The notes under the pieces are model-generated. The model had not been told where the DNA came from, did no database searches, and saw nothing but the letters and a program-made list of their open reading frames with translations. DNA of 64,000 nt from Magnolia sinica. Taxonomy: Eukaryota; Streptophyta; Magnoliopsida; Magnoliales; Magnoliaceae. The stretch covers positions 70,023,501 through 70,087,500 of the forward strand of contig NC_080590.1 in assembly GCF_029962835.1 (NCBI RefSeq), given 5' to 3'. Each line of letters begins with the position of its first letter. Position 1 is the stretch's first letter. Shown one piece after another: positions 1 to 64,000 of the stretch. The position numbers were made by a program, and so were the translations under genes.

Positions 1-337
1 TTGCTATTTGTGTACTCATTTTATCATGCTTATCTTGATTGCTTAAAATGATGCACATGAATGGTTATAACTAATAGGAATTACACTCCACACACTCATA
101 CATCCTACATAGACCAATTGCTTCAATTGTTCATTCTAAGTAGTCTATTGTTTGGTTCCTCTACTTGGCTTGGAAGCCTGTAGAGTTAAGTTTGATACAT
201 CTTCATTAATTGCATATTAGATCAAGATTGAGGAACTAGGATTTTAAATTGGCATAAATTTTATAAAGTCTTATTCACCCCCCTCTAGGACACTTTAACT
301 TATTCCATCTATTAGAGTGGTCTAAACCACAATTTCA
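1..337 (+). mobile_element. Copia element 1, 3' part of its 5' LTR
   Basis: This is the downstream end of a Ty1/copia long terminal repeat that begins before the window. It aligns by eye with 14937-15280, including the shared phrase around the CCCCCC run near 280 and the stretch about switching from a pyrimidine tract to ATTCCAT. It ends in CA at 336-337, two bases before a primer-binding site, which fixes the LTR boundary. Confidence 0.85.
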
Positions 338-339
338 AT

Positions 340-351
340 TAGTATCAGAGC
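340..351 (+). promoter_or_regulatory. Primer-binding site, tRNA-iMet type, element 1
   Basis: TAGTATCAGAGC follows the LTR end by two bases. The usual plant copia site is TGGTATCAGAGC, complementary to the 3' end of initiator tRNA-Met, so this copy has one change at the second base. It is where reverse transcription would be primed. Confidence 0.85.
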
Positions 352-413
352 TTTGTTCCTCTTGAAGGGTTTAATCACCTAGAGGAAGATCTATCTCAAC
401 TAAAGTTGGAATT

Positions 414-1570
414 ATGGGCAAAGGAGATGGAACATCAGTCTCACATCCTCCCATCTTTAATGGCTTAAATTATGCATATTGGAAAGCAAGAATGATCTAC
501 TTCTTACAGACTTTGGATCATGACGTTTGGGAGATAGTTGAGAATGGATATGTTGCTCCCACTGAACAAGTGGTACTTGAAAATGGTACAACTATATCTA
601 AACCTAAACCAAAAGAGAAGTGGACTCAATTTGATAAAGAAATGAGGATGTGCGAAGCTATAGCTATGAATGCAATTTACTATGGAGTTTGACTGGATGT
701 ATTCAGTCAGATAAGTATGTGCATAAACTCAAAAGCAGCATGGGAGTTATTAAAAACTACCCATGAAGGAACTAACACAGTAAAAATGTCCCGACTGCAA
801 CTTCTGACATCTCAATTTGAGAATATAAAGATGGAAGAACATGAGACATTCATGGAGTTTTTTACTAGGTTAAATGGCATATATAACTCCATGGGGGGTC
901 ATGGGAAAAGAATTCTGGTACCTAAAATTTGTAGGAAAATTTGAGATCGCTATCGGAACGATTTAACCCCAAGGTCACCACTATAGAGGAATGTAGGAAC
1001 ATTGAGGAAATGAAAGTAGAAGAACTAGTAGGTTCCCTACAAACCTTTGAACTACACCTCAAACCACACACAAAGTCCAAAAACAACACTCTTAAGACCT
1101 CTAAGAATATGATTGTAATAGAGGAAGAGGAAAGTGAAAATGAAGGTGGTGATGAGGAGGTAGCTCTCTTTGCTCAACAATTCAAAAAATTCTTCAACAA
1201 GAATCATGGAAAACCATACAATAACAAAGGAAAACAACTAGACAACAAGTGCCAAACAGGCAAACCATTTAAAAAGCCCAGGGAACTCTAGTGTTATAAC
1301 TGCAGGGAATATTGTCATCTATCCACGAATTGTCCCACTGAGAAATCGAAAGGAAAGGCTATGGCAGCCACATGGGATGACACGGATGAATCCAATTCTG
1401 AAAATAGTGATTCTGAGAGTGATAGAGACCAAAAATCCTTAAAAATACTTATGGCCTTCACCACTACAATCGTTCCCAGTTCAAGGGACAAAGAGGAAAG
1501 TGATGAAATGCAAGCCAAAGAGACACACACTTCTAAAAATGAGGAAGAAGTAGAAGAAGAAGAAAAATGA
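414..1570 (+). pseudogene. gag: Copia Gag, N-terminal part with first zinc knuckle (element 1)
   Basis: Gag forms the virus-like particle of the element. The start ATG at 414 opens MGKGDGTSVS followed by the W-K-A-R-M block typical of DUF4219/UBN2 copia Gag. The frame runs 414-692 (in-frame TGA at 690), resumes at 717-944, then shifts to a second frame from 941. A TAG at 1289 sits directly before a CCHC zinc knuckle (C-x2-C-x4-H-x4-C, 1292-1333); the related copies have a Gln codon there. An acidic Ser/Glu stretch follows to 1570. At least one frameshift and two stops make it non-functional. It is closely related in layout to the Gag at 28942. Confidence 0.88.
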
Positions 1571-2412
1571 TGATATCCATGATGCTTATGATCAACTTTA
1601 TATTCATAGCATCAGTGTCCTTACGAAACTCAGTGTTGCTGAAAATAAAAACAAACAATTGCAAGATGATTTGAACAAAACTCTAGAAATTCATACCCAT
1701 TTGATAAATGATCTTCAGCAATACCATATGGAAAATGACAAACTAGAAAGGAAAACTACTTCCCTCACATTTGAAATGCTAAAATTAAACAAACAGATTG
1801 AACTCTTAGAATCTGAAAATATGCACCTAAAGAATGAAAATCATAAACTTATTTTTGATTTAGGTAAATCAAAACAATCTGTTGAACTTAGTCATAGATT
1901 CTCCCAAAGCAGCGAAAAACTAGAAAAACTTCTAGGAATGGGAAGAACACAAAAGGATAAGAGAGGCTTAGGTTATGAATCTTGTAAATCAAACTCCTTT
2001 ATGATTAAGAAAAATATGGCATATGGAAGCAATAGTAAGGTCATCCCTATATGTCATTTATGTGGAGACTTAGGACATTACAGGTTTGAGTATCTTACGG
2101 TTGGAAAGTCTCACTCCACGTCCAGTTTGAACTTTTCTGGAAAATTCAAACCAACCGGAAGAACAATGCAGAATGTCAAGAGTCCTTAAATATACATACC
2201 AAAAGAAGGAAGGAAACATCCTACTCCACCCAAAAATGACAAAAAGGATGGAGGAGTTATTGAATCGGGTGTCACAACTAAATCATAAAACCAAAGAATT
2301 AATGAAACAAAGAAATCTGATTCAATTGCCCAAAAAATCTAAACATGCCCATGGTAAAGGCAAAGTGCCTTCACCAAGAAAAGTTGTTACCAAATGGGTA
2401 GTGAAAAACTAG
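1571..2412 (+). pseudogene. gag: Copia Gag, C-terminal coiled coil and second knuckle (element 1)
   Basis: After the acidic part of Gag, residues rich in Leu, Glu, Lys and Asn (1659-1950) read as a long coiled coil, followed by a phrase around KLEKLLGMGR shared with the copy at 30200. A second zinc knuckle lies at 2052-2093, but its last ligand is Tyr instead of Cys. The frame shifts near 2173-2189 and ends with TAG at 2410. A Gag with coiled coil and two separated knuckles is longer than most copia Gags and fits the Sirevirus-type lineage. Confidence 0.8.
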
Positions 2413-2823
2413 GACACTTGCCTGATAATTCATTCTGATCTTAATATAGGTGATGGTTCCAAGTGGTATCTAGATAGCGGTTGCTCTAGGCACATGACTG
2501 GTGACCATTCCCACTTCTACGACTATTCAAAATTTGATGGTGTGATGGTCACATTTGGAGACGGGAGTTCTGCCAAGATAATTAGGCAAGGAACAATTAT
2601 TGGCCCTGAGATGACCATGATTGAAGATGTTCTTTGCATAAAAGGATTGAAACACAATCTTCTTAGTATCTTACAAATCTGTGACAAAGAACACATGGTC
2701 ATATTCTCCAAAGAAGAGTGCAAGATCGTAGACCTATCAGGAAAATGTATTATGAAGGGTCTTCACTCAAGTAACAACTACTACGTAATTGAAAGTAGTA
2801 GAAAGAATGATTCGGCTATCTGA
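2413..2823 (+). pseudogene. Copia aspartic protease and pre-integrase start (element 1)
   Basis: This frame carries the retropepsin motif L-D-S-G-C-S-R-H, with the catalytic Asp codon at 2473, and the downstream block around LKHNLLSI that precedes the integrase in copia polyproteins. It would cleave the Gag-Pol precursor. A stop at 2821 follows; the next readable residues, around W-H-Q-N-L, resemble the first residues of the integrase zinc-finger module and then the homology ends. No integrase core, RT or RNase H follows before the next ORF. Confidence 0.85.
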
Positions 2824-3089
2824 TACCACGTGACCAAGAATGATATGTCTAAGTCATGGCATCAAAACTTGGATATGTGTGAAATGATGCTTTTTTTGTG
2901 ATCTTCATGATATATTAGAGGATTTTAAACCTCTAAATTCTTTTTGAACATAAACATAGTAAATGTTTATAATTTTGACTCTCACACATTTTGTTTAAAT
3001 TCCGTTGAGTGTACAACTTGATGAAAAGTAAAACTATGACATACATCTCTTCGAAACATCTCGAGGCACCCAAAACAAAGTTGAACTTA
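2824..3089 (+). other. Non-coding remnant after protease (element 1)
   Basis: No reading frame. The stretch is AT-rich and aligns loosely with 31320-31560 of element 2, sharing phrases such as a TAAACAT...TGTTTATAATTTTG block. The shared position of the loss of pol in both elements indicates inheritance from one deleted founder. Confidence 0.6.
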
Positions 3090-3301
3090 TTGCTTCAATG
3101 ATACATTCGATGATACATTCAATGAATCGAATGATACTTCGATGGCATCAAAACAATTTCGATGACATCGAAGTAGTAACAGGAACTGAAATGTCAAACA
3201 CTATCAGCTAACATCAAACACCTCTTCGATGACACTTTACTCTGATTGATCGATGTCATCGAATCAATTTCGATTACATTGAAGATCCACGACTTATAAA
3301 A
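3090..3301 (+). promoter_or_regulatory. Internal palindrome cluster with TATA-like box before the aORF (element 1)
   Basis: Several copies of a short near-palindrome of the form TCGATGACATCGA or TTCGATGTCATCGAA lie between 3090 and 3290, followed by TTATAAAA at 3294-3301. The same palindrome family upstream of a TATA-like box occurs in the U3 part of the copia LTRs in this window. The box lies 256 bp before the ATG at 3550; the same spacing in element 2 is 258 bp. I infer an internal promoter for the aORF. Confidence 0.55.
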
Positions 3302-3549
3302 GATCAGGTGAGTGAAAAAATCCATTTTTTGGCAGAAAGTCATCTTCTTCACTTCCCTTCCGTCCATTGAAGCTGTGGTGGTGGTCCTGAGCTCAAATCA
3401 AAATTTCCTGGTAAAAACCCCACATCCCTTCACTCTAGTTTGTACAGTTAGGTTGAATACAAGATTATATTGCATCTAGGGTATATCCTAGGAATTTTTG
3501 TTTCTTCTTCCAAATTTTCCTTTCACCTCTTCATCTTTTTGAGAGATCT

Positions 3550-4219
3550 ATGTCTCATCAATCATGGCCAAAGACAAAGGCAAAGCCCCGACCAAAGGAT
3601 CTTCTCAACCCTACATATAAAATACTTCACAATATTTTTAGCACAAATGTCTATCCTTGTGAGGTTTCCAACAACAAGCTCTCTCCCTACATCCTTAACG
3701 TTCTATATGATGCTCACCAAGGGATTCAAGTGTGTCTACCCATTCTTCTCATACAATAGTTAATTCATGTTGTTACAGTAGAACATCTTATCACACTTCC
3801 TTTCCCGTGTCTTATGTCCAAGCTCTCCCGATTTGTTGGACTACTATCATCGAGTGATTACCCATATCCTGTGCCTGATTCAATTACGAAACCATTTGTA
3901 GTCTGAACATAACTGAAATGTCTTTCGTGCCCGTCCGACTAGTCAGACCTCAAGCATGGGAAATTCGGTGCACAGCGCGCGCAGGATGTTTCGAGAAAAT
4001 GATCTCGCTCGACATCTCCTCAACGGTCAATCAGACATGACGGATCATCTTGACAACTATGAAACTCGACTCTTTCAAATCGAGCAGATGCTGACGGCCT
4101 TGCAGCATACGGCACAACAAATCCTGGATTCATTACCTTATTGTCGTACAGATGCAAGTTCCCATACTCTACAGCAGCTCCTTTTTACATCATCATCATC
4201 ACATACACTTGCCTATTGA
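3550..4219 (+). pseudogene. Additional ORF with plant transposon protein domain, shortened (element 1)
   Basis: Position: after the Gag-protease region, in the slot where Sireviruses carry an env-like ORF. The ATG at 3550 is followed by a basic start (W-P-K-T-K-A-K), then directly by the second half of the putative plant transposon protein domain, with the pattern Y-x-I-L-H-x-I-F...V-Y-P...CLP (3607-3759). Compared with element 2 about 150 residues of the N-terminal half of the domain are missing, so there is an internal deletion. After a stop at 3757 and frame changes, 3956-4219 encodes the C-terminal coiled coil (residues around TRLFQIEQMLTALQ). Function unknown; not an obvious envelope protein, since no signal peptide or membrane anchor is seen. 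Confidence 0.65.
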
Positions 4220-4738
4220 TACTTAGGGCCATGGATATCTTTTCGGGTACCCTAAGTATATGTATGTATGTGATGACTTACTGACATGGATAGTCTAACT
4301 GGTTGTTGTGTCATGCCCTTGGAAGGGCTAAATGTTTTGAAATATTTCTAGTTGATTGGTTATGCCCATGGATGGGCTAACTATTTTGGTTTGAGGAGGT
4401 TATTATTTTCTGGATATTTTCTTTTTGGAATGCTTGGATGTTTAAATGATGTATGTCTACCAAGCTTGGGCAGTATGATATTGGTTAAATGATGCTAAAT
4501 CTCTATATTGCACATATGTTTGAATGATATCTATGCTTGGAATTAAGGTTATATATTGTGCAATGATGTTTAAATATCCTCCTCTCTATTGATTCTCCTC
4601 TTTGCAAGTGTAACTTCAGTCATACTCTATGCTATTGCTATACACTGACCCTTTGCCAATCATTGACGAAAAGGGGGAAAACAATCCCACCATGTAAACT
4701 CTATGTTTGTATACTTTCAAAACATGGTGATGCATGGG
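4220..4738 (+). other. Element 1 3' untranslated region up to the broken end
   Basis: Non-coding stretch after the aORF that aligns with 37174-37800 of element 2. It contains two small hairpins (listed separately), the shared phrase ACCAAGCTTGGGCAGTAT, and a purine-rich AAAAGGGGGAAAA run at 4670-4682 that matches the first polypurine motif of element 2. Element 1 sequence stops near 4738, where gypsy integrase sequence begins. Confidence 0.65.
4315..4377 (+). repeat. Pair of TGGA-loop hairpins (element 1)
   Basis: GCCCTTGGAAGGGC at 4315-4328 and GCCCATGGATGGGC at 4364-4377 each fold into a 5-bp stem with a TGGA loop. The closing pair differs (T-A against A-T) while pairing is kept, which is covariation. 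Element 2 has the same pair at 37329-37342 and 37368-37381. Confidence 0.6.
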
Positions 4739-6264
4739 CCAAGCAAACTACGCTCGCCAACCTCTGCCCAACAATGCGGTGCTCTGCACGGGTGACCATA
4801 CAACGCCTCATAGGGAGCCATGCCGATACTCGCCTGGAAACTGTTATTATACGCGAACTCTGCATACTGAAGACAATCATCCCAACTGTCCTTGAAATCC
4901 AAAACACAAGCTCGCAACATGTCTTCCAGGACCTGATTCACGCGCTCCGTCTGCCCATCTGTTTGCGGATGAAACGCGGTGCTGAACTTCAGTTTCACAC
5001 CCATCGCTTCCTGAATACGAGTCCAGAAGATAGATGTGAAACGCGTGTCTCTATCAAACACAATCTCCAGGGGAACTCCATGCAGACGTACTATCTCCTT
5101 GATATACAACCTAGCTAACTCGTCTGCAGAGTTTGTGACTCTGATCGGTAAGAAATGCGCCGACTTCGTCAATCGGTCGACGATCACCCAAATAGAGTCA
5201 TATCCCTTCCTCGTTCTCGGCAACCCAGAGATAAAATCCATAGAGATGAAGTCCCACTTCCATTCTGCTATGGGCATGGGCTGCAGCAACCCAGGAGGTC
5301 GGCGATGCTCTGCCTTGACCTGCTGGCACGTGAGACAACGAGAAACAAACTCAGCAATCTGAACCTTCATATTGTCCCACCAATATGATCTCCTCATATC
5401 CTGATACATCTTCGTGCTACCTGGATGTATCGCAAGCTTAGAACTATGGGCCAACTCGAGAACCTCCCGTCTCAAGTCAGGGATGTCAGGAACACATAAC
5501 CGGCCACGAAATCGTAGGCCCCCATCAGAACTAATACTCCAGTCAGAGTTCTCATCTGTACCAACCCGCTTCCTCATCTTCACCAAAAGCTCATCATCTG
5601 CCTGAGCTGCAACGAGCCTTTCATCGATAAGGGGCTGTACACGAATGTGTGCGATAACCTCATACGGCTCAGCCACCATAAGCTTCTGCTCAAAATCTTG
5701 CACAAACTTCAACATATCCCACTCTGCTATCATTAGCGGAGCCGCAAACTCAATAGCCTTCTTGCGACCCAACGCATCTGCCACAAGGTTCGCCTTGCCC
5801 GGATGGTAAGAAACATCGAAATTAAAGTCCTTCAATGTTTCCATCCATCGGTGCTGCCTCATATTCAAGTCACGCTGTGTGAAAATATACTTAAGGCTCT
5901 TGTGGTCGCAAAAGAGCTCGAACTCCTCACCATAGAGGTAATGTCTCCAGAGCTTTAATGCGAAAATGACAGCTGCTAACTCCAGGTCGTGCGTAGGGTA
6001 ATTCTCTTCGTGTTTCCTCAACTGACGCGAAGCATAAGCAATCACCCTGTCCTTCTGCATAAGGACACAACCCAGGCCAATGTGAGAGGTGTCAGTTTAT
6101 ATAATATACTTAACCCCTTGCTCTGGCAATACTAGCACAGGGGCGGACGTCACCTTGTCCTTCAGCTCTTGAAAAGCTAACTCCGCCTTCTCATTCCAAG
6201 CAAACTTCAAATCCTTCCATGTCAATTGTGACAACGGTCTAGCAATCTTCGAGAAGTCTTGAAT
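4739..6264 (-). pseudogene. pol: Gypsy A RNase H and integrase
   Basis: Continues the RT in the same frame after a TGA at 6271. RNase H shows the Y-A-S-R-Q-L and THDLELAAV blocks (about 5920-6040) and the V-A-D-A-L-G end typical of Ty3/gypsy. Integrase follows: HHCC zinc finger ending in C-L-T-C-Q-Q, core with M-D-F-I-S-G-L, F-D-R-D-T-R-F (usually S-D-R-D), and the catalytic Glu in GQTERVNQ, i.e. a D,D-35-E type core. An extra stop (TAA) lies near 6100 inside the start of RNase H. The frame runs into copia sequence after the GERSLLGP block, so the C-terminus and chromodomain are cut off. Confidence 0.9.
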
Positions 6265-6270
6265 GAAGCG

Positions 6271-7322
6271 TCAATAATAGCCTGCAAGACCCAGAAAGCT
6301 CCTTACCTCAGTAACTGAACCAGGCTGCTTCCAGTCCTGCACTGTAGCTACCTTGGCAAGATCGACAGTTATCCCTTCCTTGGACACCACATGTCCAAGG
6401 AACTTGACTTCCTCTTTCCAGAAATCACACTTCTTGAACTGCGCAACAAGTTGATTCTTCCTAAGAGTATCCAAAACCGCTCTTAAGTGCTCCTCGTGTT
6501 CTTCCCGGCTCGCCGAATAAATTAAGATGTCATCGATAAAGACAATGATGAATCGGAACAAGAATGGCCGAAACACCCTGTTCATCAGATCCATGAAGAC
6601 GGCCGGTGCGTTTATAAGACCGAACGACATCACAAGGAACTTATAATGACTAAAGCTAGTCCTGAAAGCGGTCTTCTGCACGTCCCCATCCTTGACGCGC
6701 AACTGATGATACCCTGACTGCAGATCAACCTTCGAAAAATACCGCGCCCCTTTCAATTGATCAAACAAATCATCAATCCTGGGCAAAGGGTACTTATTCT
6801 TCACAGTTACCAAATTCAGCCTGCGATAATCAATACATAACCGCAAGGAACCATCCTTCTTCTTCACAAACAAAACAGGTGCTCCCCAAGGAGACACACT
6901 AGGCTGAATAAAACCCAAATTCAGCAAACCATCTATCTGCTTCCTCAACTCCTCCATTTCACTCGGAGGCATACGATAGGTGGGTAATGAAATGGGCGCC
7001 GCACCAGGCATGAGGTCGATAGCAAAATTAATCTCATGCTGAGGAGGTAATCCAGGAATCAAATCAAACACATCTTCAAACTCCTGAACTACCGGCGTGC
7101 TAACTAACGCCGATTCAGCCATACTCTCCAGCAGAGAAGTATAATAATTAATACGAAAAGGGTAACTGACCTGAACTCGGAAAGTAACTGTCTCGCCATC
7201 AGGTCCATGGATGGTCACCGACCTTGCTTCACAATCAATCTCAGCTCGCATCCTCGAGAGCCAATCCATACCCATAATAACATCGTAATGATAAAGAGGT
7301 GTGACAAAGAAATTAACACGGA
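6271..7322 (-). pseudogene. pol: Gypsy A reverse transcriptase
   Basis: Copies element RNA into DNA. The frame runs from the end of the protease (block with D-V-I-M-G-M-D-W-L) through the [23 protein letters not shown] and the catalytic F-I-D-D-I-L, with the two Asp codons at 6529-6534. The thumb/connection part ([10 protein letters not shown]) ends at TGA 6271, where Arg is expected; CGA to TGA is a likely change. Otherwise this region is one of the better preserved in the window. Confidence 0.93.
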
Positions 7323-7559
7323 TCAATCCACTTCCAAGACCAAACAATGCATACAACGCTTGCTCATAGTAGAGGAAATCCCCGTAGCGGTAGTAAGCAT
7401 CACTCCTTGCATAGAAACAGTTCTCAAACCCAAACGCCTAACTGCTGCATAAGATATAAGAGAAGTAGTGGACCCTGTATCCACCAACATAGAAATGAGA
7501 ATACCTTCAATGTGCGCTGTCACCTTGAAGGATCTCGACACCAAGTCAAACATAGGCAC
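7323..7559 (-). pseudogene. Gypsy A aspartic protease
   Basis: Short frame with the retropepsin active site V-D-T-G-S-T-T-S (catalytic Asp codon at 7479-7481), preceded by residues F-D-L-V. It is the processing protease of the Gag-Pol precursor. Its frame differs from the RT frame, with which it overlaps around 7323-7356, so at least one frameshift separates them; a TGA or TAG at 7579 separates it from Gag. Confidence 0.85.
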
Positions 7560-7580
7560 TTCAGCTGCGAGCGTATGAAC

Positions 7581-8838
7581 TCAAGCCTGCTGCTGACGAT
7601 TCAGCGGAGGAACCATGGGCTGCTGAGGTGGCCTGAAGCTAGGAACTGCAGGTCTGAAGGATGGATGAGCTAGTGCTGAACGAAGAGGTGGAGGAGAAAT
7701 AACCTGAGGCATCGGACGGCTAATCCTCTGTGGTGGAGTAAAACCACTGGCCCGCATACATGAAAAGTAAAAACAGTCCAAATGCCTCGTCTTCCCACAA
7801 TACGAACAGCGAAGATCAGCTCTCATCTGCTGAGCGGGCGGCGCTGAACGCCTAAGAGGAGAATCTGCTCGCGGCCTCTTGCCGAGAAAAGGGGCACCCT
7901 GAAAAATCCGGTCGCGGCCTAGGAGCCATCGGTGCTCGCATACGGGACGACCTATCCCCGTCCTACTCTGCTCGCAAGGACATGCTCACCAACTCCGCAT
8001 AAGAAGAAATGCTGGCACAGCGAATCTTCGATCGGATCTCAGGTCTCAATCCCTCAGAGAACCGCCGCATCCTCATCAACTGATCGCCAAGAATCAAAGG
8101 CACATACCGACCCAGCTCAGTGAACCGGTTCTCATACTCCGTCACCGACAACCCTCCCTAGCGGAGGCGGAGAAACTCACTCTCCTTCTCATGTTGGTAC
8201 GTAATCGGGAAATACTTCTCGTGGAAGCGTGCCTTAAACGCCTGCCACGACTACACAAAACCTTCCTTGACAGTACGAAGAACACTATCCCACCATAGAC
8301 TAGCCTCCTTCTCAAACATAAAGGAGGCAAGCTCAACCTGCTCAACCTCAGAGCAGTGCAGCGGTCTCAGCATCTTAGAGATGTGGTTGATCTAATACTC
8401 AGCCTCCTCGGGTCTGTGAGAACCCGCAAATGTAGGAGGTCGCAAGCGCTGGAATCGCTCAAAAGTGTCGCTCGCACTAGCACTCCCAGATGGAGGCATA
8501 GGTGAAGCAGGTGGAGTCGCCCCCACTGACTGAGCAAAGATGCCAGCCATGGAAGAGAGGAACTCTTGTTGCTGCTGCTGGTGCTGCTGGTGCTAAATCT
8601 GTTGCTGCTGCATCAACAACATCACCTGCTCAAACCTATCAATAGGCGGAGCAGACGAAGGTGCACGGCTCGGCTCAGGAACCGAGGGCATGACTGGAGG
8701 AGCCATAGGTGTCGGCCCAACACCGGCATGAGATGGGCCCGCCTGTGGATCCGACTGGCTATTGCTCGAGGGAGGAACCCCAGCAAGCGACTCAATCAAA
8801 GAGAGACTGGCCGAAGACTTCGAACCCTTAGGAGGCAT
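7581..8838 (-). pseudogene. gag: Gypsy A Gag
   Basis: The ATG at 8838 (MPPKGSKS) matches the start of the partial gag at 63821 (MPPKTT). Layout: Pro/Ser-rich N-terminus, a Gln-rich tract (about 8560-8600), the retrotransposon Gag capsid domain (A-S-L-W-W-D, F-Y/F-E-K-Y-F-P; 8100-8330), and a degenerate zinc knuckle near 7800 (C-S-Y-C-G-K-T-R-H..., last Cys not in place). Stops occur near 8593, 8396, 8253 and 8160 and the frame changes between 7963 and 7826. The Gag lies downstream of the aORF by 289 bp. Confidence 0.85.
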
Positions 8839-9127
8839 CCCTACATTCAACAGAGGATGCAACCTGTCAGATTCTACGTCCACATAATCCATCCACACAG
8901 CATTCACAGCACAACTCCAAAGATAAACAATATGCATTCCATTAAACAAAATCATCCCAATACAAGTAGTGCAGCATTACATGAATCATGACAGGAAAGC
9001 ATGTGAACTACAACATCTAACACTTCAAACAACCACAAACAACTACAAACAACTCCAATTACAAAGCCAACAACGGCTACACACAGAAAGAAACAACAAA
9101 CAAAGTAAAGGACGGCTACACCAATAA
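8839..9127 (-). other. 289-bp spacer between aORF and gag (gypsy A)
   Basis: Non-coding, A-rich on the plus strand with repeated AAACAACTACAAACAACT-like phrases at 9025-9060. Exactly as long as the spacer at 63532-63820 of gypsy C. It ends, in element direction, with GAATGTAG followed by GG and the gag ATG, a possible splice acceptor. Confidence 0.6.
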
Positions 9128-10417
9128 CTACTCGTCGAAATCAGGAGATGGAGGCGGGGCACCCTCATCCTGTAAGCAACATAGGATAGACTTCAAAGTT
9201 CGAGTCACCTTTTTAAACTTATGCCTCACAAGGGCTCGAAGATCCACAATATCCTGGCATAGAACAGCCTGCCCTTCTTCAAGCCGTGTGAGACGGGCAT
9301 CCCTGGCAGTCTGGTCTGTGCTCTGCTCTAGTGCCACAGGAGGAGAGCTCTCACTCGTATCCTGTGCCTCTACCTCTTCCTCGTCCTGCTCTGTTTCTTT
9401 CTCAATCTCAGCACCACCTTTAGTATAATTCTCTTCATCATCGCTCTCTGACTCATCCTCACTCTCTGAGGCTTGTCAACCAGACTCGATCTCCATCTGC
9501 TCAAGGGTCGTCAGGCTAATATGACGAACAGGAACCGACTTCTCTGCTCCAAGCCTATAACTAAACTCATGTGCAAGCTTACAAATGAGACGGCCAAAAG
9601 GAAGCGACTCGGTCCTCCTAGTCGAACGAGCGATGAGAATAATCTGGCGCAGGATATATGTCGGCACACACAACTTCGCTTTTTTCCCCACCTGATACAG
9701 AAAATCTACCATCAGGTGCGTACACTCGCTGCGGTTGCTCCACCTTGGGTATACATTGAACGTACACATGTGGTGAAGCAAACGGAAGTCGTCTGTCATG
9801 TAGGTAGCCAGAAGACTCCTATTAGGCTGCCATTCGACCAGACGACCACACAAGGATCGGGTGCGACGATCCCTCTTGCGCATACTGTTCACATTCTTCT
9901 CGCTGGCATGCACCTCACCAAGTGGCACATTCGGGAGTCGGGATATCAAAGCGACATTGACCATAGCTTCCCGACCACTACCACAAGGAGTCTTGAACTA
10001 CAGAGGCTCCAGTGAAGGATCATGAATATTGGCATAAAAAGCTCGAATAGTACTTGCATTCGCGCGATACTCACCCTCAAACAAGGGACACCAACCAACC
10101 CCTTCCAGGCGCTCCAACAACAGAAACTCGCCATATAGCCACGGATCAACATGAGCCTCAAAAAGGACTATACGGCCTTCATAGACTCTATAGGATAGCT
10201 CCACCAATAAGGTTCTACTAATAGGAGCTCGAGGATTGAGGTCCCGCTTGGTCTGGAATTCACGAGTGGCAGACGTGCTCGCGGCGGCACCTCTCGGCCT
10301 CCGTGCACGGGTTGGGCGGCTAAGCCCGGCTTCATCCACGGGCGCTCTCTTCTTCCCCATCAAAGAAAGAAGGGAGGAAATGGAAAATATGGCCGTGATG
10401 AACTCAAAGAGGGCCAT
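9128..10417 (-). pseudogene. Additional ORF with plant transposon protein domain (gypsy A)
   Basis: One reading frame of about 429 codons between the PBS and gag, broken only by stops at 9998 and 9476. From the ATG at 10417: a hydrophobic stretch of about 19 residues (MALFEFITAIFSISSLLSL), a basic block beginning MGKKR, then the PTPD with the hallmark I-R-A-F-Y-A-N and V-Y-P-R-W-S-N blocks, an acidic linker, and a C-terminal coiled coil (around ARLTRLEEGQAVL). The stop at 9998 is TAG where gypsy C has CAG. It is colinear with 62218-63531 over its whole length. Family function is unknown; the conservation of frame in two copies shows it was a real protein gene. Confidence 0.8.
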
Positions 10418-11220
10418 GAGAAATGAGAGAAAGAGAGAAATAGGAAGGATGGGAAGTTTCCACACACTTGAGATCTCAAAAGAGAATGTGAGAGCTCAAA
10501 TGAGAAGGAAAGAAAAGATAAACAGTAAAGGGAGTGAGGGTTTTGAGATGGGGTGATGGGGTTTACACGAAAATGGAAGAAGAAAAAGATTTGGAAGGAA
10601 TTTGGAGAAGTTTGGAGAGAAACTTGAAAGAAAAGAGAGCTTTGGAGGGAAGTTTGCGAAGGAAATAGGTCTTAGAAGGGGTTTTAACCAATGAACCGTG
10701 GAGGGGTGGGCCACACTAGGCCAAACAGACGTCGGCCTGAGCCGGCCCGCTGATCGATGAGGCCTCGCCGAGCCGGCGATGGCAACGCCGGTCTTTGGAC
10801 CTTTCGGCAATGCCTCGCCATTTGGGCGAGACCCTCCTGGTCCCCCATGCTCAGAATGATGTGGGTCCCCCCTGGGCCCCACTGAAAATGCCCCGATCAG
10901 CCCCTTGATGATTTGACGCCTATCGGGCCATTTGGGCAGAAATCTGATTCAAACAGAGATTTCTTGAAGATTTAAGGGTTGAAAAGGGAAGATAGACCAT
11001 CTAAACTCATTAACAGATGGTCTAGGAAAGGTTTCGGGTCGCTGTGTGTGATCAGGAGAGAGCACAGACTCGATCTCGGTGAACGTTTTCAGTAAACTTT
11101 CGCCAATAGAAGCTACGGAACACAAACACACAAGCTACAATAAACTCGCTCCCAAATATACTAAAGTGGTGACAGCATGCGGTGTGTGACCATAACCCAG
11201 GTCCGGTTTAATCTAAAACA
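10418..11220 (-). other. Gypsy A 5' untranslated region
   Basis: About 800 bp between PBS and aORF without a supported frame; gypsy C has about 800 bp in the same place. It holds a GC-rich part near 10690-10900 with short CCGGCG/GCCGGC inverted pieces that could fold in RNA. Possible location of a packaging signal, but nothing specific can be shown. Confidence 0.55.
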
Positions 11221-11234
11221 TGCTCTGATACCAA
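11221..11234 (-). promoter_or_regulatory. Primer-binding site, tRNA-iMet type (gypsy A)
   Basis: The plus strand reads TGCTCTGATACCAA, the complement of TTGGTATCAGAGCA. It lies two bases inside the LTR end at 11237 and fixes the element's direction as minus. Confidence 0.92.
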
Positions 11235-11236
11235 CT

Positions 11237-14200
11237 TGTAACGCCCTGAAATTCGGGGGTCGAGCATAACTCAGCTCCCGAGTTCCAAAACATCACTTAT
11301 GCAACATATTTAATGATGGATGTATGTTGTCTATATTAGTGCATAAAACATGGAATAGATTAAGCCAAATAGCAAATATAATTTAGGGATAAGTGAAGAA
11401 AGCAAGCGGAAGACTTATAGAAATATATGTGTACAAGTGCGAATCCCTGAAGTACATATACATACCAGGTCATAATTCAAGTGTTACTATCAAAATTACA
11501 AGTATCAAAATTACATCATTTAATTCCCAAAAGAAATTCCAGCATCCCGCGCATCAGAACTAGGCTCACTAGAACCCGTCTAAAAACTGTATAAAAGAGA
11601 AAGCAGCCTCATCATCATCCATCTCCCGCTCTGCCTCAGAAGTCGCATCGACATCTGCAACATCAGCAGCTAAGATAGAGTTTGGTGGGTGTTTAACACT
11701 GCCCTAGAACGTGGCAGTGAGTGATCAACTCAGTGGAACAATAAGGCACAGGTTAACATGTTATCAGTTTAATCAAGCAGTAATGATAAAGCAGAACAAT
11801 TAAACATGTCCTAAGTACTCTTGTTAATGCAAGGATGTATGCAGAATGATGCGTGCCCTCACGCGTACACCCTCAGCGTCTTCATCTTATGTTACGCATG
11901 ACACCACCTCAAAGTGCGCCACATCTACAAAGCACATGCAAATGCGGTGCATGAACATGATTACCAAGTTGTTATTAGTCCTTTTCATACAACAGGATTA
12001 GGAAGCTAAGATACCTTCCTCATATCACCATCCAAACAGTGATCCATTCTAAGGTCGTCAATCCTAGATATCTCATACGATCATATGGTTGTAGGTCATT
12101 GCAAAGGGCTCGTCACCAATCAATGCACGCCTATCACACCTTCGTTACTACACTAAGGCTCGTCACCTCAATGCGGTATCCAGGTATGCTCGAGGTCACT
12201 ACAAAGGACTCGTCACCAATCAATGTAGGCCGACAGCGCGAATATAGTGTCCCATACCACCATAATCGGCTCACGAGTTTAGTTGCTCACTGGTCACTAC
12301 GGGGAGGCTCGTCACCCCAGCGTAGGCCGACAGCTCGACCACGGTGTCCCATACCACCATGTCCGGCTCATGAGTCTTAGCGGATCAAGGTACCATGGTT
12401 AATAGGATTTCACTGGTAAGTCTAGTACCCTAGATTCAAGCAGTAGCGTCCATACATGGTAAACATACATTGAACAATCGGGTTACTTGGTGAACTCGAC
12501 TAGCACGAGCGCACGTTGGGTTGAGCGACATAGAGTGCGCAAACACTCCGCGTGGCCAAACCACTGCCGATAACTTTAATACGACTCGGGTTCGTCTAAT
12601 ACGTCCTATGTGGTGAAAGCAACCTCAACCATGAACTTAAGGCCGATTACCGATTTCCAGGACTAATGCATAGTCCCACACATATTACACTACAACAGAT
12701 ATTCATATTGAATGTAGAACAGTAATGGAGCAACAACTCAAATCATGTGGTATACAAGCATTTGAAGAATATCAACTTAACATAGATGTAAGCATAAGTA
12801 ATACTTGAATTTAAACAATAAGGAATGTAACTTACATGAAGGAAATCATACACATCAATAGGAGTGTTGAGAATCACTTCTCAACGCCCGCAAATAGTGT
12901 AATAAATTACACTTTAGATCATTCAGACATTTCTACAAACACTTAGAATACATAAAACAACATACATGATGTATGTTGAAATACACACATTTGGACAATT
13001 CCTTTTACCAAGGAGTTGTCACACATACATCTAGCATACATACATGACAAATAATCATGGCAAACACATGTGCATATTTAATACGTATACGGTACTTTAT
13101 ACATACACATAGAATACACAAATCTCAATGTAACACATGCATATCAAGAACACAAAGCAACCATAACATTTGGCATGTGAAATCTCATCCATAACAAGAA
13201 TAAATCATTCACTGGCATTGAAAGCCTTGAAAACCATAACCTATACACTTAAAGTCCGCACCTTAAGCCAGAAAAGAACACCGAACTGATTTCAGACGAT
13301 ATGTCTTCGTCAATGGCGACAGAATAACCTAAGGCAAGAATAGAAATGAGATACAACAACACCAAGACTATTCTAAGCTCTAAAACAGATTAGGGTTAGG
13401 TTAACTTACCCAAAGATGAACTGAGAATCGCCGGAATAATGATTCAAAGTGAAGGTTTAAGGATGAAGAAGAACAGGAAAGAATCCAAGATGATTCACCA
13501 ACTTTTCTCTCACTTTCTCCCTCTTTTCCTCTCTCTCACTTAGCTAGGGTTAGGAAATTCGTATGGAAAAGAGAGCTAGGGTTTAAGGACTATAAATAGG
13601 CCTAATATTGATGAAAATAACCCCAAGGCCAAGGTATACTTAGGGTATAACCAAAACCAGTCTCTCACGATCCAACGAAGCACTTCCGGTGGGCCTATTA
13701 CCACGAAAGGTCGGACTTAAGCTCACTAACCATGGATCTAGGTCAAGCTGAGTTTTTGTACCGACCGGCTCTTCAGATCAGCCGTGGTGGACCACACTCA
13801 ATTCAACGGTCACTGAATCTCGATCAGGTCCACAAGCACAAGGACATGCTTGGGCCACCTTCCCTGATCAGAGGGTGAAATTGGCTCAGAATCCAACGGT
13901 CAGATTGCTTAAAATCATTGCGCAAGAAACACGACTCAGATTTCATAAAAGCTTAATAAACTTCCAACCGTTCTCACACTCTTCACTCCGAACTCAATCA
14001 AATCGACCCAGAACAACATCTGGACTTGATTTTTGAGGTGATGACCAAGTCCAACATGGTGACCGCAACAGCTTAAGATCATCGCTATTGGACTTTCGAC
14101 GCGTGGTCCAGGTCTGATCCAAAACTTCCAAAAATTCCCCAGAACAACTGGATTTAGCGATGAATCCCAGATTTCAGAGTAACATAGCGCTAACTAATCT

Positions 14201-14331
14201 ACAGGTTTTGAGTCATGCAGATCAGATTTAAAGTGATTGATGCAAATTTCACAAGCAATCGAGATTAGCACTAATTACCCCAAAAACAACTACTAGGGAA
14301 AGATTAGCACAAAATTTTCAGGGTCATTACA
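11237..14331 (-). mobile_element. Gypsy A 5' LTR
   Basis: A 3095-bp LTR. Its outer bases are TGTAAC on one side and a CATTACA end on the other, so it has short terminal inverted repeats like the LTRs at 58287-61412 and 23937-40914. A TATA-like TATTTATA (minus strand) lies at 13591-13598, in the same context (GGCCTATTTATAG, then CTAACCCTAG) as in the other gypsy LTRs. Flanked at 14332 by copia LTR sequence. Confidence 0.9.
12100..12380. repeat. Gypsy LTR ~100-bp tandem repeat (gypsy A copy)
   Basis: Two to three diverged copies of a unit containing GGTCACTACGGGGAGGCTCG, GCGTAGGCCGACAGCTCG and TGTCCCATACCACCATG. The same unit occurs in the LTRs at 23620-23830, 24840-25040 and 60290-60550, and once at 16145-16235. 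Confidence 0.8.
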
Positions 14332-15290
14332 TAATGATTCATATTTAATAGAGTAGATTCCACTAAAAACCTCGACCCAACCCATGCTACTTATATTAGA
14401 GCATTTTTAAGTGTTGTGGTTCGAGGGAGCTGAAAAATCTCTGTCATCAAGGGAGATCATCTTCACCATGTGCTAAACGAGGCTCACCTACTTTTAGGTA
14501 AAGTCTAAGAGTCCACAGAGCCTGAGGATCCTTCTTTGTGTTGGATTGATTCCTCAGGTTGTGTGTTACAATCATCAAGACCTTTTAAAGGCCTCCGACG
14601 GGAGAATACGTGTAGAGTCCTTGTGTAGGACTTATTGTGCCTTGTGTAGGCATGATTGATTTCCTTGTGTAGGCTTGATTAGTTGTCTTGTGTAGACACA
14701 TTAGAGTACCTTGTGTAGGTACTGGTTGCTTATGTAGGCATGTTTGAGTCCTTCTGTAGGACGAGTTACCTTATGTAGGCATTCTTAGGAACCTTGTGTA
14801 GGTCCTAGTGTCAACATTGTGTAGGTTGTAACGGTATGAGGTGAACCTGATTTAAAACCTCTGTTAGTGAAATCTGGTACACTTAAGGGTTGAGTGCGTC
14901 TGTCGGGAGTGGAGTAGGCACATCGCCGAACTACTATATATGATTGTATTTGGGATAGCTATCTGTGTACTCATTTGATCATGCTTATCTTGATTGCTTA
15001 AAATGATGCATATGAATGGTTAGAACTAATCAGAATCACACTCCACACACTCATACATCCTACATAGATCTAGTACTTAAATTATTCATTCTAAGTAGTC
15101 TATTGTTTGGATCCTCTACTTGGCTTGGAAGCCTATAAAGTTAAGTTTAATACATCTTGATTAATTACATAATAGATCAAGATAGAGGAACTAGGATTTT
15201 AAATTGGCATAAAATTTTATAAAGTCCTATTCACCCCCCTCCAGAACACTTTGACTTATTCCATACTTCTACTAGAGTGGTCTAGCAACA
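14332..15290 (+). mobile_element. Copia element 1, 3' LTR fragment
   Basis: Downstream part of the 3' LTR of copia element 1, entered by gypsy A at 14332. The part from 14937 matches the LTR end at 1-325. The final bases before the expected CA end are missing: after GAGTGGTCTA near 15285 the sequence changes to unrelated DNA, so this end is also truncated. The upstream part of the LTR and the polypurine tract are missing together with the 3' end of gypsy A. Confidence 0.8.
14595..14835. repeat. CTTGTGTAGG short tandem repeats in copia LTR
   Basis: About ten diverged units of roughly 22-27 bp, each with a core such as CCTTGTGTAGGCATGATT. The complementary form is at 20440-20860 in another copia LTR. 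It lies downstream of the U3/TATA part, probably in R or U5. Confidence 0.8.
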
Positions 15291-15364
15291 CCTCGTGCTT
15301 CCAGGACTCGAGTATACGACTCGTTTCTTAAAAACCTGAGTGTTAACCTTTAAAGAGCCAAATT

Positions 15365-15409
<45 letters not shown>

Positions 15410-18400
15410 GAGTTAGCAGTTTAGCGTAGTATGAACAAATCAACATGAAGGAAAATTTGTATTTATGTTTAGAATATACAAGAGGCTGCCCATAGTGACT
15501 TATACAAACCAATATCTCTATATTAACAACTACAAGAATTACATACTTTAATACATGAGAAATATTAAAATGCATATAAATGAAAGCCACAAGATCACAC
15601 AACTTCTCGAGGTAGATACAACCACGCAACCTTGTCAATCATGATGACTCCTCATCAGTCTAAACTTGAATATCATCTAAGCCACTTGTATTACTTGTAC
15701 GGTTATATATTTGATGGATGAGTGGCTAACTCAGTGTGAATTCCCCTCAAGTTATACACTGTCACCATAGACAAGTATAACATGAAAGCAACCAGACAAA
15801 CAAAACATAACAAAATGCAGTTTTATTATATGCATGGATGCGTGAATGCATCATCGACCTGGGGATGCTCATCTAGTCGGCAGTTGGACTCGTCACCCAT
15901 GCAAAGGCTGGCCATTAGCGAAGGACATCATGTGTGTACATCACGTATCACATAACGACTGCCTATCATACATCACGTACATAAATCGATAGTCGATGGT
16001 CTGACAACTAGTGAAACAATACCCCAATAACTTGGAGGCACATGCTACAGAACCTAGAAATATCCACTCGTCATCATCAATATGCCATGTATGCATGATT
16101 AGTGAAGTCATTTTTAGTCCGATTACAATCAGTTGGTTTAATAAAGCTCACGGTCACTATGGGGGGCTCGTCACCCAGCGTAGGCCAACGGCTCGGGCAT
16201 AGTATCCCATTTCAACCATCCCCAACCCATGAGTGTACCCCCTTAGGATGTTGATAAAACCCATCAACATGTGGCCAATCAACTCTCAATGTATGGGAAG
16301 CAACCATCGTATGTTGAGTGGGAATGAATGTCAAAGATACTGAATACAATGATTAAAAGGAGTCGGTATGCATGCCTTAAATGCGAATAAGCAACGGTGA
16401 TAAAAACGTCAATTGGTTCTTCCCATAAAAAAATAGGTGGAATCACCCCATAGATGGTAAGTCCCATGAATAATTTTACCACTGACATAACCTCCATGTT
16501 GAGGGTCTATTCTTAGCACAATCAATCTTATTATACTCTAAGCACAGACTCTCTTTCAAAGATAGAGGTTCACCTCACAGACTAGAGAGATTTCGATTCA
16601 TGTGTCTTGCAAACAGTATAATAACATATCCAAATGGCATAGAGATCAAGTATCAAACTAGGATACCATTCTAATAAAGTACAACTTAAGTACACAGTGT
16701 AAATACAATTCAAGAACTATTAAATGAATCAAGGTCTAGTATATGCATTTGATATTCATGATCAATTCTCAAACATATATCCAAGTAAGTTAATCATATA
16801 ATTAATCAAGCTCTAAGGCACCATTCATAATCAATTTAAAAGCTATCCTTAATCTAATTTAGAGATGAAAAGCTTAAGGGGAAGAAATCATCACCTAATC
16901 CCATTACATGACCAAGTGCTGCCAAGAGGTTATTTCGCTTTAGGCTTCACCTCACCACCATATAGAGATGTTTTGGCAAAATTTAGCCTGCTACGAGTCT
17001 ACTCTGATGTACTTGATCTTATTGTGGTAGATCTGATTCAACTCCACCAAACCGGAATGAATGTAAAGCTAACTAGATCCGGTCCGAACTTAGCAATCCT
17101 ATAGTCGAGCTTAGTGGCATTTAACCTAAAACATAAGGGTTTTATTGAGTCAATACAGACTTGAGTCGAGTCAACCGATACAACTCAGTTGAGACCCTTG
17201 CTTGGCGAAATGAGCATAACTAGCAGATAGAGCTTGGTTCAGCAGTTCTTGGTTATTTACAAGTTGAACTCAATACTTCTATCCAACAAGAAATTGTAGA
17301 CCACTGGGACCCTTCCTACAGTTGTTGGGAACGAGCTAATTCGACCCAAGCAATTATTGGCTTTTAACCGAATCAAACGCTGGAACATTTCTTCCAAATC
17401 GAAGCTTACCTTCAATGGAATGAGGGGATCTTAAGTCAGCCAGCCCTAACTCAATCAAGAGGGCTCCTTTAGCCAACTCGGTAAAAACCAGTGGCACTGC
17501 GATAACTCACTTGACTGATTGAGTGGATACAACGTCAGGTAACACCGCACCACACTGCCTTTGGATTGGAGGATGGCTATAATGAGTGCAGCACCCTGAC
17601 GAGCGTAGGGGCAAGGAGTCATGCTACTAGAACTCAAGGAAGCACCACCCACACATCCCTAAGTGAATTCAGGAGCTGGTCGAGTTAACCCAACAACTCA
17701 GCAGCCCGCCAACAAGCCCCTCACTTCCCCCACTTTCTCTCTTTCTTCTTGCCTTTTACAAAGCATGGACCCAACCTAGACCCATCTGAATCGAACAGAC
17801 CATGGCCCCAACTCAGACAGAAACTCGACTGGTCACCTGATGCAGCAGCTTAGTGTGGCAACCCAACACACGCACCCTTTCATTTCTCCTATTCTTTTCT
17901 CCCTACTCTTTCTCGCTCTTCTTCTTCTTCTACTCTCAGTTTAGCAGTGTTCACTGAACCCAACTTAACTCGACTTGAACCCCGCGGGTTAAGTCCAGTC
18001 GGCTCGACAGTGAGTGCAGTGCGCCCCATGCTCGCACTCACTCTCTCTTTCTCTCTGTCTCACCTCCCTTCCTAAGTTTTCCCAAAGCCAGGGCCTCTGA
18101 GCTTTGCCCCACTCGAATAGAACGAGCTGGCCTGCCCGACTCGGTGAGGTGCGACACCAAGTTTAACGCTCGAATTGCCTCTCCCCTTTCTCTCTTATTT
18201 TCTCTCCCACTCTCCCTCTTATTTCCTTGATTTCTTGGCGAGAATACTGAGAAGAATGCAGCCTTAAGAATGGTTAGGGTTGCCGTAACGGTCACTGTTT
18301 CATGACGTTTTGATGGGTCCCACACATTGATCCCACCTGCATGGTGTTAATCCACCACGTGGGATGGTCTCTCATCATTCCTACCAAATGAGTGCACCAG

Positions 18401-19911
18401 ATGTGTCAATAGGGCCCACCCCATTGTGATGGGTTTTGTGACTATTCGGGGAAGATGGAGTGGCCGTTAATGGCCAGTTTCCATTTAGGGCCTAACGGGT
18501 TAATCTGGACCTTTTAAATGGGTCGGATGGGACCATTGATCAGTGTGGGGTCCACTTATCCTATCAACACTTGTGGATCCTAATATCTCATGATAATTTC
18601 AGTCGTAACTTCATAACATGTGAAGGGCGCTGCTTTCGAGAGGTTGGTTGCCCTAAGCGAGGTTGCCCTAGCTCGAGTGGTTAGGATTGCGTTGCAGGGC
18701 TCAGGTGTGAGGTTAGGATCGAGCTAACGTGAATTTCTCGAAAAGGAAAAGCTTCCCGCGCCGTCTCGCCAAGCGGACGATTATCTGCCCTTTTTTGGCT
18801 CCCAAAGAAGCACAAAGATACGCCCAGATGGACGCCTGAGGTTGGAAGATGTCGATGCTCATGGATCACCAAGCTAGTAATGGGAGCAACGAGTTTCCTT
18901 GCTTTGAAAGGCAATGCATGCCACCGATCATTTCAACCATTGTGCGCACATGTGCATGCATGGGTGAGCGTGGGTTAAGTGGTTTTGATGGTTTTTTTCA
19001 TCCAATCATGATGGACAGCTTGAGTCATCTCAAGGTGGCCCACCTCGATCACAATGGATCAGTTTCAGAGAGGCTGAAAGTACAAACTTGCTTGTACATT
19101 GAACCGTTTGCGTCTATTATTGTGTGAACGCACACGTGTATGGTTTTTCAAAAAGGATGTGACCCTGATCAGTTTTGGCGTCTCGTCGCGATGGACGACT
19201 TAGATCAGGAGGGTAGAACCAGATGGTGGGCCTCTGATCCGGATGGTCGGACATGATCTGTTCGTGCGAGCAGAAAACAAAAGAGAGAGAGGGGAGATCC
19301 TCTCTTTTTAAGAAATTTTCGGGTTAACCCGATTTGACCGGGCTCCCCGGACCCGTGCACAACGAGTGCACACCCCCTAATGCACTCGCGATCCTAAACG
19401 TGGGGCCCACAGTGGTGATTTTTGCAGATCCGGTCCGTTCATCATATTCTGTGGGTCCTATTAAGACATATGGCCAATGATGAGGCAGATTCAAAGCCTA
19501 GATGGGCCATAGTATTGGACTTGTGCATCTAAATGGCGTTACCCGACGATCTCCAGAGATTTAACGGTTAGATCTTTTTCCTAATCTAGTTTAATTAACT
19601 ATTTAGGGTCTCAAGTGCTGATCACATGGAATCTAATAGCAAATTCTGATTATATGTGATTATATTGTTTTATGTTTATATAATTATATTAATAATAATG
19701 AATAATGTAATTTGTTATATATAATTTATATTATCACAGATCGTTAATATATATAAATTATATGAATATTAGTAAAAAAAAATAATAATAAAGATTAATA
19801 TATATTATTTGTATATTATTTGTATAGTTATATATGTCTTATATTTTAAATTTATATAAAATGTTAAATTGTTTGAAATATGTTATTTATGAAATTGCGA
19901 TAAGGATAGCT
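15291..19911. other. Unassigned repeat-derived stretch, partly gypsy-LTR-like
   Basis: No supported gene. It contains one copy of the gypsy LTR unit (16145-16235, with GCGTAGGCC and TCGTCACCCAGCG), a phrase like GAGTGGCTAACTCAGTG at 15720 comparable to 11730, and many CTCGACT/CAACTCAGT phrases at 17100-18050, so a diverged minus-strand gypsy LTR is likely for about 15600-18300. From 18300 to 19560 it has GGGCCCACC/GTGGGCC phrases like those in the solo LTR at 33240-34760. 19640-19911 is very AT-rich. Boundaries and terminal repeats were not found. Confidence 0.4.
15366..15406. repeat. (AT)n microsatellite
   Basis: About 40 bases of uninterrupted AT dinucleotides inside unassigned repeat DNA. 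Confidence 0.97.
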
Positions 19912-20439
19912 ATAGTAGAAGTAAGAATAGGTCAAAGTGTCCTAGAGGGGGGTGAATAGGACTTTATAAACTTTTATGACAATTTAAAATCCTATTAACC
20001 TAATCTTGATCTAATGTGCAATATTCAAGATCTACTTATTTTAACTCTAATGGCTTTCAAGCCAAGTAGGGGATCCAATCATAACACTACTTAATATTTA
20101 AATAAGATAGAACAATTAGTCTATGATGGATGGACTATGTGAAAGTGTAATGATTAGTCTATGATGGATGGACTATGTGGAAGTGTAACAATTAGTCTAT
20201 GATGGATGGACTGTGGAAGTGTGTGGGATGTGATTCTTATCAGTTCAAGATATTCATGTTATCATGCTTTATGTGAACATTCAAAGTAAACACAATAAGA
20301 GAATATGCGAATAGCAATCCCAAACACAGTCATTTATAGTGGTTTGGTTATGTACCTACTCCACTCCCGGTAGACGCACTCAACCCTTTAGTGTAGCGGA
20401 TATTACTAACGAAGGTCACAAATCAAGTTCACCTCAAAC

Positions 20440-20860
20440 CTTTATAACCTACACAAGGTTGACTCTATGACCTACACAAGGTACCTAAACATGCCTACAC
20501 AAGGCAAACGTTTATGCCCTACATAAGAGGAAAGGTCCTACACAAAGCACCTAGGTTTTAGGCCACACAGGTTAAAGATCGACACAAGGGACCTTGGTTT
20601 TAAGCCACACAGGCCAAGGATCAACATAAGGAACCTAGGTTTTAAGCCACACAGGCCAAGGATCCACACAAGGAACCTAATTTAGGCCACACAGGCCAAG
20701 GATCCACACAAGGAACTTGATTTAGGCCACGCAAGACAAGGATCCACCACACAAGGAACCTGGTTTAGGCTACATAGGCCAAGGACCTATACTAAGAACC
20801 TAAGTTTATGCCCTACACAAAAGCAAAGGTCCTACACTAAGAACCTAAATGTACTCTCCC
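20440..20860. repeat. CCTACACAAGG / GGATCCACACAAGG tandem repeats
   Basis: About twelve diverged units, roughly 20-45 bp, such as GGATCCACACAAGGAACCTA alternating with TTAGGCCACACAGGCCAA. Complement of the repeat type at 14595-14835, but with an expanded second unit. Confidence 0.85.
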
Positions 20861-21419
20861 GTCGGAGGACTCTTATGAGGACTTTTAAGGGGTGAGATGC
20901 ACCTGTGACCTAAACCTACACAAGGAATGATTAACAGGGTCTTTGGACTCCAATGACTTACAGACAAGTAGATGAGCTCCGTTTTGTGCATTGATGAAGA
21001 CGATCTCCCTTGATGACAGAGATTCTTCAGCTTCCTTGATCTGTAACACTGATGATGCACCAATGTAAGGCTACGGGTTAGGTCAAGGTTATGTTGGAAT
21101 CTACTCTAATAAATATCACTCATTTAAGGGACGGAGTAATTCTAAGTTCTTAAGCATTCAAGGGACCCCAGTTCAATGATTTACCATTAATATGGTAGTT
21201 GAATGATCCTTGAATGAGGAAGTTCATTCACCAATCCACTCTATTGAATATCAATGATTAGGGTGGATTGAAGGATGAACTCCCATGAGAAAAAGGGCTT
21301 AGGGTATGTGGTATGCAATTACTCTCTCAAAGCTCTCTCTTTTTCTCAATACAGCAACGAAGACCAAGCTCTCCTTATAAAGGCAAAAAGTTCAAACGGA
21401 AATAAAACTGTCAGAGTCT

Positions 21420-21612
21420 GACTGAGTTCGATGTCATCGAACCTGATTCGATATCATTAAATGTATACTTTCAATGCCATTGGATCTCATTTCGATGATA
21501 TGAACTCAATTGAAAATTATTCCAGGAACTTTTTGATTGAAGATAGATGTTATCGAACCTGATTCAATGCCATCGATATTTGAACTTCGATGTCATCGAA
21601 TAACGGTTCGAT
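21420..21612. repeat. TCGAT palindrome cluster in copia LTR U3
   Basis: At least five copies of TCGATGTCATCGA-like near-palindromes or half sites spaced about 20-40 bp, upstream (minus strand) of the TATA-like box at 21375. Same family as the clusters at 3090, 26800, 31580, 38300 and 48780. Confidence 0.8.
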
Positions 21613-21660
21613 TCCTCGACGTTATACACATAAGAGCTTGCTGGACATTTTAAAGGCTAT

Positions 21661-23936
21661 TGTAACATCCCAAAAAAATCCGTACAAAGACCCGAGTACA
21701 ACCTCAGGCAGAACAACCCAAGGACCGCATCCTGTCTTATAATTTAGACGGGATTTAATTAAGTACTAAATAATCAGTGGATTAAACTTGAGCCACCATT
21801 TATACAAATGGGAAGGCCTAAAACCATGAGTACCATTGACTCAATGTCATCTTAGGACCTAAGAGAAATCCCAAGGGCCTGTTGCTCTAAGGAGTACATT
21901 GAAACTCAGTAACGGACCTAGACTGCATGTCGAGGGTCCGATGACCGTGAAATTATATGAAGATGTCCGTCCTGCTGGGCTTGACAACCATCGTGGGAAT
22001 CAAGCCCATATAGTGTCCAGAAATGTCCAACTTTAGCCATGAGTGAAGTGCATGGGAAACACGAATATCCTTAGAAAATTAATTGAAACTTAAGTGAATT
22101 GGGCCATTCGCTCTTACACGAAGTTGAGGATTTCTGAAAGTTGGTTTGTGACCAGACTTCACACATGGAGAAAGGAAATTTCCCTGCACACATCCGTATA
22201 ACCGTGGCCCCAATTGGACACGTATGACCGTTGATCTGACACGAGCTCTCCACGGTCGATCGGCTTATCCGATTACACCGAAATCATGTCCTGGCATGGA
22301 TCCACTATCAGGGAGTGTACCATATGATGTAGATGAGTCGTGGGCCTCCCTATGAGCTCTGTTTGTCAGAAACGATCGCTCACCGGGTATAAACAATGTA
22401 TAAAGTGGCCCTAGGGCCATTTACATCACATTTGGGGCTATAAATAGCCCTCATTTCACTCTCTCACTCTCATATACGAATTTTTACAAACCCTAGGGGA
22501 GAGATAAGAGAAAAGAGACAGGAGGAAAGAGGAAAGACAGAAGAGAAACATTGGGAGATTGTTGCAGAAACCTTCTTCCACGAATCCATATGCCAAATCA
22601 CCGCCTCCTTACGCTACCAAACCTCTTCCGGCTATGAATTCGGGTAAGAAATACCAACCCTAATATCGATGTACAACTCCCGGATAGCTTTCGTTAACCT
22701 AGCTAACCAGTTTCATCATTTAGATGCACGGCGTTCCATTTTTGAAAACGTAGAATTTGGACCAAGTCCGAGTCGAGCATACTAATGAAAGACACAGAAT
22801 ATAAACGCTTGGGTCACGGTTTATCAATGCTTTCATGACGTCTAATGATTTATGTCTGTCTTGATTGTTGTCATATTGTCTTAAATACATTGTTTTTTGT
22901 ATAAACTTATGAACTGTGATAAATAAATGATGCACCCCATGTGTTTGTTGAAATGTTTAAATGAGCAATAGAAAGTGATTAGTGCTTGCCATGATTTCTA
23001 ATCTAGGATTCATCATTGTCATATGCATATAAATCTCTCTGTATAAAGAATTAATAAAATATATGTTGTAACTAACGTAGTCTATGTGTTTGATAAATTG
23101 TCTACATGAGAAAATTGTTGATGATTTGTATTTACTACGAGTATTAAGATAAGATTTTGATTGTCTTATACATATGTATAATTTCCTCTACGAAATCAAC
23201 TGATAAATGCATGTTGTATTAGCATGGTCTATGTGTTTGACAAAATTCCCACATGAGACATCCACATGGATTGTTTGTTAAATGCTGGGATAATTATTAC
23301 ACGTGGTTGTAAGCCACATTTGAGTAGGATTGGGGCTACGCTGTAGTCCAGGCAATCGGTAACAGTCCCCATTCATGTGGCTGAATTAGTCTCGCCACCT
23401 CGGATATATTCAACGAATCCGAGTCGCAAGACAATTATCAATGGTGGTTAGGCCACAAGGGGTGCTTATGCACTCCATGTCGATTAAGTCGGCGTGTGCC
23501 CATACCAATCTAACTTATCTAATAAACCGATTGGTTCATTGTATGTTGACCATGTATGGACACCATTGCTTGAATCTAAGGTACCCCCTACCGATGTAAA
23601 GGCTCATTTTAACCATGGTATCACGATCCGCTAAGACTCATGATCCGGGCATGGTGGTATGGGACACCGTATCCGAGCTGTCGGCCTACGCTGGGGTGAC
23701 AAGCCTCCCTGTAGTGACCAGTGAGCAATTAAGACTCGTGAACCGGGCATGGTGGTATGGGACACCGTGTTCATGCTGTCTGCCTACGTTGGGGTGACAA
23801 GCCTCCCCGTAGTGACCGCGAGCACAACTTCTTATAACTTGCCTATCGTATGTGTTTGACTAGGAGTGACGAACCTACTTGCCTATTGTATGTGTTTAAC
23901 TAGGAGTGATGAACCTAGATGAATCCAGAACATAGG
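21661..23936 (+). mobile_element. Gypsy LTR fragment, plus strand
   Basis: Starts TGTAACATCCC and aligns with the first about 2.35 kb of the LTR at 58287-61412, including TATAAATA at 22439-22446 followed by the CCCTAGGGGAGAG leader. It is cut at 23936, exactly where the minus-strand gypsy B LTR begins (TGTAACGCG). The last about 770 bp of this LTR are not present elsewhere in the window. Confidence 0.85.
23620..23830. repeat. Gypsy LTR ~100-bp tandem repeat (21661 LTR)
   Basis: Two copies of the unit with GTATGGGACACCGTATTC-like, AGCTGTCGGCCTACGCTGGG and AGCCTCCC(T/C)GTAGTGACC phrases, opposite in orientation to the copy at 12290. Confidence 0.85.
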
Positions 23937-26553
23937 TGTAACGCGCTAGATTTTGAGGGTTGAGCAAAGCTCCACTCCCGAGATCCAGCACATCACTTAT
24001 GCAACATAGATAATGATGTTTATATGTCATCCATATTAATGCATTAAACATAAGTGGGATTATACTAAAGCAACATATCATACTCCAGAGATAAGCATAC
24101 AGAAGTCTAAAGGTTATGTATTAAAATAAGTAAGCAATTTGTAACTTCTAGAGTATGATGGTGTAACAGGGTTTAATATATACAAGATTTGTTTCAAAAT
24201 AGACAAAATGGGAAAATGTAAGATGTCCACCTAGACAAGTATCCCGATATCCCAACGAATCAGCTCTAGGTCTACGCAGACCCGCCTGAAAGCTGACAGT
24301 AGGAGAACTCCTCCTCCTCATCCATGAAATCCTGCTCTACCTCATAGACCTCATCATCACCTGCATCTAAACCAATGTCTGGTTGGTGTTTTAAAACACC
24401 ATCCCAGAGTGGGAGTGAGTGATCAACTCATTGGTACTATAAGGCAAAGGTTAACATGTTATCAATTCAATCAAGCAGTAATGATAAAGGAGCATATCAA
24501 TCACTTCCTAACTACTCTTATTAATGCAGGGATGAAGTGCAAGTAATGATGCATGCCCTCACATCAAAGCTCCCTCAATAAGCAATGCCGACACCATATC
24601 GCATATGACCACCCTGCCTCCTGTGCGACTTCCACTCCTTTAAAGCACATCCTAACTAATATAGTGCTATGCATGGTCATGTCATACAGTAGATTTGAAA
24701 AGCTAGGGTACCTATCTTTATATCATTGACCTGAACCGAAGGATCCATCTAGGTTCGTCACTCCTAGTCAAGCACATACAATAGGCAAGTTATGGGGTCA
24801 TCACTCCCAATGGAAAGCAGTCGATAGGCAAGTTCATAATTTTATACTCACGGACACTACGAGGTGGCTAATCACCTCAGCGTAGGCCGACAGCTCGAAC
24901 ACGGTGTCCCATACCACCATGCTTGGCTCACGAGTCTGTATTGCTCATTGGTCACTACGGGGTGGCTGATCACCTCGGCGTAGGCCGACAGCTCGAACAT
25001 GGTGTCCCATACCACCATGCCCAGCTCATGAGTCTTAGCGGATTGTGGTACCATGGTTAAAATGGGCCTTTACATCGGTAAGGGGTACCTTAGATTCAAG
25101 CAATGGTGTCCATACATGAATATATAATGGGCCAATCGGTTTATTAAATAAGTTCGATTGGTACGGGCATACGCCGACTTAATCGACATGGAGTGCATAA
25201 GCACCCCTCGTGGCCCAACCACTGTCTATAATCGTCGTGCGACCTGGATTCGTTGAATATATCCGAGGTGGCGAGACTAATTCAGCCACCTGAATGGGGA
25301 CTGTTACCGATTACCTGGACTACGGCGTAGCCCCAATCCTACTAAGATGTAACAAGTAAATACATGTGATAATCATTTCAGCATTTGACAAATAATCCAA
25401 GAAAGTTCCTCATTTGAGCATTTCATTCAACACATTGCTCATGTTCCATACACTTGCATTTTTATCATAAATCGCATAGATGAAATTAAAATTACATGAA
25501 GAAAACTAGACATATGCATAAAGTGGTTGAGAATCCTATATTAATACACTTAATAAATACACTTCATCAACATTTTCTCATTCAGATATTTTATAAAACA
25601 CCTAAGTTACACTTCACCAAATACATAAACTAGATTAGTTATGACATATATTATAGCAAATTCCTTACACAAGAAGATCATCATGCATTCAACAAACATG
25701 AATCCTAGCTTAACAGTCATGGAAAGCACAAATCACAATTGCATGTTCATTCAAACATTTCAACAAACACATGGGATGCATCTTGTATTCAACATAGTCA
25801 CACATGTATGATATATTGAAAATGTCGTATCTACGATAATATGGCAGCAATCAAGTCAGACATAAATCATTAGCTGACATTGAAAGCATTGAAAACTATA
25901 ACCTAAATGTTTATAGTCCGGACCTTTCGTTAGAATATTCAATTCGAATGCGATTTGAATTCTACGTTCCCGAAAACGAAACGTCGGGCACTTAAACAAT
26001 GAAATAGGTTAGCTAGTTCGTCGATTATGCTATCTGGATTTCTAAATCAAGATTAGGGTTAGGTTTTCTTACCCAAATCGTAGATGACATGGATTGTGTA
26101 GCGAAAAGGAGAGGTGATTTAGTACATGGAGTAGCGGGAAAGAATCACAGCAACGATCTCCCAAACTATCTCTTCTCTCCTCAGTCTTTTCTCTTCTTTT
26201 CTCTCCTCTCTCCTAGGGTTAGAGAAATTCGTATGGAATAGAAATAGGGTGGTTTAAGGGCTTTATATAGGCCCAGAACTGATGCAAATGGCCCCAAGGC
26301 CCTGGTATACTTAGGTTATAACCAAAGGGTGCCTGTTTTGGACAAACGGGGCTCATAGAGAGGTCCATTACTCACTTACACCACAGTGTAAGTTCCCTGA
26401 CAGTAGATTTATGCCAGGATGTAATTTTTGTGAGATTAGATAGATCGATCGACTGTGGAGGACCCATGTCAAATCAACGGTCGAACTTGTTCAATAGGGG
26501 GCACCAATATACGGATTCGTGCAACAAAATTTCCTTTTCCCATGGGTGAAGTT
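23937..26553 (-). mobile_element. Gypsy B 3' LTR, distal part
   Basis: In element direction this is the downstream 2.6 kb of the 3' LTR of gypsy B, whose first 505 bp are at 40410-40914. The outer end reads TGTAACGCG on the plus strand. TATA-like TATATAAA (minus strand) at 26262-26269 followed by the ACCCTAATTC... leader. It contains the ~100-bp tandem repeat at 24840-25040. Interrupted at 26553/40410 by copia element 2. Reassembled length is about 3117 bp, matching the 3126-bp LTR at 58287. Confidence 0.9.
24840..25041. repeat. Gypsy LTR ~100-bp tandem repeat (gypsy B copy)
   Basis: Two nearly identical copies of the unit (GCGTAGGCCGACAGCTCGAA, GGTGTCCCATACCACCATG), period about 108 bp. Confidence 0.88.
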
Positions 26554-28871
26554 TGAAAGTGCCCTAGTTTGTCAATTAGCGTGAGCGTTAAGTCAGATAG
26601 ACAAAGGAGCCCCATGGGAAGATTGAACAAAGCGTCTGCCTCAACAAGATGTGTGCCTGAACTCGTCATAGGTAAATCTTAGCCTCACATCACATGTCCC
26701 AAAACATAAGGTAATTAAAACCCTTAATTGAACAAAACACCTTAGGGTTTTTGGTTTGAAAACTTTTTTTAAACTTCAGGAAAATCTTTAAGTTTTCTAT
26801 CTTTATCGATTTATCGACAAGTGGTTTGATAAAATTGAACACTGTTGTCGATGTCCTCGAAGCTCACTCGATATTATTGAAATGAGGACCAAAAATGTCC
26901 AACAACCACAAAGATATCTGGATTGAATTATCGATGGATCGATGGACTCATCGATATCATCAATGTTTGAATCTCGAGTCCATCGAGCCGACTCAATAAC
27001 ATCGACATCTGGCCTATTGTGTCTAAAGAACTGCTAAGGTAAAATCATATAATCCTCGATATATCGAAGAGCTCTTCGATATCATCGAAATTCAAATCTC
27101 GATGATATCGGAAACCCTTCGATGATATCGGATTAGGACACATTCATCCAGCAAGCTTTTTAGGATATTTTTTTTCTCGGAATGAGGGTCACTCGATAAA
27201 ATCGATATTCGAATCTTGATTATATCGAGGTATGGTCGATGTCATCGAAAGTGGACAACAAATGTCCAATAAGCTTATAGGAAAATTCCTTGGAATTATC
27301 GATGAATCGATACTGTCCTTTATATCATCAATATTCAAATTCCGATATTGAGTGATGCTCGATCATATCATATACCTGAAATATTTTCAAAGGCAAGTGC
27401 TCTCACATTTTCACATGTCGAGGAATCGAACCTCATGACGATGAAATCAGAGTTCGAAATCCGATGACATCAACACTCATTTAATTTTCTCGACCAGTTG
27501 GCAAAAAGTTTCAAAAGTGTTTAACAATTGAGTTCATGTCATCGAGTGGCCTGTCGATGCCATTGAGAGTATACGCTTAATGATATCGACCCTGCTCGAT
27601 GATATCGAACTCTGTCAAAAATATGACCGTTTTATATCCATTGGAACTTTTTGCCTATTTAATGAGAGTTTGCCCTTGGTTATTAGTAGAGCAGATAGAG
27701 AGCGCTTTTGTATGTTTAACCCTAGATCATATACCCTAAGCCTTTTCTCTCATGGGAGTTCATCCTCCAATTCACCCTCATCATTGACATTTAAGGATCT
27801 TGCAGCTACCACCTTAATGGCAAATCATTAAGCTGGGATGCCTTGAATGCGTAGATGATTGGAATCGCTCTATCTCCCTTATAGGAAAACATTTAATAGA
27901 GTAGGATTTCATCATAACCTTGACCCAACCTGTCACCATGTATTGGTACATCTTCTGAGTTGCGGTTCAAGGAAGCTAAAGATTCTTCGTCATCAAAGGA
28001 GGAGATCTTCATCAACGTGCTGAATGAGACTCATCTACTTATCTGTAAGTCATTAAAGTTTAGAAGACCCTTGAGATCATTCCTTCTGTAGGATTGGGTC
28101 TAAGGTGTTTCTCACCCCTTGCAAGTCCTCATAGGAGGCCTCCGACGGGAGTGTACGTGGGGGTGCTTTGTGTTGACTCTTGCTGTATGGAGAGCATAAA
28201 CTGGTTAGAGGTGAACTTGATTTAAACCCTCTGATTTGAAGTGAACCTGTTGTGAAACCTCCGTTAGGTTCCTTAAGTGGATCCTTGGCCTGTGTGGCCT
28301 AAAAGTCGGGTGTTGTGTGTTGACCCTTGCTCATGGGAGCAGAAACTGTGTCATGTAGACACGTTGTGTCAACCTAGGTGTAGGTTGTACTTGTTAGAGG
28401 TGAACCTGATTTAAAACCTCTGGTTTAAGGTGAACCTGTTGTGAAACCTCCTTTTGTGAGATCTAGTATACTCATGGGTTGAGTGCGTCCACCGAAAGTG
28501 GAGTAATAAGTAGTCAAACCACTATAAAAGTGACTATGTTTGAGATTACTATTGTCTTCTATTGTTTATGTGATTTCCTTAAATGCTTTTAGACCTGATT
28601 ATCTGAAATCACACCTCACACACACAGTCACATCCATCATAAACTGATTTACAACTTGTTATCTCTCAAATAGTTTTATGATTGGATCCTCTATTAGGCT
28701 TGGAAGCCTTTAGAGTTACTTTGAAGAAATCCTAATGCATGCATATTTTCTTAGGATAAGAATGATGGGATTTTAAAATTGTCGTAGAACATTAAAAAGT
28801 CTTATTCACCCTCCTCTAGGACATATTGGCATATTCCTACTTCAACTAAAGCAGTCATTGCCACAATTTCA
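26554..28871 (+). mobile_element. Element 2 5' LTR
   Basis: 2318 bp. U3 holds TCGAT palindromes at 26800-27600, then a TATA-like TATTTAAT at 27655-27662, and later the CCTAGGTGTAGG and GGTGAACCTGATTTAAAACC repeats (28200-28460). Differs from the 3' LTR by scattered substitutions and a roughly 30-bp indel (extra AGTGGATTGGGGAATGAAC block at about 39303 in the 3' copy). Confidence 0.9.
26800..27610. repeat. TCGAT palindrome array in element 2 U3
   Basis: Dense array of about 25 half or whole sites of the type TCGATATCATCGA or TCGATGATATCGA, spaced 15-40 bp, upstream of the TATA-like box. The 3' LTR repeats it at 38310-39120. Confidence 0.85.
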
Positions 28872-28873
28872 TT

Positions 28874-28885
28874 TGGTATCAGAGC
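28874..28885 (+). promoter_or_regulatory. Primer-binding site, tRNA-iMet type (element 2)
   Basis: TGGTATCAGAGC, intact, two bases after the LTR end. Confidence 0.93.
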
Positions 28886-28941
28886 GGGTCTCTCTTAAGG
28901 GCTTCACCGCCTAGAGAGTGTTCTTGACTGAAGTTGGTAAT

Positions 28942-30112
28942 ATGGCCAAAGGAGAGGGCTCATCAGTCACTAGACCTCCAGTATTTGATGGATCAAATTA
29001 TGCATATTGGAAGGCTAGAATGCATTACTTTCTGAGATCTCTAGATCATGATGTTTGGAACATTGTGGAAATAGGATATGTACCACCAACTGATCAAATA
29101 GTACTTGAAAATGGCACAAATATTGCCAAACTAAAATTTAAAGAAATATGGACAGCATTCGATAAAGAAAAACAAACATCTGAAGCTAAAGCTATGAATG
29201 CTATCTACTGTGCTATCCCAAGAAGTTTTCAATCAAATCAGTATGTCTGGGACGACCAAAGAAGCATGGGACTTATTAGAAACAACCCATGAAGGAACAA
29301 ACACTATGAAGAGATCCAAACTGCAACTCCTAAAATCACAGTTTGAAAGTCTCAGAATGGAAGAGCATGAGACCTTCATGGAGTTTCCCACAAAACTAAA
29401 CATCATTTCCAACTCCATGGGTGGATTAGGTGAAAAAGTTTCGGTCCCAAAAATCTGTAGGAAAATATTAAGATCATTACCGAAACGGTTTAATCCTAAA
29501 GTAATAACCATTGAAGAGTGTAGAAACATAGATGAGATGAAGGTAGAAGAACTAGTAGGTTCCCTACAAACATTTGAACTACACTTCAAAACAATCCCTA
29601 AATCCAAAACTACCATTCTCAAAACTTCAAAGAATACAACAAATGAGGATATTGAAAGTGAAAGAGAAAATGAAGATGAGGAAGTGGCCTTGTTGACACA
29701 ACGGTTCAGAAAGTTCTTTCAGAAAAATCGTGGCCATCCATTTAAAGGAAGACAGGTGGACAACAAACAATTCACAGGTAAATCTAGTAAAAAGTCCAAG
29801 GAACCACAATGTTATACCCGTTAAAAGTTTAGACACCTGTCCACCAAATGCCCAAATAGGAAAACCAAAGGAAAAGCGATGGCATCCACATGGGATGACA
29901 CGGAAGAGTCTAACTCAGAATGTAGCGACTCAGAGAGCGATGGAGGCCAGAAATCTCTGAAAAATCTTATGGTCTCCACTGCCTCAACCATTCTCATCAA
30001 AATCGAGAACATTGAAGAACCGCTGGCCACTGAATCATTTCCATCAGATAATGAGGAAACTGAGAAAGAAGAAGAAGAAGAACAGGATAAACTAAAAGAT
30101 GCTTACAATTAA
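28942..30112 (+). pseudogene. gag: Copia Gag N-terminal part (element 2)
   Basis: ATG at 28942 (MAKGEGSSV) then the F-D-G-S-N-Y-A-Y-W-K-A-R-M block of DUF4219/UBN2 Gag. A frameshift lies between 29198 and 29292; from there a single frame runs to 31294, with stops at 29822, 30110 and 30178. The first knuckle (29810-29851) has lost its second Cys (Arg) and contains the stop at 29822. An acidic Glu-rich stretch follows. Homologous along its length to 414-1570. Confidence 0.88.
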
Positions 30113-30960
30113 CTCTACATTCATAGTATCAATATCCTTAAAAGACTTGGAATAACTGAAAATAAAAATGAATTGCTGTAAAAAGATCTGGATAAAACAT
30201 TGGAAATCAATACACATCTAATTAATGATTTACAGCAGTACCACTCAGATAATGATAGACTAGAAGGAATCAATATCTTCCCTAAATCTGAGTCTGAAAA
30301 ACTAAATAAACAGATTGAGCTATTAAAAGATAAGAACATGCTCCTTCAAAATGAAAATCACACACTCCTATTTGATTTAGAAAAATGTAAAAAATCTGCT
30401 AAGATAAATTATAAGTTTTCCCAGAGTGGTGAAAAATTAGAAAAACTCCTAGTGATGGGTAGACCCAGAAAAGACAAAAGTGGCTTAGGGTATGATAAGT
30501 CTAAAACAAAATCTGGAAATGTAGCACCAATAGCTGAAAAATCTGCTGCTTCAGGAAGTAAAACAAGAACTACTCCAGTTTGTCATTCAAGTGGTGATTC
30601 TGGTCATTATAAGTTTGAATGCATGTCACCTAGGAGGTCTCAACACAATTTTGGTCAAAATCACACTAGTAAATATAAACTAAACAGAAAAACAATACAA
30701 AATGTCAGGAGTCCATCTAGGAATATGGATATGAGAAATACACATCCATCACCACCCAGAATGACTAACAGAATGAAGGAATTATTGAATCAAGTGGCAG
30801 AATTAAATAAGAAAACAAATAAATGTGTGAGACAAGGAAACACGATTCAGTTGCCCAACTTGATTAAAGAAACTAAAACTACCACAATTAAAAATCCTGT
30901 CACAAAATGGGTAGTGAAAGAAAAGAAAAATTGCCTTGTTACTCAATCAAATCATATAAC
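30113..30960 (+). pseudogene. gag: Copia Gag C-terminal part, coiled coil and second knuckle (element 2)
   Basis: Same frame as the preceding part. Coiled-coil-like segment 30200-30440, the S-G-E-K-L-E-K-L-L block, then a second knuckle-like motif (30581-30622) in which the second Cys is Ser. Basic, Asn-rich tail to the protease. The tandem arrangement knuckle, acidic segment, coiled coil, knuckle is shared with element 1. Confidence 0.82.
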
Positions 30961-31294
30961 AGGCAATGATGCTAAGTGGTACCTGGATAGCGGATGCTCA
31001 AGACATGTCACATGTGACAAATCCCTTCTTTCAAATTATTTAGATATTAATGATGGGATAGTCACCTATGGAGATGGAAGCACCGCTGAAGTAATTGGAC
31101 AAGGAATGATCAAAGGAATAAATTCGCTCCAAAATGAGAATGCCTTTTACATAAAAGGATTGACGCATAATCTTCTGAGCATTTCTAAAATATGCAACAA
31201 TGAGCATGTGGTTACATTCAACAAACAGGAATATGAAATCCTAGACCTATCAGGTAAACCAGCAATGAAGGGTTATCGCACAAATAATCACTGA
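30961..31294 (+). pseudogene. Copia aspartic protease and pre-integrase start (element 2)
   Basis: Continues the Gag frame, so Gag and protease were one polyprotein. Catalytic motif L-D-S-G-C-S-R-H with the Asp codon at 30986, then the LTHNLLSISKICNN block. Stop at 31292. No integrase, RT or RNase H follows before the aORF at 32037; the truncation point corresponds to that of element 1. Confidence 0.87.
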
Positions 31295-31579
31295 TATGTC
31301 ATTAAAAGCAAAGGTAAGGCTGATCCATATGCTTTGAATTTGAGCATGAAAAAACATATCCAGGTCATACATCTTGATCTGGATAGTTGCTGAAAAGATG
31401 CAATTTTGTTGAGGTCTTAATAATATAACTGAGGACTCTCACCTTAATCTTTTTGTATATAAACATCTTCATGTTTATAATTTTGGATTGTACAATACTT
31501 GTACTAATTTTTGCTGTGTATACTATTTGATACATAGGTTACTATACATGGAAGTTTGTCAAAATTCTGAAAATTGAAA
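31295..31579 (+). other. Non-coding remnant after protease (element 2)
   Basis: No reading frame. AT-rich, alignable with 2824-3089 of element 1. Confidence 0.6.
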
Positions 31580-31786
31580 AATATTCACCCTTGATATGTC
31601 GGTCAATAAATTATGTGGACTATCGATTAAATCGACCAAGCATCGATATCATCAACGCCCCTTTGGAATGGGAAAAGTCACATGATCGGGAGTGTCATTG
31701 AAGACATACTCGATAACATCGAATGGGGTCTATCGATATCCTCGAAATAATGTTCGATGATATCAAAGATCATCGCCCGATAAATA
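31580..31786 (+). promoter_or_regulatory. Internal palindrome cluster with TATA-like box before the aORF (element 2)
   Basis: TCGAT palindromes and half sites (for example TCGATATCATCAACG, TCGATAACATCGAA, TCGATATCCTCGAA, TTCGATGATATCAA) followed by GATAAATA at 31779-31786. This copies the layout of the LTR U3. The box is 258 bp before the aORF ATG at 32037. Probable internal promoter, inferred from layout only. Confidence 0.55.
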
Positions 31787-32036
31787 GCTAACGAGCGGGA
31801 AAAATTAATTTTTTGACTTCCCTGCTCAATTTTTCTAGGATTTTCTTCCGTGGCTTTCATCATTTGTCTACCTTAGGCCATTTAAGGTGTCTTAAATCAG
31901 GTAATCTCTAACACATACTCTTGACTCCTCAAAGTATACTTCGTTGTGTTAGGGTCTTTCTAATTGAAAATCTCAAGTTAGTTCTTAAGATCCTCAAATT
32001 CTTCTTTCCTTTGACATTTCCTTCTGAGTTGTTTTA

Positions 32037-32517
32037 ATGAGTAAGGAGAAAGGAAAGTCTCCTGCCATCGAAGAGTCATCTCGGCCTATTAGAATGAAAT
32101 CCGTGGCTTCAAGAGAAAGAGGAAGGGCTCAGGTTCAATGATCCCCTACACGCCCATGGAGCTCCTCTACTCGGCAATCATCTCGTGGAGAAGCTCCGGC
32201 TGAAGCACCAACACCGCCACATACTGTTGTGGGTCCTCCTCCTCACATACTTAAAAAATACTCAGGGAGGCGCTTGGTGTATGAGCGTAGGGTTGACAAG
32301 GAATATATAAAATCCTACAATATAGAAGCTCTATTAGAGGTAATCGACTGGCTACCTCTTCTTGATTTCGGGGGAGTATGTCATATTGAGCAGACCTATC
32401 GCTTCTTTGCATATTGTCATTCTCCAACACTAGAACCACCATCCTTTACTATCCTAGTTGGAGATGATAGTGTTGAGATTACTATAGAATCCATCACTAG
32501 CATTCTTGATTTAACTT
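32037..32517 (+). pseudogene. aORF first part, interrupted by a solo LTR (element 2)
   Basis: ATG at 32037 opens MSKEKGKSPA, a basic start, with one in-frame TGA at 32139; the same frame continues through R-L-V-Y-E-R-R-V-D and the first half of the PTPD (D-W-L-P-L-L-D-F, then Y-R-F-F-A-Y-C) to about 32517. There a 3.9-kb solo LTR is inserted; the domain resumes at 36393. Homologous to 55800-56040 (minus strand, element 3). Confidence 0.75.
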
Positions 32518-35500
32518 TGTAAGGCTCGTATCCTAGTCCATACTATTCCGTCGACTCCCGCGATCCTTCCCGTCAAAGTCCGACAATCCGCGACCTATAA
32601 TCAATGTTTGAGCACGACCCTAAGTCGTATCCCATAGATTTGAGTCGGCTTAATCTGAGACTTGTACCATTGCAACCGCACCGTCACCGCGGTTCTAACG
32701 CCGCATCTTGCATACCGATCCGATACCAAAGTTAAAAGATGTGGGCCCGCATTTATTTGGAAGAAACACTACGCATTTGCAATCCCAAGAGAATCTCTAC
32801 AACATGTCCCATCAATTAAATACTCAAATCAATCAATCAATCAATGCTTTCTTTCTCCCCAAGTCAAGCAACCACCAAGTCAACTCTTTCTCACCCTCTC
32901 TCTTACACACCCATACATGTCAAGTACACTATCACCTCACCCATCACTCACCTCACATCCATCACCCATCACTCTCTCTCCTTACAACCCTCTCTCTCTC
33001 TCTCTCATTTCTCAAATCTCAAGCCAAATGTGGTGGACGTCCAAGCATTTCCTAAGTGAGAGAAAAGAGTGTGTTGTGTGTGGCCCATTCCCATCCCAAG
33101 ATCCACCATCCCAGCCCTTCATTTCTCATCATCTTCCATCAAAGAGAGGCACAAGGAGCTCGGCGTTCCATCAGACCAAGAAGATCGAACGGTGGGTGCT
33201 TTATAGGCTAGATTTTCATGTTTTATCAAAGGGCCAAGTGAGGCCTACTGATTGACGGTATGGATCTCATTTTGGACCCTAGGGGTGGCCGATGGCCCAC
33301 CTTGATTCTCATGGTCATTCCATGATGGGGCCATTCTCCATAGACCCCATCATGATGTTTAGTTTCTTTGCATGGATAGAGGTCATCTGGACCGTCCATT
33401 TTAGTGGAGAAGGAATCTCCACTGTTGAATTTTGATTTAATGGGCCCACATGTATTGGGACCCACTTGATGTATGATTGAATGCAAGGGAGGGCTCATAG
33501 TGGCGGAGCCCTCCATCACAGGTGTCCCTCTTTCTCTCTCTCTCTCTCCCTCTCTTTTTTCAATTTTTTTTCTTATGTGATGATGTGGCCGTGTGGCCCA
33601 CCTGGATGAACCCCATCTTGATGTATGTATTACCCATGCCATCCAACCTTTTGGTGGCCCACGTCTATAGGTGGGGCCCACCTCAAATGTATGTCTTATG
33701 CCCAAACCGTCCAGTGTCCAGGGACGCTAGACGTGAACTGAGAAAACAAAAATATTAGCTTATTTTAAAGCTTATTGGGTGGGCCACTCATACAGGCCCC
33801 ACCTTAACATATGGATCTCATCCACGCCGTCCATCTCATTTCCCAAATCATTTTAGGCGTTGAGCTGAAAAATGAAGCTGATCCAATTTTCTGGTGGGCC
33901 ATAACATAGCAAACAACGTTTTTACCGTTGAAATACCCCTTGACATTTCTATATACCAAAATATATCGGATAATGGGCTTAATGGGTCTATGTTGGGCCA
34001 TAGATACCAACAGTTGGGTTGGATTTTACCAATGTGGGCCCCACATGCGAAAAACCGTGAGAAGACACATTTTCAAAAAATATAAGCAGCAGCAGAACGC
34101 TGCTGCGTTTTGGTGGACGGACAGGCAGGGACCTACGTCCCAGCCATGGGCCCCACCGTGAGGTGTTTTGGGACATCAATATCGTGCATTTGGTGGGCCC
34201 CTTCTTGCAGTGGGCCCCCTCCAAAAATCAGCCATATTGGAAGCTCAGGTGGCCCACGTCATAGGAATCAGTTGGATTGAATGTCTACCCTTGAAACCCT
34301 TTTGGGTTGTCACAGAGGCTCTGGATATTATGAAATTTGTTTTTCTTATTCATCCTGGTCTGTGTGACCTTACCAACTGATTGGATGGAAAACAAACGTT
34401 ATGGTGGGCCCCATGTGGGACCCATAATGATGTATGCATTTTATTCACACCGTCCACAACATGGGACGGTGGAACCCACCATGGTGTATGTGTTCTATCC
34501 ACACCGTCCACAGCACTGGACGGTGGGACCACCCCACGTGTGGGGCTGCACCTAATGTGTGTGTGTGTGTATTATATTATATTGTATATATTATATATAT
34601 TATATATAGATTATATATTATATTATATAATATATACATGATGGTGGGCCTTCATGGGACCCACCATGTGTATGTGTTGCATCCAAACCATCCCAACCAT
34701 TTGGCAAGCTTGTCTTACAGGCTTGAGACTAAAAATAAGACAGATCTATAGTTCAAGTGGACCCCACTTTGGTATATATACATGAGGCCCATATGATTAG
34801 GCCCATCTTGATGTAGTTATGGCCCATCCGCTGAGGCCCACCTTGATATATATGAGACCCATGTTATGAGGCCCATTTGATGTATTAGAGGCCCATGGGT
34901 CGAGGCCCAATGGGATGTACATAAGGCCCATTGTAATATGATTCCACCGTGGTTTATGTGTTGATGTTTAAGGCGGGATATGCCTTGGGAGCAATGATGG
35001 TTTGACGCCCACATTGTAAGTACAATGTTGGTTAAATGTCCGCATTGTAACTCTCCTTAGGGCCCATTGATAGGCCCATACTTGTTGAGTATAGGCCGTC
35101 TAGGCCCATCTGCATTGTAAGGATAGTTCATTACTTTATAACATGCTTAGTATAATTCCATGACTCATGCCATACGCATCATATGTATGCTTGATATGAG
35201 TAGTGACTGATCATAGCATATGCCATTGGGCAGATTATTTATGGGACTCATTGATAGGAGTTACCCACATGAGTACGCGCGGGATTGCTGCATGACTATA
35301 CGGTGTGACTCATGCATCTCGCATATGTGTGACTTGATCATTGTAAGCCCTAGCGACATTAGGGCCGTAACTCCATAGGCACATCGTGGATGGCCGTATT
35401 GGATACCGAAAATACTTGGTTCTAGCACTGTAAGCACTTAGGATGTCCTTGGGTGAAAGTCCTAGAACCTTTTCGGTACCAGGAGTTACTCCAACGTCTA

Positions 35501-36392
35501 GACCAAGTGGATACACGAGCGCCCAAGTGCCGAATACTAGTAGGCCGCGTCTCCCACTGTTTCATGGTCGGTTGGAAGGGGGTGTGGCCTTATCCACCCG
35601 AGTGAGGGGGCTATAAGCTAGGCTGAATTTAACCAGCTCGTAAATGAGTCCGCTATCGACAAGCCGGGTAGGTATTGACAGACTACTGGTCAGGCGGATA
35701 GTGAGTTCTATTCCGCTTGCTGGGTTGTGCAGCTAGGGAGGCAGCAGTCAATGTGGAGTGTACTAGACCTCGGTGATATCCCAGAGAGGAACTGTACTGA
35801 TATGTATACTTGATGAGGACTGGCATGCTTGCTTTGCATTTTGCATATGACATTTGGCTATATAGGCCTTGCATCACATGGCCTTGGTATGGCCGATAGC
35901 ATTCATGCCTTACAACACATAGCTTTGGTACAGCTAATAGCATTCATAGACTTACCGCATATTTACACATTACTCTGATATTATACACTTGGCGCTTGCC
36001 ATGCGCATACACTTACACCACCCTCTAAGCTTTTGTAAGCTTATGCACGACCGTTGCTTGCAGGTGGCATTGGATCGCAGTAGCGCTGAGGCAGGAGCGC
36101 ACATCAGATTATTTTGGAGCCTTTTGATCACCTTGTATTTCCCTTTCCGCATTGCACTTAAAGTTTTTGATATAGTGGATATGTGGTGATGTTGTTTTGT
36201 GACTTAGTTATGCTTGTGGTTATGCTCCATTACAAAAAAAAATCATACTGAAAATCCTCCTTGTAGGATCCCAGGATCGGAATCTGGCATGAGAGTGCCG
36301 GGATCCGAGAATGGGGCACTACGAAAGCTGTCGGCGCTGGATTCGGCGATCAGGAATTTTGTGTGCCTGTTTTTCGAGTTTAGGGCGTGACA
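32518..36392 (+). mobile_element. Solo LTR, gypsy-like, 3.9 kb, inside the aORF
   Basis: Begins TGTAAGGCTCGTATCC and ends GGGCGTGACA, the TG...CA form of chromovirus LTRs, and no internal region or PBS follows. It splits the aORF of element 2. The flanks AACTT (32513-32517) and TATTG (36393-36397) do not give a clear target duplication, so the ends may be off by a few bases. The interior holds the GGCCCACC repeat region (33240-35110) and is otherwise non-coding. Its family is different from gypsy A, B and C. Confidence 0.6.
33240..35110. repeat. Degenerate GGCCCACC...CACACCGTCCA repeat region
   Basis: Repeated phrases of the type GTGGGCCCCACC, TGATGTATGT and CACACCGTCCA, for example at 33594, 33654, 33782, 34407, 34468 and 34644 (period about 62 bp for the last two well-kept neighbours). 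From 34760 to 35100 shorter GAGGCCCAT units of about 27-35 bp follow. A TG then TATA-rich microsatellite lies at 34556-34640. Confidence 0.75.
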
Positions 36393-37173
36393 TATTGTCT
36401 CTAGTTGGATTGTCTGACCTTGATCTTGAAAATCCTATTACTCGGTCTACAATTACAAAATTCCTGTGTCAGGGTCGAGATATCCCATGGTATCAAGAGA
36501 ATGCCTTAAAAGAAAAATATATGCACCCTCGATACTGTATCTTGCATGGGATATTCTGCTCAAATGCTTATCCTCGTGGACCCAATCGTGCTGATCTTAC
36601 CAGGTTCATGACCATGATTATGTACTACGTTGCCACTGGAGTCAAACTTTGTCTGCCTACCTTAATCCTTCACCAAAGAGCAAGTGTCATCCGCCAGTCC
36701 AGAGCCATATATTTGCCCTTTCCCCACATCATTCATGTAATTTGTAATACAATTGGTATTCCTCAAACAAATGATCTTGAACGTCCTGTCCAACACTTTA
36801 ACAAGGTTGATATATGAAAATTGGACCTTAAATTTCACGACTATGTGGAAGAGGAATCTGAGGAGGCTATTCATGAAGGTGGACAAACGGGAGAAGGCAC
36901 AACACCAACTCGTGAAGATCCTGTGGAGCCACAGCCTGCTCCAGATCCGAGTGGTTCGACTCCGACCCAACGTGTCAAGTTCACCAAGATCGGGTTGGTG
37001 CAACGCAGCGGGGAATGGCTCTGATAGAAGACAAGCTAAGGGGACATAATGCGAGGTTCTCAACCTTGGAGAGGATGATGTCTAGCATGCAGCAATCGGT
37101 GCAGCAATTGGTAGATCTGCTCACCTGCCATCGCGATGACATAACACCATCTTCCTCTGCTCCTTTGCCATAA
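36393..37173 (+). pseudogene. aORF second part with coiled-coil end (element 2)
   Basis: After the solo LTR the PTPD resumes: R-Y-C-I-L-H-G-I-F, N-A-Y-P-R-G-P-N-R, and K-L-C-L-P-T-L-I-L-H, a pattern equal to those at 3607 and 55500-55600. A TGA at 36815, then a Glu/Pro/Thr-rich linker in the same frame; the last 53 codons (37015-37173) are in another frame and encode the coiled coil around ARFSTLERMMSSMQQS. Together with 32037-32517 it would be about 420 codons. Function unknown. Confidence 0.75.
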
Positions 37174-37784
37174 TGTTGTCATCTAGGAGCTGTCACATAC
37201 ACCCTACCCTCATCTCCGTGTATGGGCATTGGTATCTTTTTGAATGCCCTACGCTCACATAAGTGTATGTGATAGATTACTAACTTGCATAATTTGATAA
37301 GTTCTTGTTTTTGAATATCTATATATATGCCCATAGATGGGTTAGATACTTGTGGTTGTTTTTAGGTGCCCATGGATGGGCTTGATATTTTTTTTGGGCT
37401 AGAATGGATGTTATATTACTACCAACCTTGGGCAGTATATATTTTGGATATTTCAATTATGGCTATTTATATCTCATACATCTTTACTGCCATGTTTCTT
37501 TGATATATTTACTGGTATGCTTTGGATGTTGCTATCATCTATGAATCTTATCCCCTATTTTATCTAGTTTATATATTGACTATGGTGTGTGATGCGTGAT
37601 CTCTATCTCCATAGTATCAGCTTACTACACTGATCTTCTTTTCCCTAATGTGCATACATATCATCTATAACGAGATGTCCTTTTACATCTATCTTATGAT
37701 TATGCTATTTGAATTTTGGTTCTCCTTTATGCTTCCACTTCAGTCAATATCCCTTGTTATATATTTCCTTTTCCAATGACTGAA
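37174..37784 (+). other. Element 2 3' untranslated region
   Basis: Non-coding. Alignable with 4220-4660: the CATACACCCTACCCTC-like start, two hairpins, and a CAACCTTGGGCAGTATAT phrase. Confidence 0.6.
37329..37381 (+). repeat. Pair of TGGA/TAGA-loop hairpins (element 2)
   Basis: GCCCATAGATGGGT (37329-37342; one G-T pair) and GCCCATGGATGGGC (37368-37381), 39 bp apart start to start. Counterparts of 4315-4328 and 4364-4377. Confidence 0.6.
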
Positions 37785-38057
37785 AAAAAGGGGGAGAACA
37801 AAATCCACACCCCTGGACAAAATTATGTGTATCTGTGTATGAATGGTGGTGCAGGTGTTAGGGGGAGTAGCTGTAAAGAGATAGGGGGAGATTACTGTTA
37901 GGGGGAGTAGTTTTTGAATGAGTGTGTGCTCACTAGTGCTCACTAGATTACTTTGTAAAATTGTGTAAAGTTCATGTACACACAATTTAGGGTGTTAGTC
38001 TAGAAGTTGTTCTAGGGTGTTTTGGTGTTTTGTCACATAATTGACAAAGGGGGAGAT
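37785..38057 (+). promoter_or_regulatory. Multiple polypurine tracts (element 2)
   Basis: Five purine motifs of the GGGGGAG type: 37786-37798 (AAAAAGGGGGAGAA), 37859, 37881, 37899 and the functional one at 38045-38056 (AAAGGGGGAGA) directly before the LTR start. A polypurine tract primes plus-strand synthesis. Several copies before the 3' LTR are a known Sirevirus trait. A TTGTCACATAATTGACAAAG phrase precedes the last one. Confidence 0.85.
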
Positions 38058-40409
38058 TGAAAGTGCCCTCGTTTGTCAATTAGCGTGAGCGTTGAGTCAG
38101 CCAGACAAAGGAGCCCCATAGGAAGATTAATCAAAGCGTTTGCCTTAATAGGATGTGTGCCCAAACTCGTCACAGGTAAATCTTAGCCTCACATCCCATG
38201 TCCTAAAACACCAGGTAATTAAAACCCTTAATTGAACAAAACACCTTAGGGTTTTTGGTTAGAAAACTTTTTCGAACTTCAGGAAAATCTTTAAGTTTTC
38301 TATCTTTGTTGATTTGTCGACAAGTGGTTCGATAAAATTGAACACTGTTATCGATGTCCTCGAAGCTCACTCGATCTTATCGAAATGAGGACCAAAAATG
38401 TCTAGCAAACACAAAGATATCTGGACTGAATTATCGATGGATCAATGGACTCATCGATATCATCGATGTTTGAATCTCGAGTCCATCGAGCTGACTCGAT
38501 AACATCGACATTTAGCCTATTGTGTCTAAAGAACTGCTAAGGAAAAATCATATAATCCTCGATATATCGAAGAGCTCCTCGATATCATCGGAATTCAAAT
38601 CTCGATGATATCGAAAGCCCTTTGATGATATCGGATTAGGACACATTCATCCAACAAGTTTTTCAGGTTGTTTTTTTCTCGGATCGAGGGTCACTCGATA
38701 AAATCGATATTCAAATCTCAATTATATCGAGGCATGGTCAATGTCATCGAAAGTGGACAAAAACTGTCCAGGAAGCTTATAGGAAAATTCCTTGAAATTA
38801 TCGATGAATTGACACTGTCCTCATTATCATTGATATTCAAATTCCGATGATATCGAGTGATGCTCGATCATATCATATACCTGAAATATTTTCAAAGGCA
38901 AGTGCTCTCACATTTTCACATGTCGAGGAATCGAACCTCGTGTCGATGAAATTGAAGTTCAAAATCCGATGACATCAACACTCGTTCGATTTCCTTGACA
39001 AGTTTGCAAAAAATTTCAAAAGCATTTGACAGTTGAGTTCATGTCACTGAGCGGCCAGTCGATGCCATCGAAAGTATATGCTTGATGATATCGACCTTGC
39101 TCAATGATATCGAACTCTGTTAAAAATATGACTATTTTATATCCGTTGGAACTTTTTGCTTATTTAATGAGAGCTTGCCCTTAGTTGCTAGTAAAGAATA
39201 TAGAAAGTTCTTTTGTGTGTTTAACCTTAGATCATATACCCTAAGCCTTTTCTCTCATGGGACTTCATCCTCCAATCCACCCTCATCATTAACATTCAAT
39301 AGAGTGGATTGGGGAATGAACTTCTGCATTCAAGGATCTTGCAGCTAGCACCTTAATGGAAAATCATTAAGCTAGGATGCCTTGAATGCATAAATGATTG
39401 GAATCACTCTATCTCCCTTATAGGAAAACATTTAATCGAGTAGGATTCCATCATAAGCTTGACCCAACCTGTCGCCATGTATTAGTACATCTTCTGAGTT
39501 GCGGTTCAAGGGAGCTGAAGAATTTTTGTCATCAAAGGAGGGGATCTTCATCAACGTGTTGAATGGGGCTCATCTACTTATCTGTAAGTCATTAGAGTCC
39601 AGAGGACCCTTGAGATCATTCCTTCTTTAGGATTGGGTCTAAGGTGTTTCTCACCCCTTACAAGTCCTCATAGGAGGCCTCCGGCAGGAGTATATGTGGG
39701 GGTGCTTTGTGTTGACCCTTACTTTGTGGAGAGCATAAATTGGTTAGAGGTGAACCTGATTTAAAACCTCCGCTTTGAGGTGAACCTCTTGTGGAACCTC
39801 CGTTAGGTTCCTTGAGTGGATCCTTGGCCTGTGTAGCCAAAAAGTCAGGTGTTGTGTGTTGACCCTTGCTCATGGGAGGATAAACTGTGTCGTGTAGACA
39901 CGTTGTGTCAACCTAGGTGTAGGTTGTATGGGTTAGAGGTGAACCTAATTTAAAACCTCTGGTTTGAGGAGAACCTGTTGTGAAACCTCCTTTAGTGAGA
40001 TCCAGTACACTCAAGGGTTGAGTGTGTCCGCTAGAAGTGGAGTAGACAAGTAGTCGAACCACTATAAAAATGACTGTGTTTAAGATTGCTATTATATTCT
40101 ATTATTTGTGTGATTTCCTTAAATGCTTTTATACCTGATTATCTGAGATCACACCTCACACACACAGTCACATCCATCATAAACTGATTTGCATCTTGTT
40201 ATCTCTAAATAGTTTTATGATTGGATCGTCTATTAGGCTTGGAAGTCTTTAGAGTTACTCTGAAGAAATCCTAATGCATGCATATTTTCTTAGGATAAGA
40301 TGATGGGATTTTAAAATTGTCATAAAACATTAAAAAGTCCTATTGACCCCCCTCTAGGATATATTGGCATATTCCTACTTCAACTAAAGTGGTCATTACT
40401 GCAATTTCA
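38058..40409 (+). mobile_element. Element 2 3' LTR
   Basis: 2352 bp, near-identical layout to 26554-28871: TCGAT palindromes 38310-39120, TATA-like TATTTAAT at 39161-39168, R/U5 repeats 39700-39990. Ends AATTTCA at 40409 and is followed by gypsy B LTR sequence. Confidence 0.92.
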
Positions 40410-40914
40410 ATGTTTGGTCAGAAACTGATGGTCCAAAATCTTCAATTTCATGCGTAAGCAAATGGTCCAATTTACTTAAGTTTCATTACGTTTTGTAAAG
40501 ATATTTGTGTTTCTCACACACTTCACTCAGGGCTTAAGTTGTGCGTTTCTGGACAATATCTGGGCTCGATTCCTGTGACGGTTGTCAAACCCAGTAGAAC
40601 AGATATAACCCTATAGTTTTGCGGTCATCGGACTTTCGATGTGTGGTCCAGGTTCGATATGGAGTTTCAATGTACTCCTGAGAGCGACAGGCTCACGGGA
40701 TTTTCCCTAGGTTTTTAAGTAGTGTTGAGTTACCGATATTGATGGTTTTGGGTCTTGCCATTTGTGTAGATGGTGGTTCGAGCTAAATCCACTGATTAAT
40801 TTAGTTTAACACTTAATTAATTTTTATTTAAATTACTATAGAATACGGTCCTTAGGTCTTTCTGCCTGAGGTGGTACTCGAGTCTTTATACTGATTTTTT
40901 TCTGAGATGTTACA
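40410..40914 (-). mobile_element. Gypsy B 3' LTR, proximal part
   Basis: First 505 bp (element direction) of the gypsy B 3' LTR. Reverse complement begins TGTAACATCTCAG at 40914, like 21661 and 58287. Continues at 26553 beyond the copia insertion. Confidence 0.88.
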
Positions 40915-40928
40915 ATCTACCCCCCTTA
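40915..40928 (-). promoter_or_regulatory. Polypurine tract (gypsy B)
   Basis: Plus strand TCTACCCCCCTTAA, complement TTAAGGGGGGTAGA, directly upstream of the LTR start at 40914 in element direction. Confidence 0.85.
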
Positions 40929-42365
40929 AAGAAAAGTTTCGTCCCCGAAATTAGTACTTTTTCGTACTCCTTAAGGATCTGAGGGTAGTTCTTACGGACC
41001 TTGACTTCCATTTTCCAGGTAGCTTCTTTCTTAGTGTGGTGCGCCCACAATAACTTCACGAGCGGGATCACTTTGTTGCGTAGCACTTGTTCCTTCCTAT
41101 CAAGTAAACGTGTTGGTCGTAGTACATAGGTAGCATCTTCACTTAACTATACCTGCTCCCATTTGATAATGTGGGTAGGGTCAGGAACATATTCCTTTAG
41201 CATCGATATGTGAAATATGTTGTGCACGCCTGCGAGCGGTGTGGGCAAAGCGAGACGGTATGCTACCACACCCACTTGGTCTAGAATCTGGAATGGGCCA
41301 ATGAATCACGGTGTAAGTTTCCCTTTCTTGCCAAAACGAAGGACTCCCTTCATTGGGAAAACTTTAAGGAATACATGGTCCCTAACATCGAATTCCAACT
41401 ACCTCCGTCTTTTATCAGCATAACTTTTCTATCTATTCTGGGCTGCAAGAAGTCAACGCCTGATGATATCAATCTTCTCTGAGGTCGCCTGTACCAAATC
41501 TGGGCTAACTAAGCTCTTCTCGCCAACTTCCGCCCAACAATGCGGAGCTCGACATGGGCGTCCATATAAGGCTTTGTAAGGAGTCATGGCAATGCTCGCT
41601 TAGAAGCTATTGTTATAAGCAAACTCGGCATAAGGGAGACAGTCATCCCAACTATCCTTGAAATCAAGCATGCATGCTCACAACATGTCTTCTAGTATCT
41701 AGTTTACCTGTTCCATCTGCCCATCAGTCTGTGGGTGGAATGCGGTACTAAACTTTAGTTTCACTCCCATTGCTTCTTGGATTCGAGTCTAGAAAATAGA
41801 TGTGAATCACGTGTCTCGGTCCGACACGATCTCTATAGGAATTCCATGTAATCACACTATCTCTTTAATGTATAGCTTGGCCAGGTCATCAGTCGAATTT
41901 GAAACTCTAATCGAGAGGAAATGTGCTGATTTCGTCAATCGGTCAACAATCACCCAAATGGAGTCACGCCCCTTTCTTGTCTTTGATAACCTAGAAATGA
42001 AATTGATAGATATGAAATCCCACTTCCACTTGATGATGGGCATGGGCTAAAGTAAACCAGGGGGTCAGCGATGTTTGGCCTTAACTTGCTAGCACATGAG
42101 ACAACGGGATACATAATCTGCTATCTGGGCCTTCATGTTGTTTCACTAGTACGAACGCTTCATGTCTCGATACATCTTCGTACTGCTCGGATGCATCGCC
42201 ATCTTTGAATTGTGAGCGGCTTTTAGGACTTCTTTTCTCAAGTCATGGAGATTCGAGACTCGTAAGCGGCCACAATATCGTAAACCTCCATCCGAGCCAA
42301 CTCTCCATTCAGATTCCTCACTATCACTTGCTTGCTCTCTCATTTTCACCAATAGTTCATCTTCT
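40929..42365 (-). pseudogene. pol: Gypsy B integrase and chromodomain (3' part of pol)
   Basis: Fragments in several frames of a Tekay-type integrase: zinc-finger part (42146-42365, with M-A-M-H-P-S-S-T-K-M-Y), core with W-D-F-I-S-I-N-F-I-S and D-R-L-T-K-S-A-H-F (41852-42043), and at 40950-41110 a chromodomain-like end (W-A-H-H-T-K-K-E-A-T-W-K...Y-P-Q-I-L). Chromodomains direct insertion into certain chromatin. The catalytic Asp and Glu positions lie in broken frames. The upstream part of pol is replaced by Athila sequence at about 42366. Confidence 0.82.
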
Positions 42366-43131
42366 TGTAGAATTTTGGTCGTAGTCTTTTTAGTAGAAAA
42401 GTGACCACCACAGGCCTGAGAGTGACAGAAGGAGATGACACTTTGGTGTTCATGTCTGGCACACATCTCCTTAAGATTTGGTCTGGGCAATATTTATACA
42501 AATACAGATCATCCCAGAAGAACTTACAAACCTCGGTGAAGAATTTTTTCTTATCTTACGTAGTCCAATGTGTTGACATGAAACCTGTGGCATGATAATT
42601 AGCAATATCAGCAAACCAAGGTAAATGGGAGACCTTGAACAATTGTTCACTAAGGAACATGTTATTTATATGTGTTATCTCAAGGGAATCAGAGAGATTA
42701 AGGTGGGAAAGATGGTCAGCCACTACGTTCTTTACTCCCTTTTTATCTTTTATTTCCAAATCAAATTCTTGGAGTAAGATGATCCATCTTATTAGGCGAG
42801 GCTTAGCATCATTCTTAGAAAGAAGATACTTGAGTGCCGCATGATCTGTGTAAATAATGATATTGGATCCGATCAAGTAGGACCTAAATTTGTCCAAAGC
42901 GAACACTACGGCTAAGAGTTCCTTTTCTGTAGTAGAGTAGTTCACTTGGGTAGGATTTATTGTTCTACTTGTATAATGAAAAATGTAGGGTTTCTTTTCT
43001 TTTCTTTATCCTAAAACTGCCCCAAGAGCATAGTCAGATGTGTTGCACATAAGTTCAAAAGGAAGGCTCCAGTCGGGTGGCTGCATGATAAGTGCAGTGG
43101 TTAACATGCCCTTGAGCTTAGTAAATGCTTC
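42366..43131 (-). pseudogene. pol: Athila-like RNase H and start of integrase
   Basis: RNase [23 protein letters not shown] and [10 protein letters not shown] (42556-42945). Then a stop and the integrase zinc finger with S-F-C-H-S-Q-A-C-G-G-H-F (42400-42460). The frame passes without interruption into gypsy B integrase at about 42366 (K-I-L-Q then E-D-E-L-L-V-K). Hence the 42146-42490 ORF is a fusion of two elements. Confidence 0.85.
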
Positions 43132-44211
43132 TTAGCATTGCTCAGTCCAATTATATGGTGCATCCTTTTGAAGTAGATTATATAGAGGACGACGGAGGTG
43201 ATTAAAGTCATTTATGAATCTTCTGTAAAACCCGGCGTGTCCTAGGGAGGATCGTACATCTTGTATGTACTTGGGTGGAGGTAGGTTAGAGATAAGATCA
43301 ATTTTAGCCTTATCTACCTCAATTACCTTCGATGATATGATGTGTCCAAGGACAATTCCCTCATGAACCATGAAGTGGCACTTTTTCCAATTCAGTACCA
43401 AGTTCTTTTCCTCACATTACTTTAGCACATTTTTCAAAATTTCCAAACATTCGCTAAAGGGTGGACCAAAGACTGAGAGGTCATCCATGAAGACCTCTAA
43501 ATATTGCCCCACCATATTAGAAAAAATATTCAGCATGCATCGCTGAAAAGTGGCGGGGGCATTACATAACCCGAATGGAATCCTTCGGTAAGCAAAAGTA
43601 CCATAAGGACATGTAAATGTGGTCTTTTCCTGATCTTCAAGGGTTATCTTGATCTAATTATAGCATGAATAACCGTCGAGGAAGTAATAATATGAGTGAC
43701 TAGCTAGCCTTTCCAAGATTTCATCAATGAAAGGCAAAGAGAAGTGGTCCTTCCTCGTGACGGTATTCAACTTCCTATAGTCAATGAACATTCTCCAACC
43801 AGTAGTAATCCTAGTTGGCACGAGTTTATTATTGGCATTGGCTACGATGGTGATTCCAGACTTCTTGGGAACCACCTGAGTTGGACTCACCCATTGGCTA
43901 TCGGATATTGGGTATATGATACCTACATCTAATAGCTTAAGAAGCTCAGCCTTAACCACTTCCTTCATGTTTGGATTTAATCTACGTTGTGGTTGTCGGG
44001 AGGTCTTCGTATTATCCTCTAGATATATGCAGTGAGTACAAATCGAAGGATCAATTCCCTTGAGGTCTGCAATCGACCATCCAAGGGCTCCCTTATGCTC
44101 AATGAGAGTAGAAATGAGCATACTCTCTTGTTCTTGCTTAAGGTGAGAAGAAATTACCACCAGGTATCTCTCACCTTGACCTAAATAGACATATTTTAAA
44201 TCAGAGGGCAA
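43132..44211 (-). pseudogene. pol: Athila-like reverse transcriptase
   Basis: Starts with the block P-Q-R-R-L-N-P-N-M-K-E-V-V; shows W-R-M-F-I-D-Y-R-K-L-N, a lost Gly/Gln region with a TAA after D-G-Y-S-C-Y-N at 43654, F-M-D-D-L (Asp codons 43480-43485) and R-R-F-I-N-D-F. At least two stops (43654, 43418) interrupt it. Confidence 0.88.
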
Positions 44212-44297
44212 AGGTTTTAGGTCAAGCTTCGGTGCCTTGAGGTTAGAGGTAGAAGCACTACATTAGTTTGGGGTAATTCTTCGAATTGTGGCCTGCA

Positions 44298-44930
44298 CTA
44301 GTTAACTTCAAGTACCGACACGGTATTTAGCATGGTTCCCATCTCCCTAATCATATCATTCTTAAAATCATGCGAGTGGGCCAAACACGTCTCTAGAGGG
44401 TCAGAGGATAAGGTCAAAAGTGTTTTATCTTCCACGAAAGAGTCAATCATGTTAATCTCATAAAAATCATCATCATCCTCTAACTGTTTGCCCGTATTGA
44501 AAAAGATATTCAACTCCAATGTCATATTCCCGAAAGACATATGCATGACTCCATTCCTGTAATTAATGATTGTGTTTGAAGTGGCAAGGAATGGGCAACC
44601 AAGAATAACAGGAATTTGAGTGCTCATGTCCACAATGGGTTGAGTATCCAAGATAATAAAATCTACTATATAGTAGAATTTATCAACCTTGACTAAAACA
44701 TCCTCAATTATCCCTCTCGGTACACGAACTGAGCGATCAGCAAGTTGTAATGTGGTTCGAGTGGGTTTCAATTCACCCAACCCTAGTTATTCGTAGACTG
44801 AGTAAGGAATCAGATTTACGCTCGCTCCTAAATCAAGAAGTGCATGCTTGACGCGGTAATTCCCAATTATACAAGAAATGGTTGGGCTACTGGGATCTTT
44901 GTAGTTCTATGGCACATCTTAATTTAGGAT
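44298..44930 (-). pseudogene. Athila-like aspartic protease
   Basis: Active-site motif D-L-G-A-S-V-N-L-I (Asp codon 44832-44834), then a TAA after S-V-Y-E and a long frame (44298-44780) with L-G-E-L-K-P-T-R and V-I-L-G-C-P-F-L-A-T. D-L-G-A instead of D-T-G-A is usual in the Athila/Tat branch. Stops at 44781 and upstream separate it from Gag. Confidence 0.8.
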
Positions 44931-45218
44931 GGCACTCACTTTTTCAGTTAAAAAGATTTTCTTTTGAATATTCCGCCATCTTTTGGTCATACACAAGTCT
45001 TTCAGAAATTTGACATATAAAGGTATTTATTTTATGACATCAAGTAGAGGAATATTGACCTTCACTTGTTTCAACACCTCTAGAATGTCCTGAGAGTTAG
45101 AGAGAGATTTTGGTGTTATCAACCATTGGGGGAATGGTGTAATCGATTTGCTTTGGAGTGTTAAAGATGGGTCCACTGAAAGGTCTTTGGTAACTATTTA
45201 CAGCATTAGATTGCTCAT

Positions 45219-46242
45219 TTAGTACCTCTTGAAAAGCAAATATTGTTGGGCAATTTTCAGTGTGTGAATGTTACAAGCACAAATACCACAAATAGTTTCC
45301 TTATCCTTATCCTTCTTAAGTTTCATGGCCTCGACCTTCCTTGCGAGACTGGCCACTTTAGCATTTATATCATCATCCTCTTTCAGCAAGTATATCCCAA
45401 TTCTCTCCCTTGCTTGAGTATGCTTAGATGTGGTGTTAGGTTTTGGGGTGATGTCCCATGATTGTGCAGTTTCAGTGAGTTTGTCAAAGTAATCCCACAC
45501 CTCATCGACATTTTTGTTCATAAATTCCCCATTGCACATCGTTTCAACGAATTGGTGCATGGAAGATATTAGTCCATCATAGAAGAAAGTTGTTATGCGT
45601 CACATTTCAAAACCGTGTTGTGGGCATGAACTAACGAGATCCTTGAACCGCTCCCAACATTGGAAGAATGTTTCATCTTCCTTTTGGGCGAAGTTCATGA
45701 TCGACTTCCTAATGGTGTTTGTCTTCTGGTATAGAAAGAATTTTTTTTATGAACTCCTTCATCATGTCATTCCATATTCCAATAGATCACGGATGTAGTA
45801 AGTGCAACCATGTCTTAGCTTTCTCTTTCAAGGAAAAAGGAAAGAGTTTTAATCAAACTGTGTCCTCAGACACGTTAGGAAAGTATAAAGTGGCTACAAC
45901 CTCATCAAACTCTTATAAGTGCTGGTATGGACTTTCAGTTTCAAGTCCAAGGAACTTTGGAAGGAGTTGGATCACTCTAGGCCCTATATCTATGTTTCCG
46001 GTGTTTCTTGGAAAAATCACACAAGAAGCGGTGCTCACCCCCGCCGGTTGTAAGTTATCTCGTAAAGTACAAGGCAGGGGTGCTTGATGCACCTCATTCT
46101 CATCCTGGACTTCCTCAACCCTAGGTTGAGATTGTCTTCTTGGTTGATTGGCAGCCATAACCTCAATTAACTCTGAGGATCTCGAGTTGTGTCTAATCCT
46201 GTGATGGATAGATAACCCTTCAATTAATCCTCCTTCACTCAA
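45219..46242 (-). pseudogene. gag: Athila-like Gag
   Basis: Start-side fragment 45913-46242 with P-R-V-I-Q-L-L-P-K-F-L-G-L, then shifted or stopped frames reading W-N-D-M-M-K-E-F and F-A-Q-K-E-D-E-T-F-F-Q-C-W-E-R-F, the capsid hallmark of Athila Gag, and a C-terminal fragment 45219-45560 (H-Q-F-V-E-T-M-C-N-G-E-F). Several stops; no clear zinc knuckle (a loose C-G-I-C-A-C-N-I-H is seen near 45270). Confidence 0.8.
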
Positions 46243-46861
46243 AAGATGTTGAGTGTTGTCACGGACCCACTTAGGAATGAAACACTCTCAACCCTCAATT
46301 TCAAATTTTATCCTAAACCTAAAAGAAAGAAGGGAAATAGAAATCTAGGAAAGAGAGAGAGAGGGAATTAGAAAGAACGTACCAAATTAGAAGTTCCTAA
46401 ATTAAGATCCTGCAAAAAAAAAAAACAAAACAAATTAGTTTCTAAAAATAGAAATGCTAAAATTAGAAAGTTTCTAAAAATAGAAATAGAACAATGAGTT
46501 AGTTTCTAAAATTAAAAAAAAAAATCCTATAATTAGAAAGTTTCTAAAAATAGAAAACAAACCCTATTCTAGAAATAGAAAAAAAAAATAGAAAGAGATT
46601 ACCAAATTAGAAGTTTTTATATTAGGATCCTATAAAACAGGAAAGTTAGGTTAGTTTTTAAAAACAGAAAAGGAAAGTTTCTAAAAATAAGAAAACAACC
46701 TAGTTTCTAAAAACTAATTAGGAAAATTCTAAACCTATAATTAGAAAGTAAGTTTCTAAAAATAAATCTGAAAAATCCTAACCTAAAAATAGAAAAAAAA
46801 AAAAACCGTAATCTTAAACTAATTCCAAAACTAGCTAATCTCAAAAAAATGCAACCGTTAG
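46243..46861 (-). repeat. A-rich leader with TAGAAAGTTTCTAAAAATAG repeats (Athila-like)
   Basis: Between PBS and gag. From 46330 to 46800 it has about eight diverged units near 25-45 bp with TTAGAAAGTTTCTAAAAATAG or AGTTTCTAAAAATAGAAA, including the 9-10-bp inverted piece AGAAAGTTTCT. Confidence 0.75.
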
Positions 46862-46880
46862 TCCCCTGCAACGGTGCCAA
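46862..46880 (-). promoter_or_regulatory. Primer-binding site (Athila-like)
   Basis: Complement reads TTGGCACCGTTGCAGGGGA, close to the TGGCGCCGTTGCCGGGGA site common in Athila/Tat elements. Confidence 0.8.
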
Positions 46881-46885
46881 AAACT

Positions 46886-48273
46886 TGTTCATAGGCCCAA
46901 GTGTAGGGTCGTGATGTAGTAATAATCTCGGTGAGACCAAGGTCGAATCCACAGGGACTAATTTCATGTATATTCTGAGAGTAACTCGAACTAGAAATAG
47001 AAGAAGATATTTATCTAAATCTAAATTGATTGAGAGAGTAATTGTGAATTATTTAACTACAACTTGTAAATTCAAAGGTGGGAGCTAGGGTGTCTACGGA
47101 TCCACTTGTAGAGATCAAGGAGATCTATGATCGATTTAAGGACAACTTAGAGTCCCATCTTATCCAATTGAAAGATATCTCAATAAAATCAAATCTGAAC
47201 TTCCTTTGACCTAATTCTCAATAGATGAGAGGTGTAAGAACTGGAAGTGATTCCATCACAAAACCATGCCCAAGAGACAAGGCAAACAATAGGATTTACC
47301 AATCCCACAACCAATCATAAGAGAATTGGGAGGATTAGGCGGGATTCCATCACCCAACCATGCCCATGGGATGATGGTGAATAATAGGATTGCATAATTT
47401 CACAATCTCAATACATGAAAAGAACATACGCAGAGCTATTGCAGATCTATTGTAATTTGAGTCACAACAAACCATTAAAAATTGAAAGTATTTCTTAAAT
47501 ATCAAACTAGAATCAAAGATAGTTCAACTTAAATATGAATTAAGGTAATAGAAAACATCCCATCACGCTACAAGCTTCACCTCTTAGCCCTAACTAAGAG
47601 GTTTAGCCAACCATAGACATGATTGAACTAGAATCTCTTAAGAAAAGCATAAAAATAACGAAGGAAAAGGAAAAAAACTCTTGGCAATGGCTTCTCTATG
47701 CTTTTTCTCCACTCCTCAAACCCTAGAAGATGCTTAGGGATGCCCTAGGGACTCCTATTTGTAGTTGTGCATCACCTCCTTTCACACCGAGTCAGAAATT
47801 TCTGAAATCTGCCTCAAATTTACGCAATCCACGCAAAATTTACGTAACCCTCGACTAGTCGAGGGTCACCTTCGACTGGTCGAGGATGACCTGATTTTTG
47901 ATGATTTTGTTGCTGGAGTTCGAGTCGAGGAATCTTTGACTGGTCGAGCAGGATCCTTCAATGGGCTTAGACTAGTCGAAGGATGCCGATTTTTAGGGTT
48001 TCTTTTTTTCACTTCAAGTCTTCAGTGCTCTTCCTTCCTCACTTGGTTTTCTTGGATCTTTAGTATGTGAATTCTTCATTCTTGGTCTCATTAGATCCAT
48101 CCTTGACCTTGGTGATTCTTGAGCGTTAAATCCATGCTTTTAGCGTCCTTTTCAATCCAAGCCATTAATTCACCTTGCAACAGAAACATGATTAAAATAG
48201 AACATTAAACATTCTCAGGTTTATAAAACTAAGTAATAAATGGGGTCCAATATGCAATATTTTCCCCTCAACA
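46886..48273 (-). mobile_element. Athila-like 5' LTR
   Basis: 1388 bp, outer bases TGTTCATAGG on the plus strand and CTCAACA at 48267-48273. U3 region contains CGACTAGTCG/CGACTGGTCG palindromes at 47850-47990. Flanked at 48274 by copia LTR. The plus-strand phrase GTCGAATCCACAGGGACT near 46952 is typical of Athila-type LTRs. Confidence 0.82.
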
Positions 48274-49679
48274 TCAATCCTACACAAAGAAGGATCCTCA
48301 GGGTCTATGGACTCTTAGACTTTACCTGAAAGTAGGTGAGCCCCGTTTGACACATGGTGAAGATGATCTCCCTTGATGATGGAGATTCTTCAACTCCCTG
48401 AAACTGCAACACTTGAAGCTGCTCCAATATAAGTAGCCTGGGTTGGGTCAAGGTTTTTGGTGGAATCTACTCTATTAAATATGAGTCATTAAGAGACAGA
48501 GTGATTCCAAGCATTCAAGAGATTCCAGCACAATGATTTGCCATTAAGTAGTTGTTGGAAGATCCTTGAAAGCTGAAGTTCATTCTCCAATCTAATCTAT
48601 TGAGTATTCAATGAATAAGTGTTGGAGAATGAACTTCCATGAGAAGAAGGTTAATGATGGTAGGTAAGAAGTTACCCCCTTGGAACTCTCTCTTTTTCTC
48701 AATGCATTACTAGAACCGAGCTTCTGTTTATAAAGGCAAAATGTCCAACGGTAACATAATCGTTAGAACCTGTCTACGTTCGATGTCATCGAAATTTAAA
48801 TTTTAATATCATCGAATGTAGTTCAATTCCTCGAATTTATACATGATTTTACTTCAAAGCTTGCTCGACGATTTTGAGTCCTAATTTGATGTCATCGAAC
48901 CTTATTCGATGTCATTGAGATTTGAATATCGATGTCATTGAACCTTGTTCGATTCCTCGATATTTTAGACAGATTTTCCTTTGAAGCACGTTGGACATTT
49001 TCTTGACCTTTTTCGATGTCATCGAACCATGTTCGATGTTATCCGAGTTTGAATCTCGATGAAACCAAAACTAGTTCGATTCCTTGAATTTTTCAAAAGA
49101 TTTTCCTTTGAAGCTCACTGGACATTCTTGTATCCATTTCGATGTCATCGAAGTTTGAATCTCAATGATATCGAAACTAATTCGATTCCTCGAATTTTTC
49201 AGAAAATTTTCCAAGAAATTTGCTAGATAGAAACTTTGCTTTCTTCGATGTCATCGAATCACTGTCGATGTCATCAAGTATCCATGTTCAATGTCATTAA
49301 AGGTATGTTCAATGAATTGAATCTCCCATCCATATATTCATTTGGTTGCTGGACATATGGGAGTCTTTTTCGATGTCATCGAGACTGTTCGATGTCATTG
49401 AACACGAGCGTTCGATGACTCGAAGTGACATGCAGAGAACTTTAGACAATTTACCTATTTGCACAAAGTCTTAAAACATTAAATTCCTTTATTGTTCTAT
49501 GTTTTTTAAAGGGAATTATTTACCTTGGGGTTTTGGACATGGGATGTGAGGTTTAATTTACCTTTGGCATTCTTGAATCACACATCCAGTTGAGACAGCA
49601 TCTTATATTGTCTTTACTTGGGGCTTGCTTGACTTGCCTACTCAATTGTCACGTTAATTTACAAACAAAGGCACTTTCA
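48274..49679 (-). mobile_element. Copia LTR fragment (element 5), minus strand
   Basis: The 5' end, in element direction, is TGAAAGTGCC at 49679, as in element 2. TCGAT palindromes 48780-49420, TATA-like CTTTATAAA at 48727-48735, then the leader with TTGACCCAACCCAGG at 48430. It is cut at 48274 by the Athila LTR. It abuts the protease remnant of element 4 at 49680 without a polypurine tract. Confidence 0.82.
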
Positions 49680-50060
49680 GAACCGTCATTCACTTCTTTG
49701 AAGTTGGTGAATATCGCTTTGTCACATGTAATATGTCTTGAACATCCACTATCTAGGTAGCATTTTGAATGGTTAGTGGCTTTGAAGGTTGTGTGGGCAA
49801 CAAGACATGTAACCTTTGGAACCCATTTCATCATGGTTTTGGGTTTAGGAGTTCCATTAGATTTTCTCTGTTTCTAGAAGTTGGAATTTCTCCCATTTCT
49901 ATTTACTCCGATTCAATCTGAATTGGTTTTTAGAAGTTCTTTGAGTAAGTCCACTATTTTTTTCAGCTAAAGGAGGTTTGTTATATCTTTTATTTCTACA
50001 GCTGATGGCATTAGAATTAATCATAGAAACTTGAAAAGGTTTTGGATTTTTGAAATCATT
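49680..50060 (-). pseudogene. Copia aspartic protease fragment (element 4)
   Basis: Frame with Y-L-D-S-G-C-S-R-H-I-T followed by K-A-I-F-T-N-F; the sequence after V-N-D-G-S is replaced by the LTR of another copia element at 49680. Stops occur upstream (near 49878 and 50061). Confidence 0.8.
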
Positions 50061-50690
50061 TCAACCATAATTTCCCAAATTCTTACCTTTAGAGTCTAAG
50101 GATTTTCCTTTTACAAAGATAGGAGATGAATTCTTGTTTTTTTGAGAATCCTTTTTTATATATCTCAGACCTGATTTGTCACCACATTTTCTGGATGAAG
50201 ATAATAAATTTTCCAGTTTTGGGTCTCTGTGGGTATATCTCCAAGTATCCTTAGAACTCAAAAGGGAAGAGACTTCGAGTTTTAGTTTCTCATTTTCAGT
50301 TCTAAGTTTTTCTAACTCTGAGGATTTGAAATTTAAGTCTAGTTTTGTTTTTTCAAAACAATCTGAAAGATGAGATTTTTCTAAAACATTGTTTTCAAGT
50401 TCTTCTTTAAACTTAAGATATTTTTCTCTTTGAATTTTCAATTTGACAGCAATTTTGTAACTTTCCCTGTATAGGGCATTGTAGGCGTCTTAAAGATTAT
50501 CTTCATTCTCATTTTCAGGTTCACTCCTGAGATTTTCATAATCATATATGTTGCAGCTATCCGAGGAGGTGACTCTGGCTAAGTCATCAGGGCTTTTACA
50601 TCATTTGTATTTTCTTGTTCTGACTCATCAGACTCAGAACAACTTTCAGAACCGGATGATTCATCCTAAGTAGCTATTATGCCCTTTTTT
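50061..50690 (-). pseudogene. gag: Copia Gag C-terminal coiled coil (element 4)
   Basis: 50061-50441 codes a Lys/Glu/Leu-rich coiled coil (L-E-K-L-R-T-E-N-E-K-L-K-L-E) ending near L-E-N-L-L-S-S-S-R-K. Equivalent to 1659-1950 and 30200-30440. Between 50442 and 50690 an acidic Ser-rich stretch with stops is readable. Confidence 0.78.
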
Positions 50691-51620
50691 TTACTTATCC
50701 CTTTTAGGACATTTATTCGCCAAGTGCCCGTATTCATGGCAATTGAAACATTGACTGTCCTTTACAGATTTCCAAGATGTAGATTTTCCTTTTTTTTTGT
50801 CAGACGGTTTTTGAAAATCTAATCTTTTCCTGTTTTTGAAAATTCTGTAAAATTTCTTCTCAAGTAAAGTCATATCATCTTTTGTATCTTCAACATTAGA
50901 ATTAATACAATTTTCTTTTGAAACAGATTTAGATGGTTTAAGAGAAATGGACTTACCTTTAGGATCTTTAAAATTTAGCTCATACGTTTGGAGAGAGACA
51001 ACTAACTCCTCAACCTTCATATAATCAGTATCTCTTGATTCCTGAATGGCAGTTACTTTAGAATTGAATCTCTCAGGAAGAGATTACAGTATTTTTACAA
51101 AGACCTTGCTTTCTGGGATTCCATCTCCTAGACCCCACATGGAATTTACTATATCATTTAGTTTCGTGTAGAAGTCCATGAAAGTTTCATTTTCTTCCAT
51201 ACGAATCTCCTTAAATCTTGCAGTGAGGATTTGAACTTTTAATTTCTTAACTATAGTAGTTCCTTCATGTGTCATTTCAAGAATATCCCAAGCTTGTTTG
51301 GCTTTATCACATGAAATAATTCTCTTGAATTCATTAGGTGATAGATCACAAGTTATGGCATTTAAGGCCTTAGCATTAGCACTACTTTCGCTTTTCTAAG
51401 CTGCAGTCCATAAAAAGAATGCAGTTTCTCTTATAGATTTAGTTCCATCACTACCTAATACTTCAGTCATAGGAGGTTTCCATTTGATTACAGTGGCTTG
51501 CCACACACTTTCATAAAAGGATTTTAGAAAAATTCTCATTCTGGCTTTCCAGTATGCATAGTTAGATCCATCAAAAGGTGGTGGCCTGGTAATAGATAAG
51601 CTATCAAAATTTGACATCAT
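50691..51620 (-). pseudogene. gag: Copia Gag N-terminal part (element 4)
   Basis: ATG at 51620 (MMSNFDSL), one frame to 50691 with stops only near 51396 and 51084. DUF4219/UBN2 block F-D-G-S-N-Y-A-Y-W-K-A-R-M, and an intact zinc knuckle C-F-N-C-H-E-Y-G-H-L-A-N-K-C (about 50700-50745), the only fully intact one among the copia Gags here. Confidence 0.88.
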
Positions 51621-51636
51621 GAAAGCTCTCGATCTT

Positions 51637-51648
51637 TTAACTATACCA
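51637..51648 (-). promoter_or_regulatory. Degenerate primer-binding site (element 4)
   Basis: Reverse complement TGGTATAGTTAA keeps only the first six bases of TGGTATCAGAGC; its place 17 bp before the Gag ATG is shorter than in elements 1 and 2 (about 60 bp), so deletion is likely. Confidence 0.5.
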
Positions 51649-51659
51649 AATAAAAATTA

Positions 51660-52660
51660 AAGTGCTGAAATAATAAATAAATCAGAAACTCAATTGCACT
51701 ATTATTAAAAAATTGATTCAAACTATTTCGTAGGACAACCTTCACCCAAAACAAAGTTTAAGTAGAACAACCTTATTTCACAAACGATCGTAAGGATCAA
51801 GATCTCAAACTAAGCAAGAGAAAATAAAGCTATCTATTACAATCATTCACCACTTTTCCATGAATAAAATTACAACCATTCTCCATAAATGCAAACGATA
51901 AACATTCACCACAACACCAAGAGTTATAGTGGTTCGGTGTGTACAACAACTATTCTCAAACAACCACACCTACTCCACTCCCAATTATCACTATCCACGT
52001 GATATTGTCTTTCACTAAAAACAAGGTTTCACAGGGTCACCTTAAAACTTGATGCAATTGTGATTTTAATGAGCTATCATAAAAAAAAAACCCTCATTGA
52101 GATTTTCTGACGATCTCAAAAAAACCAACAAATGAGATTTTCTAGCTATCTCAATAAAACCAAAATACAAAAGATAGAATATACTTATCTTCACCTTGAA
52201 GGCATTTCTCTTGATGTAGCATGTAGAACCACTTCTCTTAAAGTAGATTGTTCAATGTCCAGTTATATAAACAAGGGCTTTAGGTTCTAGATTGATTTTA
52301 AATCGATTGATTCAAACTAAAGGTTACTTATTTGAATTCTTTAAGATCTCAAAGAAGAGTATTTACTCTCTTTATAGAATAAGATTCATACAACAAGAGA
52401 TCTAGGAATTGAAACAAAAAAGCTATTAAAGAAATTTTAAAAATACCACATAATAGCTTGACAATAATGGAGACTTCTCTCTCTCTCTCTCTCTCTCTCT
52501 TGATGAAAGCTTTTATCAACTTGAATTGGTAATATCGGATTAAGAGAAGGCCTCTATTTATACGCTGAAAAGTTGTTGCTTCAACTCGTCTAAGGTATTC
52601 TTCGACTCGTCTAAGATCTAACAAATTTTTAAATTTTTAGCGCGATCGTGAAGAGTCCGA
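51660..52660 (-). mobile_element. Element 4 5' LTR, truncated
   Basis: About 1 kb. TATA-like TATAAATA (minus strand; TATTTATA on plus) at 52555-52562, with two CGACTCGTC/CAACTCGTC phrases just upstream at 52577-52610. A (CT)n run at 52473-52500. The upstream U3 is lost where the LTR of element 3 abuts (about 52660); CTAGCGCGAT-like sequence at 52635 matches 53680 in the element 3 LTR, showing the two LTRs are related. Confidence 0.65.
52473..52500. repeat. (CT)n microsatellite
   Basis: Fourteen CT dinucleotides in the transcribed leader part of the element 4 LTR. Confidence 0.95.
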
Positions 52661-52676
52661 GCTAAATGTCCTAGAA

Positions 52677-52696
52677 GGGGGGGGGGGGGGGGGGGG
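52677..52696. repeat. G20 homopolymer
   Basis: Twenty consecutive G on the plus strand in a place where related LTRs have six to seven. Confidence 0.9.
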
Positions 52697-53619
52697 AATA
52701 GGACATAATTAAGCATTGAGAGGTTGATACAAACTTGGTTCTAAGGACAACCTGACACCAAAAACCTTTGGTTTATGGAAGGACAACCTTACTAGAACGT
52801 GGGTGAGTATCAAAAACTTAAACTCAAATGGAGGTGAAAGAAATACGAACTAATCTATTACAACATTCACCACACAATGCTTGAAAAATAAAGATTACAA
52901 CATCCACATCCACAAATACATCTCACAATCTTAAACGACAAAATGATAAAGAAATAAATCAAATACCCACTAAACACCTGAGAATTATAGTGGTTCGTGT
53001 GTGTACACCAACTGTCTGAAAACAGCCACACAACTACTCCACTCTTAATATCCACTCCATCAGGATATTAGCATTCACTAATTAAATAGGTTTTTTAAGG
53101 TTCACCTAAAACCTTTACAATTGTACTTTAAGTGGGCTCACACAATCACAACCCCACACTTCGAGATTTTCGGGCTAATCTCAGAAAAAACCAAATGAGA
53201 TTTTTTGGCTTATCTCATAAACCAAACAAAATGAATTTACAGAAAAGGAAACACTTATCTGTATGAAGATTCTGAAGTAGCCCGATAGAACCAACTTAAT
53301 AACGACGTAAATGTTCAACGTTCAGTACCACAAGTGTATAGGGTTCTAGGTCCAGATGATTTTTAATTTAAATCAATCTGGGCTAGCTTGATTTGATTTC
53401 GATCTTAAGAAATGGTAAATCAAATATCCCCTTTCAAAATCAGATTGGAATAGAGATTTAAAATTAAATAACAAAAGTTACTTATAAAGAATCTAAAATA
53501 TGCACAAAATAGCTTAGAATGAACACAAACTTATCTCAGAGTGATTTCTTAAAAATAATTAAAATTGAATAGAAAACTTTGAAATTTGAGTGCTATTTAT
53601 AGGTAAAAAATCTGTTCAC

Positions 53620-53965
53620 TCGACTGGCCTTAGGTTCGCTTCGACTGGCCTTAGGTCCAACAGATTTTTGAAAATTCTAGCGCGATAAGATTTTGCAAGT
53701 GCTCGACTGGCCTTGTGGGTCCCACTATTGGTCGAGTGGCCTACTCGACTACTCGTGGACTACACACGACTGGTCGAGTGGGGCCAAAATGCTTTCTGCA
53801 ATTTGAGTCGAACCCTGTATGACCGGTCAACACTGTTCACTCAACTGGTCGACTAGTTTCCAGGACTGGTCGAGGACCAACAGAAAATTTTCAGAAAATT
53901 GTAATAAATCCTAGACTAGTCGAGCCAATGCTAGGGCTAGTCGAATAAATAACCTATTAACCCAT
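53620..53965. repeat. CGACTGGTCG palindrome cluster in element 3 U3
   Basis: About twelve sites or half sites, such as CTCGACTGGCC, GACTGGTCGAGTGG, CTGGTCGACTAG and GACTAGTCGAGC. They replace the TCGAT type of the other copia LTRs. Confidence 0.82.
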
Positions 53966-54437
53966 AAAATGACTGATACCAAGTATGAAATGAACGTAAC
54001 ATGCCCTAAGGTCAATTTAGGTCATTCATACCTTACTTGTGAGATAGAACATGTGAACCATCATACTGTCAATCACATCGGCAACTTTAATTCTTGCGAT
54101 ATTCGAAGCTTGAACTCGACGTATCGAACTTAGTCTTCAATTAGGACTTGAGTTCTTAGACATTTTTGGTTACAGAACTTGAACCACAATAATGTGAATG
54201 GGTTCTTGAAAGTTGAGTCTTCTACCAACACTTGAAACTCATACACTTTCTTCAGCTTGAAGATCTTGGCAAGTTCGTCGTAGATATCGGCAAGATTGAT
54301 TTAGCACGATCGTCGAAGATTCAAAGCAAATCAAAGCACAAGCTTGACAAATAAAACACATAAGTATGACACAAACTCGAATTGGTTTGGCACACCAAAA
54401 TTTGATTAAACTTGGGGTTTCCAACATAGCAATTTCA

Positions 54438-54984
54438 ATCTCCCCCTTTGTCAAATTTGTGACAAAAACAAAATACGAGTCATGCAATAGATATTCCATA
54501 AGAACACATGCTCAATAAAGAATCATGCACCATTTAGTCGACAATTGATCAATAACATATGATCAATAAAGAATCACGCACCATCTGTGCACACCAAGTA
54601 ACTCTCCCCCTTAATCCATTACTCCCTTTAAACTAGGAGAAGGAAATTGTAAAAAAAAATAATTGTAATTAAACTCCTCATCCACATCATCATATCAAAT
54701 CCACATCATTATATCAAATCAAGCTTATCAAATTAAGCTTATTCCACACAACATTCTCCCCCTTTTTGTCACAACATGACAAAGGAAAGAAATGGATTAT
54801 AAATGATAAATGTAGATAATAAGAGAGTAATAAGATAGAAAAGAACATGATAAAAAGATTAATATCAGATAACTATCAAGTATCATGTCACAAGAGTTAA
54901 GTAGTTCAAGTAGTTATCATCTAAACTCACAGACGGTAAAGAGAGTTAAAAGAAATTAATACAGAACCAAAGCAAACGGAGCAA
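54438..54984 (-). promoter_or_regulatory. Element 3 3' untranslated region with three polypurine motifs
   Basis: Minus-strand GGGGGAG motifs at about 54438-54453 (next to the LTR), 54601-54613 and 54755-54768. The last is joined to a GTCATGTTGTGACAAAAAG phrase like that before the LTR of element 2. Otherwise no frame. Confidence 0.8.
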
Positions 54985-56112
54985 CTAGTCAGATCTTGAT
55001 GAAGGAACAGGAATAGATGGATCATTCTTATGTAAACCTCTATTGATGCGCCTCATATATTTGTGCATATATTTGAAATGCGATTGTTGGGTTACATGAA
55101 TCTGAGCCACATGTTCCTCAAGACAATGCAATCTCTCATCAAAATCAGAAGGCTAATAATCAAAATTAGCCTCAGAATCTAAATCTAGCTCATTAAACAA
55201 ATCATCCATATTTATATTTTCTTATGGCAAAGCATCACCTTCTTCAGCTTCTTCACCTCCTCCAACATCGCCGACAACTTAACCGGGTACCAGGTCCAGG
55301 TTCATCTTGCTAATATTTGAATTGTTGAAGGGACGAAGATTAATGGAACCTTCTCCAACAGGCATAGCTACGAAAGCATGGGTAGCTAGGGCAGTCATAA
55401 GATAAGCAAAAGGAATATTGCTATGACCGAGATGGAGACAAAACTAAATGATAAGATGATAGATAAGAGAAGGAAGACATATATGGATACTAGACACAAC
55501 AGAATGCATAATATGGGCCATAAAAGAAGTCATCTCAGTCTTGTTACCTGAGCGAGGATACACAATTGAAATGAAAATACAATGAAGGACCCTGTATCTG
55601 GGTAACATAAATTTAGAACTGAGCGCAATACTGTCGTTTCACTCCGCATCCATGTTGCAAAGAACTCTTGTAATCAAACGTTTTGCATTCTCAGAAGGTC
55701 TAGAGGTCAAAGTAGATATGGAAACTCCGTCATCAACAACAAGTATATTCGTGATAGAAGAAATCAAATGATGGTCTACTTCGATCGGACCTTCTCTAGT
55801 TGACACAAGAAATGTCAAATTCTCTAGAGAAAAGTCAGTAACACACGCATACATAGCCTGCGTAATGGACTGGTATGCCGAACCGCTCCAAGATAATATG
55901 TTCTCCCATCCTACAGCTTGAAGGAGGGGGACGATGTTGAAGCGTTCAATATGATCAACATTAACAACACGCTCAACAATGACATTCCTATGTCGGATAT
56001 CCCGTACATACTCGGGGTCCTCTTCGGGTGATCGAAGATGATGCATTGAAATGGGTATGGAACGAGATGAAGAGAGACCATGAACGGTTCTCTTCCTATT
56101 TCATCCTTCCAT
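54985..56112 (-). pseudogene. Additional ORF with plant transposon protein domain (element 3)
   Basis: About 375 codons between pol and the 3' LTR. The ATG at 56112 is followed by a frame change; from 56046 one frame runs to the TAG at 54985 with a handful of stops (the first at 55639). PTPD: R-N-V-I-V-E-R-V-V-N first half (55800-56000), then Y-R-V-L-H-C-I-F, I-V-Y-P-R-S-G-N-K and I-C-L-P-S-L-I-Y (55490-55620). An acidic linker and a coiled coil (H-C-L-E-E-H-V-A-Q-I-H) close it. It is where Sireviruses carry their env-like gene, but no membrane segment is seen. Confidence 0.75.
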
Positions 56113-56510
56113 AGCAATAACAACTCGAGGAAAATAAGGATTGCAAAAAGGAGAGAAAGGATTCTAAGGAAATCATATTTTTGTGTAGAAACACTTTCAA
56201 ACCACCATAAAACTTTAAATAAGTTGTAAAATCAAGTTAAAGGAGAATTAATGAAATTAAATCTACAAGGAATTTGAAAATGAAGCACTAACTGAAGTGG
56301 AATCGAAGATGGGTTCGACTAGTCATGTAAGGCTTGTTGGAGAAGAAGAACCAAGTGAGGAAAAAAGTTTTTCCCAAATAAAACCAAGTGGTATGTACAC
56401 GACCAGTCGTGCACCACTGAAAATTTGTAATTTTGCATCTCTTTGAATTTAAAATTTTTTTAAATAATAAATATATACATTATAATACAAATAGGCACAA
56501 ATCATCAGTT
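56113..56510 (-). promoter_or_regulatory. Spacer between pol and aORF with CGACTGGTCG palindromes (element 3)
   Basis: CACGACCAGTCGTG at 56399-56412 and TTCGACTAGTCATG at 56314 are of the same palindrome type as the element's LTR. A weak TATA-like TTTTATTTG (minus) lies at about 56377-56385, roughly 265-270 bp before the ATG at 56112, near the 256-258 bp seen in elements 1 and 2. Promoter function is inferred. Confidence 0.45.
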
Positions 56511-58286
56511 CATATTACACATACCAAGATCAAATTTCAATTTTACAAACTTATTTTTGTCGAGCGGTTTTATGAATATGTCTACAAGTTGATTCTCGGT
56601 CTGAATATATTCCAATGAAATTGTCTTGTCTTCCACCAATTCACGAATATAATGATATCTAATGTCAATATGCTTGATTCATGAATGCTAAATTGGATTT
56701 TTAGAAATATTAATTGCGCTTAAATTGTCACAATATAAAACCATAGATTCTTGTGCAATTCCGTAATCGCTTAGCATTCTCTTCATCCACAAGCTGAGTG
56801 CATGCATTACCAGTATCAATATATTCAGGCTCAGCTGTGGAGAGCGATATGAAACTTTGTTTCTTACTTAGCCAAGAAACCAAACAGTTCTCGACATAGA
56901 AACAACCATTGCTGGTAGATTTACGATCATCAATGTTACCAGCCCAATCAACATCCATGTAACCAGCTAATTGCACACTACTATCATGTGGTACCAGAGA
57001 CCAAGATTAGTTGAACTAGCGGCATATCGCAAAATACGTTTAACAGCAATCACGTGAGACTCTTTAGGGTCCGATTGATATCTAGCACAAACTCCTATGC
57101 TAAAAGCAATATCAGGTCGGTTCGTAGTTAAATAAAGTAAACTACCTATCATACTATGATAAAACTTTGGATCCACACTCTTACCTGTTGAATCCTTAGA
57201 GAGTTTTAGAGTAGTACTCATTGGAGTATCAAAATTTTTCCTACACTCAAATTCGAACTTTTTAACTAAGTTCAAAGCATATTTTGTTTGTGAGATAAAG
57301 AATCCATCAGGGAGTTGTTTGACTTGCAACCCTAGGAAATAGTTTAGTTCTCCAACCATGCTCATTTAAAATTTAGTTTTCATAAGATCTGCAAACTCAA
57401 TAGTCATGTTAGCATAGGTAAATCCATAGATAATGTCATCAACATAGATTTGTATTATTAGTATATGATCATTATGTTTTTTAACAGATAATGTTTTATC
57501 TACACTCCCCATAATAAAGTAATGACTTAACAAGAATTTAATCAATTTCTTGTACCATGCCCTGGGAGCCTGTTTCAAACCATAGAGTGCCTTTTTCAGG
57601 CGATAGACATGACTAGCATGCTTAGGGTCTTTAAAACCCTCTGGTTGTTCAACGTACACTTCTTCATGCAAATCGCCGCTTAAGAACGCACTCTTTATAT
57701 CCATTTGATATATTTTGAATTTTTTAAAGCATGCAATGGATATAAATAGTCTGATTGATTCAAGACGAGCTACTAGGGTAAAGGTCTCATCATAATCAAT
57801 GCCTTCAATTTGAGTGTACCCTTGTACAACCAACCTAGCCTTGTTGTTAATAATATTACCAAGTTCATTAGACTTTTTTTTGAAAATCCATTTTTTTTAT
57901 AATGTGTTTATCTTTTAGTCTTGGAACTAAGTACTAAACATCATTTTTAACAAACTGATTGAGCTCTTCTTGCATTGCTACAATCCAGTTTTCGTCAATA
58001 AGGGCTTCTTTTATGTTAGTTGGTTCTATCTGAGATGTAAAGCACATGTAGTTGCATATATCCTATAGTTGTATACGAGTGTGCACACTAGTGAGAGGGT
58101 TTCCAAGGATTTGATTAGATGGATGGTCTTTAACTATCTGTAGTTCAGTGTTATTTTGACTAGATGAAGAGTCTGGTTTATCAAATAAAGGGACTTCATC
58201 ATTTTCTGAACTTGAGACAGATGTATTCAAGTGATCATCTATAACCACAGTAATAGACTCTTGAATTACACCAGTCCTCTTGTTAA
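56511..58286 (-). pseudogene. pol: Copia RT and RNase H (element 3)
   Basis: From the linker before RT (D-H-P-S-N-Q-I-L-G-N-P-L, 58063-58248) through RT with [24 protein letters not shown] and catalytic Y-V-D-D-I (Asp codons 57435-57440), the connection L-N-Y-F-L-G-L-Q-V, to RNase H with G-Y-M-D-V-D-W-A-G and S-L-S-T-A-E-P-E-Y (56728-56976) and the closing block E-Y-I-Q-T-E-N-Q-L-V-D-I-F near 56560. Stops near 57366 and 57834, and frame changes near 56970. It is the only copia RT in the window. Integrase, protease and Gag would lie beyond 58286, displaced by gypsy C. Confidence 0.92.
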
Positions 58287-61200
58287 TGTAACGTCTCGAA
58301 AAAATTCGTACAAAGACCCGAGTACCACCTCAAGCAGAAATCCTTAAGGACCAAATTCTTTAGGAATTAAACAAAAATTTATTTAAGTGCTGAACTAACT
58401 AATCGATGGATTTAGTTTGAACCACTATCTATATGAACTACAAGACCCAAAACCATTAAAATTGCTAGCTTAACACTACTTAAGAACCTAGGAGAAATCT
58501 CAAAATCCAGTTGCTCTCAGGAGCACATTGAAACTCCGTATCGGACCTGGACCGCGCGTTAAAAGTCTGATTACCACGAAACTATAAGGTTATGACCACC
58601 TTATTGGGCTTGACAATCATTACGGGAATCAAGCCCAAATAGTATCAAGAAATGCACAACTTGAGCCTTGAGCGAATTGTGTGAATAACGTGAATATCTT
58701 TACAAAATAAACTCAAACTTAAGTGAATTGGACCATTCACTTACAGGCGAAATTGAAAACTTCGAACCGTCAGATTCTGGCCAAACTAGACCCATGGATC
58801 AGGGAAATTTTCCTACTCTTATCCATATACTTGTGGCCCTGATCAAGTGGCAACAACCGTTGATCTAATACGGGTCCTCCATGGTCGATCCATTAATCCA
58901 ATCATAGAAAAATCATAACCTGGATTAGATCCATTGTCAGAGAAATTACTTTGTGACATAGATAGGTAATGGATCTCCAGATGAGCCCCATTCGTCAGAA
59001 ATAGTCACCCTTTGGCTATAACCCAAGTATACCATGGCCTGGGGCCATTGACATCACTTTTGGGCCTATTTAAAGACCTTAAACCACCCCCTCTCTCTTT
59101 CATATGAATTTATCAAACCCTAGGTGAGAGAAGAGAGAAAAGAGGAGGAAAGAGTGAGAGTTCAAGAGATCACTGTTGGGATTCACTCCCACCACATCAC
59201 GTACCGAATCCCCACCCCACCATCGCTACACCATCGATTCTAACTTCGATTTGGGTAATAAATCCTAACCCTAAACTTGTTTTAGAAGCCTAGATAGGGT
59301 AAGCAATGAAATATCTAGCCTATTTCAATGTTTAGGTACCGTTGCTCTGTATACGGGGACGTAGGATTCGAATCGAGTTTGAAATGAGAAATTCAACAAA
59401 AGGTGCGGACTATAAACGTTTAGGTTATGGTTTTCAAGGCTTTTAATGTCAGCGATGTTGTATGTTAGACTTGATTGTTGTCATATGATCTTAGTTACGA
59501 TGTATTCGATAAACTATACATGTGTGTGAACTATGTGAATATATAATGCATTTCATGTGTTTGTTGAAATGTTTGAATGAAAGTGCAATTATGAATTATT
59601 TTTTCCATGACTATTAATCTAGAATACATGTTTGTTGTATGTATGACAACTCCTTTATGAAAGGATCTGCCATAATATATGATATAACTAATTTAGTTTA
59701 TGTATGTAGTATTGTGTACTCTAAGTGTTTGATAAAATGCCTGAATGAGAAATTGTCTGATGAATCACTTTTAACAAGGGTGTTGAGATAGGATTCTTAA
59801 CTACCTTATCCACATTTATTATTTTCTTCATAAAATGTAAATTGCTGCTGTGTGATTTATGGATGAAATGCATATGTATAATAACTTGTTCCATGTGTTT
59901 GATAAAATGCTCAAATGGAAATTTTATTTAAATTGTTCATTAAATGCTGTTATGATTAACATATGTGACTACCTATTACATTTGAGTATGATTGGGACTA
60001 CTACGCAGTCCAAGCAATCAGTAACGGTTCCTAATTGAGTGGTGGAACTAGTTTCGCCACATTGGATACATTTGATGAATCCGATCCATACGGTGATTAT
60101 TGACAGTGGTTAGGCCACGTAGAGTGTGTATGCACTCCATGTCGATTTATTCAACGTGCGCTCGTACTAATCAAACTTGTCAAATAACCCGATTGGCCTA
60201 TTGTGTGTTTACCATGTATGGACACTACTGTTTGAATCTAAGGTACCGCTTACCAATGTAAAGCCCATTTTAACCATGGTACCAAGATTCGCTAAGACTC
60301 ATGAGCCAGGCATTGTGGTGTATGGGACACCGTGGTTGAGCTGTCGGCCTACGCTGGGGTAACAAGTCTCCCCGTAGTGACTAGCGAGCAACCCAAGCTC
60401 GTGAAGCGAATATAGCGGTGTATGGGACACCATATTCGAGCTGTCGGCCTACGTTCAGGTGACGAGCCTCCCCTAGTGACCTCGAGTATAATCTAGGCCT
60501 ACGTTGAAGTGACGAGCCTCCCCGTAGCAACCTCGAGTGTAAACTCTTAAACTTGCCTATCCACTGGTTTCATTAGGGGTGGTGCCCTACAACTTGCCTA
60601 TTCTATGTGATTAACTAGGATTGACGGCCATAGATGGATCCTTGTTTGGGTAAATGATAAAAAGGGAGGTACCTTAGCTTCTCGAATCTGCTGTATGAAT
60701 AAGCCTAATAAATTACTTTGCTAACGTCTAGGGAGTTTGCCATACACGATCTTTAGATTAAGTCGTTGAGGGAGTGCAAGAGAGGGCATGCTTATTACTA
60801 CATATCATTCCTACATTAACAAGAGTAATTAGGAAGTGATTGTTGTATTGCATTATCATTACTACTTGATTAAATTGATAACATGTTAACCTTTGCCTTA
60901 TAGTACCACTGAGTTGATCACTCACTCCCACTCTGGGACAATGTTTTAAAACACCAACCAGATTCTAATCTAGATGCAGATTATGGTGAGGCTTACGTGA
61001 TGGAGCTAGATTTCATTGACAAGGAGGAGGAGTTCTCTTACGTGCAGTTCTCTCACAATCATGTGTGGACCTAAAGCCGTGTCACCAGGGTTATAAGGAC
61101 ATTGGATTAGTTAAACATTTACATTTTGATATTTTTATGTATTTTAAAATAAAATATGTATATATTCAGCCCGATAGCATGTTCATACTCTGGAGGTTAT

Positions 61201-61412
61201 GAAACACATATATACTTTATATATCTATCTCAGTCTTCCGCTTGCGAAATTACATTAACTTTGGAGTACGATATGCTGATTTAGTGTAATCCCACTCATG
61301 TTTAATTCACTAATATGGAAAACATTTAAACATAATTATCTATGTTGCATAAGTGATGTGTTGAAACTCGGGAGTTGATCCTTACATGACCCTCAATTTT
61401 CAGGGCCTTACA
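58287..61412 (+). mobile_element. Gypsy C 5' LTR
   Basis: 3126 bp, TGTAACGTCTC to GGGCCTTACA. TATA-like TATTTAAA at 59067-59074 followed by the AAACCCTAGGTGAGAG leader. ~100-bp repeats at 60290-60550. Colinear with 21661-23936 and, reversed, with gypsy B. Confidence 0.92.
60290..60550. repeat. Gypsy LTR ~100-bp tandem repeat (gypsy C copy)
   Basis: Two full copies and one shortened copy (from 60498) of the unit with ATGGGACACC, GAGCTGTCGGCCTACG and GAGCCTCCCCGTAGTGAC phrases. Confidence 0.85.
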
Positions 61413-61415
61413 AGT

Positions 61416-61427
61416 TAGTATCAGAGC
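61416..61427 (+). promoter_or_regulatory. Primer-binding site, tRNA-iMet type (gypsy C)
   Basis: TAGTATCAGAGC, one base changed from the usual site, three bases after the LTR end. Confidence 0.88.
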
Positions 61428-62217
61428 ATGATTTGGATTAAACTGGACCTAGGTTATGGTAAGACGATGCACTATGATGCACTTGACTTAGGAGGGGGGG
61501 AAAGACCTAGAAATGATCGTAGGATCCCGAGGTTATGCCAACGGGCGAAATTGACCATTGAAATGTGACCCATATGCGTCTGAGATCATGTAAAACGATC
61601 TAAATTTTTTTTCATACCATCAATCGATGGGTTTAAAGTATTAGTTGGTGAATCCCAAACTTAAATCACGCTAAAAGGCGTGAATATGTGCGAAATGGAC
61701 CAAGAAAATACGTCATACGGATGTAGGGGCACAAAACCCATTTTTCGCCCGCACTTTTTCAACACCCTGGGAGGGGGAGGCCACCGCCCCCAGGTGGCGG
61801 CACCACACCAATCTAGAGGACCGCGGTGGTACCGCCCGGTCGGTGAAGCGCCGCGCCCACCTCTAGCGGGCCGTGGTGGGCCCTAGGATCTGGCAGCCCG
61901 CCGTCCTCACCCACATGTGTGAGACCCTGTAACATGTGTGGGACCCTCTGTTTTATCCCCCTAGCTCCACTCCACTCCCCTTCCAAGCTTCCAAACCCCT
62001 CTAAAACCACATTTCCTCTCTCAAATCTCCCTCCCATACACAAAGCTTCTTCTTCTTCTACATTACACAACCATTCTTCATCATTTTCCTGAAAACTCCT
62101 TTCTTACAACCCTCCATCTTCCCATTTCCTACCTATTTGAGCACAAAAGCTCTCTTTTGTGTCTCATAGCCCTCGAAATCCATAAACTCATCTCACCTTT
62201 CAAGCTTTTCCAACCCC
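61428..62217 (+). other. Gypsy C 5' untranslated region
   Basis: About 790 bp, no supported frame. A splice-donor-like GGTAAGA begins at 61458 (GT at 61459). A GC-rich piece at 61760-61890 (GGCGGCACC, CCGCGGTGGTACCGCCCGG) could form strong RNA structure. The CT-rich part 61960-62160 precedes the aORF. Confidence 0.55.
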
Positions 62218-63531
62218 ATGGCTCTTTTTAAGCTAGTTGCTACTATTTTCTCCCTCTCTACACTCCTTTCCCTTATGGGAAAGAAGAGGGCATCCGCGGA
62301 TGAAGTTGGGACTAACCGCCCAACTAACTCAAAGAAGAGGATGGGCGCTGAAGCAAGCACGAGCGCTGAGCGAGAGAGAAGATCAAAATGGGATCTCGAC
62401 CCGTGGATCCCCATCAAAAGATTGCTACCGGCGGGTGTAGAATTAGGTAGGTTCCGTAACTAAAAAGTTATATTCAAGGCTCATGTGGATGAAAGGCTTT
62501 TCGAGTTGTACCCAGTGATGAACATGCTCCTGGACAATGGATGGGGTCCCATATTTGAGGAAAATACCCATGTGAGTGGAGCAGTGCGTGCCTTCAATGC
62601 TCATATACGGGACCCACTACTGGAGCCGCTGCAGTTTACTATCCCTTTGGGAAGAGAGGAGGCCATAGTAAATGTAGACATGATAGCTCATATCATGGGT
62701 ATGGAGCATGGACTTGTACATGCTAGCGAGACAAACCTTGCCAGTGAACGAGAAAGGAATCGCCGCACCCATTTTCTTTGCGGCCAGCTTGAGTGGTGGA
62801 GGTAAGGAAATAGCCTTGCATTAACCAACATGACAAACGATTTCCACCTGCTCCATCACATATTTACATATAACGTATATCCCAAGTGGAGTAACTGTAC
62901 GGAGTGTACTCAGCTTATGGTGGATTTCTTATACAAAGTTGGTCAAGGAGATAAGCTATGTCTACCTACATTCATATTGTCTCATATTGTGGGTACTTCA
63001 CGATCTATACGGGGAGATGCCTCACTTCCATTCGATCAACTTATTTGTAAGATCGCTCGAAATTTTGGCTTCCAACTCCATATGGAGAACCATGCCCCAA
63101 TTCATATCATTAGTGACGCTACGCTCAACAATATGGGCATAGGCCCCAGGCAGCGACAAGTAAGGCTCGATGAGTATGGGGATGAGATAGAAGAAGAGGA
63201 AGAAAGTAGTGAAGAAGAGGAGGAAAATAAAATAGAGGAAGAAAGTGAGAAGGAAGGAAGTGTGGGGGAAGGCAGTGATGAAGAGGGAAGTGATGAGGAA
63301 GAGTAGGAAGAGGAAGAAGAGGAGGCCCAAGATCTGCATAGGGAGCCTCCTACTGCTACACATGACGACCGCCATGATCGGGCTGCCTTGGAAGCTCGCA
63401 TGGCCAAAATTGAGGAGGATCAGGCCTACCTAAAACAGAAATTCAAGAGGATGTATCACACTCTGAAGGCCCTCCTGTGCTGTATGCAGGACAAGGGTGC
63501 TCCTCAACCGTCACCAGAGTCAAATGACTAG
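62218..63531 (+). pseudogene. Additional ORF with plant transposon protein domain (gypsy C)
   Basis: Single frame of 437 codons with only three stops (62461, 62803, 63304) and no frameshift. Residues 1-19 are hydrophobic (MALFKLVATIFSLSTLLSL), residue 20 starts MGKKR and a basic/Ser-rich part; the PTPD spans about residues 80-310 with V-R-A-F-N-A-H-I-R-D, L-H-H-I-F-T-Y-N-V-Y-P-K-W-S-N and K-L-C-L-P-T-F-I-L; residues 322-375 are almost all Glu, Ser and Asp; residues 395-425 form a coiled coil ending in L-L-C-C-M-Q-D. Gypsy A has the same order. The gene is read from the LTR promoter and precedes gag. Biochemical role unknown. Confidence 0.82.
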
Positions 63532-63820
63532 TCATATGTTATAGTCGTCTTTGGGTTTTCCTTGTTTATTATTTTCCTTTGTAATTGCCATGGTAGGCTT
63601 AATTAGTGTTGGTGTGCTTAGTGTTTAAAGCTTTGTTAGATTAGCTCACATGCATCTTCTGTCATGATCCATGTAAGACTACATCTCATATATTATGATA
63701 ATTTTGGATAAATGAAATGCATGAAGCTTCTTTTGATTTGGAATGTGTAGAATGCTTGGAAAAATTGAGTGTTGTTATTTAAAGTCTTACACATGTTGCA
63801 CCCTATGTTGTATATAGGGA
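63532..63820 (+). other. 289-bp spacer between aORF and gag (gypsy C)
   Basis: AT-rich, no frame. Ends TTGTATATAG then GGA and the gag ATG. Same length as 8839-9127. Confidence 0.6.
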
Positions 63821-64000
63821 ATGCCTCCGAAAACCACTCGAAATGTGACACGTCTTGCACTTGGCAGATCGATTGTCAGGGCACCTCCCCTGAATGATAG
63901 CCAGACGGACCCTATCCTAGACCCGAATCATGAGACAATGCTGGATTCTTAGCTAGCCACTGGCCCCACAAATGGGCTAACACCTTTTGCACCACCGGTT
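63821..64000 (+). pseudogene. gag: Gag start, partial (gypsy C)
   Basis: ATG at 63821 opens MPPKTTRN and a Pro-rich N-terminus with an in-frame TAG at 63950. It resembles the start at 8838 (MPPKGSKS; S-Q-S/T-D-P phrase in both). Only about 60 codons are in the window. Confidence 0.75.

What the first reader, a model, noticed from the sequence alone, without database searches (positions are those of the whole stretch)
62218..63531. The same domain has been taken up by both Ty3/gypsy and Ty1/copia elements, at different places
The plant transposon protein domain pattern (L-H-x-I-F ... V-Y-P-x ... C-L-P-x-x-I) followed by an acidic or charged linker and a short C-terminal coiled coil is found in gypsy A and C (5' of gag) and copia elements 1, 2 and 3 (after the Gag-Pol region). 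Five independent loci in 64 kb share not only the domain but the overall domain order. This points to transfer between superfamilies or repeated capture from one cellular or transposon source, and to a function useful to unrelated retrotransposons.
Basis: partly seen in the sequence, partly recalled or inferred. Interest (0 to 1): 0.9.

Follow-up and report, generated by a model that had tools for sequence, protein, structure and literature searches.

The report
One extra gene in unrelated retrotransposons
In a genome that appears to be a Magnolia, two unrelated kinds of jumping element carry the same extra protein gene at opposite ends of their genomes, which suggests that plant retrotransposons swap or repeatedly pick up a useful accessory gene.

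Summary
Five loci encode Pfam Transposase_32 (PF20167): gypsy A and C between 5' LTR and gag, and copia 1, 2 and 3 after the gag-pol region. Genome copies show that both placements recur: aORF-gag-RT-RH-INT in 6 of 6 gypsy contexts, copia RT then aORF in 16 of 20 copia-3-type contexts. Deep comparisons show protein-level constraint in both lineages; 19 recent copia-3-type copies do not. A copia type in which no RT or integrase was found keeps gag, the pol beta-barrel domain and this gene.

Two corrections. These are not five captures: the 10 sampled gypsy sequences form one clade, so one transfer or two captures suffices. The linker is strongly acidic only in gypsy. The domain is already known in an Athila (gypsy) element, and extra ORFs are known in Sireviruses and Tekay elements. 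New here, as far as my searches reach, is one gene family spanning Copia and Gypsy. Function is inferred only.

The parts
62218..63531 (+). gypsy C extra ORF (aORF), Transposase_32, 3 in-frame stops
   Evidence: PF20167 E 3.3e-4; gypsy/copia profiles
58284..61412 (+). gypsy C 5' LTR (approximate ends)
   Evidence: repeat matches to the LTR-like copies at 21658-26555 and to 11662-13655
61416..61427 (+). gypsy C primer binding site, 1 mismatch to TGGTATCAGAGC
9131..10417 (-). gypsy A extra ORF, Transposase_32, 2 in-frame stops
   Evidence: PF20167 E 1.1e-15
11222..11233 (-). gypsy A primer binding site, exact
4966..8331 (-). gypsy A gag, protease, RT, RNase H, integrase (3' end missing)
   Evidence: Pfam matches
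54988..56100 (-). copia 3 extra ORF, Transposase_32, first M at 56046, 5 in-frame stops
   Evidence: PF20167 E 4.9e-9
57219..57905 (-). copia 3 reverse transcriptase (RVT_2)
   Evidence: E 4.1e-60
54440..54765 (-). three polypurine tracts after the copia 3 aORF; the last precedes an LTR-like start near 54437
26554..28871 (+). copia 2 5' LTR; PBS (exact) at 28874
29198..31201 (+). copia 2 gag and pol beta-barrel (Pol_BBD)
32034..32528 (+). N-terminal part of the copia 2 aORF
   Evidence: gypsy-based profiles, E 1.6e-7 and 8.1e-17
32521..36395 (.). 3.9 kb insert splitting the copia 2 aORF
   Evidence: L038 aligns to both sides without it; ends inspected
36396..37170 (+). C-terminal part of the copia 2 aORF with heptad tail
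   Evidence: PF20167 E 7.4e-10 for the stop-free piece; frames
37787..38055 (+). polypurine tracts before the copia 2 3' LTR
38058..40411 (+). copia 2 3' LTR, 89% identical to the 5' LTR
516..2688 (+). copia 1 gag and pol beta-barrel; PBS (1 mismatch) at 340
3556..3903 (+). copia 1 aORF remnant (C-terminal half of the domain)
   Evidence: PF20167 E 3.1e-6

Best explanation
The five ORFs are members of one accessory-gene family, built on the Transposase_32 domain, carried by two unrelated kinds of plant LTR retrotransposon: Sirevirus-like Ty1/copia elements (sense, after gag-pol, in the 'env-like' slot) and chromovirus-like Ty3/gypsy elements (sense, between 5' LTR and gag). SHOWN: homology over the whole domain, both placements in many copies, protein-level constraint in deep comparisons of both lineages, one gypsy clade among the rows sampled, and presence in copia copies in which no RT or integrase was found. 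INFERRED: one ancient move between superfamilies, or two captures from one pool. INFERRED mechanism, the most likely in my view: a non-enzymatic, self-associating accessory protein. A basic N-terminus targets or tethers it, the domain binds a host or element partner, the C-terminal helix makes it oligomeric, and it acts in the nucleus or particle on the element's own RNA or chromatin (silencing evasion, import or RNA handling), not as envelope or transposase. I put about 0.35 on that mechanism and about 0.95 on the one-family part; the confidence given is for the statement as a whole.
For: Homology. Placement: gypsy 6 of 6 contexts and 21 of 30 family loci with gag downstream; copia 16 of 20 with RT upstream, 2 of 30 family loci with Pol_BBD upstream and LTR sequence downstream. 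Constraint: gypsy A vs C identity by codon position 0.65/0.69/0.37, 8 gypsy-C-type copies dN/dS 0.36 in frame against 0.58 and 0.76 in other frames, copia L038 vs L021 0.70/0.78/0.43. Copia 1 and 2 gave no RT or integrase Pfam hit at E<=0.01 in the stretches scanned. Basic starts MGKKR in gypsy, MxK(D/E)KGK in copia 1, 2 and L038.
Against: Recent copia-3-type copies show no constraint: dN/dS 0.72 in frame, 0.45 and 0.55 in the other frames, 19 copies. No fold could be assigned and no solved relative was found, so binding and oligomerisation are guesses; the heptad signal is weak in most rows. The hydrophobic N-terminal segment of the gypsy versions would also fit a membrane role. Sirevirus and Tekay assignments rest on motifs, not on RT trees.
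Confidence: 0.5

Rival explanations
1. Two independent captures: each superfamily took the domain from a plant gene or DNA-transposon family of the same type, without element-to-element transfer.
For: Gypsy and copia rows are separated by long branches; the Pfam family is named a plant transposon protein; L066 and L067 carry the domain with no gag or RT match within about 2 kb either side.
Against: The N-terminal basic start and C-terminal tail as well as the domain are shared. No cellular copy was identified, but none could be searched for properly.
Confidence: 0.35
2. Envelope-like or membrane protein: the ORF works in cell-to-cell or membrane-bound steps, as proposed for Sirevirus and Athila env-like genes.
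For: The copia copies sit in the env-like slot; 6 of 8 gypsy rows examined showed a 20-residue window before MGKKR with mean hydropathy 1.72-2.74 (2 rows lacked the anchor motif), and in gypsy A vs C its second codon positions are 19 of 19 identical.
Against: In copia 2 and L038 a stop lies just before the basic start; no fusion-protein family hit in Pfam scans. No transmembrane predictor was run.
Confidence: 0.15
3. Passenger sequence without function, carried along because the elements multiplied.
For: The window copies I examined are broken, and recent copia-3-type copies look neutral.
Against: Codon-position bias in deep comparisons of gypsy and copia, in-frame dN/dS 0.36 in gypsy-C-type copies.
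Confidence: 0.07
4. A divergent plant mobile domain (PMD, PF10536).
For: The helix and beta-hairpin order of a low-confidence model recalled the PMD motif to me.
Against: Profile comparison with four PMD loci of the same genome: probability 0.3 over 23 columns, inside the range of 20 shuffled profiles (up to 0.42). The PMD profile had only four rows.
Confidence: 0.04

Closest known systems
Athila 3' aORF with Transposase_32 in sunflower (PMC11728184, passages read)
   Same: Same Pfam domain, in a Ty3/gypsy element, in an extra ORF
   Different: 3' of pol and in Athila, not 5' of gag in a chromodomain element, and not in Copia; sequences were not compared here
Tekay 5' aORFs (PMC11728184, passages read)
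   Same: Sense extra ORF upstream of gag in gypsy elements with a chromodomain
   Different: The paper found no similarity of the sunflower Tekay 5' aORF to known domains
Sirevirus env-like gene / SIRE eORF-3'F (PMC2829016 passages and section 20; PMC6317226 section 13)
   Different: Known ones are very divergent (19 groups in SIRE) and no link to a gypsy ORF is stated in the parts I read
Retand antisense TRP28 ORFs (PMC11963269, abstract and passages)
   Same: Accessory ORF of unknown function shared across a plant gypsy lineage
   Different: Antisense, other Pfam domain (PF04195); relation to PF20167 not tested
Rotifer ORF3 types shared between retroelement classes (PMC5408684, abstract and outline)
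   Same: Same accessory ORF in unrelated retroelements, read as gene sharing
   Different: Animals, enzymatic ORFs (GDSL esterase, DEDDy exonuclease), other element classes

Membership tests
Pfam Transposase_32 (PF20167) | Score above the curated 45-bit cut-off | tested here: met
   Window: gypsy A 58.4 bits met, the other four loci below it. Other copies: copia L038 68.6 and L065 50.5 bits above, L066 43.4 below
Pfam Transposase_32 (PF20167) | Match along the whole profile | tested here: met
   Gypsy A 3-172, copia 3 3-174, L038 3-177 of 177; copia 1 and the copia 2 C-half are partial
Ty1/copia | Copia-type gag and RT | tested here: met
   Copia 3 RVT_2 4.1e-60; copia 1 and 2 Retrotran_gag_2 and Pol_BBD, no RT
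Sirevirus | Multiple polypurine tracts before the 3' LTR, mostly after the ENV gene | tested here: met
   Tracts at 37787, 37881 and 38046 (copia 2) and 54756, 54604 and 54440 (copia 3); two of the six have one mismatch; 9 matches in the window against 4.1 expected
Sirevirus | RT phylogeny | not tested
   No reference RT set was at hand
Chromovirus (Ty3/gypsy) | Chromodomain after integrase | tested here: inconclusive
   Gypsy C continuation: PF00385 E 3.7e-4, 20.8 bits, below the 25.1 cut-off, right after SH3_Tf2-1; gypsy A is truncated there
Chromovirus (Ty3/gypsy) | tRNA-Met primer site | tested here: met
   TGGTATCAGAGC exact in gypsy A, 1 mismatch in gypsy C; that this word fits tRNA-Met is recalled
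Tekay clade | RT/INT phylogeny | not tested
   Suggested only by the 5' aORF and the chromodomain-like end
ATHILA ORF-1 (PF03078) | Profile match | tested here: inconclusive
   No PF03078 hit for the ORFs in Pfam scans; none in the genome, but the control was silent too
Plant mobile domain (PF10536) | Profile relation | tested here: not met
   hhalign probability 0.3, within shuffles
Env-like protein | Transmembrane segment | tested here: inconclusive
   Hydrophobic N-terminal segment in 6 of 8 gypsy rows by simple hydropathy; no predictor run

The most novel reading that the evidence does not exclude
The 'env-like' ORF of at least some Sireviruses, the 5' ORF of some chromoviruses and the 3' ORF of some Athila elements are one accessory gene. 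It crossed between Copia and Gypsy and is kept by selection wherever it sits in the element, even in Copia elements that have lost polymerase and integrase: a general plant retrotransposon accessory factor, comparable in role to a viral counter-defence gene.
Probability: 0.42. Interest if true: 0.78.

Novelty: new variant of a known kind. Interest (0 to 1): 0.6.

Why it matters
Extra ORFs of plant LTR retrotransposons are mostly described lineage by lineage, and a screen of 121 angiosperm genomes reported all 15 non-canonical domains in Gypsy-type elements and no domain gain in plant Copia-type elements, while noting that env-like genes exist in both (PMC9289625, passages). One constrained protein family on both sides argues for a shared function and makes it testable: whatever it does must suit two different integrases, two different Gags and two different positions. 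It may also give a sequence handle on the long-disputed Sirevirus 'envelope'.

Tried and rejected
Chance or low-complexity similarity: rejected. Relation to the plant mobile domain: tested, not supported. Fold-based identification: both AlphaFold2 models too poor (mean pLDDT 43.8 and 55.4), Foldseek best E 3.1; PDB sequence search empty. Wider sampling: no confirmed relative of P0002, P0003 or P0007 in IMG/VR, none of P0002 in prokaryote genomes, none in phage records for the gypsy C DNA. A genome search with the copia 2 aORF did not complete, so that type's copy number is unknown.

Rows dropped: gypsy_L003 and gypsy_L022 before the trees, P0007 (long branch). The first dN/dS run had four loci on the wrong strand and was replaced. 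In one search, L045 (the window itself) and L046 were left out of the dN/dS set. In one search, L015 and L018 gave no hydropathy value because MGKKR was not found, and the L065 tail word was not found.

Full report
SETTING. The window is G000:C18:70023501-70087500 of a 1.84 Gb genome. Contig C1 has the same length, 141,926,363 bases, as the longest contig of protein P0001, named Magnolia sinica, so I take the genome to be that species (inference).

THE FIVE LOCI. A pattern scan placed the motifs at about 3625, 36542 and 62851 (+) and 9760 and 55587 (-). Pfam finds Transposase_32 at each. Gypsy A (58.4 bits) passes the curated 45-bit cut-off; the other four window copies have E-values from 7e-10 to 3e-4 but lower scores. 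A profile from gypsy A and C alone recovers all three copia loci and a piece of copia 2 at about 32034-32528; a copia-built profile recovers both gypsy loci. Of 2160 shuffled decoys two gave E<1, both with one of the four profiles. Built as separate profiles, the two sides align at probability 100, E 9.6e-42, 231 columns, 19% identity, against at most 1.16 in 20 column-shuffled controls.

ELEMENT ANATOMY. Copia 2 is framed by LTRs 89% identical, with gag and the pol beta-barrel region; no RT or integrase matched at E<=0.01. Its aORF is cut by a 3.9 kb insert at 32521-36395 that copy L038 lacks. Copia 1 has gag, beta-barrel and a decayed aORF in 1-4802 and seems to hold gypsy A as a nested insertion (matching LTR pieces at 3-324 and 14958-15284; inference). 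Copia 3 has RT, the aORF, then three polypurine tracts; the last precedes an LTR-like start with the same flanking words as in copia 2. Multiple tracts clustered near the 3' LTR and after the ENV gene are described as a Sirevirus feature (PMC2829016, passages). Gypsy A and C share an LTR family, the primer site, about 800 nt of leader and then the aORF. Gypsy C's gag, RT, RNase H and integrase follow outside the window, and five further copies have the same order: 6 of 6. A weak chromodomain follows SH3_Tf2-1 in gypsy C.

COPIES IN THE GENOME. The family search gave 13,875 first-look candidates; 150 were scored and all 150 pass the cut-off. Of the 30 best loci, 21 show gag after the aORF, 5 show RT with no gag seen, 2 are gypsy-type with neither seen, and 2 (L021, L038) are copia-type with the pol beta-barrel before the aORF and LTR sequence after it. 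Of 20 copia-3-type loci, two of them the window's own copy and a near duplicate, 16 show copia RT upstream, one the beta-barrel region, three neither. A search with P0002 gave 130 scored matches of 22,151 candidates, of which I read three. L065 is copia-like by its polypurine junction; L066 and L067 carry long aORFs in an unassigned repeat.

SELECTION. Gypsy A against C: identity by codon position 0.65, 0.69, 0.37, synonymous sites saturated. Eight gypsy-C-type copies: dN/dS 0.36 in frame, 0.58 and 0.76 in the other frames; domain 0.32, C-terminal helix 0.20, acidic linker 0.96. Copia L038 against L021, both with the beta-barrel directly before the aORF: 0.70, 0.78, 0.43. Against this, 19 copia-3-type copies give 0.72 in frame and 0.45 and 0.55 in the other frames, and L066 against L067 is uninformative (pS 0.04, pN 0.03). 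Saturated or decayed copies make these ratios rough.

TREE. The 10 gypsy rows form one clade in both trees (100/99, 100/100). Copia rows group weakly in the first (83/81). In the second, L065 joins the gypsy side with deep support of only 37/88, and copia as one clade has AU p 0.042. The trees are unrooted. One move between superfamilies, or two captures, is the minimum; direction is open. The wide spread among copia rows would fit copia to gypsy, a weak argument.

PROTEIN. Shared order: basic start, the domain of about 180 residues, a linker, a C-terminal helix-like tail and a proline-containing end. The linker is 47-64% acidic in gypsy, 36-44% in the copia 3 copies, 16-20% in the copia-2 type (crude cut). 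Six of eight gypsy rows examined show about 20 hydrophobic residues before MGKKR; the other two lacked the anchor word. Heptad scores are suggestive only. No fold was assigned, and the plant mobile domain is not a relative by profile.

WHAT IS KNOWN. A search for Transposase_32 or PF20167 returned one relevant paper of four, which reports the domain in an Athila 3' aORF. The phrase 'putative plant transposon' gave two GWAS papers, not opened. Searches on Sirevirus with env-like, Athila or Tekay listed 16 entries; of these I opened four (PMC2829016, PMC6317226, PMC5408684, PMC11728184), in parts. None of the listed titles or abstract starts, nor the parts read, states an extra gene shared by plant Copia and Gypsy; the rotifer paper (abstract) reports such sharing between other retroelement classes. 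A screen of 121 genomes states no domain gain in plant Copia elements (PMC9289625, passages), and a survey sorts SIRE eORFs into 19 groups with little similarity (PMC6317226, section 13). Only open-licence papers were searchable and no supplements were read, so the novelty claim is limited.

VERDICT. It is a new variant of a known kind: a known domain and known ORF slots, in a combination that links two superfamilies. The mechanism remains an inference.

Noticed in passing
window about 55000-63500; G000:C18:69988870-69997427: Copia 3 and gypsy C aORFs both have 97% copies about 90 kb away in swapped order and strand, 6.1 kb apart as in the window: probably an inverted segmental duplication.
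   Followed up: partly
window 32521-36395: 3.9 kb insert inside the copia 2 aORF; first 30 bases match the reverse complement of the last 30 at only 11 places, so no clear terminal inverted repeat; type unknown.
   Followed up: partly
L019, L023, L027, L034, L035: Gypsy A-type copies in which RT follows the aORF within about 450-620 nt and no gag match was seen: possibly a gag-less derivative family.
   Followed up: no
L066, L067: Long aORF in a repeat 93% alike over 3.7 kb, with tandem repeats of about 136 bp at one end and no gag or RT match in the 5 kb fetched; element type unknown.
   Followed up: partly
window about 40916-45849 (-): Gypsy B has a fragment of the same LTR family and a related integrase end (74% over 867 bp) to gypsy A, but no Transposase_32 ORF was found near its gag.
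   Followed up: partly
window 10361-10417 (-) and 62218-62274 (+): First 19 codons of the gypsy aORFs are hydrophobic, with second codon positions 19 of 19 and third positions 26% identical between A and C; in copia 2 and L038 a stop lies just before the basic start.
   Followed up: partly
G000: Pfam PMD (PF10536) is also abundant: 120 matches from 5432 first-look candidates, 117 scored.
   Followed up: no
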